A DNA stretch of 64,000 nucleotides from Peristeroidobacter agariperforans. Lineage in GTDB: Bacteria; Pseudomonadota; Gammaproteobacteria; Steroidobacterales; Steroidobacteraceae. The DNA is taken from positions 1,531,501 through 1,595,500 of the forward strand of contig NZ_RYFW01000002.1 in the NCBI RefSeq assembly GCF_004138335.1, given 5' to 3'. Both the position numbers and the translations under genes were made by a program. Of this stretch, positions 1 to 64,000 are shown in pieces. The notes under the pieces are model-generated. The model saw only the letters and a program-made list of their open reading frames with translations. It did no database searches and was not told the DNA's origin. How positions within the stretch are numbered: the stretch's first letter is position 1; every line of letters begins with the position of its first letter.

Positions 1-453
1 CATCGCGTGCCAGCCGAGAATCAAGCCGGCGTAGATGGGCAGGTTGAATCCGGCGACCTTGATCGCCGCCACGTACAGATCGGCCAGGAAGGAACTCGGG
101 GGAGGAGCTTCGGTAACCGATAGCAACCATTGCAGCCAGTCACTCATGAACACGAAGAGCTGAGTGAGCGCGGGTTGCAGCAAGGAGATGACAATCGCGC
201 CAAGTAGCAGACCGGCTGTGTAGCGCGTCCAGGTGCGCTCGCCGCGGTACAGCCGTCGGCACAGCCAGAAGACCAGCGGGGCAACGATGCCCCACGATAA
301 CCAATGAGCTGCTTCCATCCAGAGCACGGCGGGCCAGGGCGCATAGCCGGACCAATACGCCTGGGAGGCGAACAGCACGCTCAGCAGAATCCAGAACACC
401 CCGAAGCACAGCCAGCGCGGCAGGAATTTCGGAAGACCGAGGGTCGGTTCCAT
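1..453 (-). CDS. Sensor histidine kinase, LytS/YehU type, N-terminal part (runs off the window)
   Basis: Only the first 151 codons are inside the window; the reading frame is open to base 1. The start ATG (451-453) lies 4 bases after the stop of the HutD-like gene, so the two are probably co-translated. The protein begins MEPTLGLPKFLPRW and has four hydrophobic segments, including a WLSWGIVAPLVFWL helix followed by a basic CRRLYRGER stretch. This is the usual look of the membrane part of His_kinase (LytS-like) sensors. The catalytic domain would lie outside the window and is not seen, so the family call is an inference from the membrane region alone. Another polytopic inner-membrane protein is possible. 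Confidence 0.6.
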   Translation of the reverse strand, partial: MEPTLGLPKFLPRWLCFGVFWILLSVLFASQAYWSGYAPWPAVLWMEAAHWLSWGIVAPLVFWLCRRLYRGERTWTRYTAGLLLGAIVISLLQPALTQLFVFMSDWLQWLLSVTEAPPPSSFLADLYVAAIKVAGFNLPIYAGLILGWHAM

Positions 454-457
454 TGGC

Positions 458-1072
458 TCACTCTAGCACTACATGCGATGGCCTCGTGGCCGCAGGCTCC
501 TCGAAAAGCTCGATCAGGACGATCACCGCTGTCCCGGCCGCGGTCAGGCTGACCGGCGCCTTCTCATTATCAAGAACAACGCAATCTTCCGATTCCAGCG
601 CGGCGACGGTCCCGTCCGCTTCGCATTGCAGGCTGCCGTGCTGGCAGAACACGATGGTCGAACTCGCGGTCGGCCGCAGTTGCAGCGGATTTGTAATTGA
701 AAGGCGGGTCACCGCATGGCGAAAGCGCTCGCGGCGACTCATCACGTTGAGATCGACCGTCGCGCCGGCCACTAGGGTTGAGCTAGCAGGGGATTCGCCG
801 GCGAACGTGTAGGGTGCAGAGTTCTCGAGCAACAGCTCCGGCGCTGCGTTCGCCACTTGCAGTCGAATGCCCGCACCACGGATGACACACAACGTCCGCT
901 CGATCCCCTGGAATGCCGAGAACGGGCCGTCGCTGGCAATGCTTGCCAGGCTGATTCGCCAATCGAGTGCGTCCAGGCCTGCGCCGGGCGGCGAGACCAG
1001 GATTTCGCGAGTCTCGCCGCCGCCGTTCTTCCAGGGCATGCGTCGATAGTCAGTGGCGCGAAGTAGTCGCAT
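458..1072 (-). CDS. HutD/Ves family protein
   Basis: A 204-residue protein of cupin fold. The N-terminal signature MPWKNGGGETREI and the following LDWRISLASIASDGPFS are characteristic of the HutD/Ves family, and the length matches. HutD is found in histidine-utilisation operons and may act as a metabolite-binding governor; Ves is a cold-induced relative. No hut genes are visible here. It is followed 4 bases later by a membrane sensor gene, so a role in sensing a small metabolite is possible but unproven. It lies 85 bases downstream of the double serine hydrolase and could be in the same transcript. Confidence 0.85.
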   Translation of the reverse strand: MRLLRATDYRRMPWKNGGGETREILVSPPGAGLDALDWRISLASIASDGPFSAFQGIERTLCVIRGAGIRLQVANAAPELLLENSAPYTFAGESPASSTLVAGATVDLNVMSRRERFRHAVTRLSITNPLQLRPTASSTIVFCQHGSLQCEADGTVAALESEDCVVLDNEKAPVSLTAAGTAVIVLIELFEEPAATRPSHVVLE

Positions 1073-1157
1073 GGTCGAATAATAGCCATGCGCGGCCGAT
1101 CAAATCGACACGTATCGTCAGGCGGCGCTTCGGCGGTTGTGCGCCTCTTCAAAGGTG

Positions 1158-3773
1158 TCACTTCAAGAGCAGACTGCCGATGGCTCGCGCTGTTTGATAC
1201 GGCTCCGGATCGTTGCGATTGGTCAGGAGCACGATGGTGAAGCGCTGCTCCGGATAACGAACGATCACGTTGCGGAAGCCGATGGTCTCGCCCGAGTGCC
1301 AGAGCGTTGTGCCGCCGATCGGCTCTTGGGTGATGCGCCAGCCCATGCCGTAGCGAACGGTCGGATCGTCGGTGTCGGTGACCGGCGTGAAGGCGAGTGC
1401 GCGTGACTCGGCGCTCAGCAGTCGGTCGTCGTACAGCGCGGCATCCCACTTCGCGAGATCGTCGATCGAAGAATAAATGCCGCCGTCGCCCAGCACGGCG
1501 CTGGTCTGGCTTTGGTCGGTCCGCGCCCACCGAGCCTGCTCCTCGCTATAACCGAACGCTCGATTCTTCACCGTAGAGATGCTTTCCTCGTACGCGACTG
1601 TGTTCGTCATGCCGAGCGGGGTGAAGATGCGATCCTTGAGGAAGGTCGCGAAGTCCTTGCCTGACGCCTTGCCCACGATCAGCGCCAGCAGCGCGTAGCC
1701 GCTGTTGCTGTATCGATAGCCCTTGCCGGGCGGGAAGTAGCTGCGATTCTGGGTTTCGAGGATCTCGAGTACATCCGCATCGTGCAGCTGCTGAGTCAGG
1801 TCCGGCGGGATCACATCTTCGTAATCGATGAGCCCCGACATGTGGGACAGCACCTGTCGAATCGTCATTGCCGTGGCCGCATCGGGCAAGCTCGGGAACC
1901 ACTTGCGCAGCGAGTCGTCGAGGCTGAGCTTGCCTTCTTCGGCGAGCAGCAAAATGGCCGCGGCAGTGAATTGCTTGCTGACCGAGGCGAGGCGGTAGTT
2001 GGTGTCCGGTGCGGCCGGGGTTCGATCCTCCAGATTGGCGAAGCCATAGGAACGACGCACGAACGGCTTGCCATCGCGCACGATCAAGAGCGAGGCGCCC
2101 GGCCCGGGGCCGTCGTAGCGGCTCATCAGTTGGTCGATTTGAACTTGCACATTGATCTCCGGACAGCTGCCGACGCGCGTGAACTCCAGGTCCTCGAAGT
2201 CATAGCTGAAATCCGCATTGGGATCCACCTTGCGCATGAACAGCTGCGCGACCGGCGGACCCTCGTGAAGGTTGGCAGTCGTAAAATTCAACCACGCCTC
2301 GGTGTCGATGTCGTCCTGATCCCAATCGACCAGCGCTCCGGCGCCCGCGACACGCATGAGCTCGCCGGTGAGTTGCGGAGACTTGGCCGAGGCAAAGACG
2401 ATCCGCTCGTGACGATCGCAGATCGATACCTCGCCAAACCAGGGATCGCGATAGATGCCCAGCCAGGGCGCCATGCTCTGCGGTGTCTCGGGAGTGCGAG
2501 ACGAGGTATCGGGCGGCTTGCTCGTCGCAGCTCCGTCGTTGCTCTCGAGCTCGCTAGCATACCAGTTGATGGAGCGGAGCTTGTCGGGGGCCGCGATGAG
2601 CTTGGCCAGCGCGGTGTTGAGCACGGTGCGCGCTTTGGAGCCGTCGCCGTTGATCATGAAAACAAAGCCGGCTTTCTGGTCCGGGAACAAGTTCACGGCG
2701 GAATACATGCCGGCCAGCGTGCCGGTGTGAGCAACTCGCCATGAACCATCGACGTCGGACAAGCGCCAGCCATAGCCATAAGCATTGATGTGGCTGCCAT
2801 CCCACAGGCGTTGTCGCTGGGAAAGCGGCATGGGCGTGTGTGCGCTCCACAGAATTCTGCGCTGACCTGACGATAGCCACGTCGCGCCCGTGGTCGTCTT
2901 CAGATCATCGCCGAGCCACACGCGCATCCAGATGAGCATATCGTTGAGGCTGCAGCGAATGCCGCCGGCGGCCGCGGCGGTATCGACGGGAATGTGCTTG
3001 TCGTCGGTTCGAATGGGAACATTGCCGTTGCCCTGGCGCATGTGTGGTTGCGCAACGTTGCCGACGGCGTCGCGATCCCAGGCGCCGACCTGACATCGAG
3101 TCATGCCGAGCGGCTCGAAGATCTCCCGACGCATCAGTTCTTCGTAGCTCGCGCCGCCTGCGGCTGCGGCAACTTCTCCGGCCACGACGTACATCAAATT
3201 GTCGTAGGCATACTGGGAACGGAAACTCTGTTGCGGCTTGAGGTGGGCGAGTCCGGCGAGAATGTCGGCGCGCGTGAAGTTGTTCGGCGTCGGCCAAAGC
3301 ATCAAGTCGCCGGCGCCTTCGCGCAGACCGGTGTTGTGAATCAGCAGGTCACGCACCTGGATGTGCTGGGTGACCCACGGATCGTTCATTTTGAAATCCG
3401 GCAGATACCGAGTGACGGGGTCTTCCCATCGCAGCTTGCCGGCTTCGACCAGGCGGGCGAGCAGGGCAGTGGTCATTGCCTTGCTGTTGGATGCGATCTT
3501 GAACAGCGAGTCGTCATCGATCTTTTGATTCTTTCCCGCGACGAGCTCGCCGGCGGTGCGTGTGTGCACGACTTTGCCGTCGACGATCACGCCCATCGCC
3601 ATGCCGGGCAGGTGATAGCGAGCCATCATCTCGTCGAAGATTCGGTCGACAGCCGCGGGCAAGTCTTGCTCGGCCACGGGCGTCTGTACGCTTGGCTGAG
3701 ATGAGCATGCGCCGAGCGAGATCAGTGCGACTGCAAGCATCAAAAGGGCGGCGAACGGGCGGGGCATGGCCAT
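1158..3773 (-). CDS. Lipoprotein with two tandem serine hydrolase (beta-lactamase class C fold) domains
   Basis: An 871-residue protein with a lipoprotein signal (LISLGAC, Cys23), so it is probably anchored in the periplasm or outer membrane. Domain 1 (about 35-400) has SxxK at Ser95-Lys98, YDN at 190-192 and HTG at 349-351. A DUF3471-like segment follows at about 430-515. Domain 2 (about 540-871) has SVSK at 597-600, YSN at 688-690 and HSG at 826-828. Both active sites therefore look intact. Family members are D-peptidases, esterases or penicillin-binding-like enzymes; the substrate cannot be told from sequence. Most relatives carry one catalytic domain, so the tandem arrangement is unusual. 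It lies just beyond the terminator of the TonB receptor gene. Confidence 0.9.
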   Translation of the reverse strand: MAMPRPFAALLMLAVALISLGACSSQPSVQTPVAEQDLPAAVDRIFDEMMARYHLPGMAMGVIVDGKVVHTRTAGELVAGKNQKIDDDSLFKIASNSKAMTTALLARLVEAGKLRWEDPVTRYLPDFKMNDPWVTQHIQVRDLLIHNTGLREGAGDLMLWPTPNNFTRADILAGLAHLKPQQSFRSQYAYDNLMYVVAGEVAAAAGGASYEELMRREIFEPLGMTRCQVGAWDRDAVGNVAQPHMRQGNGNVPIRTDDKHIPVDTAAAAGGIRCSLNDMLIWMRVWLGDDLKTTTGATWLSSGQRRILWSAHTPMPLSQRQRLWDGSHINAYGYGWRLSDVDGSWRVAHTGTLAGMYSAVNLFPDQKAGFVFMINGDGSKARTVLNTALAKLIAAPDKLRSINWYASELESNDGAATSKPPDTSSRTPETPQSMAPWLGIYRDPWFGEVSICDRHERIVFASAKSPQLTGELMRVAGAGALVDWDQDDIDTEAWLNFTTANLHEGPPVAQLFMRKVDPNADFSYDFEDLEFTRVGSCPEINVQVQIDQLMSRYDGPGPGASLLIVRDGKPFVRRSYGFANLEDRTPAAPDTNYRLASVSKQFTAAAILLLAEEGKLSLDDSLRKWFPSLPDAATAMTIRQVLSHMSGLIDYEDVIPPDLTQQLHDADVLEILETQNRSYFPPGKGYRYSNSGYALLALIVGKASGKDFATFLKDRIFTPLGMTNTVAYEESISTVKNRAFGYSEEQARWARTDQSQTSAVLGDGGIYSSIDDLAKWDAALYDDRLLSAESRALAFTPVTDTDDPTVRYGMGWRITQEPIGGTTLWHSGETIGFRNVIVRYPEQRFTIVLLTNRNDPEPYQTARAIGSLLLK

Positions 3774-3795
3774 GACGTCGGAGTTCTATGAAACA

Positions 3796-3827
3796 GAAAA
3801 AGGCGGCCCGCTGTTTAGCGGGCCGCC
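3796..3827 (-). terminator. Rho-independent terminator of the TonB receptor operon
   Basis: A perfect 11-bp stem (GGCGGCCCGCT, 3802-3812, with AGCGGGCCGCC, 3817-3827) with a 4-base loop. On the minus strand it is followed by a run of five T. It lies 30 bases past the stop of the receptor gene and before the start of the serine hydrolase. Confidence 0.9.
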
Positions 3828-3856
3828 AACCATGGCAAGAATGCCGCGACGCCGGG

Positions 3857-6856
3857 TCAGAAGTCGAGCTTCAGCGTCAGCAGACCGTAGCGCGGCGACT
3901 GATAGCCCGTGCCTACTCCGTAGAACTCGTTGCCATCCGGCACCGATCCCAGGTAGTCGTCGACCTCGACGACGCGCTGCTGGTTGAGCAGGTTGTACAC
4001 CGCGAGCGTAACTTTGAGATCCGCCGCCGAGAACGAATGTCTGTAAGTAACATTCGCGCCGAGGTCGAAGATCCATGGCGTCCGGCCGCCTGAGCCGCGC
4101 GGGCGCAGCTCATATTCGCCACTGGTTTCGTTCAAGACGAAGAAGCTCCAATAACAGGTGTCGTCGTACGGGTTGCATTCGCCCATCGCGTTGATCGGCC
4201 TGCCCGACTGCACGGTGAGTGTGCCGCCGAGCTCCCAATGCTCGCCGAGACCATAGGAGCCGCGCACCTTGAGCTGATGTCGGTGATCGTTCGGCAAATA
4301 ACCATACGAGCCGAAGTTCACCCACGGATCGTCGAATGCCTCGGTGCGTCCCGTATCGCCGAAGTCGGTATCCGAGTTGATCGGGCCTTCGGCGTTGCCT
4401 TTGGCGTAGGACAATGTGTATACGGCGTTGAACGACCACAGATCATCCCACGCCCGATCGATCATCAGCTCGATCGCCTTGTAGTTGCGTCGCGGTTTGG
4501 AATAGCCGGTCTCACCGACGTAATTGCCGTCCTCGTCATATAGAGCCCAGCCAGCACGGCTGGTGTCGATGGTCACAAAGCCGTCACTTTCGCCGTCGCA
4601 ATTCGTATCCGAGTAGATCGTGACCGCGCGGCCTGGGTTGGCCATCACGTATCCTGCCTCGACTGGCTCGCCGTTGCAGATGACGCCCGTCGATGTGATC
4701 TCCATGTCGTCGATGGCGTTGTTGAGCTTGCGATACACCCCTCGCACGCCCCACGACCACTTGTCGTCGATCATGGACTGGAAGCCCAGAATCAGCTCAT
4801 CCTGGTACACCGGATCCATGTCGGCATCGACTTCGCCCCGCAGATCCCCGACCGTGCCATCGCCTTGAGAGTCATCGAGGGCGAACTGCGCGCCGAGAAC
4901 CGGTCGATACTTGGTCTCACCGTTGTACTCGAACGGCTCTAAGCGGTCCAAATAATAGTAGGTGCGGCGATCGAGGAAGCCGCCCGCTTGTTTGATGTTG
5001 ATGACGTTGGCCACCGGCAGGAAGTAACGGCCGGCGTTGCCGAAGATCTTGCTGCGGTTGTCGCCTTTCACGTCCCACGAGAAGCCGAAGCGCGGCGCCA
5101 CCATGTCGTCCATCTTGATGTACGTGTCGCCGTCGGAGTTCTTGTTGTCGAACGCTTCGACGCGCAAGCCCGCATTCAGGAGCAGACTGGGCGTGACCTG
5201 CCAGTTATCCTCGAGGTAATACGCCGAATTGATGGTCTCGAACTCGCCATTCACCTCGTTCTGTCGGGTCCGCACATACGTGGTGTCGTTGGGAAGGAAC
5301 GTTCCGAACAACGTGGTCGGCTCGTCGGTGATCGAGATTTCATACAACAACCGATCCGGGCCAGGATAGTACTGCTCGTGCTCGGAGGTGTTGGCCTCGC
5401 GATCGAGGCCGAAGCGCAATTGATGCGCACCCAGCACCCATTCGAAATCCAGGCGAGCAGCTTCACGCGTGTCCTCACGTGCGGTGACGTTGGACGAGCT
5501 GGTGCAGCCGATATCGCTGGCGCTGGCGCCGCGCAGGTCCCGCACGCGTGAGCATTCCAGGTCGTTCTGGCTGAAGCGCGAGAACTCCCGGTTGTTTACG
5601 CCGTATAGAGCCTTCGCCGAGAAGTTGTCGGTTAGATAGGCCGTGTAGGTCGCGGACCAGTTCAGGCCTCCGTTGTCGGTGTAGCGCGTCTGCTGGTAGG
5701 AGCCCCTGGCGCCGGCGCCGAAGTCGAAGCCGTAAGCATCGCGGATTTCTTCGTTCTCGTCGGAGAACGCCAGCAACTCGAGCAGGTTCTTGTCGTTGAT
5801 CTGCCAGTCGATCTTGGCGCCCCAGAAGCCACTGTCTTCCTTCGCCTCGTAGAAAGTTTCGGCGTCGTCAGTCGTGTAGCTCGGCTGATAGTCGCGAGCT
5901 TCGTATAACGCGAAGAAGAACAGCTTGTCTTTGACGATGGGACCGGAGGCGTAGAAGGTTGCGCTGGTGCTGTCGGTTTCATCGAAAGAGCCGATCTTGC
6001 GCGGCGTGCCGTCGGGATTGAAGCGATTGGTCTTGCTGCTCTGAAGCGAGTGCGGCCGCCACGCAACTTCGGTTCCGTACTCGAATTCGTTCGTGCCCGA
6101 GCGCGTTACGGCATTGATGACGCCGCCGGTAGTGCGACCGAATTCGACCGAATAGCCACCGGTCTTCACCTGGAACTCCTTGTAAAACGCGTACGGCACA
6201 TTGGATGAGCCGACGCGGTTGTAGAAGTCCGTGACGTTCAGACCGTTGATGTAGATGGTGTTCTCGGCGATGGAGGAGCCGCCGAAGGAGATGCCGCAGT
6301 TGCCGCCCTGGCAGAGCCCGTCGTCACCTTTAGAGAGACCGGGGGCGAGCAGCGCGACGGATTGAATGTCACGATCCACGGGCAGGCGCTCGAGATCCTC
6401 ACGTGTCAGGTTGGTCGATGACTCGGTCGACCTCACATCGACTGCCCGCACAACGCGCGTACCGACGACGAAGATTTCTTCGACGTTGCTCACGTTTACT
6501 GTTACGTCAGCGGTTGTCGTGGCGCCCAGGCCGACGGTGACTTCGGTGAGCTTGCCGAGCGTCGCACCGTTGCGCGTGCCCTCAACGATGTACCTGCCGA
6601 CAGGCAGGAACGGGAAGCGATACGAGCCGTCCGACTCTGCTTTAACAGTGCGCGTGAAGCCCGTTTCCGGATTGCGCACCGTGATCTCGATGCCTTCCAG
6701 CGACTTCTGATCGCTCGAAGTGATCTTGCCCACCAGCGAGCCGTCGTTGCTCGCGGCATAGGTCATTTGCAGCGGCATCGTCGCGATGGCTGCAGCGCTC
6801 ACTCCCATTTGCAGCGCCACTTTGAGCGCTGATCTGAGCGATAGGTTTTTTTTCAT
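3857..6856 (-). CDS. Oar-like TonB-dependent receptor with carboxypeptidase-regulatory-like N-domain
   Basis: A 999-residue outer-membrane protein. A signal peptide (about 1-35, ending MTYAAS) is followed by a CarboxypepD_reg-like beta-sandwich (about 38-120, GSLVGKITSSDQKSLEGIEI). The plug domain (about 135-260) has LTREDLERLPVDRDIQS and GGYSVEFGRTTGGVINAVT. The rest is a long barrel rich in aromatic/Asp strands, ending in a terminal Phe (LLTLKLDF). This layout is that of Oar/TonB receptors, which import large substrates such as peptides or glycans. The start is supported by a GGGAGGG ribosome site just upstream. The gene follows the transglutaminase-like gene by 30 bases, so they likely form one operon, closed by the hairpin at 3796-3827. 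Confidence 0.92.
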   Translation of the reverse strand: MKKNLSLRSALKVALQMGVSAAAIATMPLQMTYAASNDGSLVGKITSSDQKSLEGIEITVRNPETGFTRTVKAESDGSYRFPFLPVGRYIVEGTRNGATLGKLTEVTVGLGATTTADVTVNVSNVEEIFVVGTRVVRAVDVRSTESSTNLTREDLERLPVDRDIQSVALLAPGLSKGDDGLCQGGNCGISFGGSSIAENTIYINGLNVTDFYNRVGSSNVPYAFYKEFQVKTGGYSVEFGRTTGGVINAVTRSGTNEFEYGTEVAWRPHSLQSSKTNRFNPDGTPRKIGSFDETDSTSATFYASGPIVKDKLFFFALYEARDYQPSYTTDDAETFYEAKEDSGFWGAKIDWQINDKNLLELLAFSDENEEIRDAYGFDFGAGARGSYQQTRYTDNGGLNWSATYTAYLTDNFSAKALYGVNNREFSRFSQNDLECSRVRDLRGASASDIGCTSSSNVTAREDTREAARLDFEWVLGAHQLRFGLDREANTSEHEQYYPGPDRLLYEISITDEPTTLFGTFLPNDTTYVRTRQNEVNGEFETINSAYYLEDNWQVTPSLLLNAGLRVEAFDNKNSDGDTYIKMDDMVAPRFGFSWDVKGDNRSKIFGNAGRYFLPVANVINIKQAGGFLDRRTYYYLDRLEPFEYNGETKYRPVLGAQFALDDSQGDGTVGDLRGEVDADMDPVYQDELILGFQSMIDDKWSWGVRGVYRKLNNAIDDMEITSTGVICNGEPVEAGYVMANPGRAVTIYSDTNCDGESDGFVTIDTSRAGWALYDEDGNYVGETGYSKPRRNYKAIELMIDRAWDDLWSFNAVYTLSYAKGNAEGPINSDTDFGDTGRTEAFDDPWVNFGSYGYLPNDHRHQLKVRGSYGLGEHWELGGTLTVQSGRPINAMGECNPYDDTCYWSFFVLNETSGEYELRPRGSGGRTPWIFDLGANVTYRHSFSAADLKVTLAVYNLLNQQRVVEVDDYLGSVPDGNEFYGVGTGYQSPRYGLLTLKLDF

Positions 6857-6886
6857 ACACCCTCCCGGCCAGGTTTATCGTTTGAA

Positions 6887-8449
6887 TCAATCCGTTCGTG
6901 GGTTCTGGAGCAGCGTTGCCTTGAAGTCGTAGTCCCAACGATCGAAGTAAAGATTGCCGCCGCGCCACTCGACCTCGCCGCGTTGCAGGTCGACGGTTTC
7001 GGAGCGGAAATGCTGTTTGGCTGGCACGAACGGCTGGCTGTAATCGTCATTGAAGGCGACGCGGTAGGCGTCGAAGGAGCCGAGATAGAAGGCGTCGAGC
7101 GCTGCGTCTCCGGAGTCGAGGCGGCCGAAGGTCACATCCATCGGCACCCAGCCATACGGCGCCAGATACAACCATCCCCAGTCGTGCATGTTGTTGTAGG
7201 CGACATCGGAGAAGATCCAGCCCGATTGCCAGCGGGCCGGAATGCCATTCAGGCGGAGCAGGGTCATGAGCAGCAGCGTCTGCTGCCCGCAATCCGCGTG
7301 GCCGGCGTGCAGCGCGTAGTCGCTGATGTTTGTAATCGTGGAGTATTCGAGGGCGCCGGCCCAGGGAATGCGGTCCACGGCCGCGAACAGCTGCTGTGCG
7401 ATTCGATAAGGATTCTTTTCATCGCCGACGACTTCTCGCGAGAACTTGCGCATGTCCTCGGTGAATACGATGTGCGGCGGGCGTTCGCCCATGTACGGAG
7501 CCAGGTCTGCCGAAGGTGCGGCCGGCACGACTTTGTTGGGATCGATTTGAGTGTGCTGGCCGAAGATCGTCAGCTCGTATGTGACCGAGAAGGTCGTCGG
7601 CTTCGATGCCGCAGCAGCCTGCTCGAAGTACACCGTGCGCTGAAGGGCAGACTCCGGCGCTAGCTGATGTTTGTCGGGGGCGCTGCTGACGAATCGAATA
7701 TTCTCCTGCTGGCCTCGAATCGCTCGCGGATACGGGATCCAGGCACGAATCGTTTCGCCGGCGGGTACCGCATCGGCATCCACCGTGATGGATTGCGTGA
7801 TCCGCACGCGACGAGGCGCGACTGAGCTTTTGCCCGTCGCCTTGGCCTGCTCGAGCACTTCCTTGTGGTGGAGATGAGGTCGCTCGAGCGGGCTGTCATT
7901 GAAAGGAGCCGGGTTCGCTCGACGATCGCGAGCTTCCGCGCTCAGGCGAAACAGATTGGAGGGCGCTCGATTGAAGTACTTCTTCTGGCCGTCGATCACG
8001 CGGAATTCGAGCAGGCCAGCTGCGTCCCATCTGGCGAACTCGGCGTCGGTGAGATCCGGAATCTGTTTGCGAACGCGCGCCTGTGCATCGCTCGGCGTCA
8101 GAGTAAAATCGAGCAGGATGCGCCGCATGCGCTCGCGCTCGAATTCGTACGACCGGCGTTCTTCGGGAGCAAGCGAGGAGGAGCGGAGCGCTTGCTCGAT
8201 GGACTTTTCAGCGCCGGCGAAGTTGCCGGCATCGACGAGCCGAACCACGTCCGAAGATGGCGCGACCTGGTCGGCTGCACGCGCGTTGGCGGGGCAGACA
8301 ATCACGATGACCGATGCCACCAATGCGGCGAGCGCCGCGCGAGGGATGCTGGCTTCCCGTTTGCATGGCAGAGACAGTCGAGCAGTCACTTTGCAGGTGT
8401 CCACGTCGGCGGCAGTTGAGTCGGGCGCGGTGTAGTCATGGTGTAACAC
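6887..8449 (-). CDS. Exported transglutaminase-fold protein
   Basis: A 520-residue protein with a hydrophobic export segment at about 36-58 (ALAALVASVIVIVCPANARA). The first 20 residues look like an artificial extension; a GTG at codon 21 is a plausible real start. The C-terminal half has a transglutaminase/protease core: HADCGQQ (Cys387), MHDWGW (His422) and PMDVTFG (Asp438), the expected Cys-His-Asp triad in order and spacing. Such bacterial proteins cleave or transfer on peptides in the periplasm. It is directly upstream of the Oar-like receptor, suggesting that the two handle the same exported or imported polypeptide. It is divergent from the muropeptide-recycling operon. Confidence 0.85.
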   Translation of the reverse strand: MLHHDYTAPDSTAADVDTCKVTARLSLPCKREASIPRAALAALVASVIVIVCPANARAADQVAPSSDVVRLVDAGNFAGAEKSIEQALRSSSLAPEERRSYEFERERMRRILLDFTLTPSDAQARVRKQIPDLTDAEFARWDAAGLLEFRVIDGQKKYFNRAPSNLFRLSAEARDRRANPAPFNDSPLERPHLHHKEVLEQAKATGKSSVAPRRVRITQSITVDADAVPAGETIRAWIPYPRAIRGQQENIRFVSSAPDKHQLAPESALQRTVYFEQAAAASKPTTFSVTYELTIFGQHTQIDPNKVVPAAPSADLAPYMGERPPHIVFTEDMRKFSREVVGDEKNPYRIAQQLFAAVDRIPWAGALEYSTITNISDYALHAGHADCGQQTLLLMTLLRLNGIPARWQSGWIFSDVAYNNMHDWGWLYLAPYGWVPMDVTFGRLDSGDAALDAFYLGSFDAYRVAFNDDYSQPFVPAKQHFRSETVDLQRGEVEWRGGNLYFDRWDYDFKATLLQNPRTD

Positions 8450-8470
8450 GGCCGCGAAGCGGTGGTCAAT

Positions 8471-8510
8471 AATTTATTCTTGCTTCAAACCAAAGAAGAA
8501 GCGAATATTC
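8471..8510. promoter_or_regulatory. Candidate operator in the divergent promoter region
   Basis: The 106-bp gap between the transglutaminase gene and the DUF819 gene is AT-rich compared with its neighbours. It holds an imperfect inverted repeat: TATTC-TT-GCTTC (8475-8486) facing GAAGC-GAATA (8498-8507). It is a reasonable site for the RpiR-type regulator encoded at the end of the operon, but that link is inference. Confidence 0.35.
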
Positions 8511-8555
8511 TGAGCCCATGCGAACCCTCCGCCTCAAGCTCGGCTGCGAGTTGCG

Positions 8556-9722
8556 ATGATCCAGACCGTCTGGCCCTATCTCGCACTCATGCCGCTGGCC
8601 GCCGGAGTGTTCCCGTCATTGGAGAACCGCTTCCAGTGGCGGGTGTTTTCCGTGCTGCCGCCGATCGTCTGGACTTATCTTTTTGTTACGGCGTTGGCGG
8701 TGGGTGGGCTGTGGACTGCGACGCCCGAGATTCAGGGTGCGCAACGAACTCTGACTTCGCAGCTGCTTCCTGCGCTGCTGTTCCTGCTGATGGTGACCTG
8801 CGACTTGCGGGCGATCCTCGCCGTCGGGCCGCGAGTGCTGGCGGTTTTCGCGTGCGCGATGCTGAGCATTCTGCTGGCGGTGACGCTGGTTTTCGTGTTG
8901 TTCCGGTCCGTGCTGCCCATGGAAGGTTGGAAGATGCTCGCGGCGCTGAGCGCGACCTGGACCGGCGGCTCCGCGAACCTCGTGGCGGTCAAGCAAGTCA
9001 TCGGGTTGTCCGAAAGTGCTTTGCCCTCCGTGCTGTTGGCCGACGCACTCTGTTATTCGGTCTGGGTGCTCGTGCTGTTTTCGACGGGCGCTTTCGCACC
9101 GGCCTTCAATCGATGGACCGGCGCGGATCGAAGCGGTCGTGAATATCCGCGGTTGGCTGCGGTCTCATCGACCGGTGCCGCGAGCCTGGGGAACATTCTG
9201 CTGTGGCTCGGCCTGGCGATGATCGTCGGTTTGGGTGCGGCCCGGCTCGCAACCTCGATGCCGACGTCGACGATGCTGACTCAGACGTCGTGGACGGTGT
9301 TGTTTGCAACCGTGGCCGGCCTGGTCATCGCGCGTACGCCGCTGGCACGCATTCCGGGCCCTGCACCGACGGGCTCTGCGCTGCTGGCATTGCTCGTGGC
9401 TGTGCTCGCTTCACAGAGCAACTTTCACGGGCTCGCTTCGGCGCCGCTCTTCATTCTATGCGGATTCATCACGATGCTGCTGCACATCGGGATTCTTGCG
9501 CTGCTGGCGCGAGTGTTTCGTTTCGATCTGTACTTGTGCGGCATTTCATCCCTCGCACAGATCGGCGGCGTGGCCTCGGCCCCGGTGCTGGCGGCGACAT
9601 ATTCTCCGGTGCTCGTTCCCATCGCTGTGTTGCTCGCGATGTTGGGCCTCATCGTCGGGACCGGCATGGGGTTGTTCATGGCGAGTGTGCTGTCCTCGCT
9701 GGCGCCGGTGGGAGCGGGTTGA
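8556..9722 (+). CDS. DUF819 (YjcL-like) integral membrane protein, candidate muropeptide permease
   Basis: A 388-residue, very hydrophobic protein with about ten transmembrane helices. The central LSATWTGGSANLVAVKQVIG segment is typical of the DUF819 family, and the length fits. The family has no firmly established substrate. Here it is the first gene of an operon: its stop codon overlaps the start of the NlpC/P60 gene by one base (TGATG), and an Ala-Glu epimerase and a MurR-like regulator follow. The context suggests transport of murein peptides or their amino-acid products across the inner membrane. The start ATG has only a weak ribosome site, and no better in-frame start was seen. Confidence 0.85.
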   Translation: MIQTVWPYLALMPLAAGVFPSLENRFQWRVFSVLPPIVWTYLFVTALAVGGLWTATPEIQGAQRTLTSQLLPALLFLLMVTCDLRAILAVGPRVLAVFACAMLSILLAVTLVFVLFRSVLPMEGWKMLAALSATWTGGSANLVAVKQVIGLSESALPSVLLADALCYSVWVLVLFSTGAFAPAFNRWTGADRSGREYPRLAAVSSTGAASLGNILLWLGLAMIVGLGAARLATSMPTSTMLTQTSWTVLFATVAGLVIARTPLARIPGPAPTGSALLALLVAVLASQSNFHGLASAPLFILCGFITMLLHIGILALLARVFRFDLYLCGISSLAQIGGVASAPVLAATYSPVLVPIAVLLAMLGLIVGTGMGLFMASVLSSLAPVGAG

Positions 9723-11140
9723 TGCGCAGGTATTGGATATTCTTGTGGCTCGTGCTGATCGCCGGCTGTGCTAGCGTACCTAGCGAGCAGGCGGGAGTCG
9801 GTGGACCGCTCGGAGTCATCGGTGTGGAGCCCACGCATCTCACGGCGGAGTACTGGGCCCGGCGCGCGCCACGCGCCAATGCCGTTCTGCTCGACACCTC
9901 AGCAATCGCTCGGCAAAACGAACGATTGCAACAGAGCGATAAATCCGTGCGGAATCTCGAACGACTGCCGACGACGCTATCGGCGGCGGACGTGCGCGCA
10001 TGGATCGAAGCCATGTCCTCTCGGCCCACACGTACGCTTTATGACGAACTAGGTCGGGAGGTGAGTGCTCGGCAGCTCGATGACTGGATGGCGTCGTTGA
10101 ATCTCGATGCTGTGGCGCCCTCGCAATCGACTCGATACGGCATGGTCGTGCGCCGAGCCGACCTTCGCACGTTTCCGACTCGGGCTCGGGTGTTCTCGAA
10201 CGTCGAAGACACAGACATCGATCGCTTTCAGGAGAACGCGCTGTTTCCGGGAACGCCGGTAGTCATCGCGCATACGAGCCACGACGGAGAATGGCTGTTC
10301 GTGGTCGCTGCGCTCTACAGCGCGTGGATAGAGAAGAGTGCGGTAGCCGAGGGCGACCGCAGCCGAATCTTCGCTTACTCGCATAAGGCACCGTATGTCG
10401 TGGTCACCGGTGCGAAGGCGCACACGGTCTACACGCCGGAGCGCCCTGAGGTCTCCGGCCTGCAACTAGAGATGGGCGCACGGGTGCCGCTGCTGCCAGA
10501 TTGGCCGATCGAAACTCCCGTCAACGGTCAGCATCCATACACGGCTCATGTCATCGAGCTTCCGTACCGCGCAGCCGACGGGTCACTGCAGTTCTCACCG
10601 GCCCTGCTGCCGAAGAGTCAAGAAGTCGATAACGACTACTTGCCGCTGACCGGCGCAAACATCTTGCGCCAGGGATTCAAGTTCCTCGGGGAGCGCTATG
10701 GCTGGGGGCACTCATACGATGCGCGTGACTGCAGCGGCTTCGTTTCCGAAGTCTATCGAAGCTTCGGCGTCCAGCTGCCGCGCAATACTCGCGATCAGGG
10801 CGTGAGCCCGGCGCTCAATCGCATCGAGCTCACCGACGCCGACGATCATGAGGCGCGAGTCAAGCTGCTGCGCGAGGCGCAGGTCGGCGATCTCATTTAT
10901 ATCCCAGGCCACGTCATGATGGTGATCGGTCATGAGAACGGCGAGCCTTACATCATTCACGACACGACCGGCATCAGCTTTCGCGGCCGCGGCGGCGATA
11001 TCGAGCGTGCCAGGTTGAACGGTGTCTCGGTCACACCGTTGCTGCCGCTGCTGCTGAGCGACGGCCGCCCCATGATCGATCGCGTGTACAGCATCCAGAG
11101 AATCCGCATCGCTGGTGGACCAGCGTCGGGAGCACCATGA
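9722..11140 (+). CDS. NlpC/P60 family lipoprotein peptidase with SH3-like region
   Basis: A 472-residue lipoprotein (lipobox LIAGC, Cys16). The middle (about 140-300) resembles the SH3-type domains found before NlpC/P60 domains. The catalytic domain (about 310-435) has Cys337 in YDARDCSGF, His397 in IPGHVMMVIG and His413 in IIHDTTG, the standard Cys-His-His set. Family enzymes cut gamma-D-Glu to diamino-acid bonds in peptidoglycan peptides, as YkfC does. A longer open frame upstream is only read-through of DUF819 coding sequence. The ATG at 9722 is preferred because it starts at the signal peptide and overlaps the previous stop. The gene overlaps the epimerase gene by 4 bases, so product channelling to the epimerase is plausible. 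Confidence 0.92.
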   Translation: MRRYWIFLWLVLIAGCASVPSEQAGVGGPLGVIGVEPTHLTAEYWARRAPRANAVLLDTSAIARQNERLQQSDKSVRNLERLPTTLSAADVRAWIEAMSSRPTRTLYDELGREVSARQLDDWMASLNLDAVAPSQSTRYGMVVRRADLRTFPTRARVFSNVEDTDIDRFQENALFPGTPVVIAHTSHDGEWLFVVAALYSAWIEKSAVAEGDRSRIFAYSHKAPYVVVTGAKAHTVYTPERPEVSGLQLEMGARVPLLPDWPIETPVNGQHPYTAHVIELPYRAADGSLQFSPALLPKSQEVDNDYLPLTGANILRQGFKFLGERYGWGHSYDARDCSGFVSEVYRSFGVQLPRNTRDQGVSPALNRIELTDADDHEARVKLLREAQVGDLIYIPGHVMMVIGHENGEPYIIHDTTGISFRGRGGDIERARLNGVSVTPLLPLLLSDGRPMIDRVYSIQRIRIAGGPASGAP

Positions 11141-12228
11141 AGATTACTGAGATTCGCTATGGCATGTTGCGCGTGCCGCTGAAGACAGCGTTCAAAACGG
11201 CGTTGCGCACCGTGGATATGGTCGAGGACATCGTTGTCGAAATTCACACCGACACCGGCAACATCGGCTACGGCGAAGCGCCCGCGACGGCCGTCATCAC
11301 CGGCGACACGCACGGCTCCATCATCGAGGCCATCGCCAAGTTCATTGCGCCGCGCCTGATCGGGCAGGACATCGCCAATCTGAATCGCATCACGCAGCTG
11401 ATACAAACGTCGCTGGAGAAGAACTCCAGCGCCAAGGCCGCGGTGGAGATCGCGGTTTACGATTTGTTCGGGCAGCTCTACAACGCACCGTTATACAAGA
11501 TGCTGGGCGGCGGCGATCCGGTCGTGACCACGGACATCACGATCAGCGTGGATTACATCGATAAGATGGTGGCCGACTCCATCCAGGCCGTGGAGCGGGG
11601 CTTCGAGGCGCTGAAGATCAAAGTGGGCAAGGACATCGGCGTAGATATCGAGCGCATCAAAGCGATCTATGCCGCCGTGGAAGATAGAGCGCTGCTGCGG
11701 CTCGACGCCAATCAAGGCTGGACGGCGAAGCAGGCGGTCTATGCATTGCAGACGCTGGAGGACGCCGGCGTCAAACTCGAGCTGGTCGAGCAGCCGGTCA
11801 AAGCTCAGGATCTGGATGGTCTGCGATACGTCACCGAGCGCGTGCACACGCCGATCATGGCGGACGAGAGCGTCTTTGGCCCGACGCAGGTGATCGAGCT
11901 GATCCGCATGCGGGCTGCCGACATCATCAACATCAAACTCATGAAGACCGGCGGCATCTCGAGCGCGATTCACATCGCCGACATCGCGGCGCTGCACGGC
12001 ATCGAATGCATGATCGGCTGCATGCTCGAGACCAGCATCAGTGTGGCGGCGGCGGTGCATGTTGCCGTGGCGAAGGCGAATGTGATCACTAAAGTGGACC
12101 TCGACGGTCCCTCATTGTGCGCCTTCAATCCGGTCGACGGCGGCGTGATCTTCAACGAGTCGGAGATCTCGATCACCGATGCGCCAGGCCTGGGCATCCG
12201 CGAAATCCGAGGACTGCAGAGGCTCTGA
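11137..12228 (+). CDS. Dipeptide epimerase, L-Ala-D/L-Glu type
   Basis: A 363-residue enolase-superfamily enzyme. The acid/base lysines are Lys162 (LKIKVG) and Lys267 (NIKLMKTGG). Metal ligands are Asp190 (RLDANQGW), Glu218 (VEQP) and Asp243 (ADES). This pattern and the EIAVYDLFGQ segment fit the YcjG/YkfB epimerases, which convert L-Ala-D-Glu from murein into L-Ala-L-Glu for degradation. Position after an NlpC/P60 endopeptidase, with a 4-base ATGA overlap, supports this specificity. Other dipeptide specificities exist in the family and cannot be excluded. Confidence 0.93.
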   Translation: MKITEIRYGMLRVPLKTAFKTALRTVDMVEDIVVEIHTDTGNIGYGEAPATAVITGDTHGSIIEAIAKFIAPRLIGQDIANLNRITQLIQTSLEKNSSAKAAVEIAVYDLFGQLYNAPLYKMLGGGDPVVTTDITISVDYIDKMVADSIQAVERGFEALKIKVGKDIGVDIERIKAIYAAVEDRALLRLDANQGWTAKQAVYALQTLEDAGVKLELVEQPVKAQDLDGLRYVTERVHTPIMADESVFGPTQVIELIRMRAADIINIKLMKTGGISSAIHIADIAALHGIECMIGCMLETSISVAAAVHVAVAKANVITKVDLDGPSLCAFNPVDGGVIFNESEISITDAPGLGIREIRGLQRL

Positions 12229-12234
12229 GCACGA

Positions 12235-13083
12235 ATGTCCTCACTCCTCAAGATCCGGGCGGAACGGGACCAGATGTCGGCGATCGAACGCCGCATCGCC
12301 GATTTCATGCTCGAGAACGCGCATCTGCTGCGCGACTACTCGTCGCAGCAGCTCGCCGATGCGCTGCAGATAAGTCAGTCGAGCGTGGTGAAGTTCAGTC
12401 AGAAGCTGGGTTTCAAGGGGTACCCCGATCTGAAGTACTCGATCGGGGAGGCGGTGGCGCGGGGCAGTGATGTGCCCGTCAAGACGGCTGCCAAGTCTGC
12501 TCGCGCTACGGTTCGGGAGTCGTTGGCCGAAACGCTGTGGCAAAGCAAGTCTCGGGCAGAGGAAGAGACTCGGCTGATCAACGATGCCGGGACGCTCAGC
12601 GAGATCGCTACCTTGCTGAGTCGGGCCGGCAGAGTGTTTTGCATAGGGTTCGGCGACGATGGTCTTGCTGCCCAGGCATTCGCGCAGCGTCTGGCATTGC
12701 TCGGTACTTTAGCCTTGCACCATGCTGATGCAGTGCCGATGACCGCGACCATCTCCAGTGCGGAGCGCGGCGATGTGCTGGTAGTGTTTTCCGAGCAAGG
12801 ACAGCACGCAGCGCTCAACCAACTATGTCGTCAGTTTCGCGAGCGGCAAGGCAAGATCGTCTCGGTCACGCGGCACACATCCAATCCGCTGCGCGCGCAT
12901 GCCGATGCTACCTTGCTGGTGTCGGCGCACGACGAGCGATCCCACGTCCAGCCGCTGCTCTATCAGTCGGCGCTCCAACACCTGCTCGATCAAATATTCG
13001 TGCTCATGTGCGACGGCGATCGCCTGGAGCAGCTGAATACCAACCTCGAACACGTACAGCACCTGTTGGATCCAAAACTCTGA
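12235..13083 (+). CDS. RpiR/MurR family transcriptional regulator
   Basis: A 282-residue protein with an N-terminal RpiR-type helix-turn-helix (about 1-78; SSQQLADALQISQSSVVKFSQKLGFKGYPDLK). A SIS sugar-isomerase-like sensing domain follows (about 125-260; FCIGFGDDGLAAQAFAQRL). MurR-type members sense MurNAc-6-phosphate or related cell-wall sugars. It is the last gene of the operon, 6 bases after the epimerase, and probably controls it through the divergent region at 8450-8555. It could act as repressor or activator. Confidence 0.92.
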   Translation: MSSLLKIRAERDQMSAIERRIADFMLENAHLLRDYSSQQLADALQISQSSVVKFSQKLGFKGYPDLKYSIGEAVARGSDVPVKTAAKSARATVRESLAETLWQSKSRAEEETRLINDAGTLSEIATLLSRAGRVFCIGFGDDGLAAQAFAQRLALLGTLALHHADAVPMTATISSAERGDVLVVFSEQGQHAALNQLCRQFRERQGKIVSVTRHTSNPLRAHADATLLVSAHDERSHVQPLLYQSALQHLLDQIFVLMCDGDRLEQLNTNLEHVQHLLDPKL

Positions 13084-13504
13084 CGCTCCGTGTCAGACGG
13101 CGCGCATCGCGCAAGCTTCATGATACAACGCGAGTTACTAACGACACGCAATCCCCGCGTGTCGTGTCGCTGACCGATACTCTCATTCCCAGACGTTCGA
13201 TTGTTTGCTTGCGCATCGATCGCTAGTTCACGCGGCATCGGCGCACGTCGCGTGTCGTTGGCCATCGCTCAGTATCGGGCAGTCACGCAGCAGCTACATA
13301 AAAAGCAAATAACCGTGCTGTGAGACTTCGAGACATCGCCCGCCGTTGGTGGGTCTCGGCCGATGTCATATCAATAGCAACAGCGGCGATGGAAGCTCCG
13401 CGCTCGATTCTCATAAGAAGGCAGTGGCTAAGTGTCTGGGGCAAGTCAACTGCAACAGGGTGCGTACCAGGGTAGGTTTCTTGCTCATGAACGGAGATTA
13501 AACA
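13084..13504. other. Intergenic region, 421 bp, with inverted repeats upstream of the RAYT-like gene
   Basis: No convincing gene was found. It holds three copies of a 9-mer (see the repeat at 13141-13258). A second inverted pair lies further on: GACATCG (13332-13338) with CGATGTC (13361-13367), nested with CGAGAC and GTCTCG. This could fold as RNA or be a trace of REP-like sequence. Confidence 0.4.
13141..13258. repeat. REP-like short inverted repeat, three copies of one 9-mer
   Basis: ACGACACGC (13141-13149) faces GCGTGTCGT (13157-13165) across a 7-base spacer, a perfect 9-bp hairpin. A further GCGTGTCGT lies at 13250-13258. Short GC-rich palindromes near a RAYT gene recall REP/BIME elements, but only one hairpin is seen, so this is a suggestion. 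Confidence 0.4.
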
Positions 13505-14518
13505 ATGTCATATCGCCGACGGATCCACATTCCTGGAGGCACTTATCATGTCGTCCAGCGCGGCACCAAACAGCGACCGATTTTCTCTCACGCGGAGGAC
13601 TACGAGTTATTCGAGTCGGTGCTTCAGGCGGCGTTGCGCAGTACCGGTGCGCGGCTGCACGCATACTGCTGGACCACCGAGGCCATATATCTGGCCGTGC
13701 AGATCGATGAGATCTCGCTGGGGCATTTCATGCAATGGGTGAAGAGCCGCTATGCGCGCGGCATTCAACGCAAGCTCGGCGAGCGGGGTCATTTGTTTCA
13801 AGTTCGTTATGACTCGGTGATCATCGATCCGAAAATGTATCTGACCAGCTTGATTCACTACATTCATTACGTGCCGGTGCTCAAGGGGCTGACAGATCGT
13901 CCCGAGGATTTCGCCTACTCGAGCCATCACGCATACACGAATGCGCGCGAAGTGCCATGGCTGCATTGTGGTACCGCGCGACGCATGCTCGGCAAGCGTG
14001 ACGATCAGGCTCAGGCTTATCAGGTGCTAATGGCCGAGGCGCCGACACCGGAGACGGCGAAGCTGGTCGAGCGAGGCATGCCGAAAGCCCCCGGCATTCT
14101 CGGCGGGCCGGAGCTGGCCGAAGCGGCGGGCCATCGGCCCAAGCGATCCACGCGAATGACGCCGGATCAGATCATCCACGACGTTTGCCGGATGCTGGAC
14201 GTGACACGCGAGGATGTGCTGTCGAAGTCGCGATTGCGCAGACTGGCGCTCGCTCGCGCTGTGATCGCCTGGCATACGACGGTGCGAGGCATTGCCACTC
14301 TGGCGGAGATCTCGCGCTATCTCGGGCGCGTGTCGTCGACGCTTTCCAAGACGATCACCTCGTATCGCAAGCGCCAGCCGGACTTGTTCAAGCTGGATGC
14401 GTTGTCGCACATGATGCCAATCGGCCTGGGCGGTCACGCCGTTTCGAGCGAGGACTTCCTGGACATGGGGCAATCCGCCGCGCACGCGAGCGGCGCCGAG
14501 CACGATGCGATGTACTGA
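13505..14518 (+). CDS. RAYT-like (Y1 transposase-related) protein lacking the HUH motif, with DnaA-like C-terminal domain
   Basis: A 337-residue protein. The N-terminal part (about 1-150) follows the REP-associated tyrosine transposase template: RIHIPGGTYHVVQRG, LHAYCW, then YIHYVPVLKGL and AYSSHHAY. The catalytic HUH motif, expected in the form AYCLMPNHxHLLL, reads AYCWTTEAIYLAV here: the two histidines are replaced by Ala60 and Tyr62. The C-terminal part (about 215-300) resembles the DnaA domain IV-type helix-turn-helix (LARAVIAWHTTVRG and LAEISRYLGRVSSTLSK). The frame is intact and full length, so the protein is probably kept for DNA binding rather than strand cleavage. No terminal repeats of a mobile element were identified. 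Confidence 0.8.
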   Translation: MSYRRRIHIPGGTYHVVQRGTKQRPIFSHAEDYELFESVLQAALRSTGARLHAYCWTTEAIYLAVQIDEISLGHFMQWVKSRYARGIQRKLGERGHLFQVRYDSVIIDPKMYLTSLIHYIHYVPVLKGLTDRPEDFAYSSHHAYTNAREVPWLHCGTARRMLGKRDDQAQAYQVLMAEAPTPETAKLVERGMPKAPGILGGPELAEAAGHRPKRSTRMTPDQIIHDVCRMLDVTREDVLSKSRLRRLALARAVIAWHTTVRGIATLAEISRYLGRVSSTLSKTITSYRKRQPDLFKLDALSHMMPIGLGGHAVSSEDFLDMGQSAAHASGAEHDAMY

Positions 14519-14521
14519 GGC

Positions 14522-15040
14522 CTAGCGCTCCCAGGTCATGGTTCTGATCAAGGCTTTGGCCTGGGTGACGTATTTCTCGACAGTGTGAATGCTGAGCCCG
14601 AGTTCTGCGGCCACCTCTTCATAAGAGAGGCCGCGATGCTTGTGCGCGATCAGCACCATCGCATGGGTTTGGGGTAACCGGGCGAAGGCGCGCTCGAGCT
14701 GCTGTTGCAGGTTCAATCGGTCGGCCAGCTCGTCCGGCGAGCTGGCGCGATCATCGGATTCATCGTCACGATCGAGCTGGCGCTCATGCTCCTGCCAGGA
14801 CTCGCTCCTGAAATCAGCAACCACGTGCGAGGCGATTCCAAAGATGTAGGCGACGGGTTTCTGCACTCGCTTCGTCGCATCTATTCGCAACAAGCGCAAA
14901 TAAACTTCTTGAGCCAGATCCTCGGCGTCCTGACGCTGCGTCAAGCGACGCGCCAGGTAACGGTGCAGCTGTTTGTCATAGTTCCTGAATGACGAGGCAT
15001 CGAAGGTGAAGGGCGCGGGCTCGGAGGCTGCGGTGGTCAT
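14522..15040 (-). CDS. ECF-type RNA polymerase sigma factor
   Basis: A 172-residue sigma-70 family protein. Region 2 (about 20-85) includes DAEDLAQEVYLRLL and a conserved FGIASHVVADF helix. Region 4 (about 115-165) has the helix-turn-helix LSYEEVAAELGLSIHTVEKYV. There is no region 1 or 3, so it is an ECF (FecI-like) factor. It ends 4 bases from the convergent RAYT-like gene and is transcribed away from the other sigma factor at 15361. No matching FecR or TonB gene lies next to it on the same strand. Confidence 0.92.
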   Translation of the reverse strand: MTTAASEPAPFTFDASSFRNYDKQLHRYLARRLTQRQDAEDLAQEVYLRLLRIDATKRVQKPVAYIFGIASHVVADFRSESWQEHERQLDRDDESDDRASSPDELADRLNLQQQLERAFARLPQTHAMVLIAHKHRGLSYEEVAAELGLSIHTVEKYVTQAKALIRTMTWER

Positions 15041-15175
15041 TCTGCATCACTGTCCGACGGATGAGACTCAACGACGCTTTCGTCGAGCAGACAACAACTA
15101 AGCAGTGCAGCACTGCGCATCGACATCCCTAGCATCACGTGGGCTTGGCAAAAATGTGACAGAACTGCTACCGAC

Positions 15176-15190
15176 TTCTTGCTGCAAGAA
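15176..15190. promoter_or_regulatory. Palindrome between the two divergent sigma factor genes
   Basis: TTCTTGC and GCAAGAA flank a single T, making a 15-base palindrome in the 320-bp space between the sigma factor starts. It may be an operator; no regulator can be assigned. Confidence 0.35.
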
Positions 15191-15360
15191 CCGACAAGAA
15201 CAAATAGACGGACCCCGTATCTATTGGGACTACCCGTCGAGGGCAACACAGCCCTGCAGATAACTAAGTGAATGTCCTAGGGGGAACTGGCCATGCTGGC
15301 AATTTCACGTGCGTTGATAGATCGACGAATGCGCGATTCACACACTGCTGTGTGGCTCAC

Positions 15361-15984
15361 GTGAGCGCCGGTCCCGAGCGTTGCCCGACGGAGCAGAGCA
15401 CGCCACCGGGTCCGGTCACGGAAGTTATTTCGATCGATACCAAGAGCCGCAACGAGCGCTTGACCAGATGGTTCGAGTCGTGGCGGGGCGCGATGAAGCG
15501 CTGGTTGTCCAGCCGCTCATCCATGCAGTCGGCAGACCTCGACGATGTCGCACAAGAGGTCTTTCTGCGTCTGCTCCGATACAGCGACGACGCAGTCGTC
15601 GAGTATCCGCAGAGCTATCTGTTCCGGATCGCGACCAACGTCGTCAACGAATGGCGGGAGCGGGCACGCAATAGCCTGCCGCACGACGACGTCTGGCTCT
15701 CGGATCTGCAGATCGAGCCGGAAGCCGAGCCGGAGAGCTCAGTCGAGCACGATCTCGTCAACGTCCACGTACGACGAGCGGTAAGCAGGCTGCCGCCGCG
15801 GCAGCGCCAAGTTCTGCTACTCCACATCAGAGAGGATCTGACGTATAAACAGATCGCCGCCAAGCTCAAGTTGACGCCGCGTGTCGTGCGAAGAGATATC
15901 GCTCGTGCGTATGCTGAATTACGCTCGGATCTGGGCTCGCCCGATCTCGATGCAGTTCAGCCCGTGCGCAGGAAGGCCGGATAA
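15361..15984 (+). CDS. ECF-type RNA polymerase sigma factor
   Basis: A sigma-70 family protein of about 207 residues from a GTG start at 15361. An in-frame GTG at 15268 would add 31 residues that do not look like sigma factor sequence, and neither start has a clear ribosome site. Region 2 contains LDDVAQEVFLRLLRY and YLFRIATNVVNEWRER. Region 4 contains LPPRQRQVLLLHIREDLTYK followed by a helix-turn-helix (KLKLTPRVVRRDI). FecI-type factors are normally followed by a FecR anti-sigma gene; here a protein with only the FecR N-terminal domain lies 150 bp downstream on the same strand. Confidence 0.9.
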   Translation: MSAGPERCPTEQSTPPGPVTEVISIDTKSRNERLTRWFESWRGAMKRWLSSRSSMQSADLDDVAQEVFLRLLRYSDDAVVEYPQSYLFRIATNVVNEWRERARNSLPHDDVWLSDLQIEPEAEPESSVEHDLVNVHVRRAVSRLPPRQRQVLLLHIREDLTYKQIAAKLKLTPRVVRRDIARAYAELRSDLGSPDLDAVQPVRRKAG

Positions 15985-16007
15985 CCTTACCGGGCAATCC
16001 ACGTCAA

Positions 16008-16029
16008 GGGCCATGCACAATCATGGCCC
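16008..16029 (+). terminator. Stem-loop after the sigma factor gene
   Basis: GGGCCATG and CATGGCCC form a perfect 8-bp stem with a 6-base loop, 23 bases past the sigma factor stop. There is no T run, so it may be a weak terminator or attenuator between the sigma gene and the DUF4880 gene. The same arm sequence occurs in the hairpin at 61338-61368. Confidence 0.5.
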
Positions 16030-16137
16030 GGTCTAGCTTGCGGGGGTGGAGGGGATCCGAGGCAGCGGATTTCCCAGCGGCCGCGGGCGGAATACCTAAA
16101 ACTCCGTCGCACCTTGACGCGTTGGCGAGGAAGACGG

Positions 16138-16410
16138 ATGTCTGACCGTCCCCAGAATGAAGAGCCGAGGTCGATCAGCGAGGCAGCTGCGGACTGGCTC
16201 GTTCTGATTCGCGCCGGCGAGATGACCGAGCAGGAGAAGCTCGATTACATCCACTGGTTGAAGGAGTCTCCGGAGCACATCCGCGAGATCCTGGAACTGG
16301 TGAATCTCGAGCAGCTGTTGAGAGAGACGCACGCCGAGCCCTCCGAGTCGGAGACGCCCGCCGACGAAGCGTCGAAGGTAATCGATCTCGCCATGCCCAC
16401 CGGGAAGTGA
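16138..16410 (+). CDS. Stand-alone FecR N-terminal-domain (DUF4880) protein
   Basis: A 90-residue protein starting MSDRPQNEEP after a GAGGAAG ribosome site; an upstream in-frame ATG at 16114 is less likely. The segment EAAADWLVLIRAGEMTEQEKLDYIHWLKESPEHIREILELV matches the N-terminal domain of FecR-type sigma regulators. That domain normally precedes a membrane helix and a long periplasmic FecR domain. Both are absent: after an acidic tail the frame stops. In FecR this region contacts the sigma factor, so the small protein could be a soluble regulator of the upstream ECF factor. It may also be a relic of a lost FecR gene. Confidence 0.75.
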   Translation: MSDRPQNEEPRSISEAAADWLVLIRAGEMTEQEKLDYIHWLKESPEHIREILELVNLEQLLRETHAEPSESETPADEASKVIDLAMPTGK

Positions 16411-16602
16411 GCGGCATACAAAACTCCAATGATCGATACGAACGCATGAGCCGGCGGCGGCAGGATTGCAGCAGCCTGCGTTGACCACGTTTTACGATCG
16501 CCGAGACCGGGCGCCCCGGCGCGACGCTGCCAGCGGGCGAACTGAGTCACGCGGCTCCGGGCAGAATCCAGGGATATCACACGGAACACAGTGGATGCCC
16601 GC

Positions 16603-17700
16603 ATGAAACAGAAGACGGCCTTGATCACAGGGATTACCGGTCAGGACGGTGCGTATCTGGCCGAGTTTCTCTTGAAGAAGGGTTATATCGTTCACGGCAT
16701 TCGGCGCCGGACGTCCTTGTTCAACACTCATCGCATCGATCATTTGTACATGGACGCGCACGAGCCGAATGCCCGGTTACATCTGCACTATGGGGATATG
16801 ACGGACAGCAGCAGCTTGATGCGTGTCATCCAGAAGACCTGTCCCGACGAGATTTATAACCTGGCCGCGCAGAGTCATGTCGCGGTCTCGTTCGAAGAGC
16901 CTGAGTACACTGCCAACTCCGACGCGCTCGGAACGCTGCGTATCCTCGAGGCCGTGAGAATTCTGGGGATGGAGAAGCGCGTGCGCTTCTATCAAGCGTC
17001 AACGTCCGAGCTGTTCGGGCTCGTGCGGGAGATTCCACAGAAGGAGACGACACCTTTTTATCCGCGCTCACCCTATGCTGCGGCGAAGCTGTATGCGTAC
17101 TGGATCACCATCAACTATCGCGAAGCCTATGGCATGTACGCGTGCAATGGCGTGCTGTTCAACCACGAATCGCCGAGCCGGGGCGAGACGTTTGTTACTC
17201 GAAAGATCACCCGCGCTCTGGCTCACATCAAATGCGGGCTGCAGGACTGTCTTTATCTCGGCAATCTGAACGCGCTGAGAGATTGGGGACACGCTCGCGA
17301 CTACATGGAGGCGGCGTGGTTGATGTTGCAGCAGGGGTGTCCGGAAGATTACGTCGTTGCCACCGGCGAGCAGCGAAGCGTGCGCGAGTTCGTCGAATCC
17401 GCCGCAGAGCATCTGGGAATAAAGATTCGCTGGTCGGGTGAAGGGGTCGATGAGAAGGGCTACGACCGCAACGGCAAGTGTATCGTGGCGGTCGATCCGC
17501 GATATTTTCGTCCGACCGAAGTGGAGACGCTGCTTGGCGACTCCGCGAAGGCGCGGGCGAAGTTGGGATGGATTCCAAGAACGAGCTTTGCCGAGCTGGT
17601 CGAGGAGATGGTCAAGGAGGATCTGAAGGAAGCGCAGTGTGAGGAGTTGCTGAAGCCGCACGGATTTCCCGCCGTGTTCGGATCGCGCATCGCTTCCTGA
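16603..17700 (+). CDS. gmd: GDP-mannose 4,6-dehydratase
   Basis: A 365-residue extended short-chain dehydrogenase that makes GDP-4-keto-6-deoxymannose from GDP-mannose, the precursor of fucose, rhamnose or perosamine units. The cofactor motif is [15 protein letters not shown]. The family signature [16 protein letters not shown] is present, as are the catalytic segment STSELFG and the Tyr-x3-Lys pair in [28 protein letters not shown] is diagnostic for the family. Start: ATG at 16603 is preferred; an in-frame GTG lies at 16591. The gene precedes a paralogue by 11 bases, so they form one transcript. Confidence 0.95.
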
Positions 17701-17711
17701 CGTCGTGGCGC

Positions 17712-18683
17712 ATGCGGCGAGCACTGGTCACCGGCATCAACGGTCAGGACGGCTCCTATCTCGCGGAGTTGCTGCTCGAACGCGGGTACGAGGTCCTCGG
17801 ACTGGTACGCGAGGATGCGGGAGATCGCCTGGGGCGCATTCAACACATCCGCAACCGGCTCGAGATTGTCGCGGGTAGTCTGCTCGACGATGCGCTGCTA
17901 CGCCGGCTGCTCGCAGAGCGTCGACCCAACGAGATCTACAACTGCGCGGCCCGGGCATCGAGCAGTCAGCTGTTGACGGATCCAACGCTGACGGCCGAGT
18001 ACAACGGGCTTGCCGTGGTCCGGCTGCTGGAGGCGATCCGGGCGGTCGATCCCAGTATTCGGTTCTGTCAGGCCTCCAGCAGCGAAATGTTCGGCGCGGC
18101 GACTCAGTCGCCCCAGAACGAGCTGACGCCGTTCCGGCCCAGGAATCCTTACGGCGTCGCGAAACTGTTCGCTCATGGGATGGTCGGCACGTATCGCGAG
18201 AATTTCGGGCTGTTCGGCTGCGCGGCCATCCTGTTCAACCACGAGAGTCCGCGCCGGGGTCCGGAGTTTGTGACCCGCAAGATCACGATGGGCGTCGCGC
18301 GTATCCGCGCTGGGCTGACGCGCTCGCTGCCTCTGGGGGATCTGGACGTTACGCGCGACTGGGGCTTTGCCGGGGACTACGTTCGCGCCATGTGGCAGAT
18401 GTTGCAGGCGGAGGTGGCAGATGACTATGTCGTGGCTACTGGCGTCAGCCATTCGGTTAGGGAATTTTGCGATCTGGCATTCGGGCACGTCGGGCTTGAT
18501 TACCGAGCGTATGTGCAAGCAGATCCGGGAGCTCGAAGAGCACCGGAAGCGATGCCCTTCGTCGGCGACGCCGGCAAGGCGAGGCTCAAGCTCGGCTGGC
18601 AGCCGTCCATGTCGTTCGAACGACTCGTGAGAACGATGGTCGATGCGGACATCGTTGCTCAGCAGGCGGCTGTTGCGGGATAG
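17712..18683 (+). CDS. GDP-mannose 4,6-dehydratase family protein (second paralogue)
   Basis: A 323-residue extended SDR enzyme. It keeps the cofactor motif GINGQDGSYLAELLL, the catalytic SSSEMFG and Tyr-x3-Lys in NPYGVAKLF, plus FNHESPRRGPEFVTRKI. It lacks the [11 protein letters not shown]-type segment of true Gmd after the first strand and is about 40 residues shorter than its neighbour. It could be a second dehydratase or have drifted to a different step such as reduction or epimerisation of the keto sugar. The gene is tightly coupled to gmd and convergent with a C-methyltransferase gene 7 bp away. Confidence 0.85.
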   Translation: MRRALVTGINGQDGSYLAELLLERGYEVLGLVREDAGDRLGRIQHIRNRLEIVAGSLLDDALLRRLLAERRPNEIYNCAARASSSQLLTDPTLTAEYNGLAVVRLLEAIRAVDPSIRFCQASSSEMFGAATQSPQNELTPFRPRNPYGVAKLFAHGMVGTYRENFGLFGCAAILFNHESPRRGPEFVTRKITMGVARIRAGLTRSLPLGDLDVTRDWGFAGDYVRAMWQMLQAEVADDYVVATGVSHSVREFCDLAFGHVGLDYRAYVQADPGARRAPEAMPFVGDAGKARLKLGWQPSMSFERLVRTMVDADIVAQQAAVAG

Positions 18684-18690
18684 AGCCGGC

Positions 18691-19992
18691 TTACACGCGT
18701 ACTGCTTCGGTGCTGGCGCGCGCAGTTTTTGTTCGCTCCGTCGCTGCCGCCTCCGTGGTGCGAACCAGCTCCAGTTGCGGCAAGGGGAAGATCAGGTTGT
18801 GTCCGATGTAGCGTGGATGATCGACGAAGAAGCTCCGGAAGTGCCAGGGCAGCACCAATAGATAGTCCGAGTGCATGGCCAGCACCTCCTCCTCGGAGGC
18901 GATGGGCAGCAGGCTGCCGGGCGTGAACGCTTCGTACTTGTCCGGGTTCACTTCGCCTACTCGAGCGATGTCGGCTTCCGTGATCTTGCAGTACTGCAGA
19001 AGGACGTTGCCCTTGGTGGACGCGCCCAGCGCGCAGACTGTCTTGCCGAAGCGCTTCGCTTCATCGAGGAAGGCGCGCAGGGTGGTGCGGCTGGCGGCAA
19101 CGTTCCGGGCAAAGTTATGGAACGGGTCGAGCGTATGCAGTCCGGCGCGCGCTTCCTCGTCGAGGATGGCGTCCACCTGGGGAGATTCGGCGTGCCGTGA
19201 ATCCTGTTTCGCCACCATGAGCGAGAAGCTGCCGCCGTTGATGTCGTTGAATTCGATGTCGACGATCTTCAAGCCGAGCCGGTCGGTCATCCACTTGATC
19301 TGCTTCAGCGCGTAGTACTCGAGATGCTCGTGGCAAACGGTGTCGTATGAGTTCCGCTGCAGCATGGTCGGCATGTAGCTCTGCTCGAGCACCCAGACGC
19401 CGTCGTCGTCGAGCACCTCGGCGATCTCCTGCATGAACGTCATGGGCTGTTCCAGATCGTAGAGCATGGAGAACGAGGTGACGACGGCGGCCTTGCGTTC
19501 GCCGAAGTGCTCGCGGACGGTGGCCGCGGAGAAGAACTCCGGGATCAGTCGAATGTGCGACGGATAGTACTTCCGAAACTTCGCACCGGTGGGGTCGATG
19601 CCGACCAGCGTGTAGCCCTGCGAAGGATATGCCTGGAGCGTGGTGCTGTCGTTGGCGCCGATATCGAGGATCAACGCGTCGCCAGGCAGCGTCACACGAT
19701 CGAGAATGCGTCGCACCTTGGCGTGCAGGTGCGCGACCATGCTCGAGTTCAGGCCCGAGCGGTAGCCATAGTTGTCGCCATACAGCTCGCCGAGATCGTA
19801 GGTGTGCTGAAGTTGTAACAATCCGCAGACTGCGTCATCGCCGATGCACTTCACGAGCTTCAACGGACCGGCGGTGACCTGCTGTGTTCGTGTTCTTGGG
19901 AACACGCCGGTGAGTGTCTGTTCGCCGAGATCGAGGACTTCGACGAGTTGCGTGTTCTTGCAAATGCGACACTCGGAAATCTGTCGGTACAT
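18691..19992 (-). CDS. Class I SAM-dependent sugar C-methyltransferase
   Basis: A 433-residue protein with three parts typical of TylC3/NovU-like C-methyltransferases. An N-terminal zinc-binding segment comes first (CRICKNTQLVEVLDLGEQ), then a Rossmann SAM domain (about 95-200; LILDIGANDSTTL), then a C-terminal domain (about 245-410; HEHLEYYALKQIKWM, FGKTVCALGASTKGNVLLQY). These enzymes methylate C3 of keto-deoxysugars. The frame runs 285 bases further upstream, but ATG 19992 is preferred because it follows an AGGAG site and begins at the conserved domain. With the two dehydratases it suggests a branched or methylated deoxysugar for the polysaccharide. Confidence 0.88.
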   Translation of the reverse strand: MYRQISECRICKNTQLVEVLDLGEQTLTGVFPRTRTQQVTAGPLKLVKCIGDDAVCGLLQLQHTYDLGELYGDNYGYRSGLNSSMVAHLHAKVRRILDRVTLPGDALILDIGANDSTTLQAYPSQGYTLVGIDPTGAKFRKYYPSHIRLIPEFFSAATVREHFGERKAAVVTSFSMLYDLEQPMTFMQEIAEVLDDDGVWVLEQSYMPTMLQRNSYDTVCHEHLEYYALKQIKWMTDRLGLKIVDIEFNDINGGSFSLMVAKQDSRHAESPQVDAILDEEARAGLHTLDPFHNFARNVAASRTTLRAFLDEAKRFGKTVCALGASTKGNVLLQYCKITEADIARVGEVNPDKYEAFTPGSLLPIASEEEVLAMHSDYLLVLPWHFRSFFVDHPRYIGHNLIFPLPQLELVRTTEAAATERTKTARASTEAVRV

Positions 19993-20296
19993 GGAATCGC
20001 TCCTGGTTCGATTGCGTCCGTTGCGTGGCGCCGAAGGAAGAGTCCTGCCTAATTGGACTGGCTGCGTCGTGCGCTCAACGGCCCTGGCGCGAGAGCGCCG
20101 GAGGAGGGAAGAACTGCTTGAATAGCAGAGCTTTTGTCGCCACGACGCGGGAGTGTCGGTCGAGAGACTCTTGGCGTGAATCGAGTTGTGCCGAGGCGAC
20201 GAATTGCTCGTACGCAAGGCAGTCCCAAGCTGACGGGGCTCGAACTTAAGGGCCAATCTCAGCGCGCATCGCGTCACACTGTCGCTAACTGCCTAC

Positions 20297-20327
20297 AAGA
20301 CCCTGATTCGTTCAGAATCAGGGTCTT
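20297..20327. repeat. Perfect 13-bp stem-loop
   Basis: AAGACCCTGATTC and GAATCAGGGTCTT surround the loop GTTCA. No T run follows on either strand, so it is not a standard terminator. It lies about 128 bp upstream of the sigma-54 -24 box, a distance suited to an activator site. Confidence 0.55.
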
Positions 20328-20433
20328 AGCAGTTTGCCTTGAAGTCTTAAGGGCAAAAACTGTCACTTTTTGGCGACGAACAGCCCAAGTTCCCACCTGC
20401 TGAAAAATTGTAGTTTCCACCCAACTTGCTGAT

Positions 20434-20469
20434 CTGAAAGACCCTTTCAGCAGCTGGCACAGCTCTTGT
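20434..20469 (+). promoter_or_regulatory. Sigma-54 promoter with adjacent palindrome
   Basis: TGGCAC (20455-20460), five bases, then TTGTT (20466-20470) matches the -24/-12 consensus TGGCAC-N5-TTGC with one mismatch. A palindrome CTGAAAG-ACC-CTTTCAG (20434-20450) ends 4 bases upstream. The predicted start of transcription is near 20480. The window encodes PrsR, a sigma-54 activator, making it the obvious candidate regulator. Confidence 0.7.
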
Positions 20470-20609
20470 TATTACTCTCCCTGTGCCCTCGCAGGCCCCT
20501 CAGGGCGGCGAGACTCAGCTCCCGGATATCGAATAGATATCAAAGACTTATAGCGGAAACGTGTGGTGAACATCAATAAACCACGCGGCTGCCGCGACAG
20601 TGGAGAACC

Positions 20610-21293
20610 ATGCGACGTACTTACTTTCCGGGTTTTTTTTCCGGCTGCCTGATCCTGAGCTCTGTATTGCTGACCGGTTGCGGCGGCGGGGGCGGAGGCG
20701 GCGGTGACTCTTCTACTAATGCCAGTCCACCTCCGGCCAGCGGCACCAATGCTGCTCCGACGATGAGCGGGACGCCGGGCTCCACCGCCGTGGTCGGCCA
20801 GGCTTATAGCTTCCAACCGGCGGCGGCCGATGCGAATGGAGACAAGCTTACCTACGCGGTCGCCAACCTGCCGGGCTGGGCCACCTTCAACGCGCAGACG
20901 GGTCGGATCTCCGGCACGCCGACGGCGGCACAAGTGGGCGCCTACGCCAACATCAAGGTCACGGTTTCGGATGGCACAGCCAGCGCGACCGTCGGGCCGT
21001 TCACGATCACGGTGAGCGACGTTGCCAATGCCACCGGCAGTGCGACCCTGTCGTGGACGCCCCCGACTCAGAATTCGGATGGCAGCTCGCTGGGCAACCT
21101 TGCTGGATATCGAGTGATGTACGGACGCACCGCCGGCAACCTGGATCAGACGGTGAATTTGGATAACCCGTCGCTGGACCGGTATATGGTCGAGAACCTG
21201 AGCTCCGGCACCTGGTACTTCGCGGTGGTGGCGGTGAATGCCACTGGTGTGACCAGCGGGTTGTCGAACACCGCGAGCAAGACGATCAGCTGA
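20610..21293 (+). CDS. Surface lipoprotein with putative-Ig (He_PIG) and fibronectin III domains
   Basis: A 227-residue lipoprotein: the signal ends in LLTGC (Cys24), followed by eight Gly and a Ser/Pro-rich linker to about residue 52. Residues about 53-135 match a bacterial putative Ig/cadherin-like repeat (GQAYSFQPAAADANGDKLTY, PTAAQVGAYANIKVTVSD). Residues about 140-227 look like a fibronectin III domain (ATLSWTPPTQNSDGS, YRVMYGR, VENLSSGTWYFAVVAVN). It is probably on the outer surface as an adhesive or matrix protein. A single-gene unit: sigma-54 promoter upstream, strong terminator downstream. Similar proteins accompany exopolysaccharide loci, but its function is unknown. Confidence 0.85.
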   Translation: MRRTYFPGFFSGCLILSSVLLTGCGGGGGGGGDSSTNASPPPASGTNAAPTMSGTPGSTAVVGQAYSFQPAAADANGDKLTYAVANLPGWATFNAQTGRISGTPTAAQVGAYANIKVTVSDGTASATVGPFTITVSDVANATGSATLSWTPPTQNSDGSSLGNLAGYRVMYGRTAGNLDQTVNLDNPSLDRYMVENLSSGTWYFAVVAVNATGVTSGLSNTASKTIS

Positions 21294-21308
21294 CCGCTGC
21301 CCGATGCA

Positions 21309-21358
21309 ACGGGCGGTCTCGACCCCAGGATGTGCTGGGAGCGGGACCGCCCGTTTTT
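21309..21358 (+). terminator. Rho-independent terminator of the lipoprotein gene
   Basis: ACGGGCGGTC (21309-21318) pairs with GACCGCCCGT (21345-21354) and is followed by TTTTT. It lies 16 bases after the stop codon. Confidence 0.9.
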
Positions 21359-21361
21359 ATT

Positions 21362-21841
21362 TCAATCCTCGTCGGTCTCCATCTGCGACTGGCAGTAGTT
21401 CTGAATGCCGACGCGCTTGATCAGATCGAGCTGCGTCTCCAGCCAGTCGATGTGCTCTTCCTCGGACTCGAGGATGTCTTCGAACAGTTCGCGCGAGACG
21501 TAATCGGAAACTTGCTCGCAATCGGCGATGGCCTGGCGCAGGTCGGGGTGGGCCTGCATTTCCAGCTTCAGATCGCAGTTCAGCGCTTCTTCGACGTTCT
21601 CGCCGATCAGCAGCTTGCCCAAATCCTGCAGGTTCGGCAGCCCGTCCAGGAACAGGATGCGCTTGATGAGCTTGTCGGCGTGCTTCATCTCGTCGATGGA
21701 TTCTTTATAGGTATATTCGCCCAGTTTCTTCAGACCCCAGTGCTCGAACATGCGGGCGTGCAAGAAATACTGGTTGATGGCCGTCAGCTCGTTTTTCAAA
21801 ACATTATTGAGATGACGCAATACCGTTGCGTGACCCTGCAT
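21362..21841 (-). CDS. bfr: Bacterioferritin
   Basis: A 159-residue four-helix iron-storage protein. All ferroxidase ligands are in place: Glu18, Glu51, His54, Glu94, Glu127 and His130. The haem-binding Met52 (DEMKHAD) is present as well. The start ATG at 21841 follows an AAGGAGA site; an in-frame extension upstream is not needed. It lies 142 bases downstream of bfd in the same direction, so the pair is probably co-transcribed from the region with the Fur-like site. It is unrelated to the polysaccharide genes around it. Confidence 0.96.
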
Positions 21842-21983
21842 GTGCTCTCCTTCCGGACTCGATAAATGACAAGACAGCCGCGAATCTTGGGGGAGCGGCG
21901 CGGAACGAGGCAACTGCGCGTCAGCGCAGCATCGAAAGGGGGGAGACGGCTCGACGAATTACCGCGAGAATACGCGGCCTTGG

Positions 21984-22172
21984 CTAGGCGGCGGCGGGAC
22001 GATTCGCAGATTCGATATGAGACTCAATCACTTCTCGCGCAGAATCTTCGCATCGGCCGCAGCAGGCGGCGACGGGCAGGCGCATCTGGACTTCGAACAG
22101 CGAGCACGCGCCCTGATCGACGGTCTCGCGGATCTGGCGGTCGCTGATGGCATTGCACACGCAAATGTACAT
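21984..22172 (-). CDS. bfd: Bacterioferritin-associated ferredoxin
   Basis: A 62-residue [2Fe-2S] protein with the BFD-like cysteine pattern CVC near the N-terminus and CCGRC at about 37-41. In other bacteria Bfd reduces iron in Bfr to release it. Here it is upstream of bfr on the same strand, and a Fur-box-like sequence lies 58 bases before its start, matching the usual low-iron induction. Confidence 0.94.
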   Translation of the reverse strand: MYICVCNAISDRQIRETVDQGACSLFEVQMRLPVAACCGRCEDSAREVIESHIESANRPAAA

Positions 22173-22482
22173 GGTTGGCTCTCGATCCCGGCGACTGGCT
22201 GGAGTCGCGACGATTGGCCGTCATGTAAATACAAATGCGAATGATTGTCAATTGATGAGTGGCCCTACACTATATCGGGCTTTCCCCGAAGCCGATATCG
22301 ACGAGCCTTTCTCCCGGGGTGGGACGGGTTCGTCGATTTGACAGTAGCGCGTGTGACTGCCTTCACGCGCTCGTGAGGGTGAGATGACTAGACTTACGGC
22401 CGCTGGTGCGCCGCGGGGAACTCGCGCTCAATAGCCGGCCGGACCTGGCACTGATCAGAAGCGAAAAGGCTCGAAGTAACGC
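22173..22482. other. Intergenic region, 310 bp, between bfd and the XrtA locus
   Basis: No gene was found. It contains the Fur-box-like site and an inverted repeat with one bulge (22272-22282 with 22289-22298). A TGGCAC at 22451 is not followed by a correctly spaced TTGC. The promoter of the XrtA locus must lie here or at once upstream but could not be recognised. Confidence 0.5.
22231..22249 (-). promoter_or_regulatory. Fur-box-like site upstream of bfd
   Basis: Read on the minus strand, GACAATCATTCGCATTTGT agrees with the Fur consensus GATAATGATAATCATTATC at 12 of 19 positions, including the central CATT. Placement before bfd fits iron regulation. Confidence 0.55.
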
Positions 22483-23880
22483 GTGGCGATCCGAATCTTC
22501 CAACATTACTGGCACCTGCACCTGGCCGTGCTCGCGGTCATCGAAGGTGTGATTTTCTTTTTTGCGCCCTATGCCGCGGCCTATCTGCGCTTCAATTCGC
22601 AGCCGTTGGCCGAGGAAATGCTCGGCCCGATGTTGCCGCGAGGGGTGCTGTTCGCGGCAGTGCTGTTCATCAGCATGGCCGCCATGGGCTTGTACAATTC
22701 GCGCCAGCGCTCGCGTCTGGCCGGCCTGATCGCGCGCGTCGCCGCCAGCGTGTTCGGCGGCGCCATGTTCATCGCCATCCTTTTCTATCTGTTCCCGGCC
22801 CTGCACATTGGCCGCGGTGCGCTGTTGATCAGCCTGGCGATCGCGTTCAGCGGCTCGGTGATCGCCCGCATCGTGTTCGACACGCTGGTCGATGAGGACT
22901 TGTTCAAGCGTCGCGTACTGGTCTATGGCTCCGGCCGTCGCGGCGCGAGCATCGCCCGCCTGCGCCGTCGTTCCGACCGTCGTGGTTTCGTCGTCGTGGG
23001 TTATGTGCCCGCCGAAGGCGACGAGGGCTCGGAGGTGCCGGAGGACGAGAAGCTGCCGACCACGGTCGATCTGCTCACCTTGTGCGAAAAGCTCCGGGTC
23101 GATGAGATCGTGGTGGCCATGGACGATCGCCGCCGTCGCTTCCCCATGGATCAGTTGCTCGAGTGCCGGCTGGAAGGCGTCGACATCCTGGAGCTGGTGA
23201 CGTTCCTGGAGCGCGAGACCGGCAAGGTGCGGCTGGATCTGCTCAATCCAAGCTGGATGATTTTTTCCGAAGGCTTCGGCCGCGGCCGGATCCACGACAC
23301 GTTGGAGCGCGGGTTCGACATTCTCGCCAGCCTGCTATTGCTGGCGGTCGCGGCGCCCCTCATGGTGGTGACGGCGCTCGCCATCAAAATCGTGGAAGGT
23401 CCGAAGGCCTCGATCTTCTATCGTCAGGTGCGAGTGGGGCAACACGGCCGCCCGTTCCGGCTGCTGAAGTTCCGGAGCATGCGCGAAGACGCGGAAAAGG
23501 ACGGCGCGCAGTGGGCGCAGAAAAACGATTCCCGAGTCACGCCGATCGGTGCATTCACCCGGCTCACGCGCATCGATGAGTTGCCGCAGATTCTCAATGT
23601 GCTGCGCGGCGAGATGAGCTTCGTCGGTCCGCGCCCGGAGCGGCCGGAGTTCGTTGGCCAACTTGAAGAGCGGATCCCGTACTATCGCGAGCGCCACACC
23701 ATCAAGCCAGGCATCACCGGATGGGCGCAGCTTTGTTATCCCTATGGCTCCTCCGAGCAAGACGCGATCGAAAAACTGCAATACGATCTGTTCTACGTCA
23801 AGAATCACAGCCTGCTGTTCTACCTGGCCATCCTGGTACAGACGGTCGAGGTGATCTTGTGGAGAAAAGGCGCGCGTTGA
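22483..23880 (+). CDS. XrtA/PEP-CTERM system priming sugar transferase (TIGR03013-like)
   Basis: A 465-residue inner-membrane polyprenyl-phosphate sugar transferase. Four N-terminal membrane helices (about 10-125) are followed by a CoA-binding-like Rossmann segment (about 140-240; VLVYGSGRRGASIARLRRR). A further helix precedes the catalytic bacterial sugar transferase domain (about 265-465; FYRQVRVGQHGRPFRLLKFR, SFVGPRPERPEF, KPGITGWAQL). It would load the first sugar phosphate onto undecaprenyl phosphate. The start is GTG. It is the first gene of the co-directional XrtA locus and lies 10 bases before prsK, an arrangement seen in other exosortase A loci. Confidence 0.93.
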   Translation: MAIRIFQHYWHLHLAVLAVIEGVIFFFAPYAAAYLRFNSQPLAEEMLGPMLPRGVLFAAVLFISMAAMGLYNSRQRSRLAGLIARVAASVFGGAMFIAILFYLFPALHIGRGALLISLAIAFSGSVIARIVFDTLVDEDLFKRRVLVYGSGRRGASIARLRRRSDRRGFVVVGYVPAEGDEGSEVPEDEKLPTTVDLLTLCEKLRVDEIVVAMDDRRRRFPMDQLLECRLEGVDILELVTFLERETGKVRLDLLNPSWMIFSEGFGRGRIHDTLERGFDILASLLLLAVAAPLMVVTALAIKIVEGPKASIFYRQVRVGQHGRPFRLLKFRSMREDAEKDGAQWAQKNDSRVTPIGAFTRLTRIDELPQILNVLRGEMSFVGPRPERPEFVGQLEERIPYYRERHTIKPGITGWAQLCYPYGSSEQDAIEKLQYDLFYVKNHSLLFYLAILVQTVEVILWRKGAR

Positions 23881-23890
23881 GATCCGGTCA

Positions 23891-26050
23891 ATGACTGCGT
23901 TCGGCATTGCCAGCTATGGCATAGCGGCGCTGAGCTTTCTGGTGCTGACCGTCCTGTTGATCACTGCCTGGCGCGGCAGGCAACAGGGCGCGCACTTGAT
24001 CGTTGCGAGCGTGGCGACCGCCCTCTGGGCCGCGTTGCTGGCCGTGCAGAGCTACACTGGCCAGATTCCGGTCCTGGTCATCTATATTGCCGAGGCTATT
24101 CGTGGCGGCGCCTGGCTGCTGGCGCTGGTCGCGGTTGCCGGGGTTGCCGCGCCCCCAGCCTTGGCTAGGGCGGCACGCGTGCTCTGCGTGTTGTTGCTAG
24201 GCGCGGCAGTGGTCTTGCCGCTGCTCGAGCAGCTCGGTGTTGCCGTCATCAATCCCACGCTGCTGCTGTCTCGCGCCGGGCTGGCGCTGTCGTTGCTCGC
24301 GTTGATTCTGCTCGAACAGATCTATCGCAACTCATCTCAGTTGGCCCGCCGCTCGCTGAAGTATTTCATCATCGGCGTGGGCACGTTGTTCGCCTACGAT
24401 CTGTTTCTGTATTCGCAGACCGAGCTGCTGCGTGCCGTATCTATCGATGCATGGGTCTCGCGCGGCATTCTCAACGCGGCCGCGATGCCCTTGATTGCCA
24501 TCGCGGCGCGTCGCAATCCGGAGTGGTCGCTGGATGTGTTCGTGTCCCGCCAGATTGTTTTCTATTCGACGACCATTCTGGTCATTGGCTCGTACCTGAC
24601 GGTGATGGCGCTCGGCGGTCTGTACGTCCGCGAGATTGGTGGGGCGTGGGGCAATATCGGTCAGATCGTATTCTTCGCGGGCGCAGTCGTCGTGCTCGCC
24701 AGCCTGGTGACGTCGGCGCCATTGAGGCGCCACACGCGCGTCTTCATCAGCAAGCACTTTTATCGAAACAAGTACGACTATCGCATCGAGTGGCTGCGCT
24801 TCATCGGCACGCTGTCCTCGAACGAGGAGGCGGACGTAGGTCGCACCGCCGTGCACGCCATGGCGCAGATCTTTGGCAGCCCGGGTGGCTTCTTGTTCCT
24901 GAGCGATGAGACCGGGAAGAAATTCCTGCCATACGCCGCTTGGCCTATGAGTATCGACTCGCTGCAGTTGCCTGCGAGCATCCCCGCCGACGACGACTTG
25001 CCGCAGTTTCTCGCCCGCAAGCAATGGATCATCGACACCGAAGAATTCCGTCGCACGCCGGATATGTACGGCAATATCGCGATACCGCCGTGGCTGCTCG
25101 AGCACGAGTTCCTGCGGATCGTGTCGCCCATGTTGCAGCTGGATCGGCTGGTGGGCTTCGTGGTGTTGTACGATCCGCCACCCCCGTTCGAATTGACGTA
25201 CGAAGATCGCGACTTGCTGAAGACGCTGGGTCGTCACGTAGCCACCCACATCGCACAACAGGATGCGGACCGCCGCCTGGCCGAGAGCCGTCAGTTCGAG
25301 GCGTACAACCGGCTGACCGCTTTCATGATGCACGACCTGAAGAACTCGGTGGCGCAACTCAATCTCATCGTCGCCAACGCGCCGCGACACAAACACAAGC
25401 CGGAGTTCATCGAGGACGCGATGGAAACCATCGCCAATGCGTCCGATCGCATGACCAAGCTGATCGAGCAGTTGCGCGGTTCGACCTCGGCCGATCGCCA
25501 TGTCGTCGCCGATTTGCGCGAGCTGACCCAACAGGCGGTATCTCGGTGCAGCTATCGTGCGCCCACGCCGCAATTGCAACCCGGGCCGCCCGCGATGGTC
25601 ATGGCCAATGCGGAGCGACTCTCGGTCGTGATCGAGCACATCCTTCGCAACGCGCAAGACGCAACCAGCGCGACGGGATCGGTAACAGTGAGCATCCGCC
25701 AAGACGGTCGCGAGGCCGAGCTGTTGGTGGAAGATACCGGGGTAGGCATGGATCCGGACTTCATCCGCAACCGTTTGTTCCGTCCGTTCGACAGCACCAA
25801 GGGCGCCAAGGGCATGGGCATCGGGGCTTATCAGGTACGGGAATACATCCGTTTGCTGGGCGGGGACGTGGAAGTGCAGAGCAGTCCCGGACAGGGAACC
25901 CGTTTTGCGGTTAGCCTTCCGCTTTCGCGAAGCCAGGATGCGGCAGCGGCCACGCTGAACGGCGCCAACAGCTCTCGTAACCGGCCGGATCAAGCGACGG
26001 CGGACTCACCCAGCCCCATGCACCAGATATCGAAGGGCGAAGCATCGTGA
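23891..26050 (+). CDS. prsK: XrtA/PEP-CTERM system sensor histidine kinase PrsK
   Basis: A 719-residue membrane histidine kinase. The N-terminal half has about eight hydrophobic helices (1-275). A GAF-like domain follows (about 305-460; FLFLSDETGKKFLPYAAWP). The phospho-acceptor is His481 in MMHDLKNSVAQL, a form typical of this family rather than the usual HE motif. The ATPase has EHILRNAQDA, VEDTGVGMD and GAKGMGIGAYQVREYI. Its partner is the sigma-54 activator PrsR, whose GTG start overlaps the PrsK stop by 4 bases. What the membrane domain senses is not known. Confidence 0.95.
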   Translation: MTAFGIASYGIAALSFLVLTVLLITAWRGRQQGAHLIVASVATALWAALLAVQSYTGQIPVLVIYIAEAIRGGAWLLALVAVAGVAAPPALARAARVLCVLLLGAAVVLPLLEQLGVAVINPTLLLSRAGLALSLLALILLEQIYRNSSQLARRSLKYFIIGVGTLFAYDLFLYSQTELLRAVSIDAWVSRGILNAAAMPLIAIAARRNPEWSLDVFVSRQIVFYSTTILVIGSYLTVMALGGLYVREIGGAWGNIGQIVFFAGAVVVLASLVTSAPLRRHTRVFISKHFYRNKYDYRIEWLRFIGTLSSNEEADVGRTAVHAMAQIFGSPGGFLFLSDETGKKFLPYAAWPMSIDSLQLPASIPADDDLPQFLARKQWIIDTEEFRRTPDMYGNIAIPPWLLEHEFLRIVSPMLQLDRLVGFVVLYDPPPPFELTYEDRDLLKTLGRHVATHIAQQDADRRLAESRQFEAYNRLTAFMMHDLKNSVAQLNLIVANAPRHKHKPEFIEDAMETIANASDRMTKLIEQLRGSTSADRHVVADLRELTQQAVSRCSYRAPTPQLQPGPPAMVMANAERLSVVIEHILRNAQDATSATGSVTVSIRQDGREAELLVEDTGVGMDPDFIRNRLFRPFDSTKGAKGMGIGAYQVREYIRLLGGDVEVQSSPGQGTRFAVSLPLSRSQDAAAATLNGANSSRNRPDQATADSPSPMHQISKGEAS

Positions 26051-27408
26051 CAGACGACAAACCAAGGCTGCTCATCGTCGAGGACGACCTGGGGCTGCAG
26101 AAGCAGCTCAAATGGTGTTTCGACGAGCATGAAGTGCTAATTGCGGGGACGCGTGCCGAGGCCATGGCGCAGCTGCGGCGCTTCGAACCCGCCGTCGTGC
26201 TGCAGGACCTCGGACTGCCGCCTGACCCGGAAGGGGTCAGCGAGGGCATGGCAACGCTCAAAGAGATCCTGAGCGTGGCGCCTCAAGTGAAGGTAATCGT
26301 CGTCACCGGCAATCACGATCGCGACAACGCGGTGCGCGCGGTGTCGTTGGGTGCCTACGATTTCTACCAGAAGCCGGTCGACACAGATGTCCTGCGCCTG
26401 ATCGTCAGCCGCGCGTTCAATATCTACGCACTCGAGGAGCAGAATCGGCAGCTGCGCGATGCGCAGTACAAATCGCCGTTCGAAGGGTTGATCGCAACCG
26501 ACGAGGCAATGCAGAAAGTGTGTCGCATGGTCGAGCGGGTTGCGCCGACCGATGTGTCGGTGCTCATTCTCGGCGAAAGCGGTACGGGCAAAGAGCTGCT
26601 GGCGCGCGCGGTCCATTCCCAGAGCAGCCGCAAGGGCGGCCGTTTCGTAGCAATCAATTGCGCCGCGATTCCCGAGCAGCTGCTCGAGAGTGAGCTGTTC
26701 GGTCACGAAAAGGGAGCCTTCACCGGTGCTGTGAAGCAGACCATCGGCAAGGTTGAGCTCGCCGACGGCGGCACGTTATTCCTGGACGAGATCGGTGACA
26801 TGCCGCTGGCGCTGCAGGCGAAGCTGCTGCGCTTCCTGCAGAACCGCGTTATCGAGCGCGTCGGCGGCCGTCAGGAGATTCCCGTCAGTGTGCGGGTGGT
26901 TTGCGCAACCAACAAAGATCTGCAGGCCATGATCGGCGAGCAACGGTTCCGGCAGGATCTCTACTATCGCATCGGCGAGGTGATCGTTTCGGTACCACCG
27001 TTGCGGGATCGCCGGGGTGCGGCGTCGGTGCTTGCGCATTCGTTCCTGCGCAAGTACAGCGGCGTGCAAAGTCGGCCCAAGCGTGGATTCTCGGCGGAGG
27101 CGATTGCCGCCATCGAGGCCTACGAGTGGCCGGGCAATGTGCGGGAGCTGGAAAACAAGGTGAAGTCCGCAGCCATCCTTGCGGATGCTGCCATGATCAC
27201 GCCGGACGATCTCGGCCTGCGCCAGGCTGACGAGCTGGAGTCGCTGTTCAATCTGAAATCACTGCGCGCTCGGGTCGAGCGCCAGGCGGTGTTGCAGGCA
27301 ATCAGCATCGTGGACGGCAATCTCTCACGCGCCGCGGATCTGTTGGGGATCAGCCGGCCGACCCTCTACGATCTGATGGACAAGTATTCGATTCGAGACT
27401 CTCGATGA
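26047..27408 (+). CDS. prsR: Sigma-54-dependent response regulator PrsR
   Basis: A 453-residue NtrC-type activator. The receiver domain (1-125) has phospho-acceptor Asp54. The AAA+ domain (about 150-375) has Walker A GESGTGKE (176-183) and the sigma-54 contact loop GAFTGA (223-228). A Fis-type helix-turn-helix lies at the end (about 405-450; [19 protein letters not shown]). In known XrtA systems this pair with RpoN switches on PEP-CTERM genes. The sigma-54 promoter at 20455 is the best target found here. The GTG start overlaps prsK and the end overlaps xrtA, so the three are translationally coupled. Confidence 0.96.
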
Positions 27409-28925
27409 GTGTCGAGAGTCCAGCGACACCAGGCGAGGCGGTATCCGCGGAAGGCGTTTATCCGCCTGCCCGGGCTTTGCTGAGGGTGGGCTGGATTGTG
27501 CTGATCGCTTTGGCGGTCGCACTGATCATGTGGCGCACCACCGCCACGCTGCTCCGCGAATGGAGCGACACTGACGATCTGACGTACACGCACGGGTATC
27601 TGATTCTGGCGATATCGGTGTGGGCGCTGTGGCGCTCTCGTGATTCGCTAGCCCGAGAGAACAGTGCGCCTGTCGCAGCGCTCATTCCGATCAGCCTGGT
27701 GCTGTCAGTCGCGTGGTTGATCACTTATCGAGCGGGACTGCTGGTGGTCTATCAGGCGCTGCTGCCGCTGGCCATGTGGGTGGCGGTATGGACCATCTGC
27801 GGATGGGGAGTGGCGCGCACCAGCCTGTTCGCTTTCGGTTTTCTTTACTTCGCAGTCCCGATATGGAGCCTCGCGAATTCGACGTTGCAGCACGCGACGA
27901 CGGCGGCGATGAAGGCGTTGCTGCCTCTGTTCGGCGTACCAACGTACTTCTCGGGCAACACAGTCTATATACCGGCCGGTGTCTTCGAGATCGCCGGAGG
28001 GTGCAGCGGCCTTCATTTCTTCATCGTTGGTACGGCCATCGCCACTTTATACGGCGAAGTCCACCGCGACTCACTGAAGACCCGAGCGATCTTCGTGCTG
28101 ATGGCAGCAGTGCTGGCTGTGCTGGCGAACTGGGTGCGTGTGTTCACCATCATCGTCGCGGGCCACCTCACGAACATGCAGCACTTTCTCATCCGTGTCG
28201 ATCATTACTACTTCGGCTGGGTGGTGTTCGCCGTCGCGATCGGATTGTTCCTGTATCTGGCTTCGAGAATGCCGCAGGGCCGGGCAGCGGACCCGATGAT
28301 CGAGCGAACCTCGCAGCCGCAGCCAGTTTCGCGGCGAGCCTGGCTCATCGCTGCCTGCACAGCAGTGGCTGTGGCGCTGGGGCCGTGGCAAGCGAGTCGA
28401 GTCTCGGCGGGGGCGCGAGAACCCGCATCGGTCCTGCCGACACTGACCGGATGGAATGGTCCTGACAACGCCGTGGGGGAGTGGCGCCCAAAGTTTCCGA
28501 GCGCCGACCAGTTGCTGTTGGGCAGCTACTCCGCAAATGGCCAGAGTGTCGATGTTTTCGTTGCTGCCTATCGGGAACAGCACCAGGGCAAGGAATTCGG
28601 TAGCCTCGGCAATTCGTCTCTCGGCGAAGGACTGGAGAGTCGATTACCCCGCCGCGCGTTGAGCGGAGGCATTGGCGAGCGCATCGTCATCGACGATCAG
28701 GGGACGCGGTGGATCCTGCGTGATACGTATGTCGTGGGCGAGCGGAATTTCTATGCCGCGAGTGTCGGGCAGCTCTGGTACGGGCTGACTGCACTGTGGC
28801 GGGATCAGAGGTCAGCGGCCCTCGGGGTGCGGGTCAAGTGCCAGGCGGAAAGCTGCGACGCGGCGCGCCTGGTTGCCGACGAATTCCTGTTGTCCTCGGG
28901 CGTTGTGCATGCCATCGCGCAATAA
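27405..28925 (+). CDS. xrtA: Exosortase A fused to an EpsI-type domain
   Basis: A 506-residue inner-membrane protein. The exosortase part (about 25-290) has some eight membrane helices with the catalytic set Cys200 (GGCSGLHFF), Arg245 (NWVRVF) and His267 (DHYYFGW). It would cut proteins at the PEP motif of PEP-CTERM tails and join them to an acceptor, as proposed for the family. The C-terminal part (about 310-506) is a single-anchor periplasmic EpsI-like domain, commonly fused or adjacent to XrtA. A matching PEP-CTERM substrate is encoded at 45689-46438. Confidence 0.95.
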   Translation: MSVESPATPGEAVSAEGVYPPARALLRVGWIVLIALAVALIMWRTTATLLREWSDTDDLTYTHGYLILAISVWALWRSRDSLARENSAPVAALIPISLVLSVAWLITYRAGLLVVYQALLPLAMWVAVWTICGWGVARTSLFAFGFLYFAVPIWSLANSTLQHATTAAMKALLPLFGVPTYFSGNTVYIPAGVFEIAGGCSGLHFFIVGTAIATLYGEVHRDSLKTRAIFVLMAAVLAVLANWVRVFTIIVAGHLTNMQHFLIRVDHYYFGWVVFAVAIGLFLYLASRMPQGRAADPMIERTSQPQPVSRRAWLIAACTAVAVALGPWQASRVSAGAREPASVLPTLTGWNGPDNAVGEWRPKFPSADQLLLGSYSANGQSVDVFVAAYREQHQGKEFGSLGNSSLGEGLESRLPRRALSGGIGERIVIDDQGTRWILRDTYVVGERNFYAASVGQLWYGLTALWRDQRSAALGVRVKCQAESCDAARLVADEFLLSSGVVHAIAQ

Positions 28926-28953
28926 GAGCGGCACCAGCCGCGGAGTAACCGCC

Positions 28954-31761
28954 ATGACGATCAGAATGGCTTGCTGTATCGCCGCCCTGCTAGCGCTGTC
29001 GGGCTGCGACGCTTTCGTTTCCAACGAGACAAGAATCGAGCGCGCCGAACAGCTGATTACATCCGGCGCACAGCGCGAAGCCGTCATCGAACTCAAGAAT
29101 GTCATCGACGATGAGCCGGCGAATGCCCGAGCGCTCACCTTGCTCGCGACGGCGATGTATCAGCTCGAGGATGTGCAGGGCGCCAAGACCGAATTGCAGC
29201 GTGCCATCGATGCCGGAGCGCCGCGCGAGGACCTGGCGGAGATCGAGGGAATGCTCATGATCTGGGCGCACCAGTTCAAGGAGCTGGAGCAGCGCCTTGA
29301 ATCGGGTTCCATCGTCGCGGATGACGAGTTGCGCAGTGTGCTCATCGCGCGCGCGAAGGTCGGGCAAGGCGATGCGGAAGGCGCAAAGAAGACGCTGAAC
29401 GATGCGCTTGCGCGCGAGCCTGATTCTGCCGAACTGATGAGAGCGCTTGCGGAAGTGCTCGCGGCAACGGGTGAGCGGGACTCGGCTCTCGATCTCTTGG
29501 AGAGACTGCTCGCAAAACATCCGCGGAATGCGCGTGCGCTGTTGAGCCAAGGGTCGCTGCTGGCGCAAATGAATGAGCTCGATGCGGCAGAGAAGTCCTA
29601 CACCGCGGCCTTGCAGTACGGGAACGCGACTCTCACTTTCCCCCAGCGAACCATGGCGGCCGCAGCACTGGTCGAGATCCAACTTGCGAAAGGCGATGTG
29701 CCGGGCGCCGAACGAGCCCACGGGGCGCTGACGGAACTGGCTCCAGACAGCTTCGTTTCGAGGCTGCTCGCGGCTCGTATATTGCTCTCGAAACAGGAAT
29801 ACCCAGCCGCCACGGCTGAGCTGCAACGCGTCGTGACACAAGCTCCGCAGTTCGTCGCTGCGCGCGCCTTGCTCGGCGCTTCGCTGTTTTCGCAGGGAAG
29901 TTTTGAACAGGCCGAACGCCAGTTGTCGGAAGCCGTGCGTCAGGCCCCAGAGAATATCGAGGCACGCAAGTTGCTGGCGCAGGTGCGCTTGCGCATGAAC
30001 AGGCCCGCGGAAGCCATGGATACCCTGGTACCCGCACTCGATGACGAAGCGACCGATGCCGGGCTCAACGTGCTCGCGAGCAACGTCCAGCTGCGCATGG
30101 GGGATGAGTCGGCAGCGGTGGCGCTGCTGGAGCGTTCTGTCGCAGCCAGCCCCGCCAATCGCGAACTGAAACTGCAGCTCGCGAGCGCGTATCTGCGCAC
30201 AGGTTACAGTGCGAAGGCAGTCGAGCTGCTCAAGCAAGTTGACGCAGCGGAGAACACTGTCGAGAAGGAAGCACTACTGGTTGCCGCGCTCGCCGAGTCG
30301 AAGGGCATGAGCGCCGCTCAGCAGGAAGTGCAGAGTCTGTTGCGCGCGCATCCTCGGAATGTCGCGATTCTCAATCTAGCCAGTGCATTCTTCATTCGTA
30401 GCGGAGAACTGCAGAGCGCGCGCGATGTGCTTGCGCGTGCCTCCAGTCTCGAGCCGAAGAACCGAGTGACGTTGACCAATTTGGCGCGCCTCGAGATTGC
30501 TGCCGGTAGAGTGGCCGCTGCAGAGGGAATTCTGAAACAGATTATCGAAGCCGATCCCGCCAATGCTCCGGCCCATCTCGAGCTCGCCGCATTAGCTATG
30601 CAGCAAGGCAAGACTCGCGAAGCTCTTGCCGGGCTCGAGCAACTCGCGAAGCGCGATCCCAAGTCGATCGAAGCGAGGCTGGCGCTGGCGCGCGTGCACC
30701 TCATCGACAAGAAGCCGGAGCTCGCCGCGAAGCAGGTCGCCGCTGCACTCGAGGTAGCGCCAGACAAGGGGGCGGTTCACAACGCAGCCGGCAGTCTCTA
30801 CATGCAGTTCGGGCGTATGGACGCGGCGCTGGCCGCATTCCGAGCCGCAGTAGCAGCCGATCCATCGAATGCTGCGTATCTCGTCAGTCAGGCTCAGGCG
30901 GAGACCGCGCTGGGCCAGACCGAAGCCGCACGCTCGACTGCTGGACGGGCACTGTTGGCCCAACCTTCCCACATTCCGGCAGTGGCCCTGAATGCGCTTC
31001 TGGACGTGCAGGCTCAACGCCCGGATGCGGCGCTGGGGCGCATCGAGGCGCTCAAGAAGCTCAGGCCATCCGATCCCGCAGTACTGGCACTGGAAGGCGA
31101 GGTGCTTCTCACTCTGAAACGCTATGAACGAGCGGCTGCGGTTCTCGAGCAAGCGGCGGCGGGCCGTGCGAGCTCGAGGCTGGCAGTGAAGCTGTACCAG
31201 GCCAGGCAGCTCGCGAAGCTGCCGAACTCGCTGCAGCCCCTGGAATCGTGGCTGGAGCGTTATCCCGGCGATTTGGCGGTCCGACGGCTGCTCGCTAACG
31301 CATATCAGCAGACCGGGCGCCGCGAGAAAGCAATGCTCGAATACGAGTTCCTGGCGGCTCAGGCTCCCGGCGATGTGATGTCGCTGAACAACCTGGCGTG
31401 GCTGCAGTACGAAGCAGGAGATGCCCGCGCCGCTCAGACCGGGGCGGCTGCGTATCAACTAGCTCCGAACAATCCAGCGATCGCGGATACGTACGGCTGG
31501 ATACTCTTGCACCGGGGTGACGTGCCCCGCGCAGTGGAAATATTGGCGGCGGCCGCGAAGAGTTCAGACGAACCCGAAATCCGATACCACTACGCCGCCG
31601 CCCTGGCGAAATCGGGAGATCGGGACCAGGCACGCGAGACTCTTACCGCCATTGTCGGCGGGCCGAAGTCTTTCGCGTCCCAGGCCGACGCCGAGCGTCT
31701 GCTGCGGGAGCTGGCCCGGCCAGCGTCTGGATCGGAGGGCGCTCCATCAGGCGGTCGGTAG
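28954..31761 (+). CDS. prsT: XrtA/PEP-CTERM system TPR lipoprotein PrsT
   Basis: A 935-residue lipoprotein (LALSGC, Cys18) made almost wholly of tetratricopeptide repeats, recognisable from phrases such as ALREPDSAELMRALAEVLAA spaced about every 34 residues. The start ATG at 28954 is chosen over earlier in-frame starts because it follows a CGGAG site and begins with the signal peptide. TPR lipoproteins of this size usually scaffold polysaccharide secretion across the periplasm, as AlgK and PelB do. PrsT is the standard partner in XrtA loci; its exact contacts are unknown. Confidence 0.93.
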   Translation: MTIRMACCIAALLALSGCDAFVSNETRIERAEQLITSGAQREAVIELKNVIDDEPANARALTLLATAMYQLEDVQGAKTELQRAIDAGAPREDLAEIEGMLMIWAHQFKELEQRLESGSIVADDELRSVLIARAKVGQGDAEGAKKTLNDALAREPDSAELMRALAEVLAATGERDSALDLLERLLAKHPRNARALLSQGSLLAQMNELDAAEKSYTAALQYGNATLTFPQRTMAAAALVEIQLAKGDVPGAERAHGALTELAPDSFVSRLLAARILLSKQEYPAATAELQRVVTQAPQFVAARALLGASLFSQGSFEQAERQLSEAVRQAPENIEARKLLAQVRLRMNRPAEAMDTLVPALDDEATDAGLNVLASNVQLRMGDESAAVALLERSVAASPANRELKLQLASAYLRTGYSAKAVELLKQVDAAENTVEKEALLVAALAESKGMSAAQQEVQSLLRAHPRNVAILNLASAFFIRSGELQSARDVLARASSLEPKNRVTLTNLARLEIAAGRVAAAEGILKQIIEADPANAPAHLELAALAMQQGKTREALAGLEQLAKRDPKSIEARLALARVHLIDKKPELAAKQVAAALEVAPDKGAVHNAAGSLYMQFGRMDAALAAFRAAVAADPSNAAYLVSQAQAETALGQTEAARSTAGRALLAQPSHIPAVALNALLDVQAQRPDAALGRIEALKKLRPSDPAVLALEGEVLLTLKRYERAAAVLEQAAAGRASSRLAVKLYQARQLAKLPNSLQPLESWLERYPGDLAVRRLLANAYQQTGRREKAMLEYEFLAAQAPGDVMSLNNLAWLQYEAGDARAAQTGAAAYQLAPNNPAIADTYGWILLHRGDVPRAVEILAAAAKSSDEPEIRYHYAAALAKSGDRDQARETLTAIVGGPKSFASQADAERLLRELARPASGSEGAPSGGR

Positions 31762-31911
31762 GACCTGTACAGGAGGGCAATGCTCGTGCATTCGGGCCGG
31801 TCTTGCTTCACAGTTCGAGATCCTGATTACGCTCGTCGCGCGCCGATTTGTTAACCTTGATCGCCGGCGGGTAGTGCAAGCGTCGGATTTATTTACGTTT
31901 CGGTAGACCCC

Positions 31912-32559
31912 ATGCGCATGATCCCGTTTCCAATGCTTGCAGTGGCTCTGGCATGGCTGTGTCAGAGCGCGACAGCGCTGAGTGCAGAGGGCGCCGTGGC
32001 CGAGCCGACCAAACCGGCCGCCGCTACAGCTCCGCCCCCCGCGGCTAAGCAGAGCGACAACGAATATCTGATCGGTCCGGGAGATTCGCTCCAGGTGTTC
32101 GTGTGGCGTAATCCGGAGCTATCGACCACCGTGCCGGTGCGACCGGACGGCAGGATCTCGACGCCGCTCGCCGAAGACGTCGTGGCGGTGGGCAAGACGC
32201 CTACCCAGCTTGCACGTGATATAGAGAAGGTGCTGGCCGACTACATCCGTTCTCCGCAAGTGAACGTGATTGTGAGCAATCCGGTCAGTACCTTCAGTCA
32301 GGTGAAGATCATCGGCCAGGTGACGACACCTCAGGCAGTGCCGTATCGCGAAGGGATGACCGTGCTCGACGCCGTGCTGGCAGTCGGGGGCCTTGCGGAA
32401 TTTGCTGCTGGCAACCGCGCAAAGATCATTCGGAATGAAAACGGCAAGCCCAAGGAGATCAAGATCAAACTGGATGATCTGGTCAACAAGGGCGATGTGA
32501 GGCAGAACCTCGCGCTGCGTCCGGGCGATGTGCTGGTCGTGCCCGAATCCATTTTCTAA
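31912..32559 (+). CDS. XrtA system polysaccharide export protein (Wza/EpsE-like)
   Basis: A 215-residue exported protein with a signal peptide (about 1-25), a Pro/Ala-rich linker, a poly-export domain (about 48-130; YLIGPGDSLQVFVWRNPELS) and a SLBB domain (about 135-210; VKIIGQVTTPQAVPYREGMT, LRPGDVLVVPESIF). It would form part of the outer-membrane export channel. No lipobox is visible, whereas classical Wza is a lipoprotein; the XrtA versions are often short like this one. A 150-bp gap to prsT suggests it may have its own promoter, but no consensus was recognised. Confidence 0.92.
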   Translation: MRMIPFPMLAVALAWLCQSATALSAEGAVAEPTKPAAATAPPPAAKQSDNEYLIGPGDSLQVFVWRNPELSTTVPVRPDGRISTPLAEDVVAVGKTPTQLARDIEKVLADYIRSPQVNVIVSNPVSTFSQVKIIGQVTTPQAVPYREGMTVLDAVLAVGGLAEFAAGNRAKIIRNENGKPKEIKIKLDDLVNKGDVRQNLALRPGDVLVVPESIF

Positions 32560-32571
32560 CGGATCGCTCCA

Positions 32572-34158
32572 ATGCTACCTGTCGTCGAACAAGTCCTGGA
32601 TCAGGTGCGCGATGCCTGGCGCTTTCGCTGGTACGCGATCGGCATCGCTTGGATCGTCTGCGTGGTCGGTTGGCTCGTAGTGCTCACGATGCCAGACGTT
32701 TATCAGGCAAAGGCCCGCATCTACGTCGATACGCGCACCGCGCTGACACAGACGGTCGAAGGCCTGGCCTTCGAGCAGAACATCGAGGCGCAGCTCAACT
32801 TCGTCCGTCAGAATCTGCTGGGTCGTCCCGCTTTGGAGCGAGTCGCCCGCGAGACGCAACTGGATCGCGGTGTGACGACCGCGCGAGAGCGCGAGGCACT
32901 AGTCGAAACGTTGCGTAAGCGGATCAACATTGAAACCGGCCCCACGCGACGCAACGCGACCGACAGCATCTACACGATCGCATACACGGACCACAGCCGG
33001 GCGAAGAGCCTGGAAGTTGTCGATCGGCTGCTGAACACTTTTGTCGAGGATACGCTCGGCGGCAAACGCGAAGGATCGGTCGAGGCGCAGCGATTCCTGG
33101 AGGCGCAGATTTCCGAATATGAAGCGCGACTCGCGGAAGCGGAAACACGCCTGGCTGATTTCAAGCGGAAAAACGTGGGATTGGTGCCAGGCGATCAGGG
33201 CGACTATTTCGCGCGCCTGCAAGCTGAAGTCGACAACTTGCGCAAGCTGAAAGAGCAATTGAGCATTGCGACTTCGCGGCGTGCGGAGCTGGCAACGCAG
33301 CTGCGCGGTGAGAGCGCTGTGCTTGCAGCATCCGCTGCACAGTCCAGCCGCGATGCGGCGGGCGGCGATACGGGTGGGCGACTGCAAGAGGCTCGGGCCC
33401 GCTTGGACGAATTGCTGCTGCGCTTCACCGACAAGCATCCAGACGTAATCGCTTTGCGTGAAACCATCGCGCAACTCGAAGAGCGGCAGAAGAACGAAAT
33501 TGCGGCGCTCCAGCGGGGCGACCTTCGGGCAGCGCTGGCTAGCGGTGTCGGCGCCAGCCCCGTCTACCAGCAGATCCAATTGCAGATCAATCAAACCGAC
33601 GTGGAGATCGCCGCTCTGCAGCGCCAGAGTGCTGACAGCGACAACCGCATCGCCGAACTGCGCAAGCTCGTCGATACCGTGCCTGAGGTCGAAGCCGAAT
33701 TCGCCCGCTTGAATCGCGATTACGACGTGACCAAGCAGGCGTACAACCGACTGGTCGACCGCTTGGAGAAGGCACGCATTTCCGAACAGGCCGAAGAGAC
33801 GGGCTCGGTGCGTTTCGAGATCATCGATCCGCCCGCGGCGCCGTTTGAGCCCGTGTCTCCGAAGCGCACAATGCTGCTGCTGGGAGTATTGGCGGCGGCC
33901 TTGGGCGCCGGGGCTGGTCTCGCGTACGTAATGAACATGCTGCGACCGGTGTTCAATACTTCGAAGTCGCTCGCCGAATTCACAGGCTTGCCGGTGCTTG
34001 GTGCAGTCAGCGTCACAGCACTCGAGCAACTTCAGCTGCAGAAGCGCATGAGCCTGATCCGGTTCTCGACGGCCGGTGCGTTGCTCGGGATAGCATTCCT
34101 GATGGTGCTGTTGCTGCAACAGCCGGGCACGCGCTTCATTCAACGTTTGATTGGATGA
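32572..34158 (+). CDS. XrtA system polysaccharide chain-length determinant (PCP family)
   Basis: A 528-residue inner-membrane protein. Transmembrane helices lie near the N-terminus (about 20-42), at about 435-457 and near the C-terminus. The periplasmic middle is long and largely coiled coil (about 180-400). The Wzz start sequence PDVYQAKARIYVDTRTALTQ and the Pro-rich PPAAPFEPVSPKR before the second helix are typical of polysaccharide co-polymerases. It would govern chain length with the kinase that follows 14 bases later. Confidence 0.93.
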   Translation: MLPVVEQVLDQVRDAWRFRWYAIGIAWIVCVVGWLVVLTMPDVYQAKARIYVDTRTALTQTVEGLAFEQNIEAQLNFVRQNLLGRPALERVARETQLDRGVTTAREREALVETLRKRINIETGPTRRNATDSIYTIAYTDHSRAKSLEVVDRLLNTFVEDTLGGKREGSVEAQRFLEAQISEYEARLAEAETRLADFKRKNVGLVPGDQGDYFARLQAEVDNLRKLKEQLSIATSRRAELATQLRGESAVLAASAAQSSRDAAGGDTGGRLQEARARLDELLLRFTDKHPDVIALRETIAQLEERQKNEIAALQRGDLRAALASGVGASPVYQQIQLQINQTDVEIAALQRQSADSDNRIAELRKLVDTVPEVEAEFARLNRDYDVTKQAYNRLVDRLEKARISEQAEETGSVRFEIIDPPAAPFEPVSPKRTMLLLGVLAAALGAGAGLAYVMNMLRPVFNTSKSLAEFTGLPVLGAVSVTALEQLQLQKRMSLIRFSTAGALLGIAFLMVLLLQQPGTRFIQRLIG

Positions 34159-34172
34159 CAGGACCTTAAGCT

Positions 34173-35084
34173 ATGAGCCTAGTCGAACGGGCGCTGACCA
34201 AGATGCGCGAGTCGGGCCGCGGCCCAGCCGATCTATCGGCGTCGCCTGCGCCCCAGCGGCCTCAGTACGTGGAGCCGCCGCAGAGCCTGGCCCGCCTGCT
34301 GCCCGCAGTGGAAGGCACGACAGCCTCGAGCACGGGCTCGTCTAAGATCGTCCAGATCGACCGTGCGAGCCTGCGCGCCAACGGACTGTTGGCTCCAGAG
34401 AATCACCAGCGCCGCCTTGCCGACGAATACCGTCAGATCAAACGGCCGATCATCGCCCACGCGATCGGGCGCGGACCCGACAAGGTAGCCAGAGGCCATC
34501 TTGTGATGGTCGCGAGTGCGATGGCGGGCGAGGGCAAGACCTTCTCGTCGATCAACCTTGCGATGTCTCTCTCGCTGGAGAAGGACATCAGCGTGTTGCT
34601 CGTCGACGCAGATATCCCCAAGCCGCACATTACGCGCACGTTCGCCCTGGAGAACGAGCCAGGACTGCTCGATGTGCTGCGCGATGAGAACATGCGCGTC
34701 GAGGATCTGGTCGTGCGCACCGACGTTGACGGCTTGAGCATTTTGCCGGTCGGCAAGCAGTCGGAGACGGCAGAGGAACTGCTGGCCAGCGCACGCATGG
34801 AACAGATTGCCTTGCAGCTTGGAACCCAGGACCCCAATCGGATCGTCTTGTTCGATTCGCCTCCGCTGTTGCTGACCAGCGAGTCGCGCGTGCTTGCGGG
34901 GCTGGTCGGTCAGATCATCCTGGTGGTTCGCGCAGGGTCGACCACGCAACAGATGGTGCAGGAGGCAATCAGCTATTTGGGCGAGGGACGCTCGATCGGC
35001 CTCGTGCTAAATCAATGTGAGATGGAGACGAAGACCGGCTACTACTACGGCTACGCCCCAAGCGGAAGCGGTACGGCTAACTAG
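34173..35084 (+). CDS. XrtA-associated tyrosine autokinase (BY-kinase)
   Basis: A 303-residue cytoplasmic P-loop kinase of the CpsD/Wzc type. Walker A is SAMAGEGKTF (Lys122), Walker A-prime is LLVDADIPKPH, and the later motif ILFDSPPLLL-like segment reads RIVLFDSPPLL. The C-terminus bears a tyrosine cluster (TGYYYGY), the expected autophosphorylation site. It cycles with the chain-length determinant to regulate polymerisation and export. Its first 90 residues are a low-complexity linker. Confidence 0.94.
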   Translation: MSLVERALTKMRESGRGPADLSASPAPQRPQYVEPPQSLARLLPAVEGTTASSTGSSKIVQIDRASLRANGLLAPENHQRRLADEYRQIKRPIIAHAIGRGPDKVARGHLVMVASAMAGEGKTFSSINLAMSLSLEKDISVLLVDADIPKPHITRTFALENEPGLLDVLRDENMRVEDLVVRTDVDGLSILPVGKQSETAEELLASARMEQIALQLGTQDPNRIVLFDSPPLLLTSESRVLAGLVGQIILVVRAGSTTQQMVQEAISYLGEGRSIGLVLNQCEMETKTGYYYGYAPSGSGTAN

Positions 35085-35132
35085 CGGCTTGCTGTCTGCG
35101 GTCGAGAGCCACACTAATAATCGGAACGTATC

Positions 35133-36437
35133 ATGCGCGTTAGGCGAGGTTTACTGCTCCGGGCGGCAATCGGTGCGCTGTGTGTGGGCGCCGCGGCGAC
35201 CGTTCATGCCCAGACTTCCGGGGCTGCGTTCGGGCTGTCTGCTGGCTTGGGTCATTCAGACAACATCACGCGCGTCCCTGAAGACGAGATCGATGAATCC
35301 TTCGCCACCGCGGGATTACAGCTCAATGCCGCGCAACAGGGCAGGCTGAGCTATTCGGCGCTGGGTGACCTCGCCTACGTGGACTATCTGGACGACACTT
35401 TTGAGTCCGAGGTGGTGGGCGGATTCGATGGCACGCTCACGTATTCCTTCGTACCCGACCGATTCACCTGGACCGTGGAAGACACGTTCGGTCAATCGCA
35501 GATCAACCAGTTTCGTCCGGTAACTCCCGGCAATCGCGAGAACGTCAATTTCCTGTCGACGGGGCCGGATTTCTCGCTGCCGATCGGCGGCTCCCGCAAT
35601 TTCGTCGACATCGGCGCACGATTCTCCGATGCCCGCTACGAAGATTCGGAGCTGGATAACGAACGCCTCGGCGGCACGCTCGCGCTGCGACGTCAGTTGA
35701 CCTCCAGCAGTCTGGTAGCGCTGAACGGACAGGCCGATCGCATCGAATACGACGATGTTGCCCAAACCGAGTACGACGTGCGCAGTGCGTTCTTGCGATA
35801 CGCTGTCGACACAGCGCGTACCTTGCTGAGCGTCGATGCGGGCTATACGGAACTGGAGCAGGACGGCAGCAAGAGCGACGGCACCTTATTCGGCCTGAAT
35901 TTCTCTCGCGAGCTATCCGCAGCCACACGACTGACTGCGTCGGCCGGGCAACGTTATTCCGATGCGAGCGATGTGTTTCGTGTCCTGCGGCGGCGAGCCG
36001 CCCTGGATCCGCAGGCATCTCCCACCGAGTCGACGAGCGACGCATTCGAGTATCGTTACGCGACTCTGGGCTGGAGCTTTCAGAAGAACCGGACCAGCAT
36101 TTCTCTGGCGGCGGGCCTCAATCAGGAGCGCTACATCGAAGAGACCGATCGCGACCGCGAGTATGTCGACTATCGGGTCGAGCTCGGCCGGCGGCTGAGC
36201 CGGACGTTGCGCGCTTCGATTTCGGCTCGTTGGTATGAGAACGAGTTCGACAATGTCGATTTTGATTCCAACGATTTGCGATTGACTGGTGCGATCTCGT
36301 GGCGGCTGGGTGCGCGCACGTACCTGGGGCTGCAGATGAACTACTTCGACCGCAGCAGCAACGATCCGGAATCCGAGTTCAGCGAGACTCGGGGACTGCT
36401 GACGATTTCCTACTTTCCGCGCGGCGAGCAGTTCTGA
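35133..36437 (+). CDS. XrtA/PEP-CTERM system-associated outer-membrane beta-barrel protein (TIGR03016-like)
   Basis: A 434-residue protein with a signal peptide (about 1-27, ending VHAQ) and alternating strands rich in Asp, Tyr and Arg throughout, ending in an aromatic residue (GEQF), as in outer-membrane barrels. Its place after the tyrosine kinase and before the deacetylase, overlapping the latter by one base, is that of the conserved uncharacterised outer-membrane protein in XrtA loci. It may be the outer-membrane pore for the polysaccharide. Confidence 0.88.
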   Translation: MRVRRGLLLRAAIGALCVGAAATVHAQTSGAAFGLSAGLGHSDNITRVPEDEIDESFATAGLQLNAAQQGRLSYSALGDLAYVDYLDDTFESEVVGGFDGTLTYSFVPDRFTWTVEDTFGQSQINQFRPVTPGNRENVNFLSTGPDFSLPIGGSRNFVDIGARFSDARYEDSELDNERLGGTLALRRQLTSSSLVALNGQADRIEYDDVAQTEYDVRSAFLRYAVDTARTLLSVDAGYTELEQDGSKSDGTLFGLNFSRELSAATRLTASAGQRYSDASDVFRVLRRRAALDPQASPTESTSDAFEYRYATLGWSFQKNRTSISLAAGLNQERYIEETDRDREYVDYRVELGRRLSRTLRASISARWYENEFDNVDFDSNDLRLTGAISWRLGARTYLGLQMNYFDRSSNDPESEFSETRGLLTISYFPRGEQF

Positions 36438-37342
36438 TGTCGAATCGAGGGCCCATTCTTAACGCGATGACTATCGATGTGGAGGACTACTTCCATGTCC
36501 AGGCGTTCGCGCATGCAATCGACCGGTCGAAGTGGAACTCCATGGAGTATCGGGCCGAGGCCAACACGCACGCCTTCCTGAGCTTCTTCGACAAGCACTC
36601 GATCAAGGCCACGTTCTTCGTGCTTGGCTGGGTGGCGCAGAAATCACCGAGCCTGATCCGGGAGATTCAGTCTGCCGGCCACGAAATCGCCTGCCATGGT
36701 CTGAGTCATCGCCTGGTGTACGAACAGACTCCGGAGGTGTTCCGGCAGGAAACTTTCGCTTCGAAGGCGCTGCTCGAAGACATCACCGGCGTCAAGGTCA
36801 GCGGCTACCGCGCGGCGACTTATTCGATCACCCAGAAATCGCTCTGGGCGCTCGACATTCTTGCCGAAGCGGGCTTCGAGTACGACTCGAGTGTGTTTCC
36901 GATCCGTCACGACAACTATGGGATTCCCGATGCGTCGACTGCGCCCGGCGTCATACGTACGCCGTCGGGTCATTCGCTCGTCGAATTCCCGCTGTCCACG
37001 GCCTCGATGTTCGGCATACGTTTGCCCGTTGCAGGCGGCGGATATTTCCGAATCTTTCCGTACGCCCTGACGCGTGCGGGCTTGAACCAGATCAACACGC
37101 AGAGCGGTATTCCGTTCGTGTTCTATCTGCACCCTTGGGAAGTCGATCCGGAACAGCCGATGATCAACGCCGGCTGGCGCTCCCGGCTGCGGCACTACAC
37201 CAATCTCAGCCGGACGTTGCCGCGCCTCGAGAAGCTCGTATCCGAGTTCCGCTTCGGAACCATGAAGGATTCGCTTGCGCAGATGGGGCTCTACGGCAGA
37301 GCCCAGCCGCCGCAAGCCATGAATACGCCCGCGCTGGCATGA
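36437..37342 (+). CDS. XrtA system polysaccharide deacetylase
   Basis: A 301-residue NodB-homology enzyme. Metal and catalytic motifs are MTIDVEDYFH (about 11-20) and HEIACHGLSHR (about 84-94), with GYRAATYSIT in the middle and FYLHPWEVDPEQP near the end. This set matches the XrtA-type deacetylases, which remove acetyl groups from amino sugars of the exopolysaccharide. No signal peptide is seen, so it may act in the cytoplasm. The start ATG overlaps the previous stop (TGATG); a longer open frame upstream is shadow. Confidence 0.93.
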   Translation: MSNRGPILNAMTIDVEDYFHVQAFAHAIDRSKWNSMEYRAEANTHAFLSFFDKHSIKATFFVLGWVAQKSPSLIREIQSAGHEIACHGLSHRLVYEQTPEVFRQETFASKALLEDITGVKVSGYRAATYSITQKSLWALDILAEAGFEYDSSVFPIRHDNYGIPDASTAPGVIRTPSGHSLVEFPLSTASMFGIRLPVAGGGYFRIFPYALTRAGLNQINTQSGIPFVFYLHPWEVDPEQPMINAGWRSRLRHYTNLSRTLPRLEKLVSEFRFGTMKDSLAQMGLYGRAQPPQAMNTPALA

Positions 37343-37366
37343 TCGCTTGCTCTATTTTCATGCCAC

Positions 37367-38263
37367 ATGAGTCACAAGAGTCCAACAGTCTCGGTCGTCA
37401 TTCCGGTCTATAACCGCGGCAAGTTCGTTGGCGAAACGATCAACTCGGTGCTGCGCCAGACGTACACCGATTTCGAGGTCCTGGCCGTCGATGACGGCAG
37501 CACGGACGATTCGCTCGCGGTCCTAAAGTCGTTCGGCGACCGCATCACGGTTCTGCAACATCCCAATGGCGAGAATCGCGGCCAGTCGGCGGCGATCAAT
37601 CTGGGACTCAAGCATGTGCGCGGGCGCTACGTTGCGGTTCTGGACAGCGACGACCTGTGGATGCCAGAAAAGCTGAGCATCCTCATCGAGTACCTCGAGG
37701 CGCATCCCGACGTCGGACTGGTCTACTCGAACGGCCACTGGATCGATGAGGATGGCAATTCGAAGGGCGTCATGTATGGCAGCAATCACGTGGAAGCCAG
37801 CGATCCTGCAGCTGTGCTGATGAACTGTTATTTCGCGCTGCCGAGCAATTCCATCGCGCGGCGCGAAGCGTTCGACAAAGCCGGTGGGTTCGATGAGACG
37901 CTGCGGACCGCACAGGACCACGATATGGCGGTTCGCGTAGCTGAGGTTGCACGCCTGGCATACGTGGACCGCGTGCTCTGGGCTTATCGCCGCCATTCGG
38001 CATCCGTCAGCAAGCGCAGCGGCGAAAAGCGCTGGCGTATCGGTTTCTACATTCTGGAAAAGGCGCGGCGCCGCTACCCGTATCCCGCCCATGTCATTCG
38101 CAAGCGCAAAGCCGTGCTGCACTTCAGGCTGGGCCAGTTGGCGAAGGAGCGGGGCGCCTGGTTGAAATTCTTTTGGCACATGAGCCTCGCAGGTCTGCTG
38201 GACCCGCCGCGGGCGGTCGGTGTGCTGACTCGTCAAGAAGCTGTTTCGTCTCCTCACTCGTAG
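37367..38263 (+). CDS. Glycosyltransferase family 2
   Basis: A 298-residue cytoplasmic GT-A enzyme. It begins with the family fold VSVVIPVYNRGKFVGETINS, has nucleotide-binding AVDDGSTDDS and the metal-binding VLDSDDLWMPEKL, and later an ETLRTAQDHDMAVRV acceptor-site segment. It would add one sugar to the lipid-linked repeat unit. The sugar and linkage cannot be read from sequence. It is 24 bases after the deacetylase gene. Confidence 0.92.
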   Translation: MSHKSPTVSVVIPVYNRGKFVGETINSVLRQTYTDFEVLAVDDGSTDDSLAVLKSFGDRITVLQHPNGENRGQSAAINLGLKHVRGRYVAVLDSDDLWMPEKLSILIEYLEAHPDVGLVYSNGHWIDEDGNSKGVMYGSNHVEASDPAAVLMNCYFALPSNSIARREAFDKAGGFDETLRTAQDHDMAVRVAEVARLAYVDRVLWAYRRHSASVSKRSGEKRWRIGFYILEKARRRYPYPAHVIRKRKAVLHFRLGQLAKERGAWLKFFWHMSLAGLLDPPRAVGVLTRQEAVSSPHS

Positions 38264-38272
38264 GCATCGCAC

Positions 38273-39421
38273 ATGACGGCCGCAATGATCATTTTCTGGT
38301 GCGCGTTTGCCTGGATCCTGTACGTCTACGTCGGATACCCGATCGCGTTGGCGCTCATCAGCACCATCTATCGTCGCCCCGTGCGCAGCGCCGAGCACAC
38401 GCCGAGAGTCACGATCGTGATCGCTGCGTTCAACGAGGCGGCGCACATTGCCCAGACCATTCAGAACAAGCTCGATCTCGACTATCCGAGAGAGCTGCTC
38501 GATATCATCGTGGTGTCGGACGGATCCACAGACGGTACGGATGATCTGGTGAAGGGTTTCGCTTCGCAGGGCGTGAAGCTCATCCGCCAGGAGCCGCGGC
38601 AGGGCAAGACCGCGGGGCTGAATCTCGCGCTTGCGCAAGCCACGGGAGACATCGTGGCGTTCTCCGACGCGAACTCCATGTACGACAAGGCGGCGCTTCG
38701 CAGGATCGTCGCGAACTTTGCCGACCCGGAGGTCGGGTACGTCACAGGCAAGATGATCTACACCGATCCCGACGGCTCGGTGGTCGGCGACGGTTGCAGC
38801 GCTTACATGCGATATGAGAACACGTTGCGGTCGCTGGAGACGAAGGTGGGCAGCGTCGTAGGCGTCGACGGCGGCGTGGATGCAGTTCGCCGGTCGTTGT
38901 ATCAGCCGATGCGAGCGGATCAGCTTCCCGACTTCGTCCTGCCGTTGCGTGTCATCGCCAGCGGGGCGCGCGTAGTGTACGAGCCGGGGGCATTGCTGAA
39001 AGAGAACACGCTGAATCGAGCCACGGACGAGTTCCGCATGCGCGTTCGCGTGGCTTTGCGCAGTTTCTGGGCCCTATGGGATTCGCGCAAGCTGCTGCTG
39101 CCGGCGCCGTACGCGCTGTTCGCATTCCAGCTCTGGTCGCACAAGGTCCTGCGCTATCTGATCTTTCTGCCCATGCTCCTCGTTGCCGTGACCAGCATCC
39201 TGCTGTGGTCGTACGGCGATATCTACAAGCTCGCGGTGATCGGGCAGGTGCTCGCGTACGGCACCGTGATATTGGGCGTACTGGTACCGAATAGTCAGTT
39301 TCTCCAGCGCATCGGTGCGTTGCCGAGCTATTTCGTTCTGGTCAATATGGCCAGCGGCCTTGCCTTCTGGCGATTCCTGAAGGGCGAGAAGCAAGTGTTG
39401 TGGAAGCCGAGGACGGGCTGA
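38273..39421 (+). CDS. Membrane glycosyltransferase family 2
   Basis: A 382-residue enzyme with one N-terminal membrane helix, a GT2 domain (about 45-270; TIVIAAFNEAAHIAQTI, VVSDGSTDGT, AFSDANSMYD), an acceptor-site motif QLPDFVLPLRV and three C-terminal helices. The layout is that of processive or semi-processive synthases such as chitin/hyaluronan-like enzymes, but the QxxRW motif of processive enzymes is not evident. More likely it adds one sugar at the membrane. Confidence 0.9.
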   Translation: MTAAMIIFWCAFAWILYVYVGYPIALALISTIYRRPVRSAEHTPRVTIVIAAFNEAAHIAQTIQNKLDLDYPRELLDIIVVSDGSTDGTDDLVKGFASQGVKLIRQEPRQGKTAGLNLALAQATGDIVAFSDANSMYDKAALRRIVANFADPEVGYVTGKMIYTDPDGSVVGDGCSAYMRYENTLRSLETKVGSVVGVDGGVDAVRRSLYQPMRADQLPDFVLPLRVIASGARVVYEPGALLKENTLNRATDEFRMRVRVALRSFWALWDSRKLLLPAPYALFAFQLWSHKVLRYLIFLPMLLVAVTSILLWSYGDIYKLAVIGQVLAYGTVILGVLVPNSQFLQRIGALPSYFVLVNMASGLAFWRFLKGEKQVLWKPRTG

Positions 39422-39425
39422 GCGC

Positions 39426-40622
39426 ATGCGCACGCCCGTCCTCTTCATTCTTGATTCCTTTTCCGGCGCCAACGCCGGCACGGAATCGCAGATCGTCCTG
39501 TTGTTGAATTCCCTCGATCGCACAAAGTTTGAGCCTCACGTCGTGTTGCTGCGTGGGCCGGATCGCATCAGCAGTTGCCTCAGCGGCGTGCCGGTAGAAG
39601 TGTTGGATGTGCAGCAGCTCAAGGCCCCTGGATCGTGGTGGAAAGCTCTGCGGTGTGCGTTGAGTTACCGGCGCAAGGGAGTCGGCGTCGCTCAGATATT
39701 TTTCAATGACGCTGCGGCGTTGTTTCCGTTTCCATTGTCCTTGTCCGGAATCCGGGTGGCTGTTGCTCGGCGCGATCTCGGCTTCTGGTATACGCCGTCG
39801 CTGCTGAAGCTGTTGCGATTCAGCGGTCGTTTCGTCGCTGCGGTCGTCTGCAACGCCGAAGCAGTGCGCAGCACGACGATCGAGCAGGAGCGCATACCTG
39901 CCGCACGTACGACAGTCATCCACAATGGGGTCACGCGCTCGACGGAAGTCACGGCGCCGAGTGACGTGCGATCGAAGTTCGGGATTGAGGAGGCGGCGCC
40001 GCTGGTCGGCATCGTCGCCAATCTAAGGCCGCTCAAGCGTATCGAAACGGCGGTCAAAGCCATCGCTCATCTTGCCCGGCTGAGCCCGGCGCCCCATCTC
40101 GTTATCGCCGGTGCGGATCGCGCGGGCGTCAGCGGCAGTTCTCACCAGGCCGAGATCGAAGAGCTCGCGATGGCGCTGGGCGTGGCGCAGCGAGTGCATT
40201 TCGTGGGGCCAGTGGACGATCCGATGCCCCTGCTGGCTGCCTGCGATGTGGCGGCGCTGTGTTCCGAAACCGAAGGGCTGTCGAACTCGGTGATCGAATA
40301 CATGCTCGCAGGCAAGCCGGTGCTGTGTACACCCGTCGGTGGCAACAGCGAATTGATCGAAGAAGGCCGAACCGGTTACTTCTTTGAAGTCGGTGACGAT
40401 GTGCACCTTGCGCGTCGTCTGGCGGAGCTGTTCGCTGACCGAGTACGGTTGCGGCAAATGGGGGAGCTGGCACGCTCGGAAGCCTCGTTCCGGTTCGATC
40501 CTTCCCGAATGGTCAGGGCGCACGAGGCCCTGTACACGCACCTGCTCGACCGCAGCGCGTTGGCGATGGGGCTGCCATCAGTGCCTTCCAGTCTTCCGAA
40601 GCAGGGACACAGCACACCATGA
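39426..40622 (+). CDS. Glycosyltransferase family 4
   Basis: A 398-residue GT-B enzyme. The N-terminal half starts PVLFILDSFSGANAGTESQI. The C-terminal donor domain has GIVANLRPLKRIETAVKAI and the family-4 signature CSETEGLSNSVIEYMLAGKP, with the two conserved glutamates. Its start is 4 bases after the previous gene and its end overlaps the next start by 4 bases (ATGA), so it is in the middle of an operon. Similar GT4 proteins are part of most XrtA loci. Confidence 0.92.
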   Translation: MRTPVLFILDSFSGANAGTESQIVLLLNSLDRTKFEPHVVLLRGPDRISSCLSGVPVEVLDVQQLKAPGSWWKALRCALSYRRKGVGVAQIFFNDAAALFPFPLSLSGIRVAVARRDLGFWYTPSLLKLLRFSGRFVAAVVCNAEAVRSTTIEQERIPAARTTVIHNGVTRSTEVTAPSDVRSKFGIEEAAPLVGIVANLRPLKRIETAVKAIAHLARLSPAPHLVIAGADRAGVSGSSHQAEIEELAMALGVAQRVHFVGPVDDPMPLLAACDVAALCSETEGLSNSVIEYMLAGKPVLCTPVGGNSELIEEGRTGYFFEVGDDVHLARRLAELFADRVRLRQMGELARSEASFRFDPSRMVRAHEALYTHLLDRSALAMGLPSVPSSLPKQGHSTP

Positions 40623-41629
40623 GCGCGACCGTACTCTGGAAGGCCAAGAGTAAGTTGGCAGGCGCGATCGGTCATCTCGGCGGTTACGCGATCGCTCGAC
40701 AGCTGACACAGCGTTCTCCGCGCATTCTCATGTATCACCGCTTTTCGCCGGACGGATCGGGTAAGGGACTGGCCGTCGACGAGTTCGAGTACCAGGTGCG
40801 CGAGATCGCGCGGCACTTTCGCCCGGTCACGCTGAGTCAGCTCGTCAAGGAGCTCAATTCCCCGCAGGGGCCGGGTCCGAAGTCCGTGGTTATCACCGTA
40901 GACGACGGTTACGAGGATTTTCACCGCTACGCCTTTCCTGTGCTGCGCAAGCACGGTGTTCCCGCAACAGTGTTCGTCACCACCGATTTCGTCGACGGTA
41001 GCCTATGGTTATGGCCCGACGTGCTCGAGTACGCGCTTGATCACTGCGCTAAGAAGCACGTGAGCATTCAGGTGCAAGGTCAGACGGTGGAGATCGACCT
41101 CAGCAATGCGGATTCGAAAAAGGCCGGCTGGTCACGGCTGGTTTCCACATCGCTGTCGCTGCCGGATGCGCGCATGCGTGAGTTGCACGCAGATGTGCTC
41201 AGGCAGTGCGGCGTCGTGTTGCCGGCGAGCCCGACGGATGAATACAAACCGCTCTCATGGCAGCAGATCCGCGAGGTGGACAGTGCAGGCATCGAAATCG
41301 GCGCACACACGCGCACCCATCCCGCGCTAAGCCGGATTCCGCCCGAGCGGCTGGAAGAGGAGATTGCCGGCAGCAAGCGACGCATCGAACAGGAACTTGG
41401 TCATCCGATCTCGACTTTCTGCTACCCGAACGGTACGCCTGACGACATCAATGAGCAGGTAAAGGCGACCGTGCGAGCGGCGGGTTTCTGCGGCGCGCCG
41501 GTGGCGTTTTTCGACAAGCGCGTGACGGATGATCTGCACGAACTGCGCCGTTATCCGGTCGGGGCATGGCGGAGAAAATTCCTGCAGGCAGTTCACGGGG
41601 TGGAATTATTGGCGCGAGGCCACGCTTGA
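40619..41629 (+). CDS. Polysaccharide deacetylase family protein (second copy)
   Basis: A 336-residue NodB-fold enzyme. Motif 1 is VVITVDDGYED (Asp95, Asp96), motif 2 is EIGAHTRTHPALS, and STFCYPNGTPDD follows. The N-terminus has no clear signal peptide (MSATVLWKAKSKLAGAIGHL). It differs from the XrtA-type deacetylase at 36437 and the one at 51293, so the three may act on different sugars or on O- rather than N-acetyl groups. Confidence 0.9.
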   Translation: MSATVLWKAKSKLAGAIGHLGGYAIARQLTQRSPRILMYHRFSPDGSGKGLAVDEFEYQVREIARHFRPVTLSQLVKELNSPQGPGPKSVVITVDDGYEDFHRYAFPVLRKHGVPATVFVTTDFVDGSLWLWPDVLEYALDHCAKKHVSIQVQGQTVEIDLSNADSKKAGWSRLVSTSLSLPDARMRELHADVLRQCGVVLPASPTDEYKPLSWQQIREVDSAGIEIGAHTRTHPALSRIPPERLEEEIAGSKRRIEQELGHPISTFCYPNGTPDDINEQVKATVRAAGFCGAPVAFFDKRVTDDLHELRRYPVGAWRRKFLQAVHGVELLARGHA

Positions 41630-41648
41630 TCACACACGGGCAAGATTG

Positions 41649-42722
41649 ATGTCTTCAACTGCGGTGGATTTGGCCGCTTCGAAAGTAGCGGAGCAGGGCG
41701 TCGGGGATGTTCGAGTCTTTGCATTCGACCATTTGCCTGGTTTGGACGCGCTGCGGTTCGCAGCGGTCTACCTGATCGTGCTCAGCCATCTTGGATACAA
41801 GCACGTAGCAGGCTTCGGAGTGCCCATCCTCATGGCGCTCTCGGGCTTTCTGGTGACGATACTTCTGCTGCGCGAGCACGAGCGAACCAATACCATCGAC
41901 GTTCGGAAGTTCTATCGACGCAGATTCTTCCGCATCGCGCCCCAGTATCTTGCGTTTCTGATACTTGCTTTCAGCGCTGATTGGTTCTTCGGCAATCCCT
42001 GGCCTGACGGGCTCATCTATTTTGCCGCCACGTACACCGTCAACTACTACAACGCGATTCACGGCCACCCGGATCTGCTCATCGCCCATGTGTGGACCTT
42101 GGCGGTACTCGAACAGTTCTATCTGATCTGGCCGCCCATCTGCGCTTGGCTGGTGCTGAGAAAACATCCGGAACGCTATCTGCTCGCGATCATCGGCGTC
42201 GTGATTCTGTGGCGTTCGTTCGCTTACTACGTCGTGTTCGACCGAACCCCGAGCTGGGTCTATAACGCGCTCGACTGCCGCTTGGATTCGATATTGGTGG
42301 GCGCGCTGGCGGCTTTTGCGGTGTTCCGCCTGCAATTGCGCCTGGAACTGCTCAGAAAGTTGCCTTGGGCCGCAATCCTGGTCGCAACCGCTGCAATCGC
42401 ACTGATCAAGGTGTCCAACGATTGGAAGCCTTGGCACTATTCTGTCGGATATACGGTCGAGGCATTGCTGGCCATGGTCGCCATCTTCGCAATAATAGTG
42501 GCGGCTCGCTTCGGTCCACTGCGAGTTCTGGAAAACAAGGTCATCGGTTGGCTCGCGGGCATCTCGTACGGCGTCTTCCTCTATCATAGCCTCGCTATTG
42601 GCGCAGCGAAGAAGGTAGCGTCCGGGCCAGCGACGCTGTGGGCCGTTTCGACGGTCATCGTGTTGATGCTGGCTGCTGCATCCAGTCGCTTCATCGAGCG
42701 GCCTGCGTCCCGGTGGCGTTGA
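41649..42722 (+). CDS. Acyltransferase 3 family membrane protein
   Basis: A 357-residue protein with about ten membrane helices. It opens PGLDALRFAAVYLIVLSHLGY and has VPILMALSGFLVTILLLRE, FYRRRFFRIAPQYL and HVWTLAVLEQFYLIWP, all typical of acyltransferase-3 O-acetylases such as OatA and exopolysaccharide acetylases. It would transfer acetyl or another acyl group to the polysaccharide. The ATG at 41649 is chosen because the frame upstream runs over the preceding gene. Confidence 0.9.
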   Translation: MSSTAVDLAASKVAEQGVGDVRVFAFDHLPGLDALRFAAVYLIVLSHLGYKHVAGFGVPILMALSGFLVTILLLREHERTNTIDVRKFYRRRFFRIAPQYLAFLILAFSADWFFGNPWPDGLIYFAATYTVNYYNAIHGHPDLLIAHVWTLAVLEQFYLIWPPICAWLVLRKHPERYLLAIIGVVILWRSFAYYVVFDRTPSWVYNALDCRLDSILVGALAAFAVFRLQLRLELLRKLPWAAILVATAAIALIKVSNDWKPWHYSVGYTVEALLAMVAIFAIIVAARFGPLRVLENKVIGWLAGISYGVFLYHSLAIGAAKKVASGPATLWAVSTVIVLMLAAASSRFIERPASRWR

Positions 42723-42731
42723 TGAAATCGA

Positions 42732-44147
42732 GTGCCGGGACGCGGCGCAATCGACGGTAAAGCCATGGCCCTTCACAGTGCGCAAAAGCGGTCTGCAGTT
42801 TCTACCGCAGTCCCGTTGGCGGTCGTTCCCCTGGCGACCAACGCCCTGTTCTATTTCTACCTGTTCTTCGTCATTACGCATTTCCTGCGCTTGTCGAACC
42901 GTGTGCCGGGAATCGGCGCGCTCCGTCCGACGTTGGTTCTGGTTGCCGGACTGACCATAGCGCTGCTCATGAAGAAGGACGAGTTGGCCGGCCGGCTCTC
43001 CATGGATGCGACGCGCAAGTTGTTGCACTTCGCTGCGTGGGTGGTAATCACCTTGCCGTTCGTGGTCTGGCCGGGAAGCGTGCTGAGGGAGAATTTCGAG
43101 GAATGGATTCGCGTTGTCGTGTTTTTCTTCTTCACGGCCTTGATCGTCGATTCATTCGATCGACTGAAGCTGTTCGTGGCCGTGTTCGTAGGCACTCAGA
43201 TCTTCCGTGTGCTCGAACCGCTGTTTCTGCACGTCACGACCGGTTACTGGGGGTCAGAGACGTACATTGGCTCGGGCGAGTTCATGGATCGACTGGGGGG
43301 CGGCCCTCATGACGTAGTCAATCCCAACGGACTGGGGTTCATCATCGTCTGCACGGTTCCCTTCGTCTATTACCTGTGGCTGGGTAATCGCAAGGCGGGT
43401 CTCATCAGCAAGTTGCTGGCGCTCGGCGTCCTGCTCGCCTCGTTGTACGCGCTGCTTCTCAGCGCCTCTCGGAGCGGCTTTCTGGCGCTGATCGTCACGG
43501 TAGGTTTGATCCTGTTGAAGTCGCAGCGAAAGGCCCTGCTACTGGCGATCATCGGTATCGTCAGCGTCGTGGCTGTCGCGAACATGACGGACCTGCAGAG
43601 AGATCGCTATCGATCCCTCTGGTCGAGCGATACCCGCGGCGGCGCTACTGCGCAGGGGCGAGTCGATGGAGTCGTCGGCGAGCTTGGATTGGCAATGAAG
43701 CACCCGCTGTTCGGTCATGGCCTGGGGACATCGGGTGAGGCGAAGTTTCATCGCTCAGGCGGATATCAGGTCGCACACAATCTCTACACCGAATTAATCA
43801 TAGAAACCGGCATACCAGGACTGTTGCTCTATTTGGGCTTCATTTCCGCCGCGCTCAGATCAGTGCGTCAACTGAGAGTCGGCGTTGCGGAAGCAACAGG
43901 AGTGGATCCCTCGCAGCGTGACTATCTGGTTGCTCTTTCCGATGCAGTACAGGTCTGGGCTCTGATGTGCCTGTTCATCAGCCTTGCGTACTACGGCGTT
44001 CGAGAGTGGCACTGGTACTTGATGGGCGGAATTTGCGTGGCCGCCGCACGCGTCGCCGCGCAGTGCACGGCAGCGGCGGCAGCAAACACGTCGCCCGCGA
44101 GACCTTCCAATGTTCCCGCGCGCAAGGTCGCTGCACGGTTTCGTTGA
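42732..44147 (+). CDS. O-antigen ligase/polymerase family (Wzy-like) membrane protein
   Basis: A 471-residue protein with about eleven membrane helices. The large periplasmic loop has HPLFGHGLGTSGEAKFHRSG and AHNLYTELIIETGIPGLLLY, the hallmark of the O-antigen ligase/Wzy superfamily. In this locus it most likely polymerises repeat units at the periplasmic face. The frame opens with GTG at 42732; an ATG at 42765 is an equally possible start, and neither has a strong ribosome site. Confidence 0.9.
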   Translation: MPGRGAIDGKAMALHSAQKRSAVSTAVPLAVVPLATNALFYFYLFFVITHFLRLSNRVPGIGALRPTLVLVAGLTIALLMKKDELAGRLSMDATRKLLHFAAWVVITLPFVVWPGSVLRENFEEWIRVVVFFFFTALIVDSFDRLKLFVAVFVGTQIFRVLEPLFLHVTTGYWGSETYIGSGEFMDRLGGGPHDVVNPNGLGFIIVCTVPFVYYLWLGNRKAGLISKLLALGVLLASLYALLLSASRSGFLALIVTVGLILLKSQRKALLLAIIGIVSVVAVANMTDLQRDRYRSLWSSDTRGGATAQGRVDGVVGELGLAMKHPLFGHGLGTSGEAKFHRSGGYQVAHNLYTELIIETGIPGLLLYLGFISAALRSVRQLRVGVAEATGVDPSQRDYLVALSDAVQVWALMCLFISLAYYGVREWHWYLMGGICVAAARVAAQCTAAAAANTSPARPSNVPARKVAARFR

Positions 44148-44507
44148 CGTAACGTTGCGGCTCCAGCGGACTGGCGCCGGGAAAGTAAGTAAAGTGTGAC
44201 GTAGTCTGCATTTGCAGACTCGCCAGGTGTCGCGAGCCGCCTACAATTGTTCTCGGATATAGGCATCTGTACGCTCCCGTCCGCACTGTCGATAGACCTT
44301 ACGGTTCAGTCTTAGGTTAGGTTGCGATAGTGGCTGGTTGGAGGGGCGTCACGTTGGCTGGTAGCTTCTGCTTCGTCAGGTGGAGCGCACCTCACTCTCC
44401 GGTCAGGGGGCAAACCCACTGTTTTTTTTGCCGGGAATAACATTGTGCGGGTGTACCGGGCCTCTGCCTCGTGTGACGCCTTCTCGATAGCGATTGGAGC
44501 GAATTAG
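44148..44507. other. Intergenic region, 360 bp, before the TIG-domain gene
   Basis: No gene was found. It holds the palindrome at 44203-44220 and a run of eight T at about 44421-44428. A fit to a sigma-54 promoter was looked for (TTGGCTGG near 44353) but the spacing is wrong. Confidence 0.5.
44203..44220. repeat. Palindrome after the Wzy-like gene
   Basis: AGTCTGCA and TGCAGACT with a TT spacer, a perfect 8-bp inverted repeat 56 bases past the stop. It may be an operator or a weak terminator. Confidence 0.4.
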
Positions 44508-45617
44508 ATGACCCAGGTATTTCCACGGTTTGTTGCAGCGGTAGTTATGGCAGGTGCTGGACACGCGGCACTTGCGGCTCCGGCTATCAGTTCGACGCAA
44601 GGGGCGTTGTCTGGCGGTTCGGAAATAACGGTCAATGGCAGTGGCTTCGGCAGTACCGGACCCAAGATCGTATTGTTTGATGACTTCGAGCGAGGCACTG
44701 CAGGACAGTCACTGAGCAGCTCCGCTCCCGTGGGTTCGTGGAGCGATCCGGGTAGCGTCATCTACACCTCGGACGCCCGGACAGGAAGGTCGGGCGCGCT
44801 CGTCTACAACGGTTCGTCCGGTTCGATGCGAAAGATGACTGCGAGCCTGGGCGGCGACCAGACTGAGGTGTTCTATTCGTTCTGGGTACGCATTCCGGAC
44901 GGCGGTTTTTTCCCGGGCCGGGACGTGACCGGACCGAAGATGTTCTCGAGCGACAGCTCCTGGAAGTTCACCTGGCTGATGGACGGCTCGGACGCTTACA
45001 ACAGCGACGGTTTCGACATGTGTTTCCCTACACACACTGGGCGCGGAAGTTTCCAGGTTGCGGGCAATGACTACAATTTCCTGTCTCTTGGAAATGATTG
45101 GTGGTCGTGGAACTCGTGGATGCGCGTGTCTGTGTGGGTTCGAGGCGGCTCGAGCCTTCCGACCAGCAGCTCCAGCACGGGGTTCTTCCAGACTGTCAGC
45201 CAGGAGAAGGGCCTGGACACCAAAGAATTCGGTGTCGAGAAGATTTTCCAGGGCGGCGGTATCTCCAGCAAGTTCAGCGTGATCAACATTCCGGGCTGGA
45301 TCCGTACTGGAATTACCGATTCCCGCATCAAACCCGTCCATGACGATATCTATATTGCTACGGGCAAAGGTGCTGTAGCGCGCGTTGAGGTTGCAGATGC
45401 GGCGACCTACGCACAGGCGAAGACAATCTCGATTCTGCCGGTGACCTCCTGGTCTGATGGCAAGATCGTTGCGAAGGTGCCGCAGGCAGGCGTCGGCAGC
45501 GCGAGCACGTGGTATGTCTACGTGACGGACGCCGAAGGTCGCATGAACTCACAGGGCATTCCGCTGAATTCCAAGGTCACTTTGCCCTCGCCGCCGACAA
45601 ACGTGCGAGTCGAGTAA
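44508..45617 (+). CDS. Secreted protein with IPT/TIG domain and lectin-like body
   Basis: A 369-residue exported protein (signal about 1-23, ending AALAAP). Residues about 25-50 look like the start of a TIG/IPT domain (ISSTQGALSGGSEITVNGSG). The main body (about 60-280) is rich in Trp, Tyr and Gly, with FDDFERGTAGQSL at its start, FYSFWVRIPDG and WWSWNSWMRVSVWVRGG. This resembles concanavalin-like jelly rolls of glycan-binding or polysaccharide-lyase proteins. A second TIG-like stretch ends the protein (about 290-369; VPQAGVGSASTWYVYVTDAEG). It has no PEP-CTERM tail. A role in binding or trimming the exopolysaccharide is a guess from context; I do not recognise a named family. Confidence 0.7.
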   Translation: MTQVFPRFVAAVVMAGAGHAALAAPAISSTQGALSGGSEITVNGSGFGSTGPKIVLFDDFERGTAGQSLSSSAPVGSWSDPGSVIYTSDARTGRSGALVYNGSSGSMRKMTASLGGDQTEVFYSFWVRIPDGGFFPGRDVTGPKMFSSDSSWKFTWLMDGSDAYNSDGFDMCFPTHTGRGSFQVAGNDYNFLSLGNDWWSWNSWMRVSVWVRGGSSLPTSSSSTGFFQTVSQEKGLDTKEFGVEKIFQGGGISSKFSVINIPGWIRTGITDSRIKPVHDDIYIATGKGAVARVEVADAATYAQAKTISILPVTSWSDGKIVAKVPQAGVGSASTWYVYVTDAEGRMNSQGIPLNSKVTLPSPPTNVRVE

Positions 45618-45644
45618 TCAACTGCGGATAAATCGATCGGAAAC

Positions 45645-45674
45645 GAAGAAGGGGGGCCAAGCCCCCCTTTTTCT
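45645..45674. terminator. Terminator after the TIG-domain gene
   Basis: GGGGGGC (45651-45657) and GCCCCCC (45661-45667) with a 3-base loop, followed by TTTTT. It sits between convergent genes and has an A/G-rich left flank, so it may serve both strands. Confidence 0.88.
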
Positions 45675-45688
45675 TATCTGGATTGCGG

Positions 45689-46438
45689 TCAAGTTCTACG
45701 CCGGCGCGTACTGACGCCCAACCCGACAAGTCCGAGCAAGGCGAGTCCCAACGTACCGGGTTCAGGAATGTCGGTCTTGAATGCCAGGCGATCCAAGGTG
45801 GTAGGTTCGCTTTCCCCGCCGATCACCACGTACGCAATATCGGGATGGGAGTACTCGAGTAGCCAATACGAATAGTCGAACCCAAGATCCGGATGGGTGC
45901 CGACCGAACCATCAGCCGGGAAGGTGTCCTCGTAGCCGGTATGGATCAAGGCGCCGGTACTGTCGTATAGCCACCAGCGAAGCGGATCGTCGCCGCTCCC
46001 CCAGCCAGCGTCATCGAAGAGTTCCAGCCCAAGCAGGCTGACGTAGGTTGCAGGCTGTGCAAACGAAAGCAACAGTCCGGACGTTTCCTTGGCCCATTCT
46101 GCTGGATCAAAAGTGTCGACGTTGGCGTCGTTGATGTCCGGCCACGCAGACCATTCGGAGTTCTGGTCAGGTTGCCGAGAGAACACGTTCTTGCCGAAGG
46201 GGCCCGACGAAACAACTCCAGGCGGCAGCGATTGTGTGTCACCTGCAAGTGCGGATGAGAAAACCGAGGCGCCAGCTGTCGTTGTTATGGATACATGAGG
46301 CGAAACGTGAGACATGTCCGTGCCGGACGCAAAGTCGTCGGGGTCGACAGTAACGAGTAGCGCGTTGGCGGGTTGAAACGAGCCGGCGAGAAGCGCCAGC
46401 GTAGCGAGCCGAATGGCGTAATGTTTTGCGCGATCCAT
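45689..46438 (-). CDS. PEP-CTERM sorting-signal protein (exosortase substrate)
   Basis: A 249-residue exported protein with a signal peptide (about 1-26, ending ANA). The C-terminus is a complete PEP-CTERM signal: a PEPGT motif at about 225-229, a hydrophobic helix (LGLALLGLVGLGV) and a final Arg cluster (RRRRT). Exosortase A, encoded in this window, should cleave at PEP. The body is acidic and rich in Gly, Trp and Asp, like a beta-sandwich (FDDAGWGSGDDPLRWWLYDS), with no catalytic motif seen. It is on the opposite strand to its neighbours and has its own transcript. Confidence 0.93.
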   Translation of the reverse strand: MDRAKHYAIRLATLALLAGSFQPANALLVTVDPDDFASGTDMSHVSPHVSITTTAGASVFSSALAGDTQSLPPGVVSSGPFGKNVFSRQPDQNSEWSAWPDINDANVDTFDPAEWAKETSGLLLSFAQPATYVSLLGLELFDDAGWGSGDDPLRWWLYDSTGALIHTGYEDTFPADGSVGTHPDLGFDYSYWLLEYSHPDIAYVVIGGESEPTTLDRLAFKTDIPEPGTLGLALLGLVGLGVSTRRRRT

Positions 46439-46550
46439 GGCAATCCTCGAGTCTCAATTCAACGGGTCACAGTGCTGAAAGATACTGGTGGAATCGCGCG
46501 GTCAATGCAACACCATCCGATATGGAGCGGGGGCAATGTCAGCAGCAGAA

Positions 46551-47705
46551 CTACTTGCCGTCGAACAGCATCGCTCGCATTTCCCTTGCCGCCGTGCTGA
46601 CGTCGAATCGAGCGCGTGCCTGAGGCACATATCGCTCCGCGTGTTCAGCTAGAGAGACGGAATTGTCAAGGAAGTCGACAATGCGCGTCGCGAACGCTGC
46701 TGCATCCATCGGTGGTGCAACGAGCGATGGCGTGCCTTCGAGCACTTCCTTCAAGCCGATGCAACTCGTACCGATGATCGGCTTGCCTACGACCAGAGCC
46801 TCCATCGGCAGTAGCGGCGCAGCTTCCCAGACAGATGGAATCGCAATCACGTCCACCCCTCGCATCGTTGGCACGATACTGGGTTCGAATGGCAGGAAGC
46901 GGACGAAGCGATCGAATGACATTTGCCGAAGCCATTCCTGTTCCTCGCGAATGAAGCCTCCAGACCCGACTGCCACGATCATCAACTGCTTGCGAGTTGT
47001 ACTATCGGCGGCCAGCTTGCCTACGGCCTGAACCAGGTAGCGAAATCCTTTCTGGAACATGAATCGTCCGAAGAACCCGATCAGCACGGTGTCGGGCCCG
47101 CATTGAATCTCTGCCCGGACATCTCGGGCGTGTGGAAAGCGATCGATTTGTTCGAGATCGATGCCGTTGGCAATGACTTTCGTTTTTGCCGGCTTGGCGC
47201 GTAGCGCGGGTGCGAACTCGAGCAGATTGTGACCCGCATCACGTCCCACGGCGTGCAGTACGTCGATTCGCTGCAGGCCCCATCGTATGGCGAGCCGCTT
47301 CAATGCGCCTTTGCGCCCCCGGAACTGGTCGTCGCGAAAAACGTCGTGCAGAGTGCAGACGTGCGTTATTCGCCGCAGTTTGCTGGCCGGTACGGCGGCC
47401 AGCCCAGCAGTCAGCCCGTGCGAGTGGATGACTGTGAATGCACAGGCTTTGGTCGCCGCCAGGACCGCGGCAGACAGTTCCCGGGCGCTTGGATTCGAAC
47501 TGGTGCGGACCACTTTGGGTTGATACTGCGCCAGATCTTTCGCAAGCTGGTCGGTCTCGGCCAGGTCCGGGGCTACGATCGTGAGTGCGATCTCGGCAGG
47601 GTCCAGGTATTTGTATGTATATTTCAAGTAGGTTCGAATGCCGCCGACCGGCCATCGGACCACTAGCAATAGCGTGCGTCTCGCGGAAGACAATTGGGTA
47701 TCCAT
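46551..47705 (-). CDS. Glycosyltransferase family 4
   Basis: A 384-residue GT-B enzyme. The opening LLLVVRWPVGGIRTYLKYTY has the glycine-rich acceptor-side loop. The donor domain has IGFFGRFMFQKGFRYLVQAV and the E-x7-E signature in SVWEAAPLLPMEALVVGKPI. It lies head to head with the next glycosyltransferase, with only 26 bases between start codons, so the promoters must lie within the coding ends or one start is further downstream. Confidence 0.92.
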   Translation of the reverse strand: MDTQLSSARRTLLLVVRWPVGGIRTYLKYTYKYLDPAEIALTIVAPDLAETDQLAKDLAQYQPKVVRTSSNPSARELSAAVLAATKACAFTVIHSHGLTAGLAAVPASKLRRITHVCTLHDVFRDDQFRGRKGALKRLAIRWGLQRIDVLHAVGRDAGHNLLEFAPALRAKPAKTKVIANGIDLEQIDRFPHARDVRAEIQCGPDTVLIGFFGRFMFQKGFRYLVQAVGKLAADSTTRKQLMIVAVGSGGFIREEQEWLRQMSFDRFVRFLPFEPSIVPTMRGVDVIAIPSVWEAAPLLPMEALVVGKPIIGTSCIGLKEVLEGTPSLVAPPMDAAAFATRIVDFLDNSVSLAEHAERYVPQARARFDVSTAAREMRAMLFDGK

Positions 47706-47731
47706 CTAATGACCAATGAGAATGTGGAGAA

Positions 47732-48712
47732 ATGATGCCTCAGTCGGGCGCTGGTTCAAATCACACAGAAGCACCCAATCGGCACGCGCCGGTGACGATC
47801 GTATTGCTCACATTCAATCGGCCCGACCACATCAGGCAGCGTGTGCGCGAGGTCTGTGCTCTCGGTCCGCTGGTGGGAGAGATTCTCGTCGTCGACAACT
47901 GCTCCAACGTTCCAGCTGCCGAAGCTTGCGACGTGGCGGACGGCCGGCTGCGCTTCATCCGAACGCAGGAGAATCTGGGAGCGGTTGCGCGCAACAGGGC
48001 ATTCGAAATTGCTAGCGGCGAGATCATCATTTGCCTGGACGACGATGTCTTTGGACTGACGGATGGCACTCTCGATCATCTGCTCGAGAGATTCCGCGAC
48101 CCGAGTCTTGGAGCCGTCAATTTTCGTGTCGCCGATCCTATCAGTCAGAAGCCGATGAACTGGTGCCATCACTACGATGTCGACAGCTGCTGGCAACGTA
48201 GTTTCGTGACCAACGAGATTTCCGAGGGTGCGGTTGCGTTTTCCCGCAGAGCGCTGGAGCAGACCGGCTTCTATCCCGAGAGCTTCTTCATCAGTCATGA
48301 AGGGCCTGACATGGCCTTCAGGCTGCTCAATCAGTCCTTCCGCGTCGAGTATGACCCCGCGGTCGTGGTGTTCCATGAACCCGCCACCGAGGCCCGCGTG
48401 AGCTGGCGCAGATACTACTATGACACGAGGAATGTCTTCTGGCTCGTAGCGCGCAATTTTCCGCTGTTCTACGGTCTGCGGCGCTTGGTCCGCGAGAATG
48501 GCGCGTTGTTTGTTTATGCGGTGCGCGATGGTTACCTGCGGTACTGGTTCAAAGGCTGCCTGCACGGGATCGGCGGATTGGGCCGGGCGTTCCGCGAGCG
48601 TCGAAAGCCGCTTCCGCAGACGATGCGTCTCATCAAACATATCGACTCGCATCGTCCACCGCTGTGGAAGGTGATCAAGAGGCGGGTCTTTCGCCGAGGC
48701 GTGCAAATCTAG
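47732..48712 (+). CDS. Glycosyltransferase family 2
   Basis: A 326-residue GT-A enzyme: TIVLLTFNRPDHIRQRV, then EILVVDNCSNVPAAE in place of the usual DDGS, AVARNRAFEIASGEIIICLDDDVF with a DDD metal site, and ISHEGPDMAFRLLNQSF in the acceptor half. It resembles rhamnosyltransferase-like family-2 proteins. A GGAGA site precedes two adjacent ATG codons (47732 and 47735). It overlaps the convergent gene by 4 bases. Confidence 0.9.
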   Translation: MMPQSGAGSNHTEAPNRHAPVTIVLLTFNRPDHIRQRVREVCALGPLVGEILVVDNCSNVPAAEACDVADGRLRFIRTQENLGAVARNRAFEIASGEIIICLDDDVFGLTDGTLDHLLERFRDPSLGAVNFRVADPISQKPMNWCHHYDVDSCWQRSFVTNEISEGAVAFSRRALEQTGFYPESFFISHEGPDMAFRLLNQSFRVEYDPAVVVFHEPATEARVSWRRYYYDTRNVFWLVARNFPLFYGLRRLVRENGALFVYAVRDGYLRYWFKGCLHGIGGLGRAFRERRKPLPQTMRLIKHIDSHRPPLWKVIKRRVFRRGVQI

Positions 48713-49836
48713 CGCTGCTCGCGCTGCTTTCTCGCGGTCGAGTATAGATTCAGGTATCGATCCACCATCGCCTGTGCGCTATAGCGCTCGTGCAGTCGCT
48801 TGAATGCGGCCACGACTCGGCTGGACGTTTCGGAATCATTGTCCAGTGCGCTGAGCAACGCCTCGGAGAGTTGCCGGGGATCGTTGGGTGCAACGAGATA
48901 GCCGCACGCGCCATCCTGCAAGGCCGTCGGAATGCCTCCCACCCGGGTCGCAACGATGGGAACCTGAGCTCTCATGGCCTCCAGGAGAACCATGGGCAAT
49001 CCTTCCGTATGAGAAGGAATCGCCAGGCACTTGAGGGCAGGAAGAACAGCGGTTGCTGCACTCACGAATCCAGCGAAGCAGACGCGACTTCTGATGCCTA
49101 GAGCGTCGGCTTTACTTTCGAGAGCGCTCCGCAGAGGGCCGTCTCCGATGATGGCGACTCTGGGGGCAGTGCGGTTCGTGGCCAGCAGCGCGAACGCGTC
49201 CAGCAGCACGTCGACCCCTTTTTCGGCAGACAGCCGGCCGACGACGCCGATGGTTTCGCCTTGCTGGCAGAAGGTCAGCAGGTCTGCTGGCGGTGCTGAT
49301 GGCTCGTTGGGAGAGGTATCTATTCCGTTGTCGATCTGCACCAGCCTGCGCCGGACACCGAGAGGGATCCGAGTGTCCAGCAGCATGCCGGGCTGGACCG
49401 CTGCGATTGCGTCAAAAAAGCGCAGCAGCTGTCTGTCCAGTAGTCCGTACCACCATCGGGGCTGTGAGATGCGGGTCGCAGTCCAGCCGTGCAGCGTGGT
49501 GACGATCGCGCCCCGGAACACGGATCGAGCAAAAAGGGCAGTGAGAATGTTGGCCTTGTAGCCATGGCAATGGATGACCGACACCTGCTCCGTGCGGGCA
49601 CGTTTCGCAAGCAACCTTGCCGCACTTCGGTCAAAGCCTCTTCGAGCCGTAACGGGCCATACCTCGATGCCCAGCGATTCCACCGCGACCTCTATCTGTT
49701 TCTTGGGCTCACCAGGCAGGCGAATGCTTCCTAGAAGAGGCGTATGTCCCGCCTTCTTCAGTCCGACGAGCAGGTTCAGCAGGACATTTTCCGCTCCATA
49801 CATCCCGCCGCTATCAATCAGATGGAGTACACGCAC
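48709..49836 (-). CDS. Glycosyltransferase family 4
   Basis: A 375-residue GT-B enzyme. It starts MRVLHLIDSGGMYGAENVLL, has IGVVGRLSAEKGVDVLLDAF and the signature SHTEGLPMVLLEAMRAQVPI, then a VATRVGGIPTAL loop. It is close in type to the exosortase-associated glycosyltransferases. It ends within the stop region of the previous gene (4-base convergent overlap). Confidence 0.92.
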   Translation of the reverse strand: MRVLHLIDSGGMYGAENVLLNLLVGLKKAGHTPLLGSIRLPGEPKKQIEVAVESLGIEVWPVTARRGFDRSAARLLAKRARTEQVSVIHCHGYKANILTALFARSVFRGAIVTTLHGWTATRISQPRWWYGLLDRQLLRFFDAIAAVQPGMLLDTRIPLGVRRRLVQIDNGIDTSPNEPSAPPADLLTFCQQGETIGVVGRLSAEKGVDVLLDAFALLATNRTAPRVAIIGDGPLRSALESKADALGIRSRVCFAGFVSAATAVLPALKCLAIPSHTEGLPMVLLEAMRAQVPIVATRVGGIPTALQDGACGYLVAPNDPRQLSEALLSALDNDSETSSRVVAAFKRLHERYSAQAMVDRYLNLYSTARKQREQR

Positions 49837-50074
49837 CGATATTCCAGGATGCCCGGGTCAGAAGGGTGGGCATTCTAAACACACATGAGCAGTCGCAGCG
49901 GCCCTATTACGAGGACCGTGGCGCAGAGGTGAGCGGTGGCCGCGGGGCCGCGATTTCCAAGAGGTGGTCCGCAGTTAGATGAGCCGCTGAGTGATAACCA
50001 GGGCTGCTTGGTTAATAATGGTATTCCCGGCTGACGCAGTTTAGGATTGCGGCCTTACATAATTACCAAAGACC

Positions 50075-51208
50075 ATGTCCCGGATCATCACTGCCCAGCT
50101 CAAGCGAGCAACCAAAGCAGGATCGTTTCTGAGCGTCGCCAGCTCGGTAGCTTCGAGCTACGGAATTTCGTTTCCCAATGCCCTGCGCCGCGTGCTCTGG
50201 GCCTTCAATGAGGGCCGGTTTGATCCGGGCGAAGCGCTCGTCAACGGCGTTCTCGATCCCAAGCTGCCTCTCGGTGAGGCGCGCAAGTTCGTCAGCAAGC
50301 GTGAGCTCATCAAGTTGCAGGAGGAAGTGAATCCTCGTCATTGGTACTACACCACCGAAGACAAAGGGATCTTCTATCGCTTTTGCGAAGAAGCGGACAT
50401 TCGCGTACCCACGGTCCACGCGATTCTGTTTCGTGGACGGCAAAGCTGGGCGAAGGATGGCACCGCGCTCTTGAGCACTGCGGACATCGGCAAGTTTCTG
50501 GAAACGCAGGTGCCCGAGCGCGTCATCATCAAACCAACGCGTGGCGTGCACGGACAGTCGGTCTGGGCGATCAATCGTAATGGAGATGGTTCATTCTCCA
50601 GCTCCAGCGGCAAGAACTGGCGCAACGGCCAGGAGCTGGCGACAGCGGTCCTGGCGGACGCTCAGTTCAACGCGTTCGTGGTACAGGATCGCGTCACCAG
50701 TCACCCTGTGCTGCGCGCCTTGACGGGCTCAGAGGCGCTGCAGAGTTCGCGCGTGGTCACTTATGTCGATCGCCACGGCGAAGTGCACTTCATCGCGGCT
50801 TCCATCCGCCTGATCTCGGGAGCCGCAATCATCGATAACATCGATTGGGGACGGACAGGCAATTTCGCTCTTCAGCTGCATCCGGACAGCGGCCGTCCGA
50901 TGGACGCGATGACGTTTGCGCACGGGGGCAGGGTGATGTGCTGGATCAGGCCCGAGGATCACCCCAAACTCGGGCCGGCGATCAAGGATTTTCAGGTCCC
51001 TGAGTGGGATGCCGTCCGTGCTCTGCTGACGCGAGGGGCACGCAAATTCCTGCCGCTGCGGACCCTGGGGTGGGATGTGGCCATCACGCCCGAAGGACCA
51101 ATGGTGGTCGAGGCGAATTTCCGTTGGGATCCGATGATGCACCCCTGTATGCGTTCGGCAGTGGAAACCATCCGCAAGGATTACGGTAGCGATTCCCAGG
51201 GGGTTTAA
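50075..51208 (+). CDS. Sugar-transfer-associated ATP-grasp protein
   Basis: A 377-residue ATP-grasp enzyme. The nucleotide-binding core has RVIIKPTRGVHGQSVWAI with the lysine of the phosphate loop, FVVQDRVTSHPVLRAL, and a final metal-binding VVEANFRWDP. ATP-grasp proteins of this kind (ATPgrasp_ST) are encoded in polysaccharide clusters and presumably join a carboxylic acid to an amine, for instance an amino acid to a sugar. It opens a co-directional run of five genes up to 56059. Confidence 0.85.
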   Translation: MSRIITAQLKRATKAGSFLSVASSVASSYGISFPNALRRVLWAFNEGRFDPGEALVNGVLDPKLPLGEARKFVSKRELIKLQEEVNPRHWYYTTEDKGIFYRFCEEADIRVPTVHAILFRGRQSWAKDGTALLSTADIGKFLETQVPERVIIKPTRGVHGQSVWAINRNGDGSFSSSSGKNWRNGQELATAVLADAQFNAFVVQDRVTSHPVLRALTGSEALQSSRVVTYVDRHGEVHFIAASIRLISGAAIIDNIDWGRTGNFALQLHPDSGRPMDAMTFAHGGRVMCWIRPEDHPKLGPAIKDFQVPEWDAVRALLTRGARKFLPLRTLGWDVAITPEGPMVVEANFRWDPMMHPCMRSAVETIRKDYGSDSQGV

Positions 51209-51292
51209 GGGAAGCCACTGTGACTTTTCTCTCGGGCTGACGCTGAGCAATTCGGGCAAAATGCCGGACTGTTCCGGAGCTCTCGATCTCCT

Positions 51293-52198
51293 ATGTCGAC
51301 CCCCACGGTTCCCACCCTGATGTACCACCACGTGTCGCCGCTCGATGGCGGGCACTGTGTGCATCCGGACCGTCTTCGGGAGCAGCTGGCGTGGTTGCGC
51401 AAGGAGCAGATTCAGATCCTGACCGGCACCCAGTTCAGGCGCTTCTGCACGGGCGAGTGGCGGCCTGCCGGTCGCGCAGTCGTGTTGACGTTCGACGATG
51501 GTTGGCTCGACAACTGGGTTTACGCGCTGCCGGTCTTGCGGGAGTTTGCTGCGCCAGCCGTTTTTTTTGTGGTGACCTCCTGGCCGGGAGCAGGTCAGCC
51601 CCGCCTGGACCTCAATCCTGACAACTGGCCTGGCTTCGGCCATGCCGAATGCATGAAGAGGTCGGCTAGCGAGAGCCAGCGTGACGATGTCGTCATGCGC
51701 TGGAGCGAGTTGCGCGCGGCCCAGGACACCGGTTTGGTCGAGCTGCAGTCGCACTCTCATTCGCACGGCGGATGGTGGGCCGGAGTAAGCGCATCGAGAG
51801 GATCCCTGGATTCCGTGGCGAGCGACCTTTTGCGCTCGCGAGACAGGCTGCAGTCGGAGCTTGGTGTAGTAGCGGATCAGTTGTGTTGGCCGCGAGGCGA
51901 GTTCACCGGGGCAATGCAGAAGGCTGCCCGGGAGTTGGGTTTCCAGGTGCAGCACTCCACGTTGCGAGGCGCGAACGAATGGGGAACGTCGCCGACTCGG
52001 GTCGTGCGCCGTCTGCACATCGAGAATCGGCCGCTGGACTGGTTCGTGTCCCGTATCGAGCTCTATAGCCGATCGTGGCGGGCGGCCGCTCTAGGCTGGT
52101 GCCATCAAGAGCTGCAGCGCGTTCGTATGCGTCGTCGTCACCCTGGGGTCTGGAATCAGCATGGCGGGCTTGGGGCCCATTGGTGGCGCCTTGTCTGA
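51293..52198 (+). CDS. Polysaccharide deacetylase family protein (third copy)
   Basis: A 301-residue NodB-fold enzyme with PTLMYHHVSPLDGGH at the N-terminus, catalytic VVLTFDDGWLDNW (Asp68, Asp69) and metal-binding ELQSHSHSHGG. The C-terminal third ends HRENRPLDW-like sequence (HIENRPLDWFVSRIELYSRS). There is no signal peptide. Its last 38 bases overlap the next gene in another frame, so the two are translationally coupled. Confidence 0.9.
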   Translation: MSTPTVPTLMYHHVSPLDGGHCVHPDRLREQLAWLRKEQIQILTGTQFRRFCTGEWRPAGRAVVLTFDDGWLDNWVYALPVLREFAAPAVFFVVTSWPGAGQPRLDLNPDNWPGFGHAECMKRSASESQRDDVVMRWSELRAAQDTGLVELQSHSHSHGGWWAGVSASRGSLDSVASDLLRSRDRLQSELGVVADQLCWPRGEFTGAMQKAARELGFQVQHSTLRGANEWGTSPTRVVRRLHIENRPLDWFVSRIELYSRSWRAAALGWCHQELQRVRMRRRHPGVWNQHGGLGAHWWRLV

Positions 52199-53897
52199 CG
52201 TCCGTGTCGTGCTCGCGTATCTGACGGATCGCAGTTCGCAGACAGCGGACGATCCTTGTCAATCCAAATCGCGCCCGGATTTTCTGGCGGCGGTGCCCAA
52301 CAGCGTGGAATGGGTCGTGCGCTCCGACCAGGATGATTCCGCAACGTCATTGGCGCCTTCGCACTGCGACCCTGCCGGTGCGCTCTTTTGGCGCGCAATA
52401 CCGCGTTCCGCGGAGCGTGGACTTCCGGACATCGCAGACGCAGCGCAGGCTTTCACCATTGCGCAGCTCGCCACTAGTGGCTCGAATCCCTTGGACGCCG
52501 CGGATGTTCGGCGAAAGATCTGCGCGCCCCTAGCTCAACGGGGTGCCGACGCAGTTGTCGTGTCATTGAGCGCAAGCTCGAGCATTACGAAGACTTTCCT
52601 GGAAGCAGGCTTTCGCATTCTCGGCACCGAAAGTCGGGGTCGAGTATTGCCTCGGGTGCCGCTGGCAAGCGTCGTTGCTGGGCCGTTGCGTCCGGCGATC
52701 GTACTGGGCCGACCGAATCCCAATATGCTGGCGCAGCTTCGCGCGCTGGGCCGTTCCGGTATTCCCGTGTATTGCATCGTCGTGCGCGGCGAGCCTGCAT
52801 TCATTGCGAAGGTGTCGAAATACGCGACTGGCGTTTTCGATCTGAGGCGAGGCGGCGACCGAGATGTGGTCCGTGCGATCCGCGAGATTGCGCAGGCGTC
52901 GGGCTCACGACCGATCCTGTTCTATGGCGGTGATCTCGATATCACCTTGACCGCGAGGATCTGGAGCTCGATCGCCGATTGCGTCACGCCGGTTAGCGAT
53001 CCGCATCGGGCTGAAGTGCTGAATGCGAAAACCGAACAGTGCGCGCGCGTCGAGGCGGCGGGCATCCGCGTTCCTCGAGGTGGCGGCATCAGAAACCTCC
53101 AGGATCTCGAACATCTTTGTACTACGCTGACCTTTCCGGTGATCTGCCGCCCCGTCGAAATCGCTTCGCGCGGCGGATTTGCGGACAAGATCATCATTGC
53201 TCAGACGCCGGAGGAGATGCGGTCGCGATTGCACGGCCTTGCGTCCGAAGGCAAGTCGTGGGTCCTGGCGCAGGAGTTCATCCCGGGGCCGGATGATTCG
53301 TTGCTGTTCGCGCTCGGAACCTGCAACGCGGCAGGGAAGGTCACGTCCATCGTTACTGGACGAAAGCTTTGCCAATATCCGGCCGGGCTCATGTGTCGCG
53401 GTGAGGCGTTCGAGAATGCCGAATTGCGCGGCCTTGCAACGGCCGCGTTCGAGGCATTGGGCGTCGAAGGGGTGCTCGGAGTCGAGTTCAAACGTCACGC
53501 CCTTTCCGGCGAGCTGTACTATATCGAGGTCAATTTCCGGCCCGAAAACATCATTGCCGTGACGGAAGCATCGGGAGTCAATGTACTTCTGATCGGGTAT
53601 CTGCAGGCTGCGGGACTCGGCACTCTGGTGGTTCCCATGCGCATGCGGCCGGCGCTGTGGCGCGATCTGTCGATGGAACTGCTCGGCTGGCTGAGCCGGC
53701 GGTTTGCCTGGAGTAAGGGGCTGCGTACGAACGTGCGCCGCCGTCACGTGGGTGCATTGTGGGCCAGCGACGATCCATGGCCGGCCCTGGCGTGGCACAT
53801 GTCCAAGGTCACGAGGCTTGCGTTGAAGATGACTGCGGTTCTCAAGAGCGCCGTCGGCGGCGAATCCGGTATCAGGAGCGGACGCGCGGTCCGGTAG
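52161..53897 (+). CDS. ATP-grasp ligase (carboxylate-amine ligase type)
   Basis: A 578-residue protein. The first about 160 residues match nothing I recognise. From about 170 there is an ATP-grasp ligase: a pre-grasp region (PAIVLGRPNPNMLAQLRALG, RPILFYGGDLDIT), then FPVICRPVEIASRGGFADKI, WVLAQEFIPGPDDSLLF and the metal-binding YYIEVNFRPEN. The C-terminal 80 residues are basic. Such enzymes couple an amino acid or other acid to an amine using ATP. The start overlaps the deacetylase gene by 38 bases; an in-frame GTG a little downstream is possible. Confidence 0.82.
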   Translation: MAGLGPIGGALSDVRVVLAYLTDRSSQTADDPCQSKSRPDFLAAVPNSVEWVVRSDQDDSATSLAPSHCDPAGALFWRAIPRSAERGLPDIADAAQAFTIAQLATSGSNPLDAADVRRKICAPLAQRGADAVVVSLSASSSITKTFLEAGFRILGTESRGRVLPRVPLASVVAGPLRPAIVLGRPNPNMLAQLRALGRSGIPVYCIVVRGEPAFIAKVSKYATGVFDLRRGGDRDVVRAIREIAQASGSRPILFYGGDLDITLTARIWSSIADCVTPVSDPHRAEVLNAKTEQCARVEAAGIRVPRGGGIRNLQDLEHLCTTLTFPVICRPVEIASRGGFADKIIIAQTPEEMRSRLHGLASEGKSWVLAQEFIPGPDDSLLFALGTCNAAGKVTSIVTGRKLCQYPAGLMCRGEAFENAELRGLATAAFEALGVEGVLGVEFKRHALSGELYYIEVNFRPENIIAVTEASGVNVLLIGYLQAAGLGTLVVPMRMRPALWRDLSMELLGWLSRRFAWSKGLRTNVRRRHVGALWASDDPWPALAWHMSKVTRLALKMTAVLKSAVGGESGIRSGRAVR

Positions 53898-53903
53898 ACA
53901 GTC

Positions 53904-55430
53904 TTGTTGAAGAACCTCTTTTCGAGCACGGCGTCCAATCTGTTCAAGTTTGCCGTGGGCGTCATCATCACCTTTGTGATGACGCCGGTGTATGTCCGTG
54001 AGTTGGGCAATTACGACTACGGCATCTCGGAGATGATTCTTTCGCTGGTGGGCTACTTCGGTCTCATCGACATGGGATTGCGCCCGACGATCTCGCGCTT
54101 CACGGCATTCTTCCGTGGCGGCAAGGAGCCGCAGAAGTCGGAGGCATTGTTCACCACGTCCTTCGTATTGATGAGCATGGTCGGCGTGGTAATCGCTGCG
54201 ATCCTGCTCGGCTGGTCGTTCATCGCACCCGAGAGGCTCGCGCCGGAAGGAGGATCACCCGCAAGATACGCGGTGGTGTTGCAACTGTTCGCGCTGCAGG
54301 TGCTGCTGGCGTGTCCACGTTACTCGATGGAGAGCACCTTCGAAGGGCAGTTACAGTACAGCCTCAAGAACAACGTGATCATCTTTCACACGATCGCGTC
54401 CGCGGTCGCGCTGTACTACATGCTGCCGCACTACGATCCGCTAGTGCTGTTGTGCTGGGCGAACGTGGTGCAGGCGGTGTCGAAGCTGATAATTTTCCTC
54501 TGGGTTCTGGCCACGCCGACTTACGGCAGTAATCGTCTGTCGCCCGCGCGTTTCAGCTGGGATCTGGCCAAGGAGATGTATCGATTCGGTTTCAAATCCT
54601 TTGTCCAGGGCATCGCATCTCGTATCGAGACCAAAGCCGACGTGCTCGTGATCGGCGCTATCATCGGTCCGCAAGCTGTCGTGTTTTATTCCATTCCCCA
54701 GGCGCTCTCGAGCCGGATTCGCGAACTGGTGCAGGTCTTGAGTCACGTCATGATGCCGGCCTTTGCCGAGTTGCACTCGGCTGGGAAAAAAGATCGCATG
54801 GTGGATGTCTTCATGATTTCCTCGCGACTGATCGTCGGCGTGCTCGGCTTGCTCGGCGGCGGAGTCGTGTTGCTCGGCGGAGAGTTCATTCGTTTGTGGA
54901 TGGGGCCGGAATACGCCGAGCGTGGCCAGGTCGTATTGTGGTGTCTGGTGGCGTACGTCTCGCTCAGCTATCTGATCCCGCTCGAGAGCCGCTATCTCAC
55001 GGCAATCAATCGGCATGGCATCCTGGCAAGGATCACGATCGTGCGTGCGATCCTCAACATCACGACTAGTCTCGTGCTCGTGCACTTCATGGGGGTGGTG
55101 GGTGTCGCGCTCGGCTCGGTCATCGCCACCGCGCTGACAGCGCCTGTGATCTGGGCTGCCGTGTTCAAGAATCTGGGGGTTTCTCGCATCAGATACCTGC
55201 GCGAGGTACTGCAGCCTACGCTGCTGGCGGTCGGGGCGATGACGTTAGCAATTTATCTGGCCCAGCACGCCGAGCTGCACGAGAAATGGATAGGCCTGAT
55301 CGAGAGAGCCGTGCTCGGGGGGCTGGTGTTCGTCGTCGCCTTCTACGTCTTCGCACTGACTGAATCGGATCGGGTGAAACTCATGGGAGTTTTCCGAGCC
55401 TTTCGGGGCAGCAAGACGCCGGCGCGGTAG
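53904..55430 (+). CDS. Polysaccharide flippase (Wzx-like, MATE/MOP superfamily)
   Basis: A 508-residue protein with about fourteen membrane helices. It opens LKNLFSSTASNLFKFAVGVI and has VYVRELGNYDYGISEMILSL, AYVSLSYLIPLESRYLTAIN and the usual paired helices of oligosaccharide flippases. It would move the lipid-linked repeat unit to the periplasmic face for the Wzy-like protein at 42732. The start is TTG (53904 or 53907), 6 bases after the ATP-grasp gene. Confidence 0.93.
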   Translation: MLKNLFSSTASNLFKFAVGVIITFVMTPVYVRELGNYDYGISEMILSLVGYFGLIDMGLRPTISRFTAFFRGGKEPQKSEALFTTSFVLMSMVGVVIAAILLGWSFIAPERLAPEGGSPARYAVVLQLFALQVLLACPRYSMESTFEGQLQYSLKNNVIIFHTIASAVALYYMLPHYDPLVLLCWANVVQAVSKLIIFLWVLATPTYGSNRLSPARFSWDLAKEMYRFGFKSFVQGIASRIETKADVLVIGAIIGPQAVVFYSIPQALSSRIRELVQVLSHVMMPAFAELHSAGKKDRMVDVFMISSRLIVGVLGLLGGGVVLLGGEFIRLWMGPEYAERGQVVLWCLVAYVSLSYLIPLESRYLTAINRHGILARITIVRAILNITTSLVLVHFMGVVGVALGSVIATALTAPVIWAAVFKNLGVSRIRYLREVLQPTLLAVGAMTLAIYLAQHAELHEKWIGLIERAVLGGLVFVVAFYVFALTESDRVKLMGVFRAFRGSKTPAR

Positions 55431-55435
55431 TTCCT

Positions 55436-56059
55436 GTGTCTGTGAGCCCATTGGCCCGTCGCACTCGCTTCGTTGGAAGTCGGCTGGCATGGCGCATCTA
55501 CTCTCGGCAAACGTGGATAGTCATGACCCTGGATCTTGACGCATACATGGCCAAGGCGATCGCGCCGGGAGTCGCGCAAGGCGTGACACTCAGGCTGCTC
55601 GCGCAAGAAGATCTTGCCCAGGTGGTTGCGGCCTATCCAGAAGAACTGCGCTGGGCCATGACAGATGCACAGGTGAGTCAACTCATCCACCAGCGCTTTC
55701 GATCGCGCATTCCTGCGTACCTGGCTCAGGATTCGAACGGCGCCATTCTCGGCGCCTCGTGGTGTCTGGACCTGGCGCGCAGCTCGATCCGGAAGATTCC
55801 GGGGCTGAGCGGCGTACGAGGTTATGAATCTGTCTCGACGTTCCTCGTGCCCGAAGCGCGGGGCAAAGGGATCGCGGGGGCGCTGAAGCACTACTCCATG
55901 CAGCAGATGCACGAGCAGGGGTTCAAGTGCGTTGCAAATCAGATTCGCAGCGATCGCGTGGCTTCCATTCGCATGAATGAATCGCTGGGCTTCAAGACTG
56001 CTGCGATCGAGGACCGTTATTGCGCGCTAGGCCTGCGCTGGACCCGGGTCCATACGTAG
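55436..56059 (+). CDS. GNAT family N-acetyltransferase
   Basis: A 207-residue protein from a GTG start 5 bases after the flippase. The core has LGASWCLDLARSSIRKI, then STFLVPEARGKGIAGALKHY, the acetyl-CoA loop R-x-x-G-x-G/A, and VASIRMNESLGFKTAAIEDR, typical of GNAT motif B. It probably acylates an amino sugar or an attached amino acid. The first 30 residues may not belong, since an ATG at 55523 is also possible. Confidence 0.85.
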   Translation: MSVSPLARRTRFVGSRLAWRIYSRQTWIVMTLDLDAYMAKAIAPGVAQGVTLRLLAQEDLAQVVAAYPEELRWAMTDAQVSQLIHQRFRSRIPAYLAQDSNGAILGASWCLDLARSSIRKIPGLSGVRGYESVSTFLVPEARGKGIAGALKHYSMQQMHEQGFKCVANQIRSDRVASIRMNESLGFKTAAIEDRYCALGLRWTRVHT

Positions 56060-56060
56060 A

Positions 56061-56972
56061 TCAGCCGCCTAGCAATCCGACGCGGACCAGGGCGCGCCAC
56101 GACACGCGTGAACCCGGTTTGAGTTTGATCGCTGTGAGAATGTCGGCCAGGCCTTCCTTGCGTCGACCGACGCTGGCGCGCTGACGACCGCGACGTACGT
56201 AGAAGCGGGACCACACGTAGCGCTGCTGATCCGCGGAGATCAGCCCCGGATTCGCCGCGAAGAAGCGCTCGATGGTCGCCTTGTTCGATGCGAAACGCTT
56301 TTCCTTGTCGGAGGAGATCTGATCGCGCATGACGCGGTACTGGGCGAAGATCTCGGGCACGTACAGGAACTCGTAGCGCGCCGAAAAGCGCAGCCACAAA
56401 TCGTAGTCGTCACCGGCCCGCACCGCTTCGTTGAGTCCACCCATTTCGTCGAAGCAACGTCGGCGAACCATGGCGGTGTTGAATGAGACGAAATTGTCGA
56501 GCAGCAGCTGTTTGGTGATGCGGCCCGAATGGCGTTTCATCTGCGGCGCGTTCGGGTCGACATTGCCGTCTTCATCGATCGTGTCGAGATCGCCGTACAC
56601 GATATCGACGTTCGGGTTGGCATCCATCAGCTGGATTTGCCGCGCCAGCTTGTCCAGTTTCCACAGGTTATCGCTGTCGAGGAAGCAGATGAACTCGCCG
56701 CGCGCCATGCGCAGTCCGACGTTGCGTGCAACCGCTTGGCCGCTGTTTTTTTGCTGCGCGAAGCACAGTCGTGAATCGGCTTTGAACCGGTCGATGACAG
56801 AGCTCGTGTTATCCGTCGAGCCATCGTCGATGACGATGTGTTCGAGGTCGGCATAGCTCTGACCGAGCACAGTCTGGATCGCCAGACCGAGAAACTTCTC
56901 GCGGTTGTACGTCGGGGTGATGACGCTGACACGGGGGCTGCGAGGCGCTTCGGGGTGATTGGCGGAGGTCAT
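56061..56972 (-). CDS. Glycosyltransferase family 2
   Basis: A 303-residue GT-A enzyme: VSVITPTYNREKFLGLAIQT, VIDDGSTDNTSSV, FICFLDSDNLWKLDKL with the DxD-like metal site, and GLNEAVRAGDDYDLWLRFSA. It lies between two plus-strand genes and is convergent with the GNAT gene (1 base apart). Its type is that of a single-addition polysaccharide glycosyltransferase. Confidence 0.92.
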   Translation of the reverse strand: MTSANHPEAPRSPRVSVITPTYNREKFLGLAIQTVLGQSYADLEHIVIDDGSTDNTSSVIDRFKADSRLCFAQQKNSGQAVARNVGLRMARGEFICFLDSDNLWKLDKLARQIQLMDANPNVDIVYGDLDTIDEDGNVDPNAPQMKRHSGRITKQLLLDNFVSFNTAMVRRRCFDEMGGLNEAVRAGDDYDLWLRFSARYEFLYVPEIFAQYRVMRDQISSDKEKRFASNKATIERFFAANPGLISADQQRYVWSRFYVRRGRQRASVGRRKEGLADILTAIKLKPGSRVSWRALVRVGLLGG

Positions 56973-57043
56973 TGGGGGGATGATGTTCTCAGGCCGTGGC
57001 GGCGCATATTATGGGGAGCCGGGTCTGGATCTAAGGGGGGATG

Positions 57044-57069
57044 TCACACTCCGGGGGTTTAAAGTGTGA
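57044..57069. repeat. Inverted repeat upstream of the amidotransferase gene
   Basis: TCACACT and AGTGTGA flank 12 bases in the 214-bp divergent region. It may be an operator; no regulator is assigned. Confidence 0.35.
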
Positions 57070-57186
57070 AGCACCCGCGACCCTGAGGGCCCAGCATTGC
57101 TACACTCCTAGCTTACGGGAAACTGGGCAGCCAGCCCATTGGGCGGATGTCCCAGAGCTCCTCCAACCCAGTACGATTGAAGGCCT

Positions 57187-59169
57187 ATGTGCGGTATTGC
57201 GGGTGTTCTCAGAGCCAGCGGATTTCGTAATGAGGCGGAGCTGGCCGCTCTGCGGCAGATGGCCGCCCGTATCGCGCACCGGGGACCGGACGACGCAGGT
57301 GTTTGGACCGATCCGGACGCCGGCATCGGCCTCGCTCATCGCCGCCTGTCGATTCTCGACCTGTCGGCGCTCGGCCATCAGCCCATGGTGTCGGCGTCGG
57401 GCCGCTATGTCATCAGTTACAACGGCGAGATATACAACTTCGGCGAGCTGCGTGCGGAGCTGATCGCGCTTGGCCAGAGCTTCAAGGGCCATTCGGATAC
57501 CGAGGTGATGCTCGGCGCCATCGACGCCTGGGGGCCGGAATCGGCCATCAGGCGCGCGACAGGGATGTTTGCCATCGCGCTGTGGGATCGTAAGGAGCGC
57601 GCGCTGACGCTGGCTCGCGATCGGCTGGGCGAAAAGCCTGTGTACTACGCAGTCTGCGGTAACGTCTTGCTGTTCGGTTCGGAGTTGAAGGCGTTGCGTG
57701 CTCATCCCGCATGGCGTGGACAGATCGATCGGCGTGGGCTGGCGCTACTGCTTAAGCACAATTACATCCCGGCGCCGCACACGATCTACGACACAGCCCG
57801 GAAGCTTGCTCCCGGTTGCATGCTCAAGGTGACCTTGAGTGGCGAGCGGCTCTCTCTGCACGAATCGTTCTATTGGGACGCGAAGTCCGCAGTCGCCGAG
57901 GCGGTGAGCCATCGCCTGCTCACCGCCGAAGAAGCGATCGACGAAACAGAGCGGGCGATCCGTCTCGCTGTGGAGAAGCAACTGGTTGCCGACGTGCCCG
58001 TCGGAGCGTTCTTGTCCGGAGGGATCGATTCCTCGCTCATCGTGGCGAACATGCAGAAGTGCAGCGCGCTGCCCACCCGCACCTTCACGATCGGCTTCGA
58101 GGAAGAACAGTTCAACGAGGCTCCCTTCGCGCGGGAGATCGCCACTCATCTGGGCACACAACACACAGAACTGATACTGACGCCCCGAGACATTCTGCAG
58201 ACCGTGCCGCGGATCACCGAGATCTATGACGAGCCATTCGCAGATTCATCTCAGCTACCAACGTTCCTGGTGTCCCAGCTCGCACGGCAATCCGTGACCG
58301 TTTCGTTGTCGGGTGACGGCGGCGACGAGCTGTTCGCCGGTTACGACAGATTCAGTCATGCACTCGCACGCTGGAAGTCCGTGCAAGCGATGCCTCGCAG
58401 CGTGAGGGCCGCGGCTGCCGGCGCGATCGACAGCCTGTCCGAGGAGTCGCTCGACGCTATCCTGCAAGGGCTGGCGACCGTGGTGCCGTCGTGGCGGAAA
58501 AAGCGGGCACTTCCGAGCAGATTGCGGACGAATGCCCGGTTCTGGCGCGCCAGAAGTGTCGACGACATTTTTGAAGAGCTGATTTCCTATTGGAGCTCGC
58601 CGCCGGTGAACGGCATTGCCGCCGATTGGCCGCAGCGGGTGGTTACCCCGGCCGGGCTCGACGACATGCAGCGCATGATGTTTACCGACATGTGCCGTTA
58701 TCTGCCGGATGACATTCTCGTGAAAGTCGACCGGGCGGCAATGGCTGTGAGCCTGGAAACGCGAGTGCCATTACTCGATCCGAAAGTCGTCGAGACCGCG
58801 TGGCGCATTCCCACAGCGATCCACAGGCGTGATGGCCGTGGCAAATGGGTTCTGCGGCAGCTGCTGGCGCGCCATGTGCCGGAGGCTCTGTTCGATCGAC
58901 CGAAGCGCGGTTTCGCCGTGCCGATTCCTCAGTGGTTGCGTACCGACCTGCGAGACTGGGCCGAGGATCTGCTGGATACGAAGGCAATCGCCGCCGGAGG
59001 CTACTTCGATCCATCGATCATAGAAAAGCGCTGGCGGGAGCATCTCAGAGGCGACATGGACTGGTCGTTCCACCTTTGGGGAGTCCTGATGTTCCAGGCC
59101 TGGCAACGTACGCAGGAGTCAGACGCGTCGGAGTTTGCAGACGCGCCGCGCGTTGCCTCAGCAGGCTAG
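57187..59169 (+). CDS. XrtA/PEP-CTERM system amidotransferase (asparagine synthase, glutamine-hydrolysing)
   Basis: A 660-residue AsnB-type enzyme. Catalytic Cys2 (MCGIAGVL) and the glutaminase signature RIAHRGPDDAGVW are present. The synthetase half has the pyrophosphate loop FLSGGIDSSLIV and LSGDGGDELFAGYDRF. In exosortase A loci a conserved paralogue of this family is always present and is thought to amidate a sugar acid or peptide of the polysaccharide, not to make asparagine. The downstream GNAT gene starts 11 bases after it. Confidence 0.93.
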   Translation: MCGIAGVLRASGFRNEAELAALRQMAARIAHRGPDDAGVWTDPDAGIGLAHRRLSILDLSALGHQPMVSASGRYVISYNGEIYNFGELRAELIALGQSFKGHSDTEVMLGAIDAWGPESAIRRATGMFAIALWDRKERALTLARDRLGEKPVYYAVCGNVLLFGSELKALRAHPAWRGQIDRRGLALLLKHNYIPAPHTIYDTARKLAPGCMLKVTLSGERLSLHESFYWDAKSAVAEAVSHRLLTAEEAIDETERAIRLAVEKQLVADVPVGAFLSGGIDSSLIVANMQKCSALPTRTFTIGFEEEQFNEAPFAREIATHLGTQHTELILTPRDILQTVPRITEIYDEPFADSSQLPTFLVSQLARQSVTVSLSGDGGDELFAGYDRFSHALARWKSVQAMPRSVRAAAAGAIDSLSEESLDAILQGLATVVPSWRKKRALPSRLRTNARFWRARSVDDIFEELISYWSSPPVNGIAADWPQRVVTPAGLDDMQRMMFTDMCRYLPDDILVKVDRAAMAVSLETRVPLLDPKVVETAWRIPTAIHRRDGRGKWVLRQLLARHVPEALFDRPKRGFAVPIPQWLRTDLRDWAEDLLDTKAIAAGGYFDPSIIEKRWREHLRGDMDWSFHLWGVLMFQAWQRTQESDASEFADAPRVASAG

Positions 59170-59179
59170 TCGAGCTGGA

Positions 59180-61294
59180 ATGCGCATCGAATGCGTGGAG
59201 CGCGTGAGTCCGGCAGAGAAGCACGCGATCATCGAGCTTCTTGGAACGGGCGACTTCAAATCCACTCTCTGGGACTGGCAATTCCATCGTCAGGTGGGCG
59301 AGCGTCGACGGATTCTCATCGTCGCGTACGACGACGACGGCCAGGTCGTCGGCTTCAACGGCTCCCTTCCCATTTCGGTCAAGCTGAACGGCTCATCCAG
59401 CAGTGCGCTATGGAGCTGTGACTTCATCGTCTCGGCCGCCAGTCGCGGCAAGGGTATCGGCCACATGCTGAAGCAGGATCTATTGACGCGCGCTGATTCC
59501 GTGATGGCCCTCGGCCTGAGCTCCACTGCCGATCGCGTGCACGCCAGCATGGGCTGGAAGCGTGGCCCGAGCGTCGGGAGCTTCACGCGTCTGAACGACA
59601 TGCGCAGTCTGCGCTCTGCGATCAAGGTCGGTTTGCAGCATCTGCAGTCCTTTTGGCTGCGAGCGCGCCCCAGCGGATCCGCCCGGCAGCGCTTTACTGC
59701 GTCCGTTACCAGCATTCGCACGCTAGGAGAGGAGGTCGAGCAGCTCTGGGAGGCTGTTCGCACGGGCTACGAAAACGTCGTGGTGCGCGACTGGACGTAT
59801 GTTAATTGGAGATACGCAGAGCACCCGATGGCCGACTACAGGGCGATCTGCGTGCGCGATGCCGAGCATCGGCTGCGCGCGATGGGAATCTTCTGGATGT
59901 CCAGTCGTCGTGCTGTGCTGGTCGACTACATCGGACCGCGGGCGGGCGCTGCAGAGAAGCAGGCAATCGTGCTTCGCTTTCTGAAGGAATGTCGATCCGC
60001 ACCTTTGCTGGAATGCTCTACCACGGATAGCGAACTACAACATTCCCTCGCCAAGTACGGCTTCGTGAACTGGCGGAATCGGGCTGCGGCTTTCAACTAC
60101 TACGATCCGCACGCGCGCAGCGACGGTGGTGAGTGGTTCCTCATGGGCGGCGATTCGGACGGCGACATGCTGGAAGCAGGGCGCAGTGCCGATGAGTTTC
60201 GCGTCGAGCGGTGGGATGAATCGATGTTTGCCCGTGCAAGGAACGAGTGGACTGATCTGCTCAACCGCTCGACGGCAGATCGATTGTTCCTCAGCTGGGA
60301 ATGGCTGCACACATGGTGGCAAACCTTCGGCGGGGCACATGGGCTGGAGCTGCGGATTCTTGCGGTTCGGGAGCGGTCGGGACGACTGGTCGGCGTGGCG
60401 CCGCTATACCTGCACCGCGCGACCCAACGTAACTTTGCGTCGCGACGCATGCAGTTCATCGGCAACATCTGGCGTGGTGCGGCTACCATGCGCACGGAAT
60501 ATCTGGAGTTCGTTCTCGACACTGCGTCCGCGGCCGAAGTGGCGCGCGTACTTTGCAACAGCCTCATTGCCGATCGCTCGTGGGATGACTTGGTGCTCAC
60601 CGATCTGCCGCTGGAGTGCGCGACACGCAAGGCCGTCGAAAGCAGCCAGGTCATGCAGCATTGCTATTTGCGAGTCGCAGATAGCTACACCGGTTACGGT
60701 ATCGACACGTCGGGAGTCTTCGATGAATACGTGAGTCGACTGAGCGCGAGTCGGCGACGAAAGCTGTTCGTGCAGCGGCGCAAGCTCGAAAAGCAGGGGG
60801 CGGTTGTGCTCGAAACACTGCCGCCGCAGGATTTCGAAGGGTTCGCCGCGCGACTCGATCGACTTCATCGCTGCAGGTGGGGCAAGGATTTCTTCGTCGG
60901 GCGCATTCGTCGATTCCACGCGGCTCTGCTTGCCGGGCTGCCGCCGGGAGCCAGCGCGCATCTTTCCGTGATGACGCTGAATGGCATGGATGTCTCAGCG
61001 GCCTACAATGTCCGCGTCGGGACGCGCGAGTACAACCTCCAGGGTGGCTTCGATGAGCAGGCAGTGCCGAGCGTCTCGCTAGGCCTGGTTCACACGGGGT
61101 ATCTGATCGAGCAGGCGTTTCGCGAAGGAATCGAATGCCTGGATCTGCTGGTTGGCGGGGGCAAGCAGCACGACTTCAAGGCGCGTATTGCGGACGCAGT
61201 CCGCAGGACTGCCACGCTGCATGTTGTAAGAGCGCCGTTGTTGCAGGCGGGGTTCAGACTGAACGACGCCATGAAGCGTCAGGGTGCGCGCTGA
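59180..61294 (+). CDS. Fusion of two GNAT-type acyltransferase domains (second CelD/BcsL-like)
   Basis: A 704-residue cytoplasmic protein. The first half (about 1-330) has a GNAT core with CDFIVSAASRGKGIGHMLKQ and LGLSSTADRVHASMGWKRGP. The second half (about 345-704) opens with LFLSWEWLHTWWQTFG, has RRRKLFVQRRKLEKQG and ends with YNVRVGTREYNLQGGFDE, the form of CelD/BcsL and FemAB-like acyltransferases. XrtA loci often contain a FemAB-like protein in this position; here it is fused behind an extra GNAT domain. The ATG at 59180 is preferred to the frame opening at 59135, which overlaps the previous gene. Confidence 0.85.
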   Translation: MRIECVERVSPAEKHAIIELLGTGDFKSTLWDWQFHRQVGERRRILIVAYDDDGQVVGFNGSLPISVKLNGSSSSALWSCDFIVSAASRGKGIGHMLKQDLLTRADSVMALGLSSTADRVHASMGWKRGPSVGSFTRLNDMRSLRSAIKVGLQHLQSFWLRARPSGSARQRFTASVTSIRTLGEEVEQLWEAVRTGYENVVVRDWTYVNWRYAEHPMADYRAICVRDAEHRLRAMGIFWMSSRRAVLVDYIGPRAGAAEKQAIVLRFLKECRSAPLLECSTTDSELQHSLAKYGFVNWRNRAAAFNYYDPHARSDGGEWFLMGGDSDGDMLEAGRSADEFRVERWDESMFARARNEWTDLLNRSTADRLFLSWEWLHTWWQTFGGAHGLELRILAVRERSGRLVGVAPLYLHRATQRNFASRRMQFIGNIWRGAATMRTEYLEFVLDTASAAEVARVLCNSLIADRSWDDLVLTDLPLECATRKAVESSQVMQHCYLRVADSYTGYGIDTSGVFDEYVSRLSASRRRKLFVQRRKLEKQGAVVLETLPPQDFEGFAARLDRLHRCRWGKDFFVGRIRRFHAALLAGLPPGASAHLSVMTLNGMDVSAAYNVRVGTREYNLQGGFDEQAVPSVSLGLVHTGYLIEQAFREGIECLDLLVGGGKQHDFKARIADAVRRTATLHVVRAPLLQAGFRLNDAMKRQGAR

Positions 61295-61337
61295 CGGCAC
61301 GCAGCTCGCCGTGCGCACCTCGCGGAACGCCAAATAA

Positions 61338-61368
61338 AGAAGGGCCATGACACAGTCATGGCCCTTCT
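61338..61368 (-). terminator. Terminator between convergent genes
   Basis: A perfect 13-bp stem (AGAAGGGCCATGA with TCATGGCCCTTCT), loop CACAG. On the minus strand a T-rich stretch (TCTTTATTT) follows, so it ends the large surface-protein gene and may also serve the plus strand. Confidence 0.85.
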
Positions 61369-61387
61369 CGTTGTGCATCGAAGCTGG

Positions 61388-64000
61388 CTACGGCTTACAA
61401 GGATCGCTGCCGTAGTAGTACTCCTCCAGATCCGTCAGTCCGTCGTTGTCCTGGTCTTCGTTGCCGGGCAGCGAGCCGCCTGACATGTCGTGCGGGCTGC
61501 GCTCGTCTTCCCATGGGTTCAAGCAAGTGCTGAAGACTTCGAACTTGTCGGGCATGCCGTCATTGTCCGTGTCGCGCAGACGCGGGTTCGTCATGTGATC
61601 GAGAACTTCTGCGGCGTCGTCGAGGCCGTCTTTGTCCTTGTCTTCGCCCGCCTTGACGACCCAGTAGCGCCATGCGCGCTTGCCGCCACGATTGCCTTCG
61701 GCGTCGCGCACTTTTCGGCCGTTGAACCGCACCTGGAGCACGCGCTCGTCGCTAGCCTGGAAGCCGCTGAACACGTACGGGCCGGCGCCACTGCCTTTGA
61801 CTTCCGTTGCGGGCGAACCGTTGACGGTCAGCGCATCGGCTGTCATCCCGAAGACCGGCACGCTGAACGTCACCGTTACAGCAGGCAGCTCCGTTACGAA
61901 CGGGCGGGTGCGGAACGGTGCTTCGTAAATGACACGAGGACCGCGCGCTGCGCGTCCGCGCTGAGGCGCGACTACTGAGTCTGGTTGCTCTTCGGTGAGC
62001 AAGGTGACGTTCGGACCCGCCGTAGCAGCGGCAGGAGCGTGGTGCTGATGCCCGTGCACGTGCTGTTCAGAGGTTTCCGTATCGTCGGCGATCTCTGCGG
62101 GCAAGGCCTGAGCGGTGAGATGCTGATGCTCTGCCGGCTGGTTCGCTGCCACGATTTCTCGCGTTGCCGCTTCATTTGCAACGAGGCGAGTCTCCTGTGT
62201 CGGGATGGCGCGCATCGCGCTGCCACCGCCACCGCCGGCGAGCCAATCCTGAGAAATCAGATCCATGTATTCGTGCCAGCGCCAGAAGACAGGATCGACC
62301 GGTGCGCCGGCGGTCGTCGCCATGTCGCCGCCGATACGGTTGTGCACGTTGCTGTGCATCGGCAGGTTCACCGCGCAACCCAAAGCATCGCGGTCCGGGA
62401 AGTCGAGCAGATCATTCTGGCCGCCCCCGGTTTCGCACGCTGTGCCATTGCTCGGGCGCGCTGTTGCACCACCGGCCAGCGTGAAGTAGCTCGGTCGCGG
62501 TGTCAGAACATACGTGCCGAGACGATTGGCGTGGTTCACGTCGGCGCCGGTGGGCAGCGGGGTACCTGGATCCCAGGGGACGACCAGCGGATAACCGAAC
62601 TCCTGACGCCAGTTGTTGAAGCGATCCACGAACTCGCGATGGAAGTCGAACAGCGTGCTGCCGTAGTTCGGCACACCTGGCATCCAGTCGCGGTGCCATG
62701 CGCTGTGATCGTTGCGTACGCGGCCTCTATTACCAGCACCCGGGTGATTGCTGGTGTAGAAGTCTTCCGCTTGTCTTCCGATGTTCGTCGAGTTGCGTTC
62801 GACACTGACGATGATCTGAGCCGAGCAGCTCGCACCGCCGGCCTGAACGTTTACGGACACCGTACGGTCGGCAGGCCCGCTGTTCTGGGGGTGACGCTGG
62901 CTCGCCAGCGGCTTCCAGTAGAAGTCGAGCTGCTGCGTCTGGAAGTTCGCCGGCGTCATTGCCGTGGCCGACCACGGCTGCGCCGTGCTTTCCTGATAGT
63001 CGCGAATGATGTCACCCGATACCGTCCACTGATAGGCGATCGGGGTGCCGCCGCCAGTGACATTCGCGGTGTAGACAGCGCGCTGTCCAACGTTCATGAC
63101 CGCAGCACCACCGGTGATCGACACGGTGCAGACGCCGCCCGCGCTAAGCGTTGTAGCGTTCACAGCGGCAGATTGCGCGGACTCATTGGCGGGGACGGCG
63201 TTGTCACGCGCGGAGACTCGGTAGCTGTACGTCGTGCTCGGCGCCCGACCTGAGTCGACGAACGTTGCCGTTGGCGAAGTGCCGACCTGTACGCCATCGC
63301 GGAACACGCGATAGCCGGCAAGCCCAGAGCCGCCGGTATCCGTCGACGCCTGCCACGACAGGGATACGGTGCTCGCGGTGGTGCTCGTGACCTGGAGGTT
63401 TTGAGGCACGCTCGGTGCAATTGTATCCACCGGAGCCGAGGTGGTTGTCCCAGTAACCGGGCCGGCAGGCGCGGACTCGTTCGCCGGCGAGGCGTTGTCG
63501 AACGCCACGACGGTATAGCTGTGCGATGTGTTCTGTGCGCGGCCGGAGTCCGTGAAGTTGGTGCTGCCGGTCGAGCCGATGGGGGCAACTCCGCTGTCGC
63601 GGAAGATGCGATAGCCAGCCAGCCCAGATCCACCCGTATCCGTTGAGGCCGACCAGCCGAGCGAAATCGAGGAGGAAGTGGTGCCAGTGACCGAGAGATT
63701 TTGAGGTGTCGTCGGCGCGGTCACATCGGCCGCGGGGCCGGTCGACACCGTGAGATTCACCGTCGTGCCGGTCGCAACGCTAGCGCCTGCGATCGGAGTC
63801 TGACTGATCACCGACCCGCTGGGCACTGAAGCACTGCTCTGTGAGGTGATGGTTCCGACGACCAGGCCTGCGGCTGTGATATTCGACTGGGCGGTGCTCT
63901 GCGTCTGGCCGACGACATTCGGTGTGAGGACGGTGGCAGCACCCGAACCGCTGACCCGGACGTTGTCGAACTCAGCAGTCGATACGGATCCGTCCAGACG
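61388..64000 (-). CDS. Large surface protein with PASTA, fibronectin III, tyrosinase-like and Ca-binding repeats (start beyond the window)
   Basis: The frame is open to the edge, giving 870 visible residues; the true start lies outside. Order of parts: PASTA-type segment (about 25-90; VVGQTQSTAQSNI, VSQTP-like VISQTPIAGASV), two fibronectin III domains (about 93-190 and 193-285), an Ig-like region (about 290-400), then a tyrosinase-type copper domain (about 410-590). CuB is clear: MHSNVHNRIGGDM (His549, His553) and DPVFWRWHEYMD (His576). CuA has His454 in LFDFHREFVDRF, with His432 and His436 before it, less regular than usual. A His-rich linker (EQHVHGHQHHAP) and three DxDxDG thrombospondin-type repeats end the protein. 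It may be an extracellular phenol-oxidising or copper-binding protein. Confidence 0.8.
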   Translation of the reverse strand, partial: RLDGSVSTAEFDNVRVSGSGAATVLTPNVVGQTQSTAQSNITAAGLVVGTITSQSSASVPSGSVISQTPIAGASVATGTTVNLTVSTGPAADVTAPTTPQNLSVTGTTSSSISLGWSASTDTGGSGLAGYRIFRDSGVAPIGSTGSTNFTDSGRAQNTSHSYTVVAFDNASPANESAPAGPVTGTTTSAPVDTIAPSVPQNLQVTSTTASTVSLSWQASTDTGGSGLAGYRVFRDGVQVGTSPTATFVDSGRAPSTTYSYRVSARDNAVPANESAQSAAVNATTLSAGGVCTVSITGGAAVMNVGQRAVYTANVTGGGTPIAYQWTVSGDIIRDYQESTAQPWSATAMTPANFQTQQLDFYWKPLASQRHPQNSGPADRTVSVNVQAGGASCSAQIIVSVERNSTNIGRQAEDFYTSNHPGAGNRGRVRNDHSAWHRDWMPGVPNYGSTLFDFHREFVDRFNNWRQEFGYPLVVPWDPGTPLPTGADVNHANRLGTYVLTPRPSYFTLAGGATARPSNGTACETGGGQNDLLDFPDRDALGCAVNLPMHSNVHNRIGGDMATTAGAPVDPVFWRWHEYMDLISQDWLAGGGGGSAMRAIPTQETRLVANEAATREIVAANQPAEHQHLTAQALPAEIADDTETSEQHVHGHQHHAPAAATAGPNVTLLTEEQPDSVVAPQRGRAARGPRVIYEAPFRTRPFVTELPAVTVTFSVPVFGMTADALTVNGSPATEVKGSGAGPYVFSGFQASDERVLQVRFNGRKVRDAEGNRGGKRAWRYWVVKAGEDKDKDGLDDAAEVLDHMTNPRLRDTDNDGMPDKFEVFSTCLNPWEDERSPHDMSGGSLPGNEDQDNDGLTDLEEYYYGSDPCKP

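Follow-up and report, generated by a model that had tools for sequence, protein, structure and literature searches.

The tyrosinase-like gene and its surroundings

The window, that is, the whole 64,000-nucleotide stretch of Peristeroidobacter agariperforans DNA that was analysed, carries an XrtA/PEP-CTERM exopolysaccharide locus at 23891-34158 and, at its far end, part of a gene encoding a large protein with a tyrosinase-like domain. The relevant genes of the window are as follows:

23891-26050, PrsK, above the NCBIfam cut-off
26047-27408, PEP-CTERM response regulator, above the NCBIfam cut-off
27405-28925, exosortase A, above the NCBIfam cut-off
31912-34158, export and chain-length proteins, each above the NCBIfam cut-off
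57187-59169 (+), asparagine-synthase/XrtA-type amidotransferase, 566.6 bits with the XrtA model, below its cut-off of 816.9
59135-61294 (+), acetyltransferase-like protein with two acetyltransferase-like halves (Pfam)
61388-64000 (-), C-terminal 870 aa of the 1422-aa tyrosinase-like protein; the gene runs on to the equivalent of position 65656

Of two genes for PEP-CTERM proteins at or near the exopolysaccharide locus, one lies at 45689-46438 (-) and the other just outside the window; the stretch 52161-53897 gave no match to Pfam at E 1e-5.

The presence of an open frame at 61388-64000 was verified. The original prediction had called for its N-terminus to be sought by extension of the sequence, and reading of the neighbouring DNA placed the ATG outside the window. 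The complete ORF is L003:2389-6657 (-), where L003 denotes the extended DNA around the window gene in the 7.65-Mb source assembly. Pfam matches in the full protein comprised two PASTA (106.9 bits), three fn3, two DUF1349, one Tyrosinase (PF00264) and two TSP3_bac domains. The features that lie within the window, all on the minus strand, are as follows:

63737-63931 (-), second PASTA domain, about aa 576-640 (Pfam PF03793, borders rounded)
63137-63736 (-), two fn3 domains, about aa 641-840 (Pfam PF00041, borders rounded)
62810-63136 (-), Ig-like domain, aa 841-949, with C843 and C944 (alignment)
62207-62809 (-), tyrosinase-like core, aa 950-1150 (PF00264 and CuA-to-CuB profile match)
62639-62707 (-), rearranged CuA, H984-x3-H988-x17-H1006 (alignments)
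62273-62356 (-), CuB, H1101-x3-H1105-x22-H1128 (alignments)
62039-62128 (-), His-rich linker, aa 1177-1206 (His enrichment)
61652-61936 (-), Big-type Ig-like domain, about aa 1241-1335 (alignment with the relative L011)
61391-61651 (-), C-terminal TSP3-type repeats, putatively Ca-binding (PF18884)

PF00264, PASTA, fn3 and TSP3_bac all exceeded their cut-offs, which bears out the earlier description of a tyrosinase-family domain within an adhesin-like multidomain PASTA/fn3 protein, as well as the repeats of putative Ca-binding function. Residues 1 to about 26 resemble a signal peptide as judged by eye, and the protein is probably secreted. Display on the cell surface had also been proposed; no anchor was found by the Pfam scan of the full protein, and this part of the prediction was not sustained. 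The PEP-CTERM motif PF07589 was absent from the protein at E up to 0.1, and its C-terminus reads GSDPCKP. No tandem repeats were found in the gene.

The tyrosinase-like gene and the gene at 59135-61294 converge, and the PEP-CTERM gene just outside the window, L003:7031-7783 (+), is divergently oriented with respect to the tyrosinase-like gene. Two relatives of the protein were found, L009 in genome G012 of the same genus and L011 in genome G086. The gene of L009 is flanked on one side by ORFs with PEP-CTERM-like ends (1609-2151 and 2410-2973) and on the other by FemAB/ATP-grasp-like and amidotransferase-like ORFs, similar to the neighbours in the window (all judged by eye); a sigma-54-type regulator lies beyond the neighbours, as in L003. 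One of the ORFs of this region, L009:7845-10214 (-), 789 aa, seems by eye to be an ATP-grasp-like front fused to a FemAB-like back. The nearest neighbours in G086 resemble modA and a PfkB kinase (by eye), and no exosortase was detected in this 93%-complete genome, whereas 11 of the 15 genomes in the same search had one. The predicted adjacency to exopolysaccharide genes therefore holds for two genomes of one genus and not for the whole family, because the third member sits elsewhere.

A link of the gene to PrsK/PrsR through a sigma-54 promoter was considered and rejected. In a scan with a -24/-12 consensus and up to two mismatches, L003 had 5 sites (5.88 expected) and the window 13 (19.67 expected), neither above chance, and none fell in the upstream gap of the gene, L003:6658-7030. 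L009 had 9 sites against 4.07 expected, a number reached in 1 of 200 shuffles; none of them lay on the strand of the gene in the interval that separates its start from the upstream ORF. Three sites with two mismatches each, L003:7129-7144 (+), L009:3032-3047 (-) and L009:2211-2226 (-), lie about 55-75 bases before PEP-CTERM ORFs (the start in L003 by eye).

Family membership and distribution

The PF00264 search that had been proposed as a check gave matches above the curated cut-off of 22.6 bits in all three proteins: 36.5 bits at aa 1093-1139 of the full protein (37.4 bits for the window part alone) and 43.7 and 37.0 bits in the two relatives. Most of the Pfam match falls in the CuB half, at profile positions 172-212 in the window protein and 152-208 and 152-212 in the relatives. 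An alignment from CuA to CuB was obtained with a profile built from 22 ordinary tyrosinases, which overlap the 19 ordinary rows of alignment A4 described below; the best domains found by HMMER scored 43.7-46.4 bits. HHalign against the same profile gave 98.4% probability over 155 columns, and both programs placed H988 on the first CuA ligand, HA1. The protein is the only PF00264 match in its genome. When a two-sequence family profile was compared with solved structures, mostly bacterial tyrosinases ranked first, followed by weaker matches, over the CuB half only, to molluscan and arthropod hemocyanins and prophenoloxidases. In a tree with 19 ordinary tyrosinases the family is an outlier, on a branch of 2.94 changes per column with support of 100/100. 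When the window protein and L009 were compared in 12 segments, the tyrosinase-like core showed the highest likeness, at 83.1% against 72.9% overall; dN/dS is rough, with dS near or past saturation.

A protein was counted as a family member when the match extended over the whole unit (216- or 328-aa query); the remaining matches, at about 20-40 bits, extended little if at all beyond the CuB half. The samples of genomes overlap, so that the counts must not be summed. Among the 60 nearest genomes, 3 had a match, the members being the window protein and that of G012; the same two were the only members in 396 genomes of the order (5 with a match). The 369 genomes of the class (5 with a match) added one new member, that of G086, which is 55% identical, and 398 genomes of the phylum (10 with a match) yielded the window protein as their only member. 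Of the two genomes of the order of G086, only G086 itself matched. In 190 genomes of another class, 6 had CuB-half matches, none in the family by match extent (for L059-L063, by extent alone). A PF00264 search of 339 genomes of the class matched 17, including those of the window and G086 with partial, weak matches. The non-family matches L007, L008, L012-L024, L028 and L029 are ordinary tyrosinases according to inspection of their sequences. Within the genus the gene was present in 2 of 14 genomes, the window genome and one of G001-G013. No relatives were found on the plasmids (DNA and protein) and viral contigs searched. One contig scan used exact 8-residue patterns of one protein and thus reached close relatives only.

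L009 is close to the window protein, at 82% over the 216-aa unit. The L011 protein, of 512 aa, consists of a hydrophobic N-terminus, the Ig-like domain, the tyrosinase core, a Big-like domain and TSP3 repeats; this smaller protein indicates that the conserved unit is the Ig-like domain, tyrosinase core, Big-like domain and TSP3 repeats. The front part with DUF1349, PASTA and fn3 domains was confined to the two members from a single genus. The Ig-like domain before the core is common to all three members in the alignment and appears as strands in a low-confidence model; on its own it matched no Pfam family at E 10, and in L011 Ig_3 scored 15.2 bits (cut-off, 30). Likewise, Big_12 scored 22.8 bits in L011, below its cut-off of 27, and the window protein had no Pfam match in that region. 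Literature searches found nothing on this protein family; in the retrieved text of PMC7293339, the one paper found with both "PEP-CTERM" and "tyrosinase," the latter is mentioned solely as an enzyme whose inhibition was assayed.

Copper ligands compared with known layouts

Alignment A4 consists of the three family rows and 19 ordinary tyrosinases, all 19 from one phylum (proteobacterial). Of 32 loci examined, 24 gave a CuA-CuB pair by pattern, and L008, L033, L036, L047 and L048 were dropped by choice. Among the 13 unused loci, 11 have a His in the loop before HA3 (by eye); L040 and L041 yielded no CuA string.

Five of the six canonical ligands, HA1 (H988), HA3 (H1006) and HB1 to HB3 (H1101, H1105 and H1128), are His in 22 of 22 rows. 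The CuB pattern H-x3-H...H is intact in all three family rows and all 19 ordinary rows. The HA2 loop His is present in 19/19 ordinary rows (9-12 residues before HA3 in 17 of them and 15-22 before in the remaining 2) but in 0/3 family rows. The HA1-HA3 loop has a length of 17 in the family, the same as in the ordinary tyrosinases L031 and L034; nine residues before HA3 these two have His, and the family has N, N and G (N997 in the window protein, at the place of HA2 in most ordinary rows). Conversely, H984, four residues before HA1, is His in 3/3 family rows and in 0/19 ordinary rows. All eight core His are invariant across the three family rows; they include H971 and H1042, with an aligned His in 0/19 and 1/19 ordinary tyrosinases, respectively. 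The CuA site had been described as looking degenerate. This is correct in that the usual loop ligand is gone, but all three members share H984, H988 and H1006, indicating a site that is rearranged rather than simply degenerate.

Other positions around the site have also changed. The seventh His, immediately before HB3, is His in 19/19 ordinary rows and Trp in 3/3 family rows. At HB1+1, Asn or Asp occurs in 16/19 ordinary rows and in none of the family rows, which have Ser, Ser and Gly. A Glu 3-10 residues before HB1 is found in 15/19 ordinary rows and 0/3 family rows. Residues like the HB1+1 Asn/Asp and the Glu before HB1 are tied to monophenolase activity in the consulted part of PMC10526336.

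A Cys pair at aa 1074 and 1094 (window 62375-62437) is invariant in the three members and encloses a TGGGQ motif; it is possibly a family-specific disulfide in the core.

The predicted His-rich strip was found to be enriched in the window protein, whose best 40-aa stretch has 7 His (reached in 5/2000 shuffles). In L009 the best stretch has 8 His (0/2000 shuffles); the linker differs from that of the window protein in sequence and length, and His richness is kept. L011 is not enriched (4 His, reached in 1237/2000 shuffles), and its C-terminus reads HSHTHSMDMGQ. The linker may help in copper loading.

Two AlphaFold models (pLDDT, 44.3 and 55.6; pTM, 0.35 and 0.57) were both weak and were used for helix limits only. 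In both, H984 and H988 share one predicted helix and H1006 is in the next (helices 142-153 and 161-183 in the A2 model; 30-45 and 51-70 in the A4 model). In a Foldseek search with the A4 model, 11 of the 18 solved structures listed were type-3 copper proteins, with a best E of 0.064 and none at E 0.001 or better; these matches are partly circular, because the alignment behind the second model consisted mostly of tyrosinases.

Type-3 copper proteins are regarded as deeply split by the layout of CuA, which has a loop His in tyrosinases, catechol oxidases and molluscan hemocyanins and the H-x3-H pattern in arthropod proteins. The tyrosinase of Verrucomicrobium spinosum is described with CuA H80, H86 (on the loop) and H95 and CuB H258, H262 and H284 (PMC10526336), and mosquito PPO8, a prophenoloxidase, with CuA H223, H227 and H252 and CuB H379, H383 and H419 (PMC4700666). 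According to the part of PMC4700666 consulted, arthropod hemocyanins and prophenoloxidases lack the free seventh His that precedes the sixth ligand. In the part of PMC3658974 consulted, the bacterial genomes examined have the alpha subclass only, and the arthropod proteins are placed in the beta subclass.

Bacterial tyrosinases (for example, those of Bacillus megaterium, Streptomyces castaneoglobisporus and V. spinosum) are the best copper-protein matches of the family, both by sequence and in the weak fold search, and share with it HA1, HA3, HB1 to HB3 and a predicted helix bundle. Unlike them, the family lacks the HA2 loop His, has an extra His at HA1-4, has Trp for the seventh His and lacks Asn/Asp at HB1+1, and the core of the window protein is part of a 1422-aa multidomain protein. 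With H984 and H988, the CuA of all three members can be read as H-x3-H...H and the seventh His is lacking, as in arthropod prophenoloxidases and hemocyanins; the spacing from the second to the third CuA His is 25 in mosquito PPO8 versus 18 in the window protein. No Pfam hemocyanin family matched the family at E up to 10, a search in which the HMMER filters drop most matches above 0.1. Since, in addition, the sequence is closer to tyrosinases, the arthropod likeness is one of layout and not of membership. From its sequence, the family thus seems to carry the arthropod CuA pattern in a tyrosinase-family protein.

Possible states of the CuA site and their implications

The reading that we favour, at about even confidence, is that the protein is secreted, is associated with the matrix and belongs to the type-3 copper proteins, that one of its CuA ligands has been relocated and that it acts as a diphenol oxidase rather than as a true tyrosinase. 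The tyrosinase-family core would retain a normal CuB site, and in CuA a His one turn of helix ahead of HA1 would take the place of the HA2 loop ligand, giving both copper sites the H-x3-H...H pattern of arthropod prophenoloxidase. The relocation reading draws on three sequences, two of them close. The DUF1349, PASTA, fn3 and Ig-like modules would hold the protein in the exopolysaccharide matrix. Because the monophenolase-linked positions are missing, oxygen binding and the oxidation of o-diphenols (catechols) would be expected over tyrosine hydroxylation.

An alternative is that CuA is dead, HA2 having been lost without replacement. Metal binding would then be left to CuB, perhaps together with the His-rich linker, and the domain would serve an adhesin as a copper-binding or structural element without catalysis. 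The missing HA2 in all three members, the missing second-shell residues and the long branch to the ordinary tyrosinases would all agree with this. When any CuA His of a plant relative was replaced, a single Cu remained and diphenolase activity was lost, according to the part of PMC4364613 consulted, and a half-built CuA would likewise be dead. In a dead site, however, conservation of HA1 and HA3 would be expected to decay; instead, H984, H988 and H1006 are retained without exception, even in the 55%-identical member, and no other segment of the protein is as alike as the core. Plain degeneration of CuA is therefore ranked below ligand relocation and appears rather unlikely, though it is the foremost of the alternatives. 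It is more doubtful still that CuA is completed by H971 or H1042 in place of HA2, with H984 having a structural role. Both residues are invariant in the family and nearly confined to it in A4, but in the models they fall outside the four His-bearing helices, in stretches of low confidence, and the layout with H984, a single turn of helix away from H988, is one already known in nature. That the domain is not a type-3 copper protein, its CuB match being due to chance or scaffold likeness, is very improbable. The Pfam match spans just 41 of 214 profile positions; against this, three proteins score above the PF00264 cut-off, the alignment to the profile of ordinary tyrosinases runs from CuA to CuB and keeps five canonical ligands in register, and the solved-structure matches span type-3 copper proteins. 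On the first two of these grounds a chance profile match was rejected.

If the ligand has indeed been relocated, a bacterial protein of tyrosinase lineage may have arrived independently at the arthropod CuA layout, in a matrix protein of an XrtA/PEP-CTERM exopolysaccharide system; we consider this broader proposal plausible but tentative, its chance lying a little short of even. Relocation would suggest that one CuA layout could turn into the other and would offer a natural experiment on the role of the flexible HA2 ligand. The protein would also be a candidate copper oxidase for PEP-CTERM exopolysaccharide matrices. The new element would be the relocated CuA ligand, within the known type-3 copper proteins and the tyrosinase lineage.

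Long tyrosinase frames of 888-1046 aa were also encountered: L008/L067 (G012), L038 (G080), L039 (G227), L045 (G093) and L068 (G004). Those of L008/L067, L038, L039 and L045 are bacterial ORFs of 888-1028 aa with a tyrosinase domain, as in the family; L008, L038, L039 and L045 differ from it in having an ordinary CuA with the loop His and a C-terminal region that is von Willebrand A-like (by eye). Genome G012 holds both a family member and the ordinary long tyrosinase ORF L008/L067.
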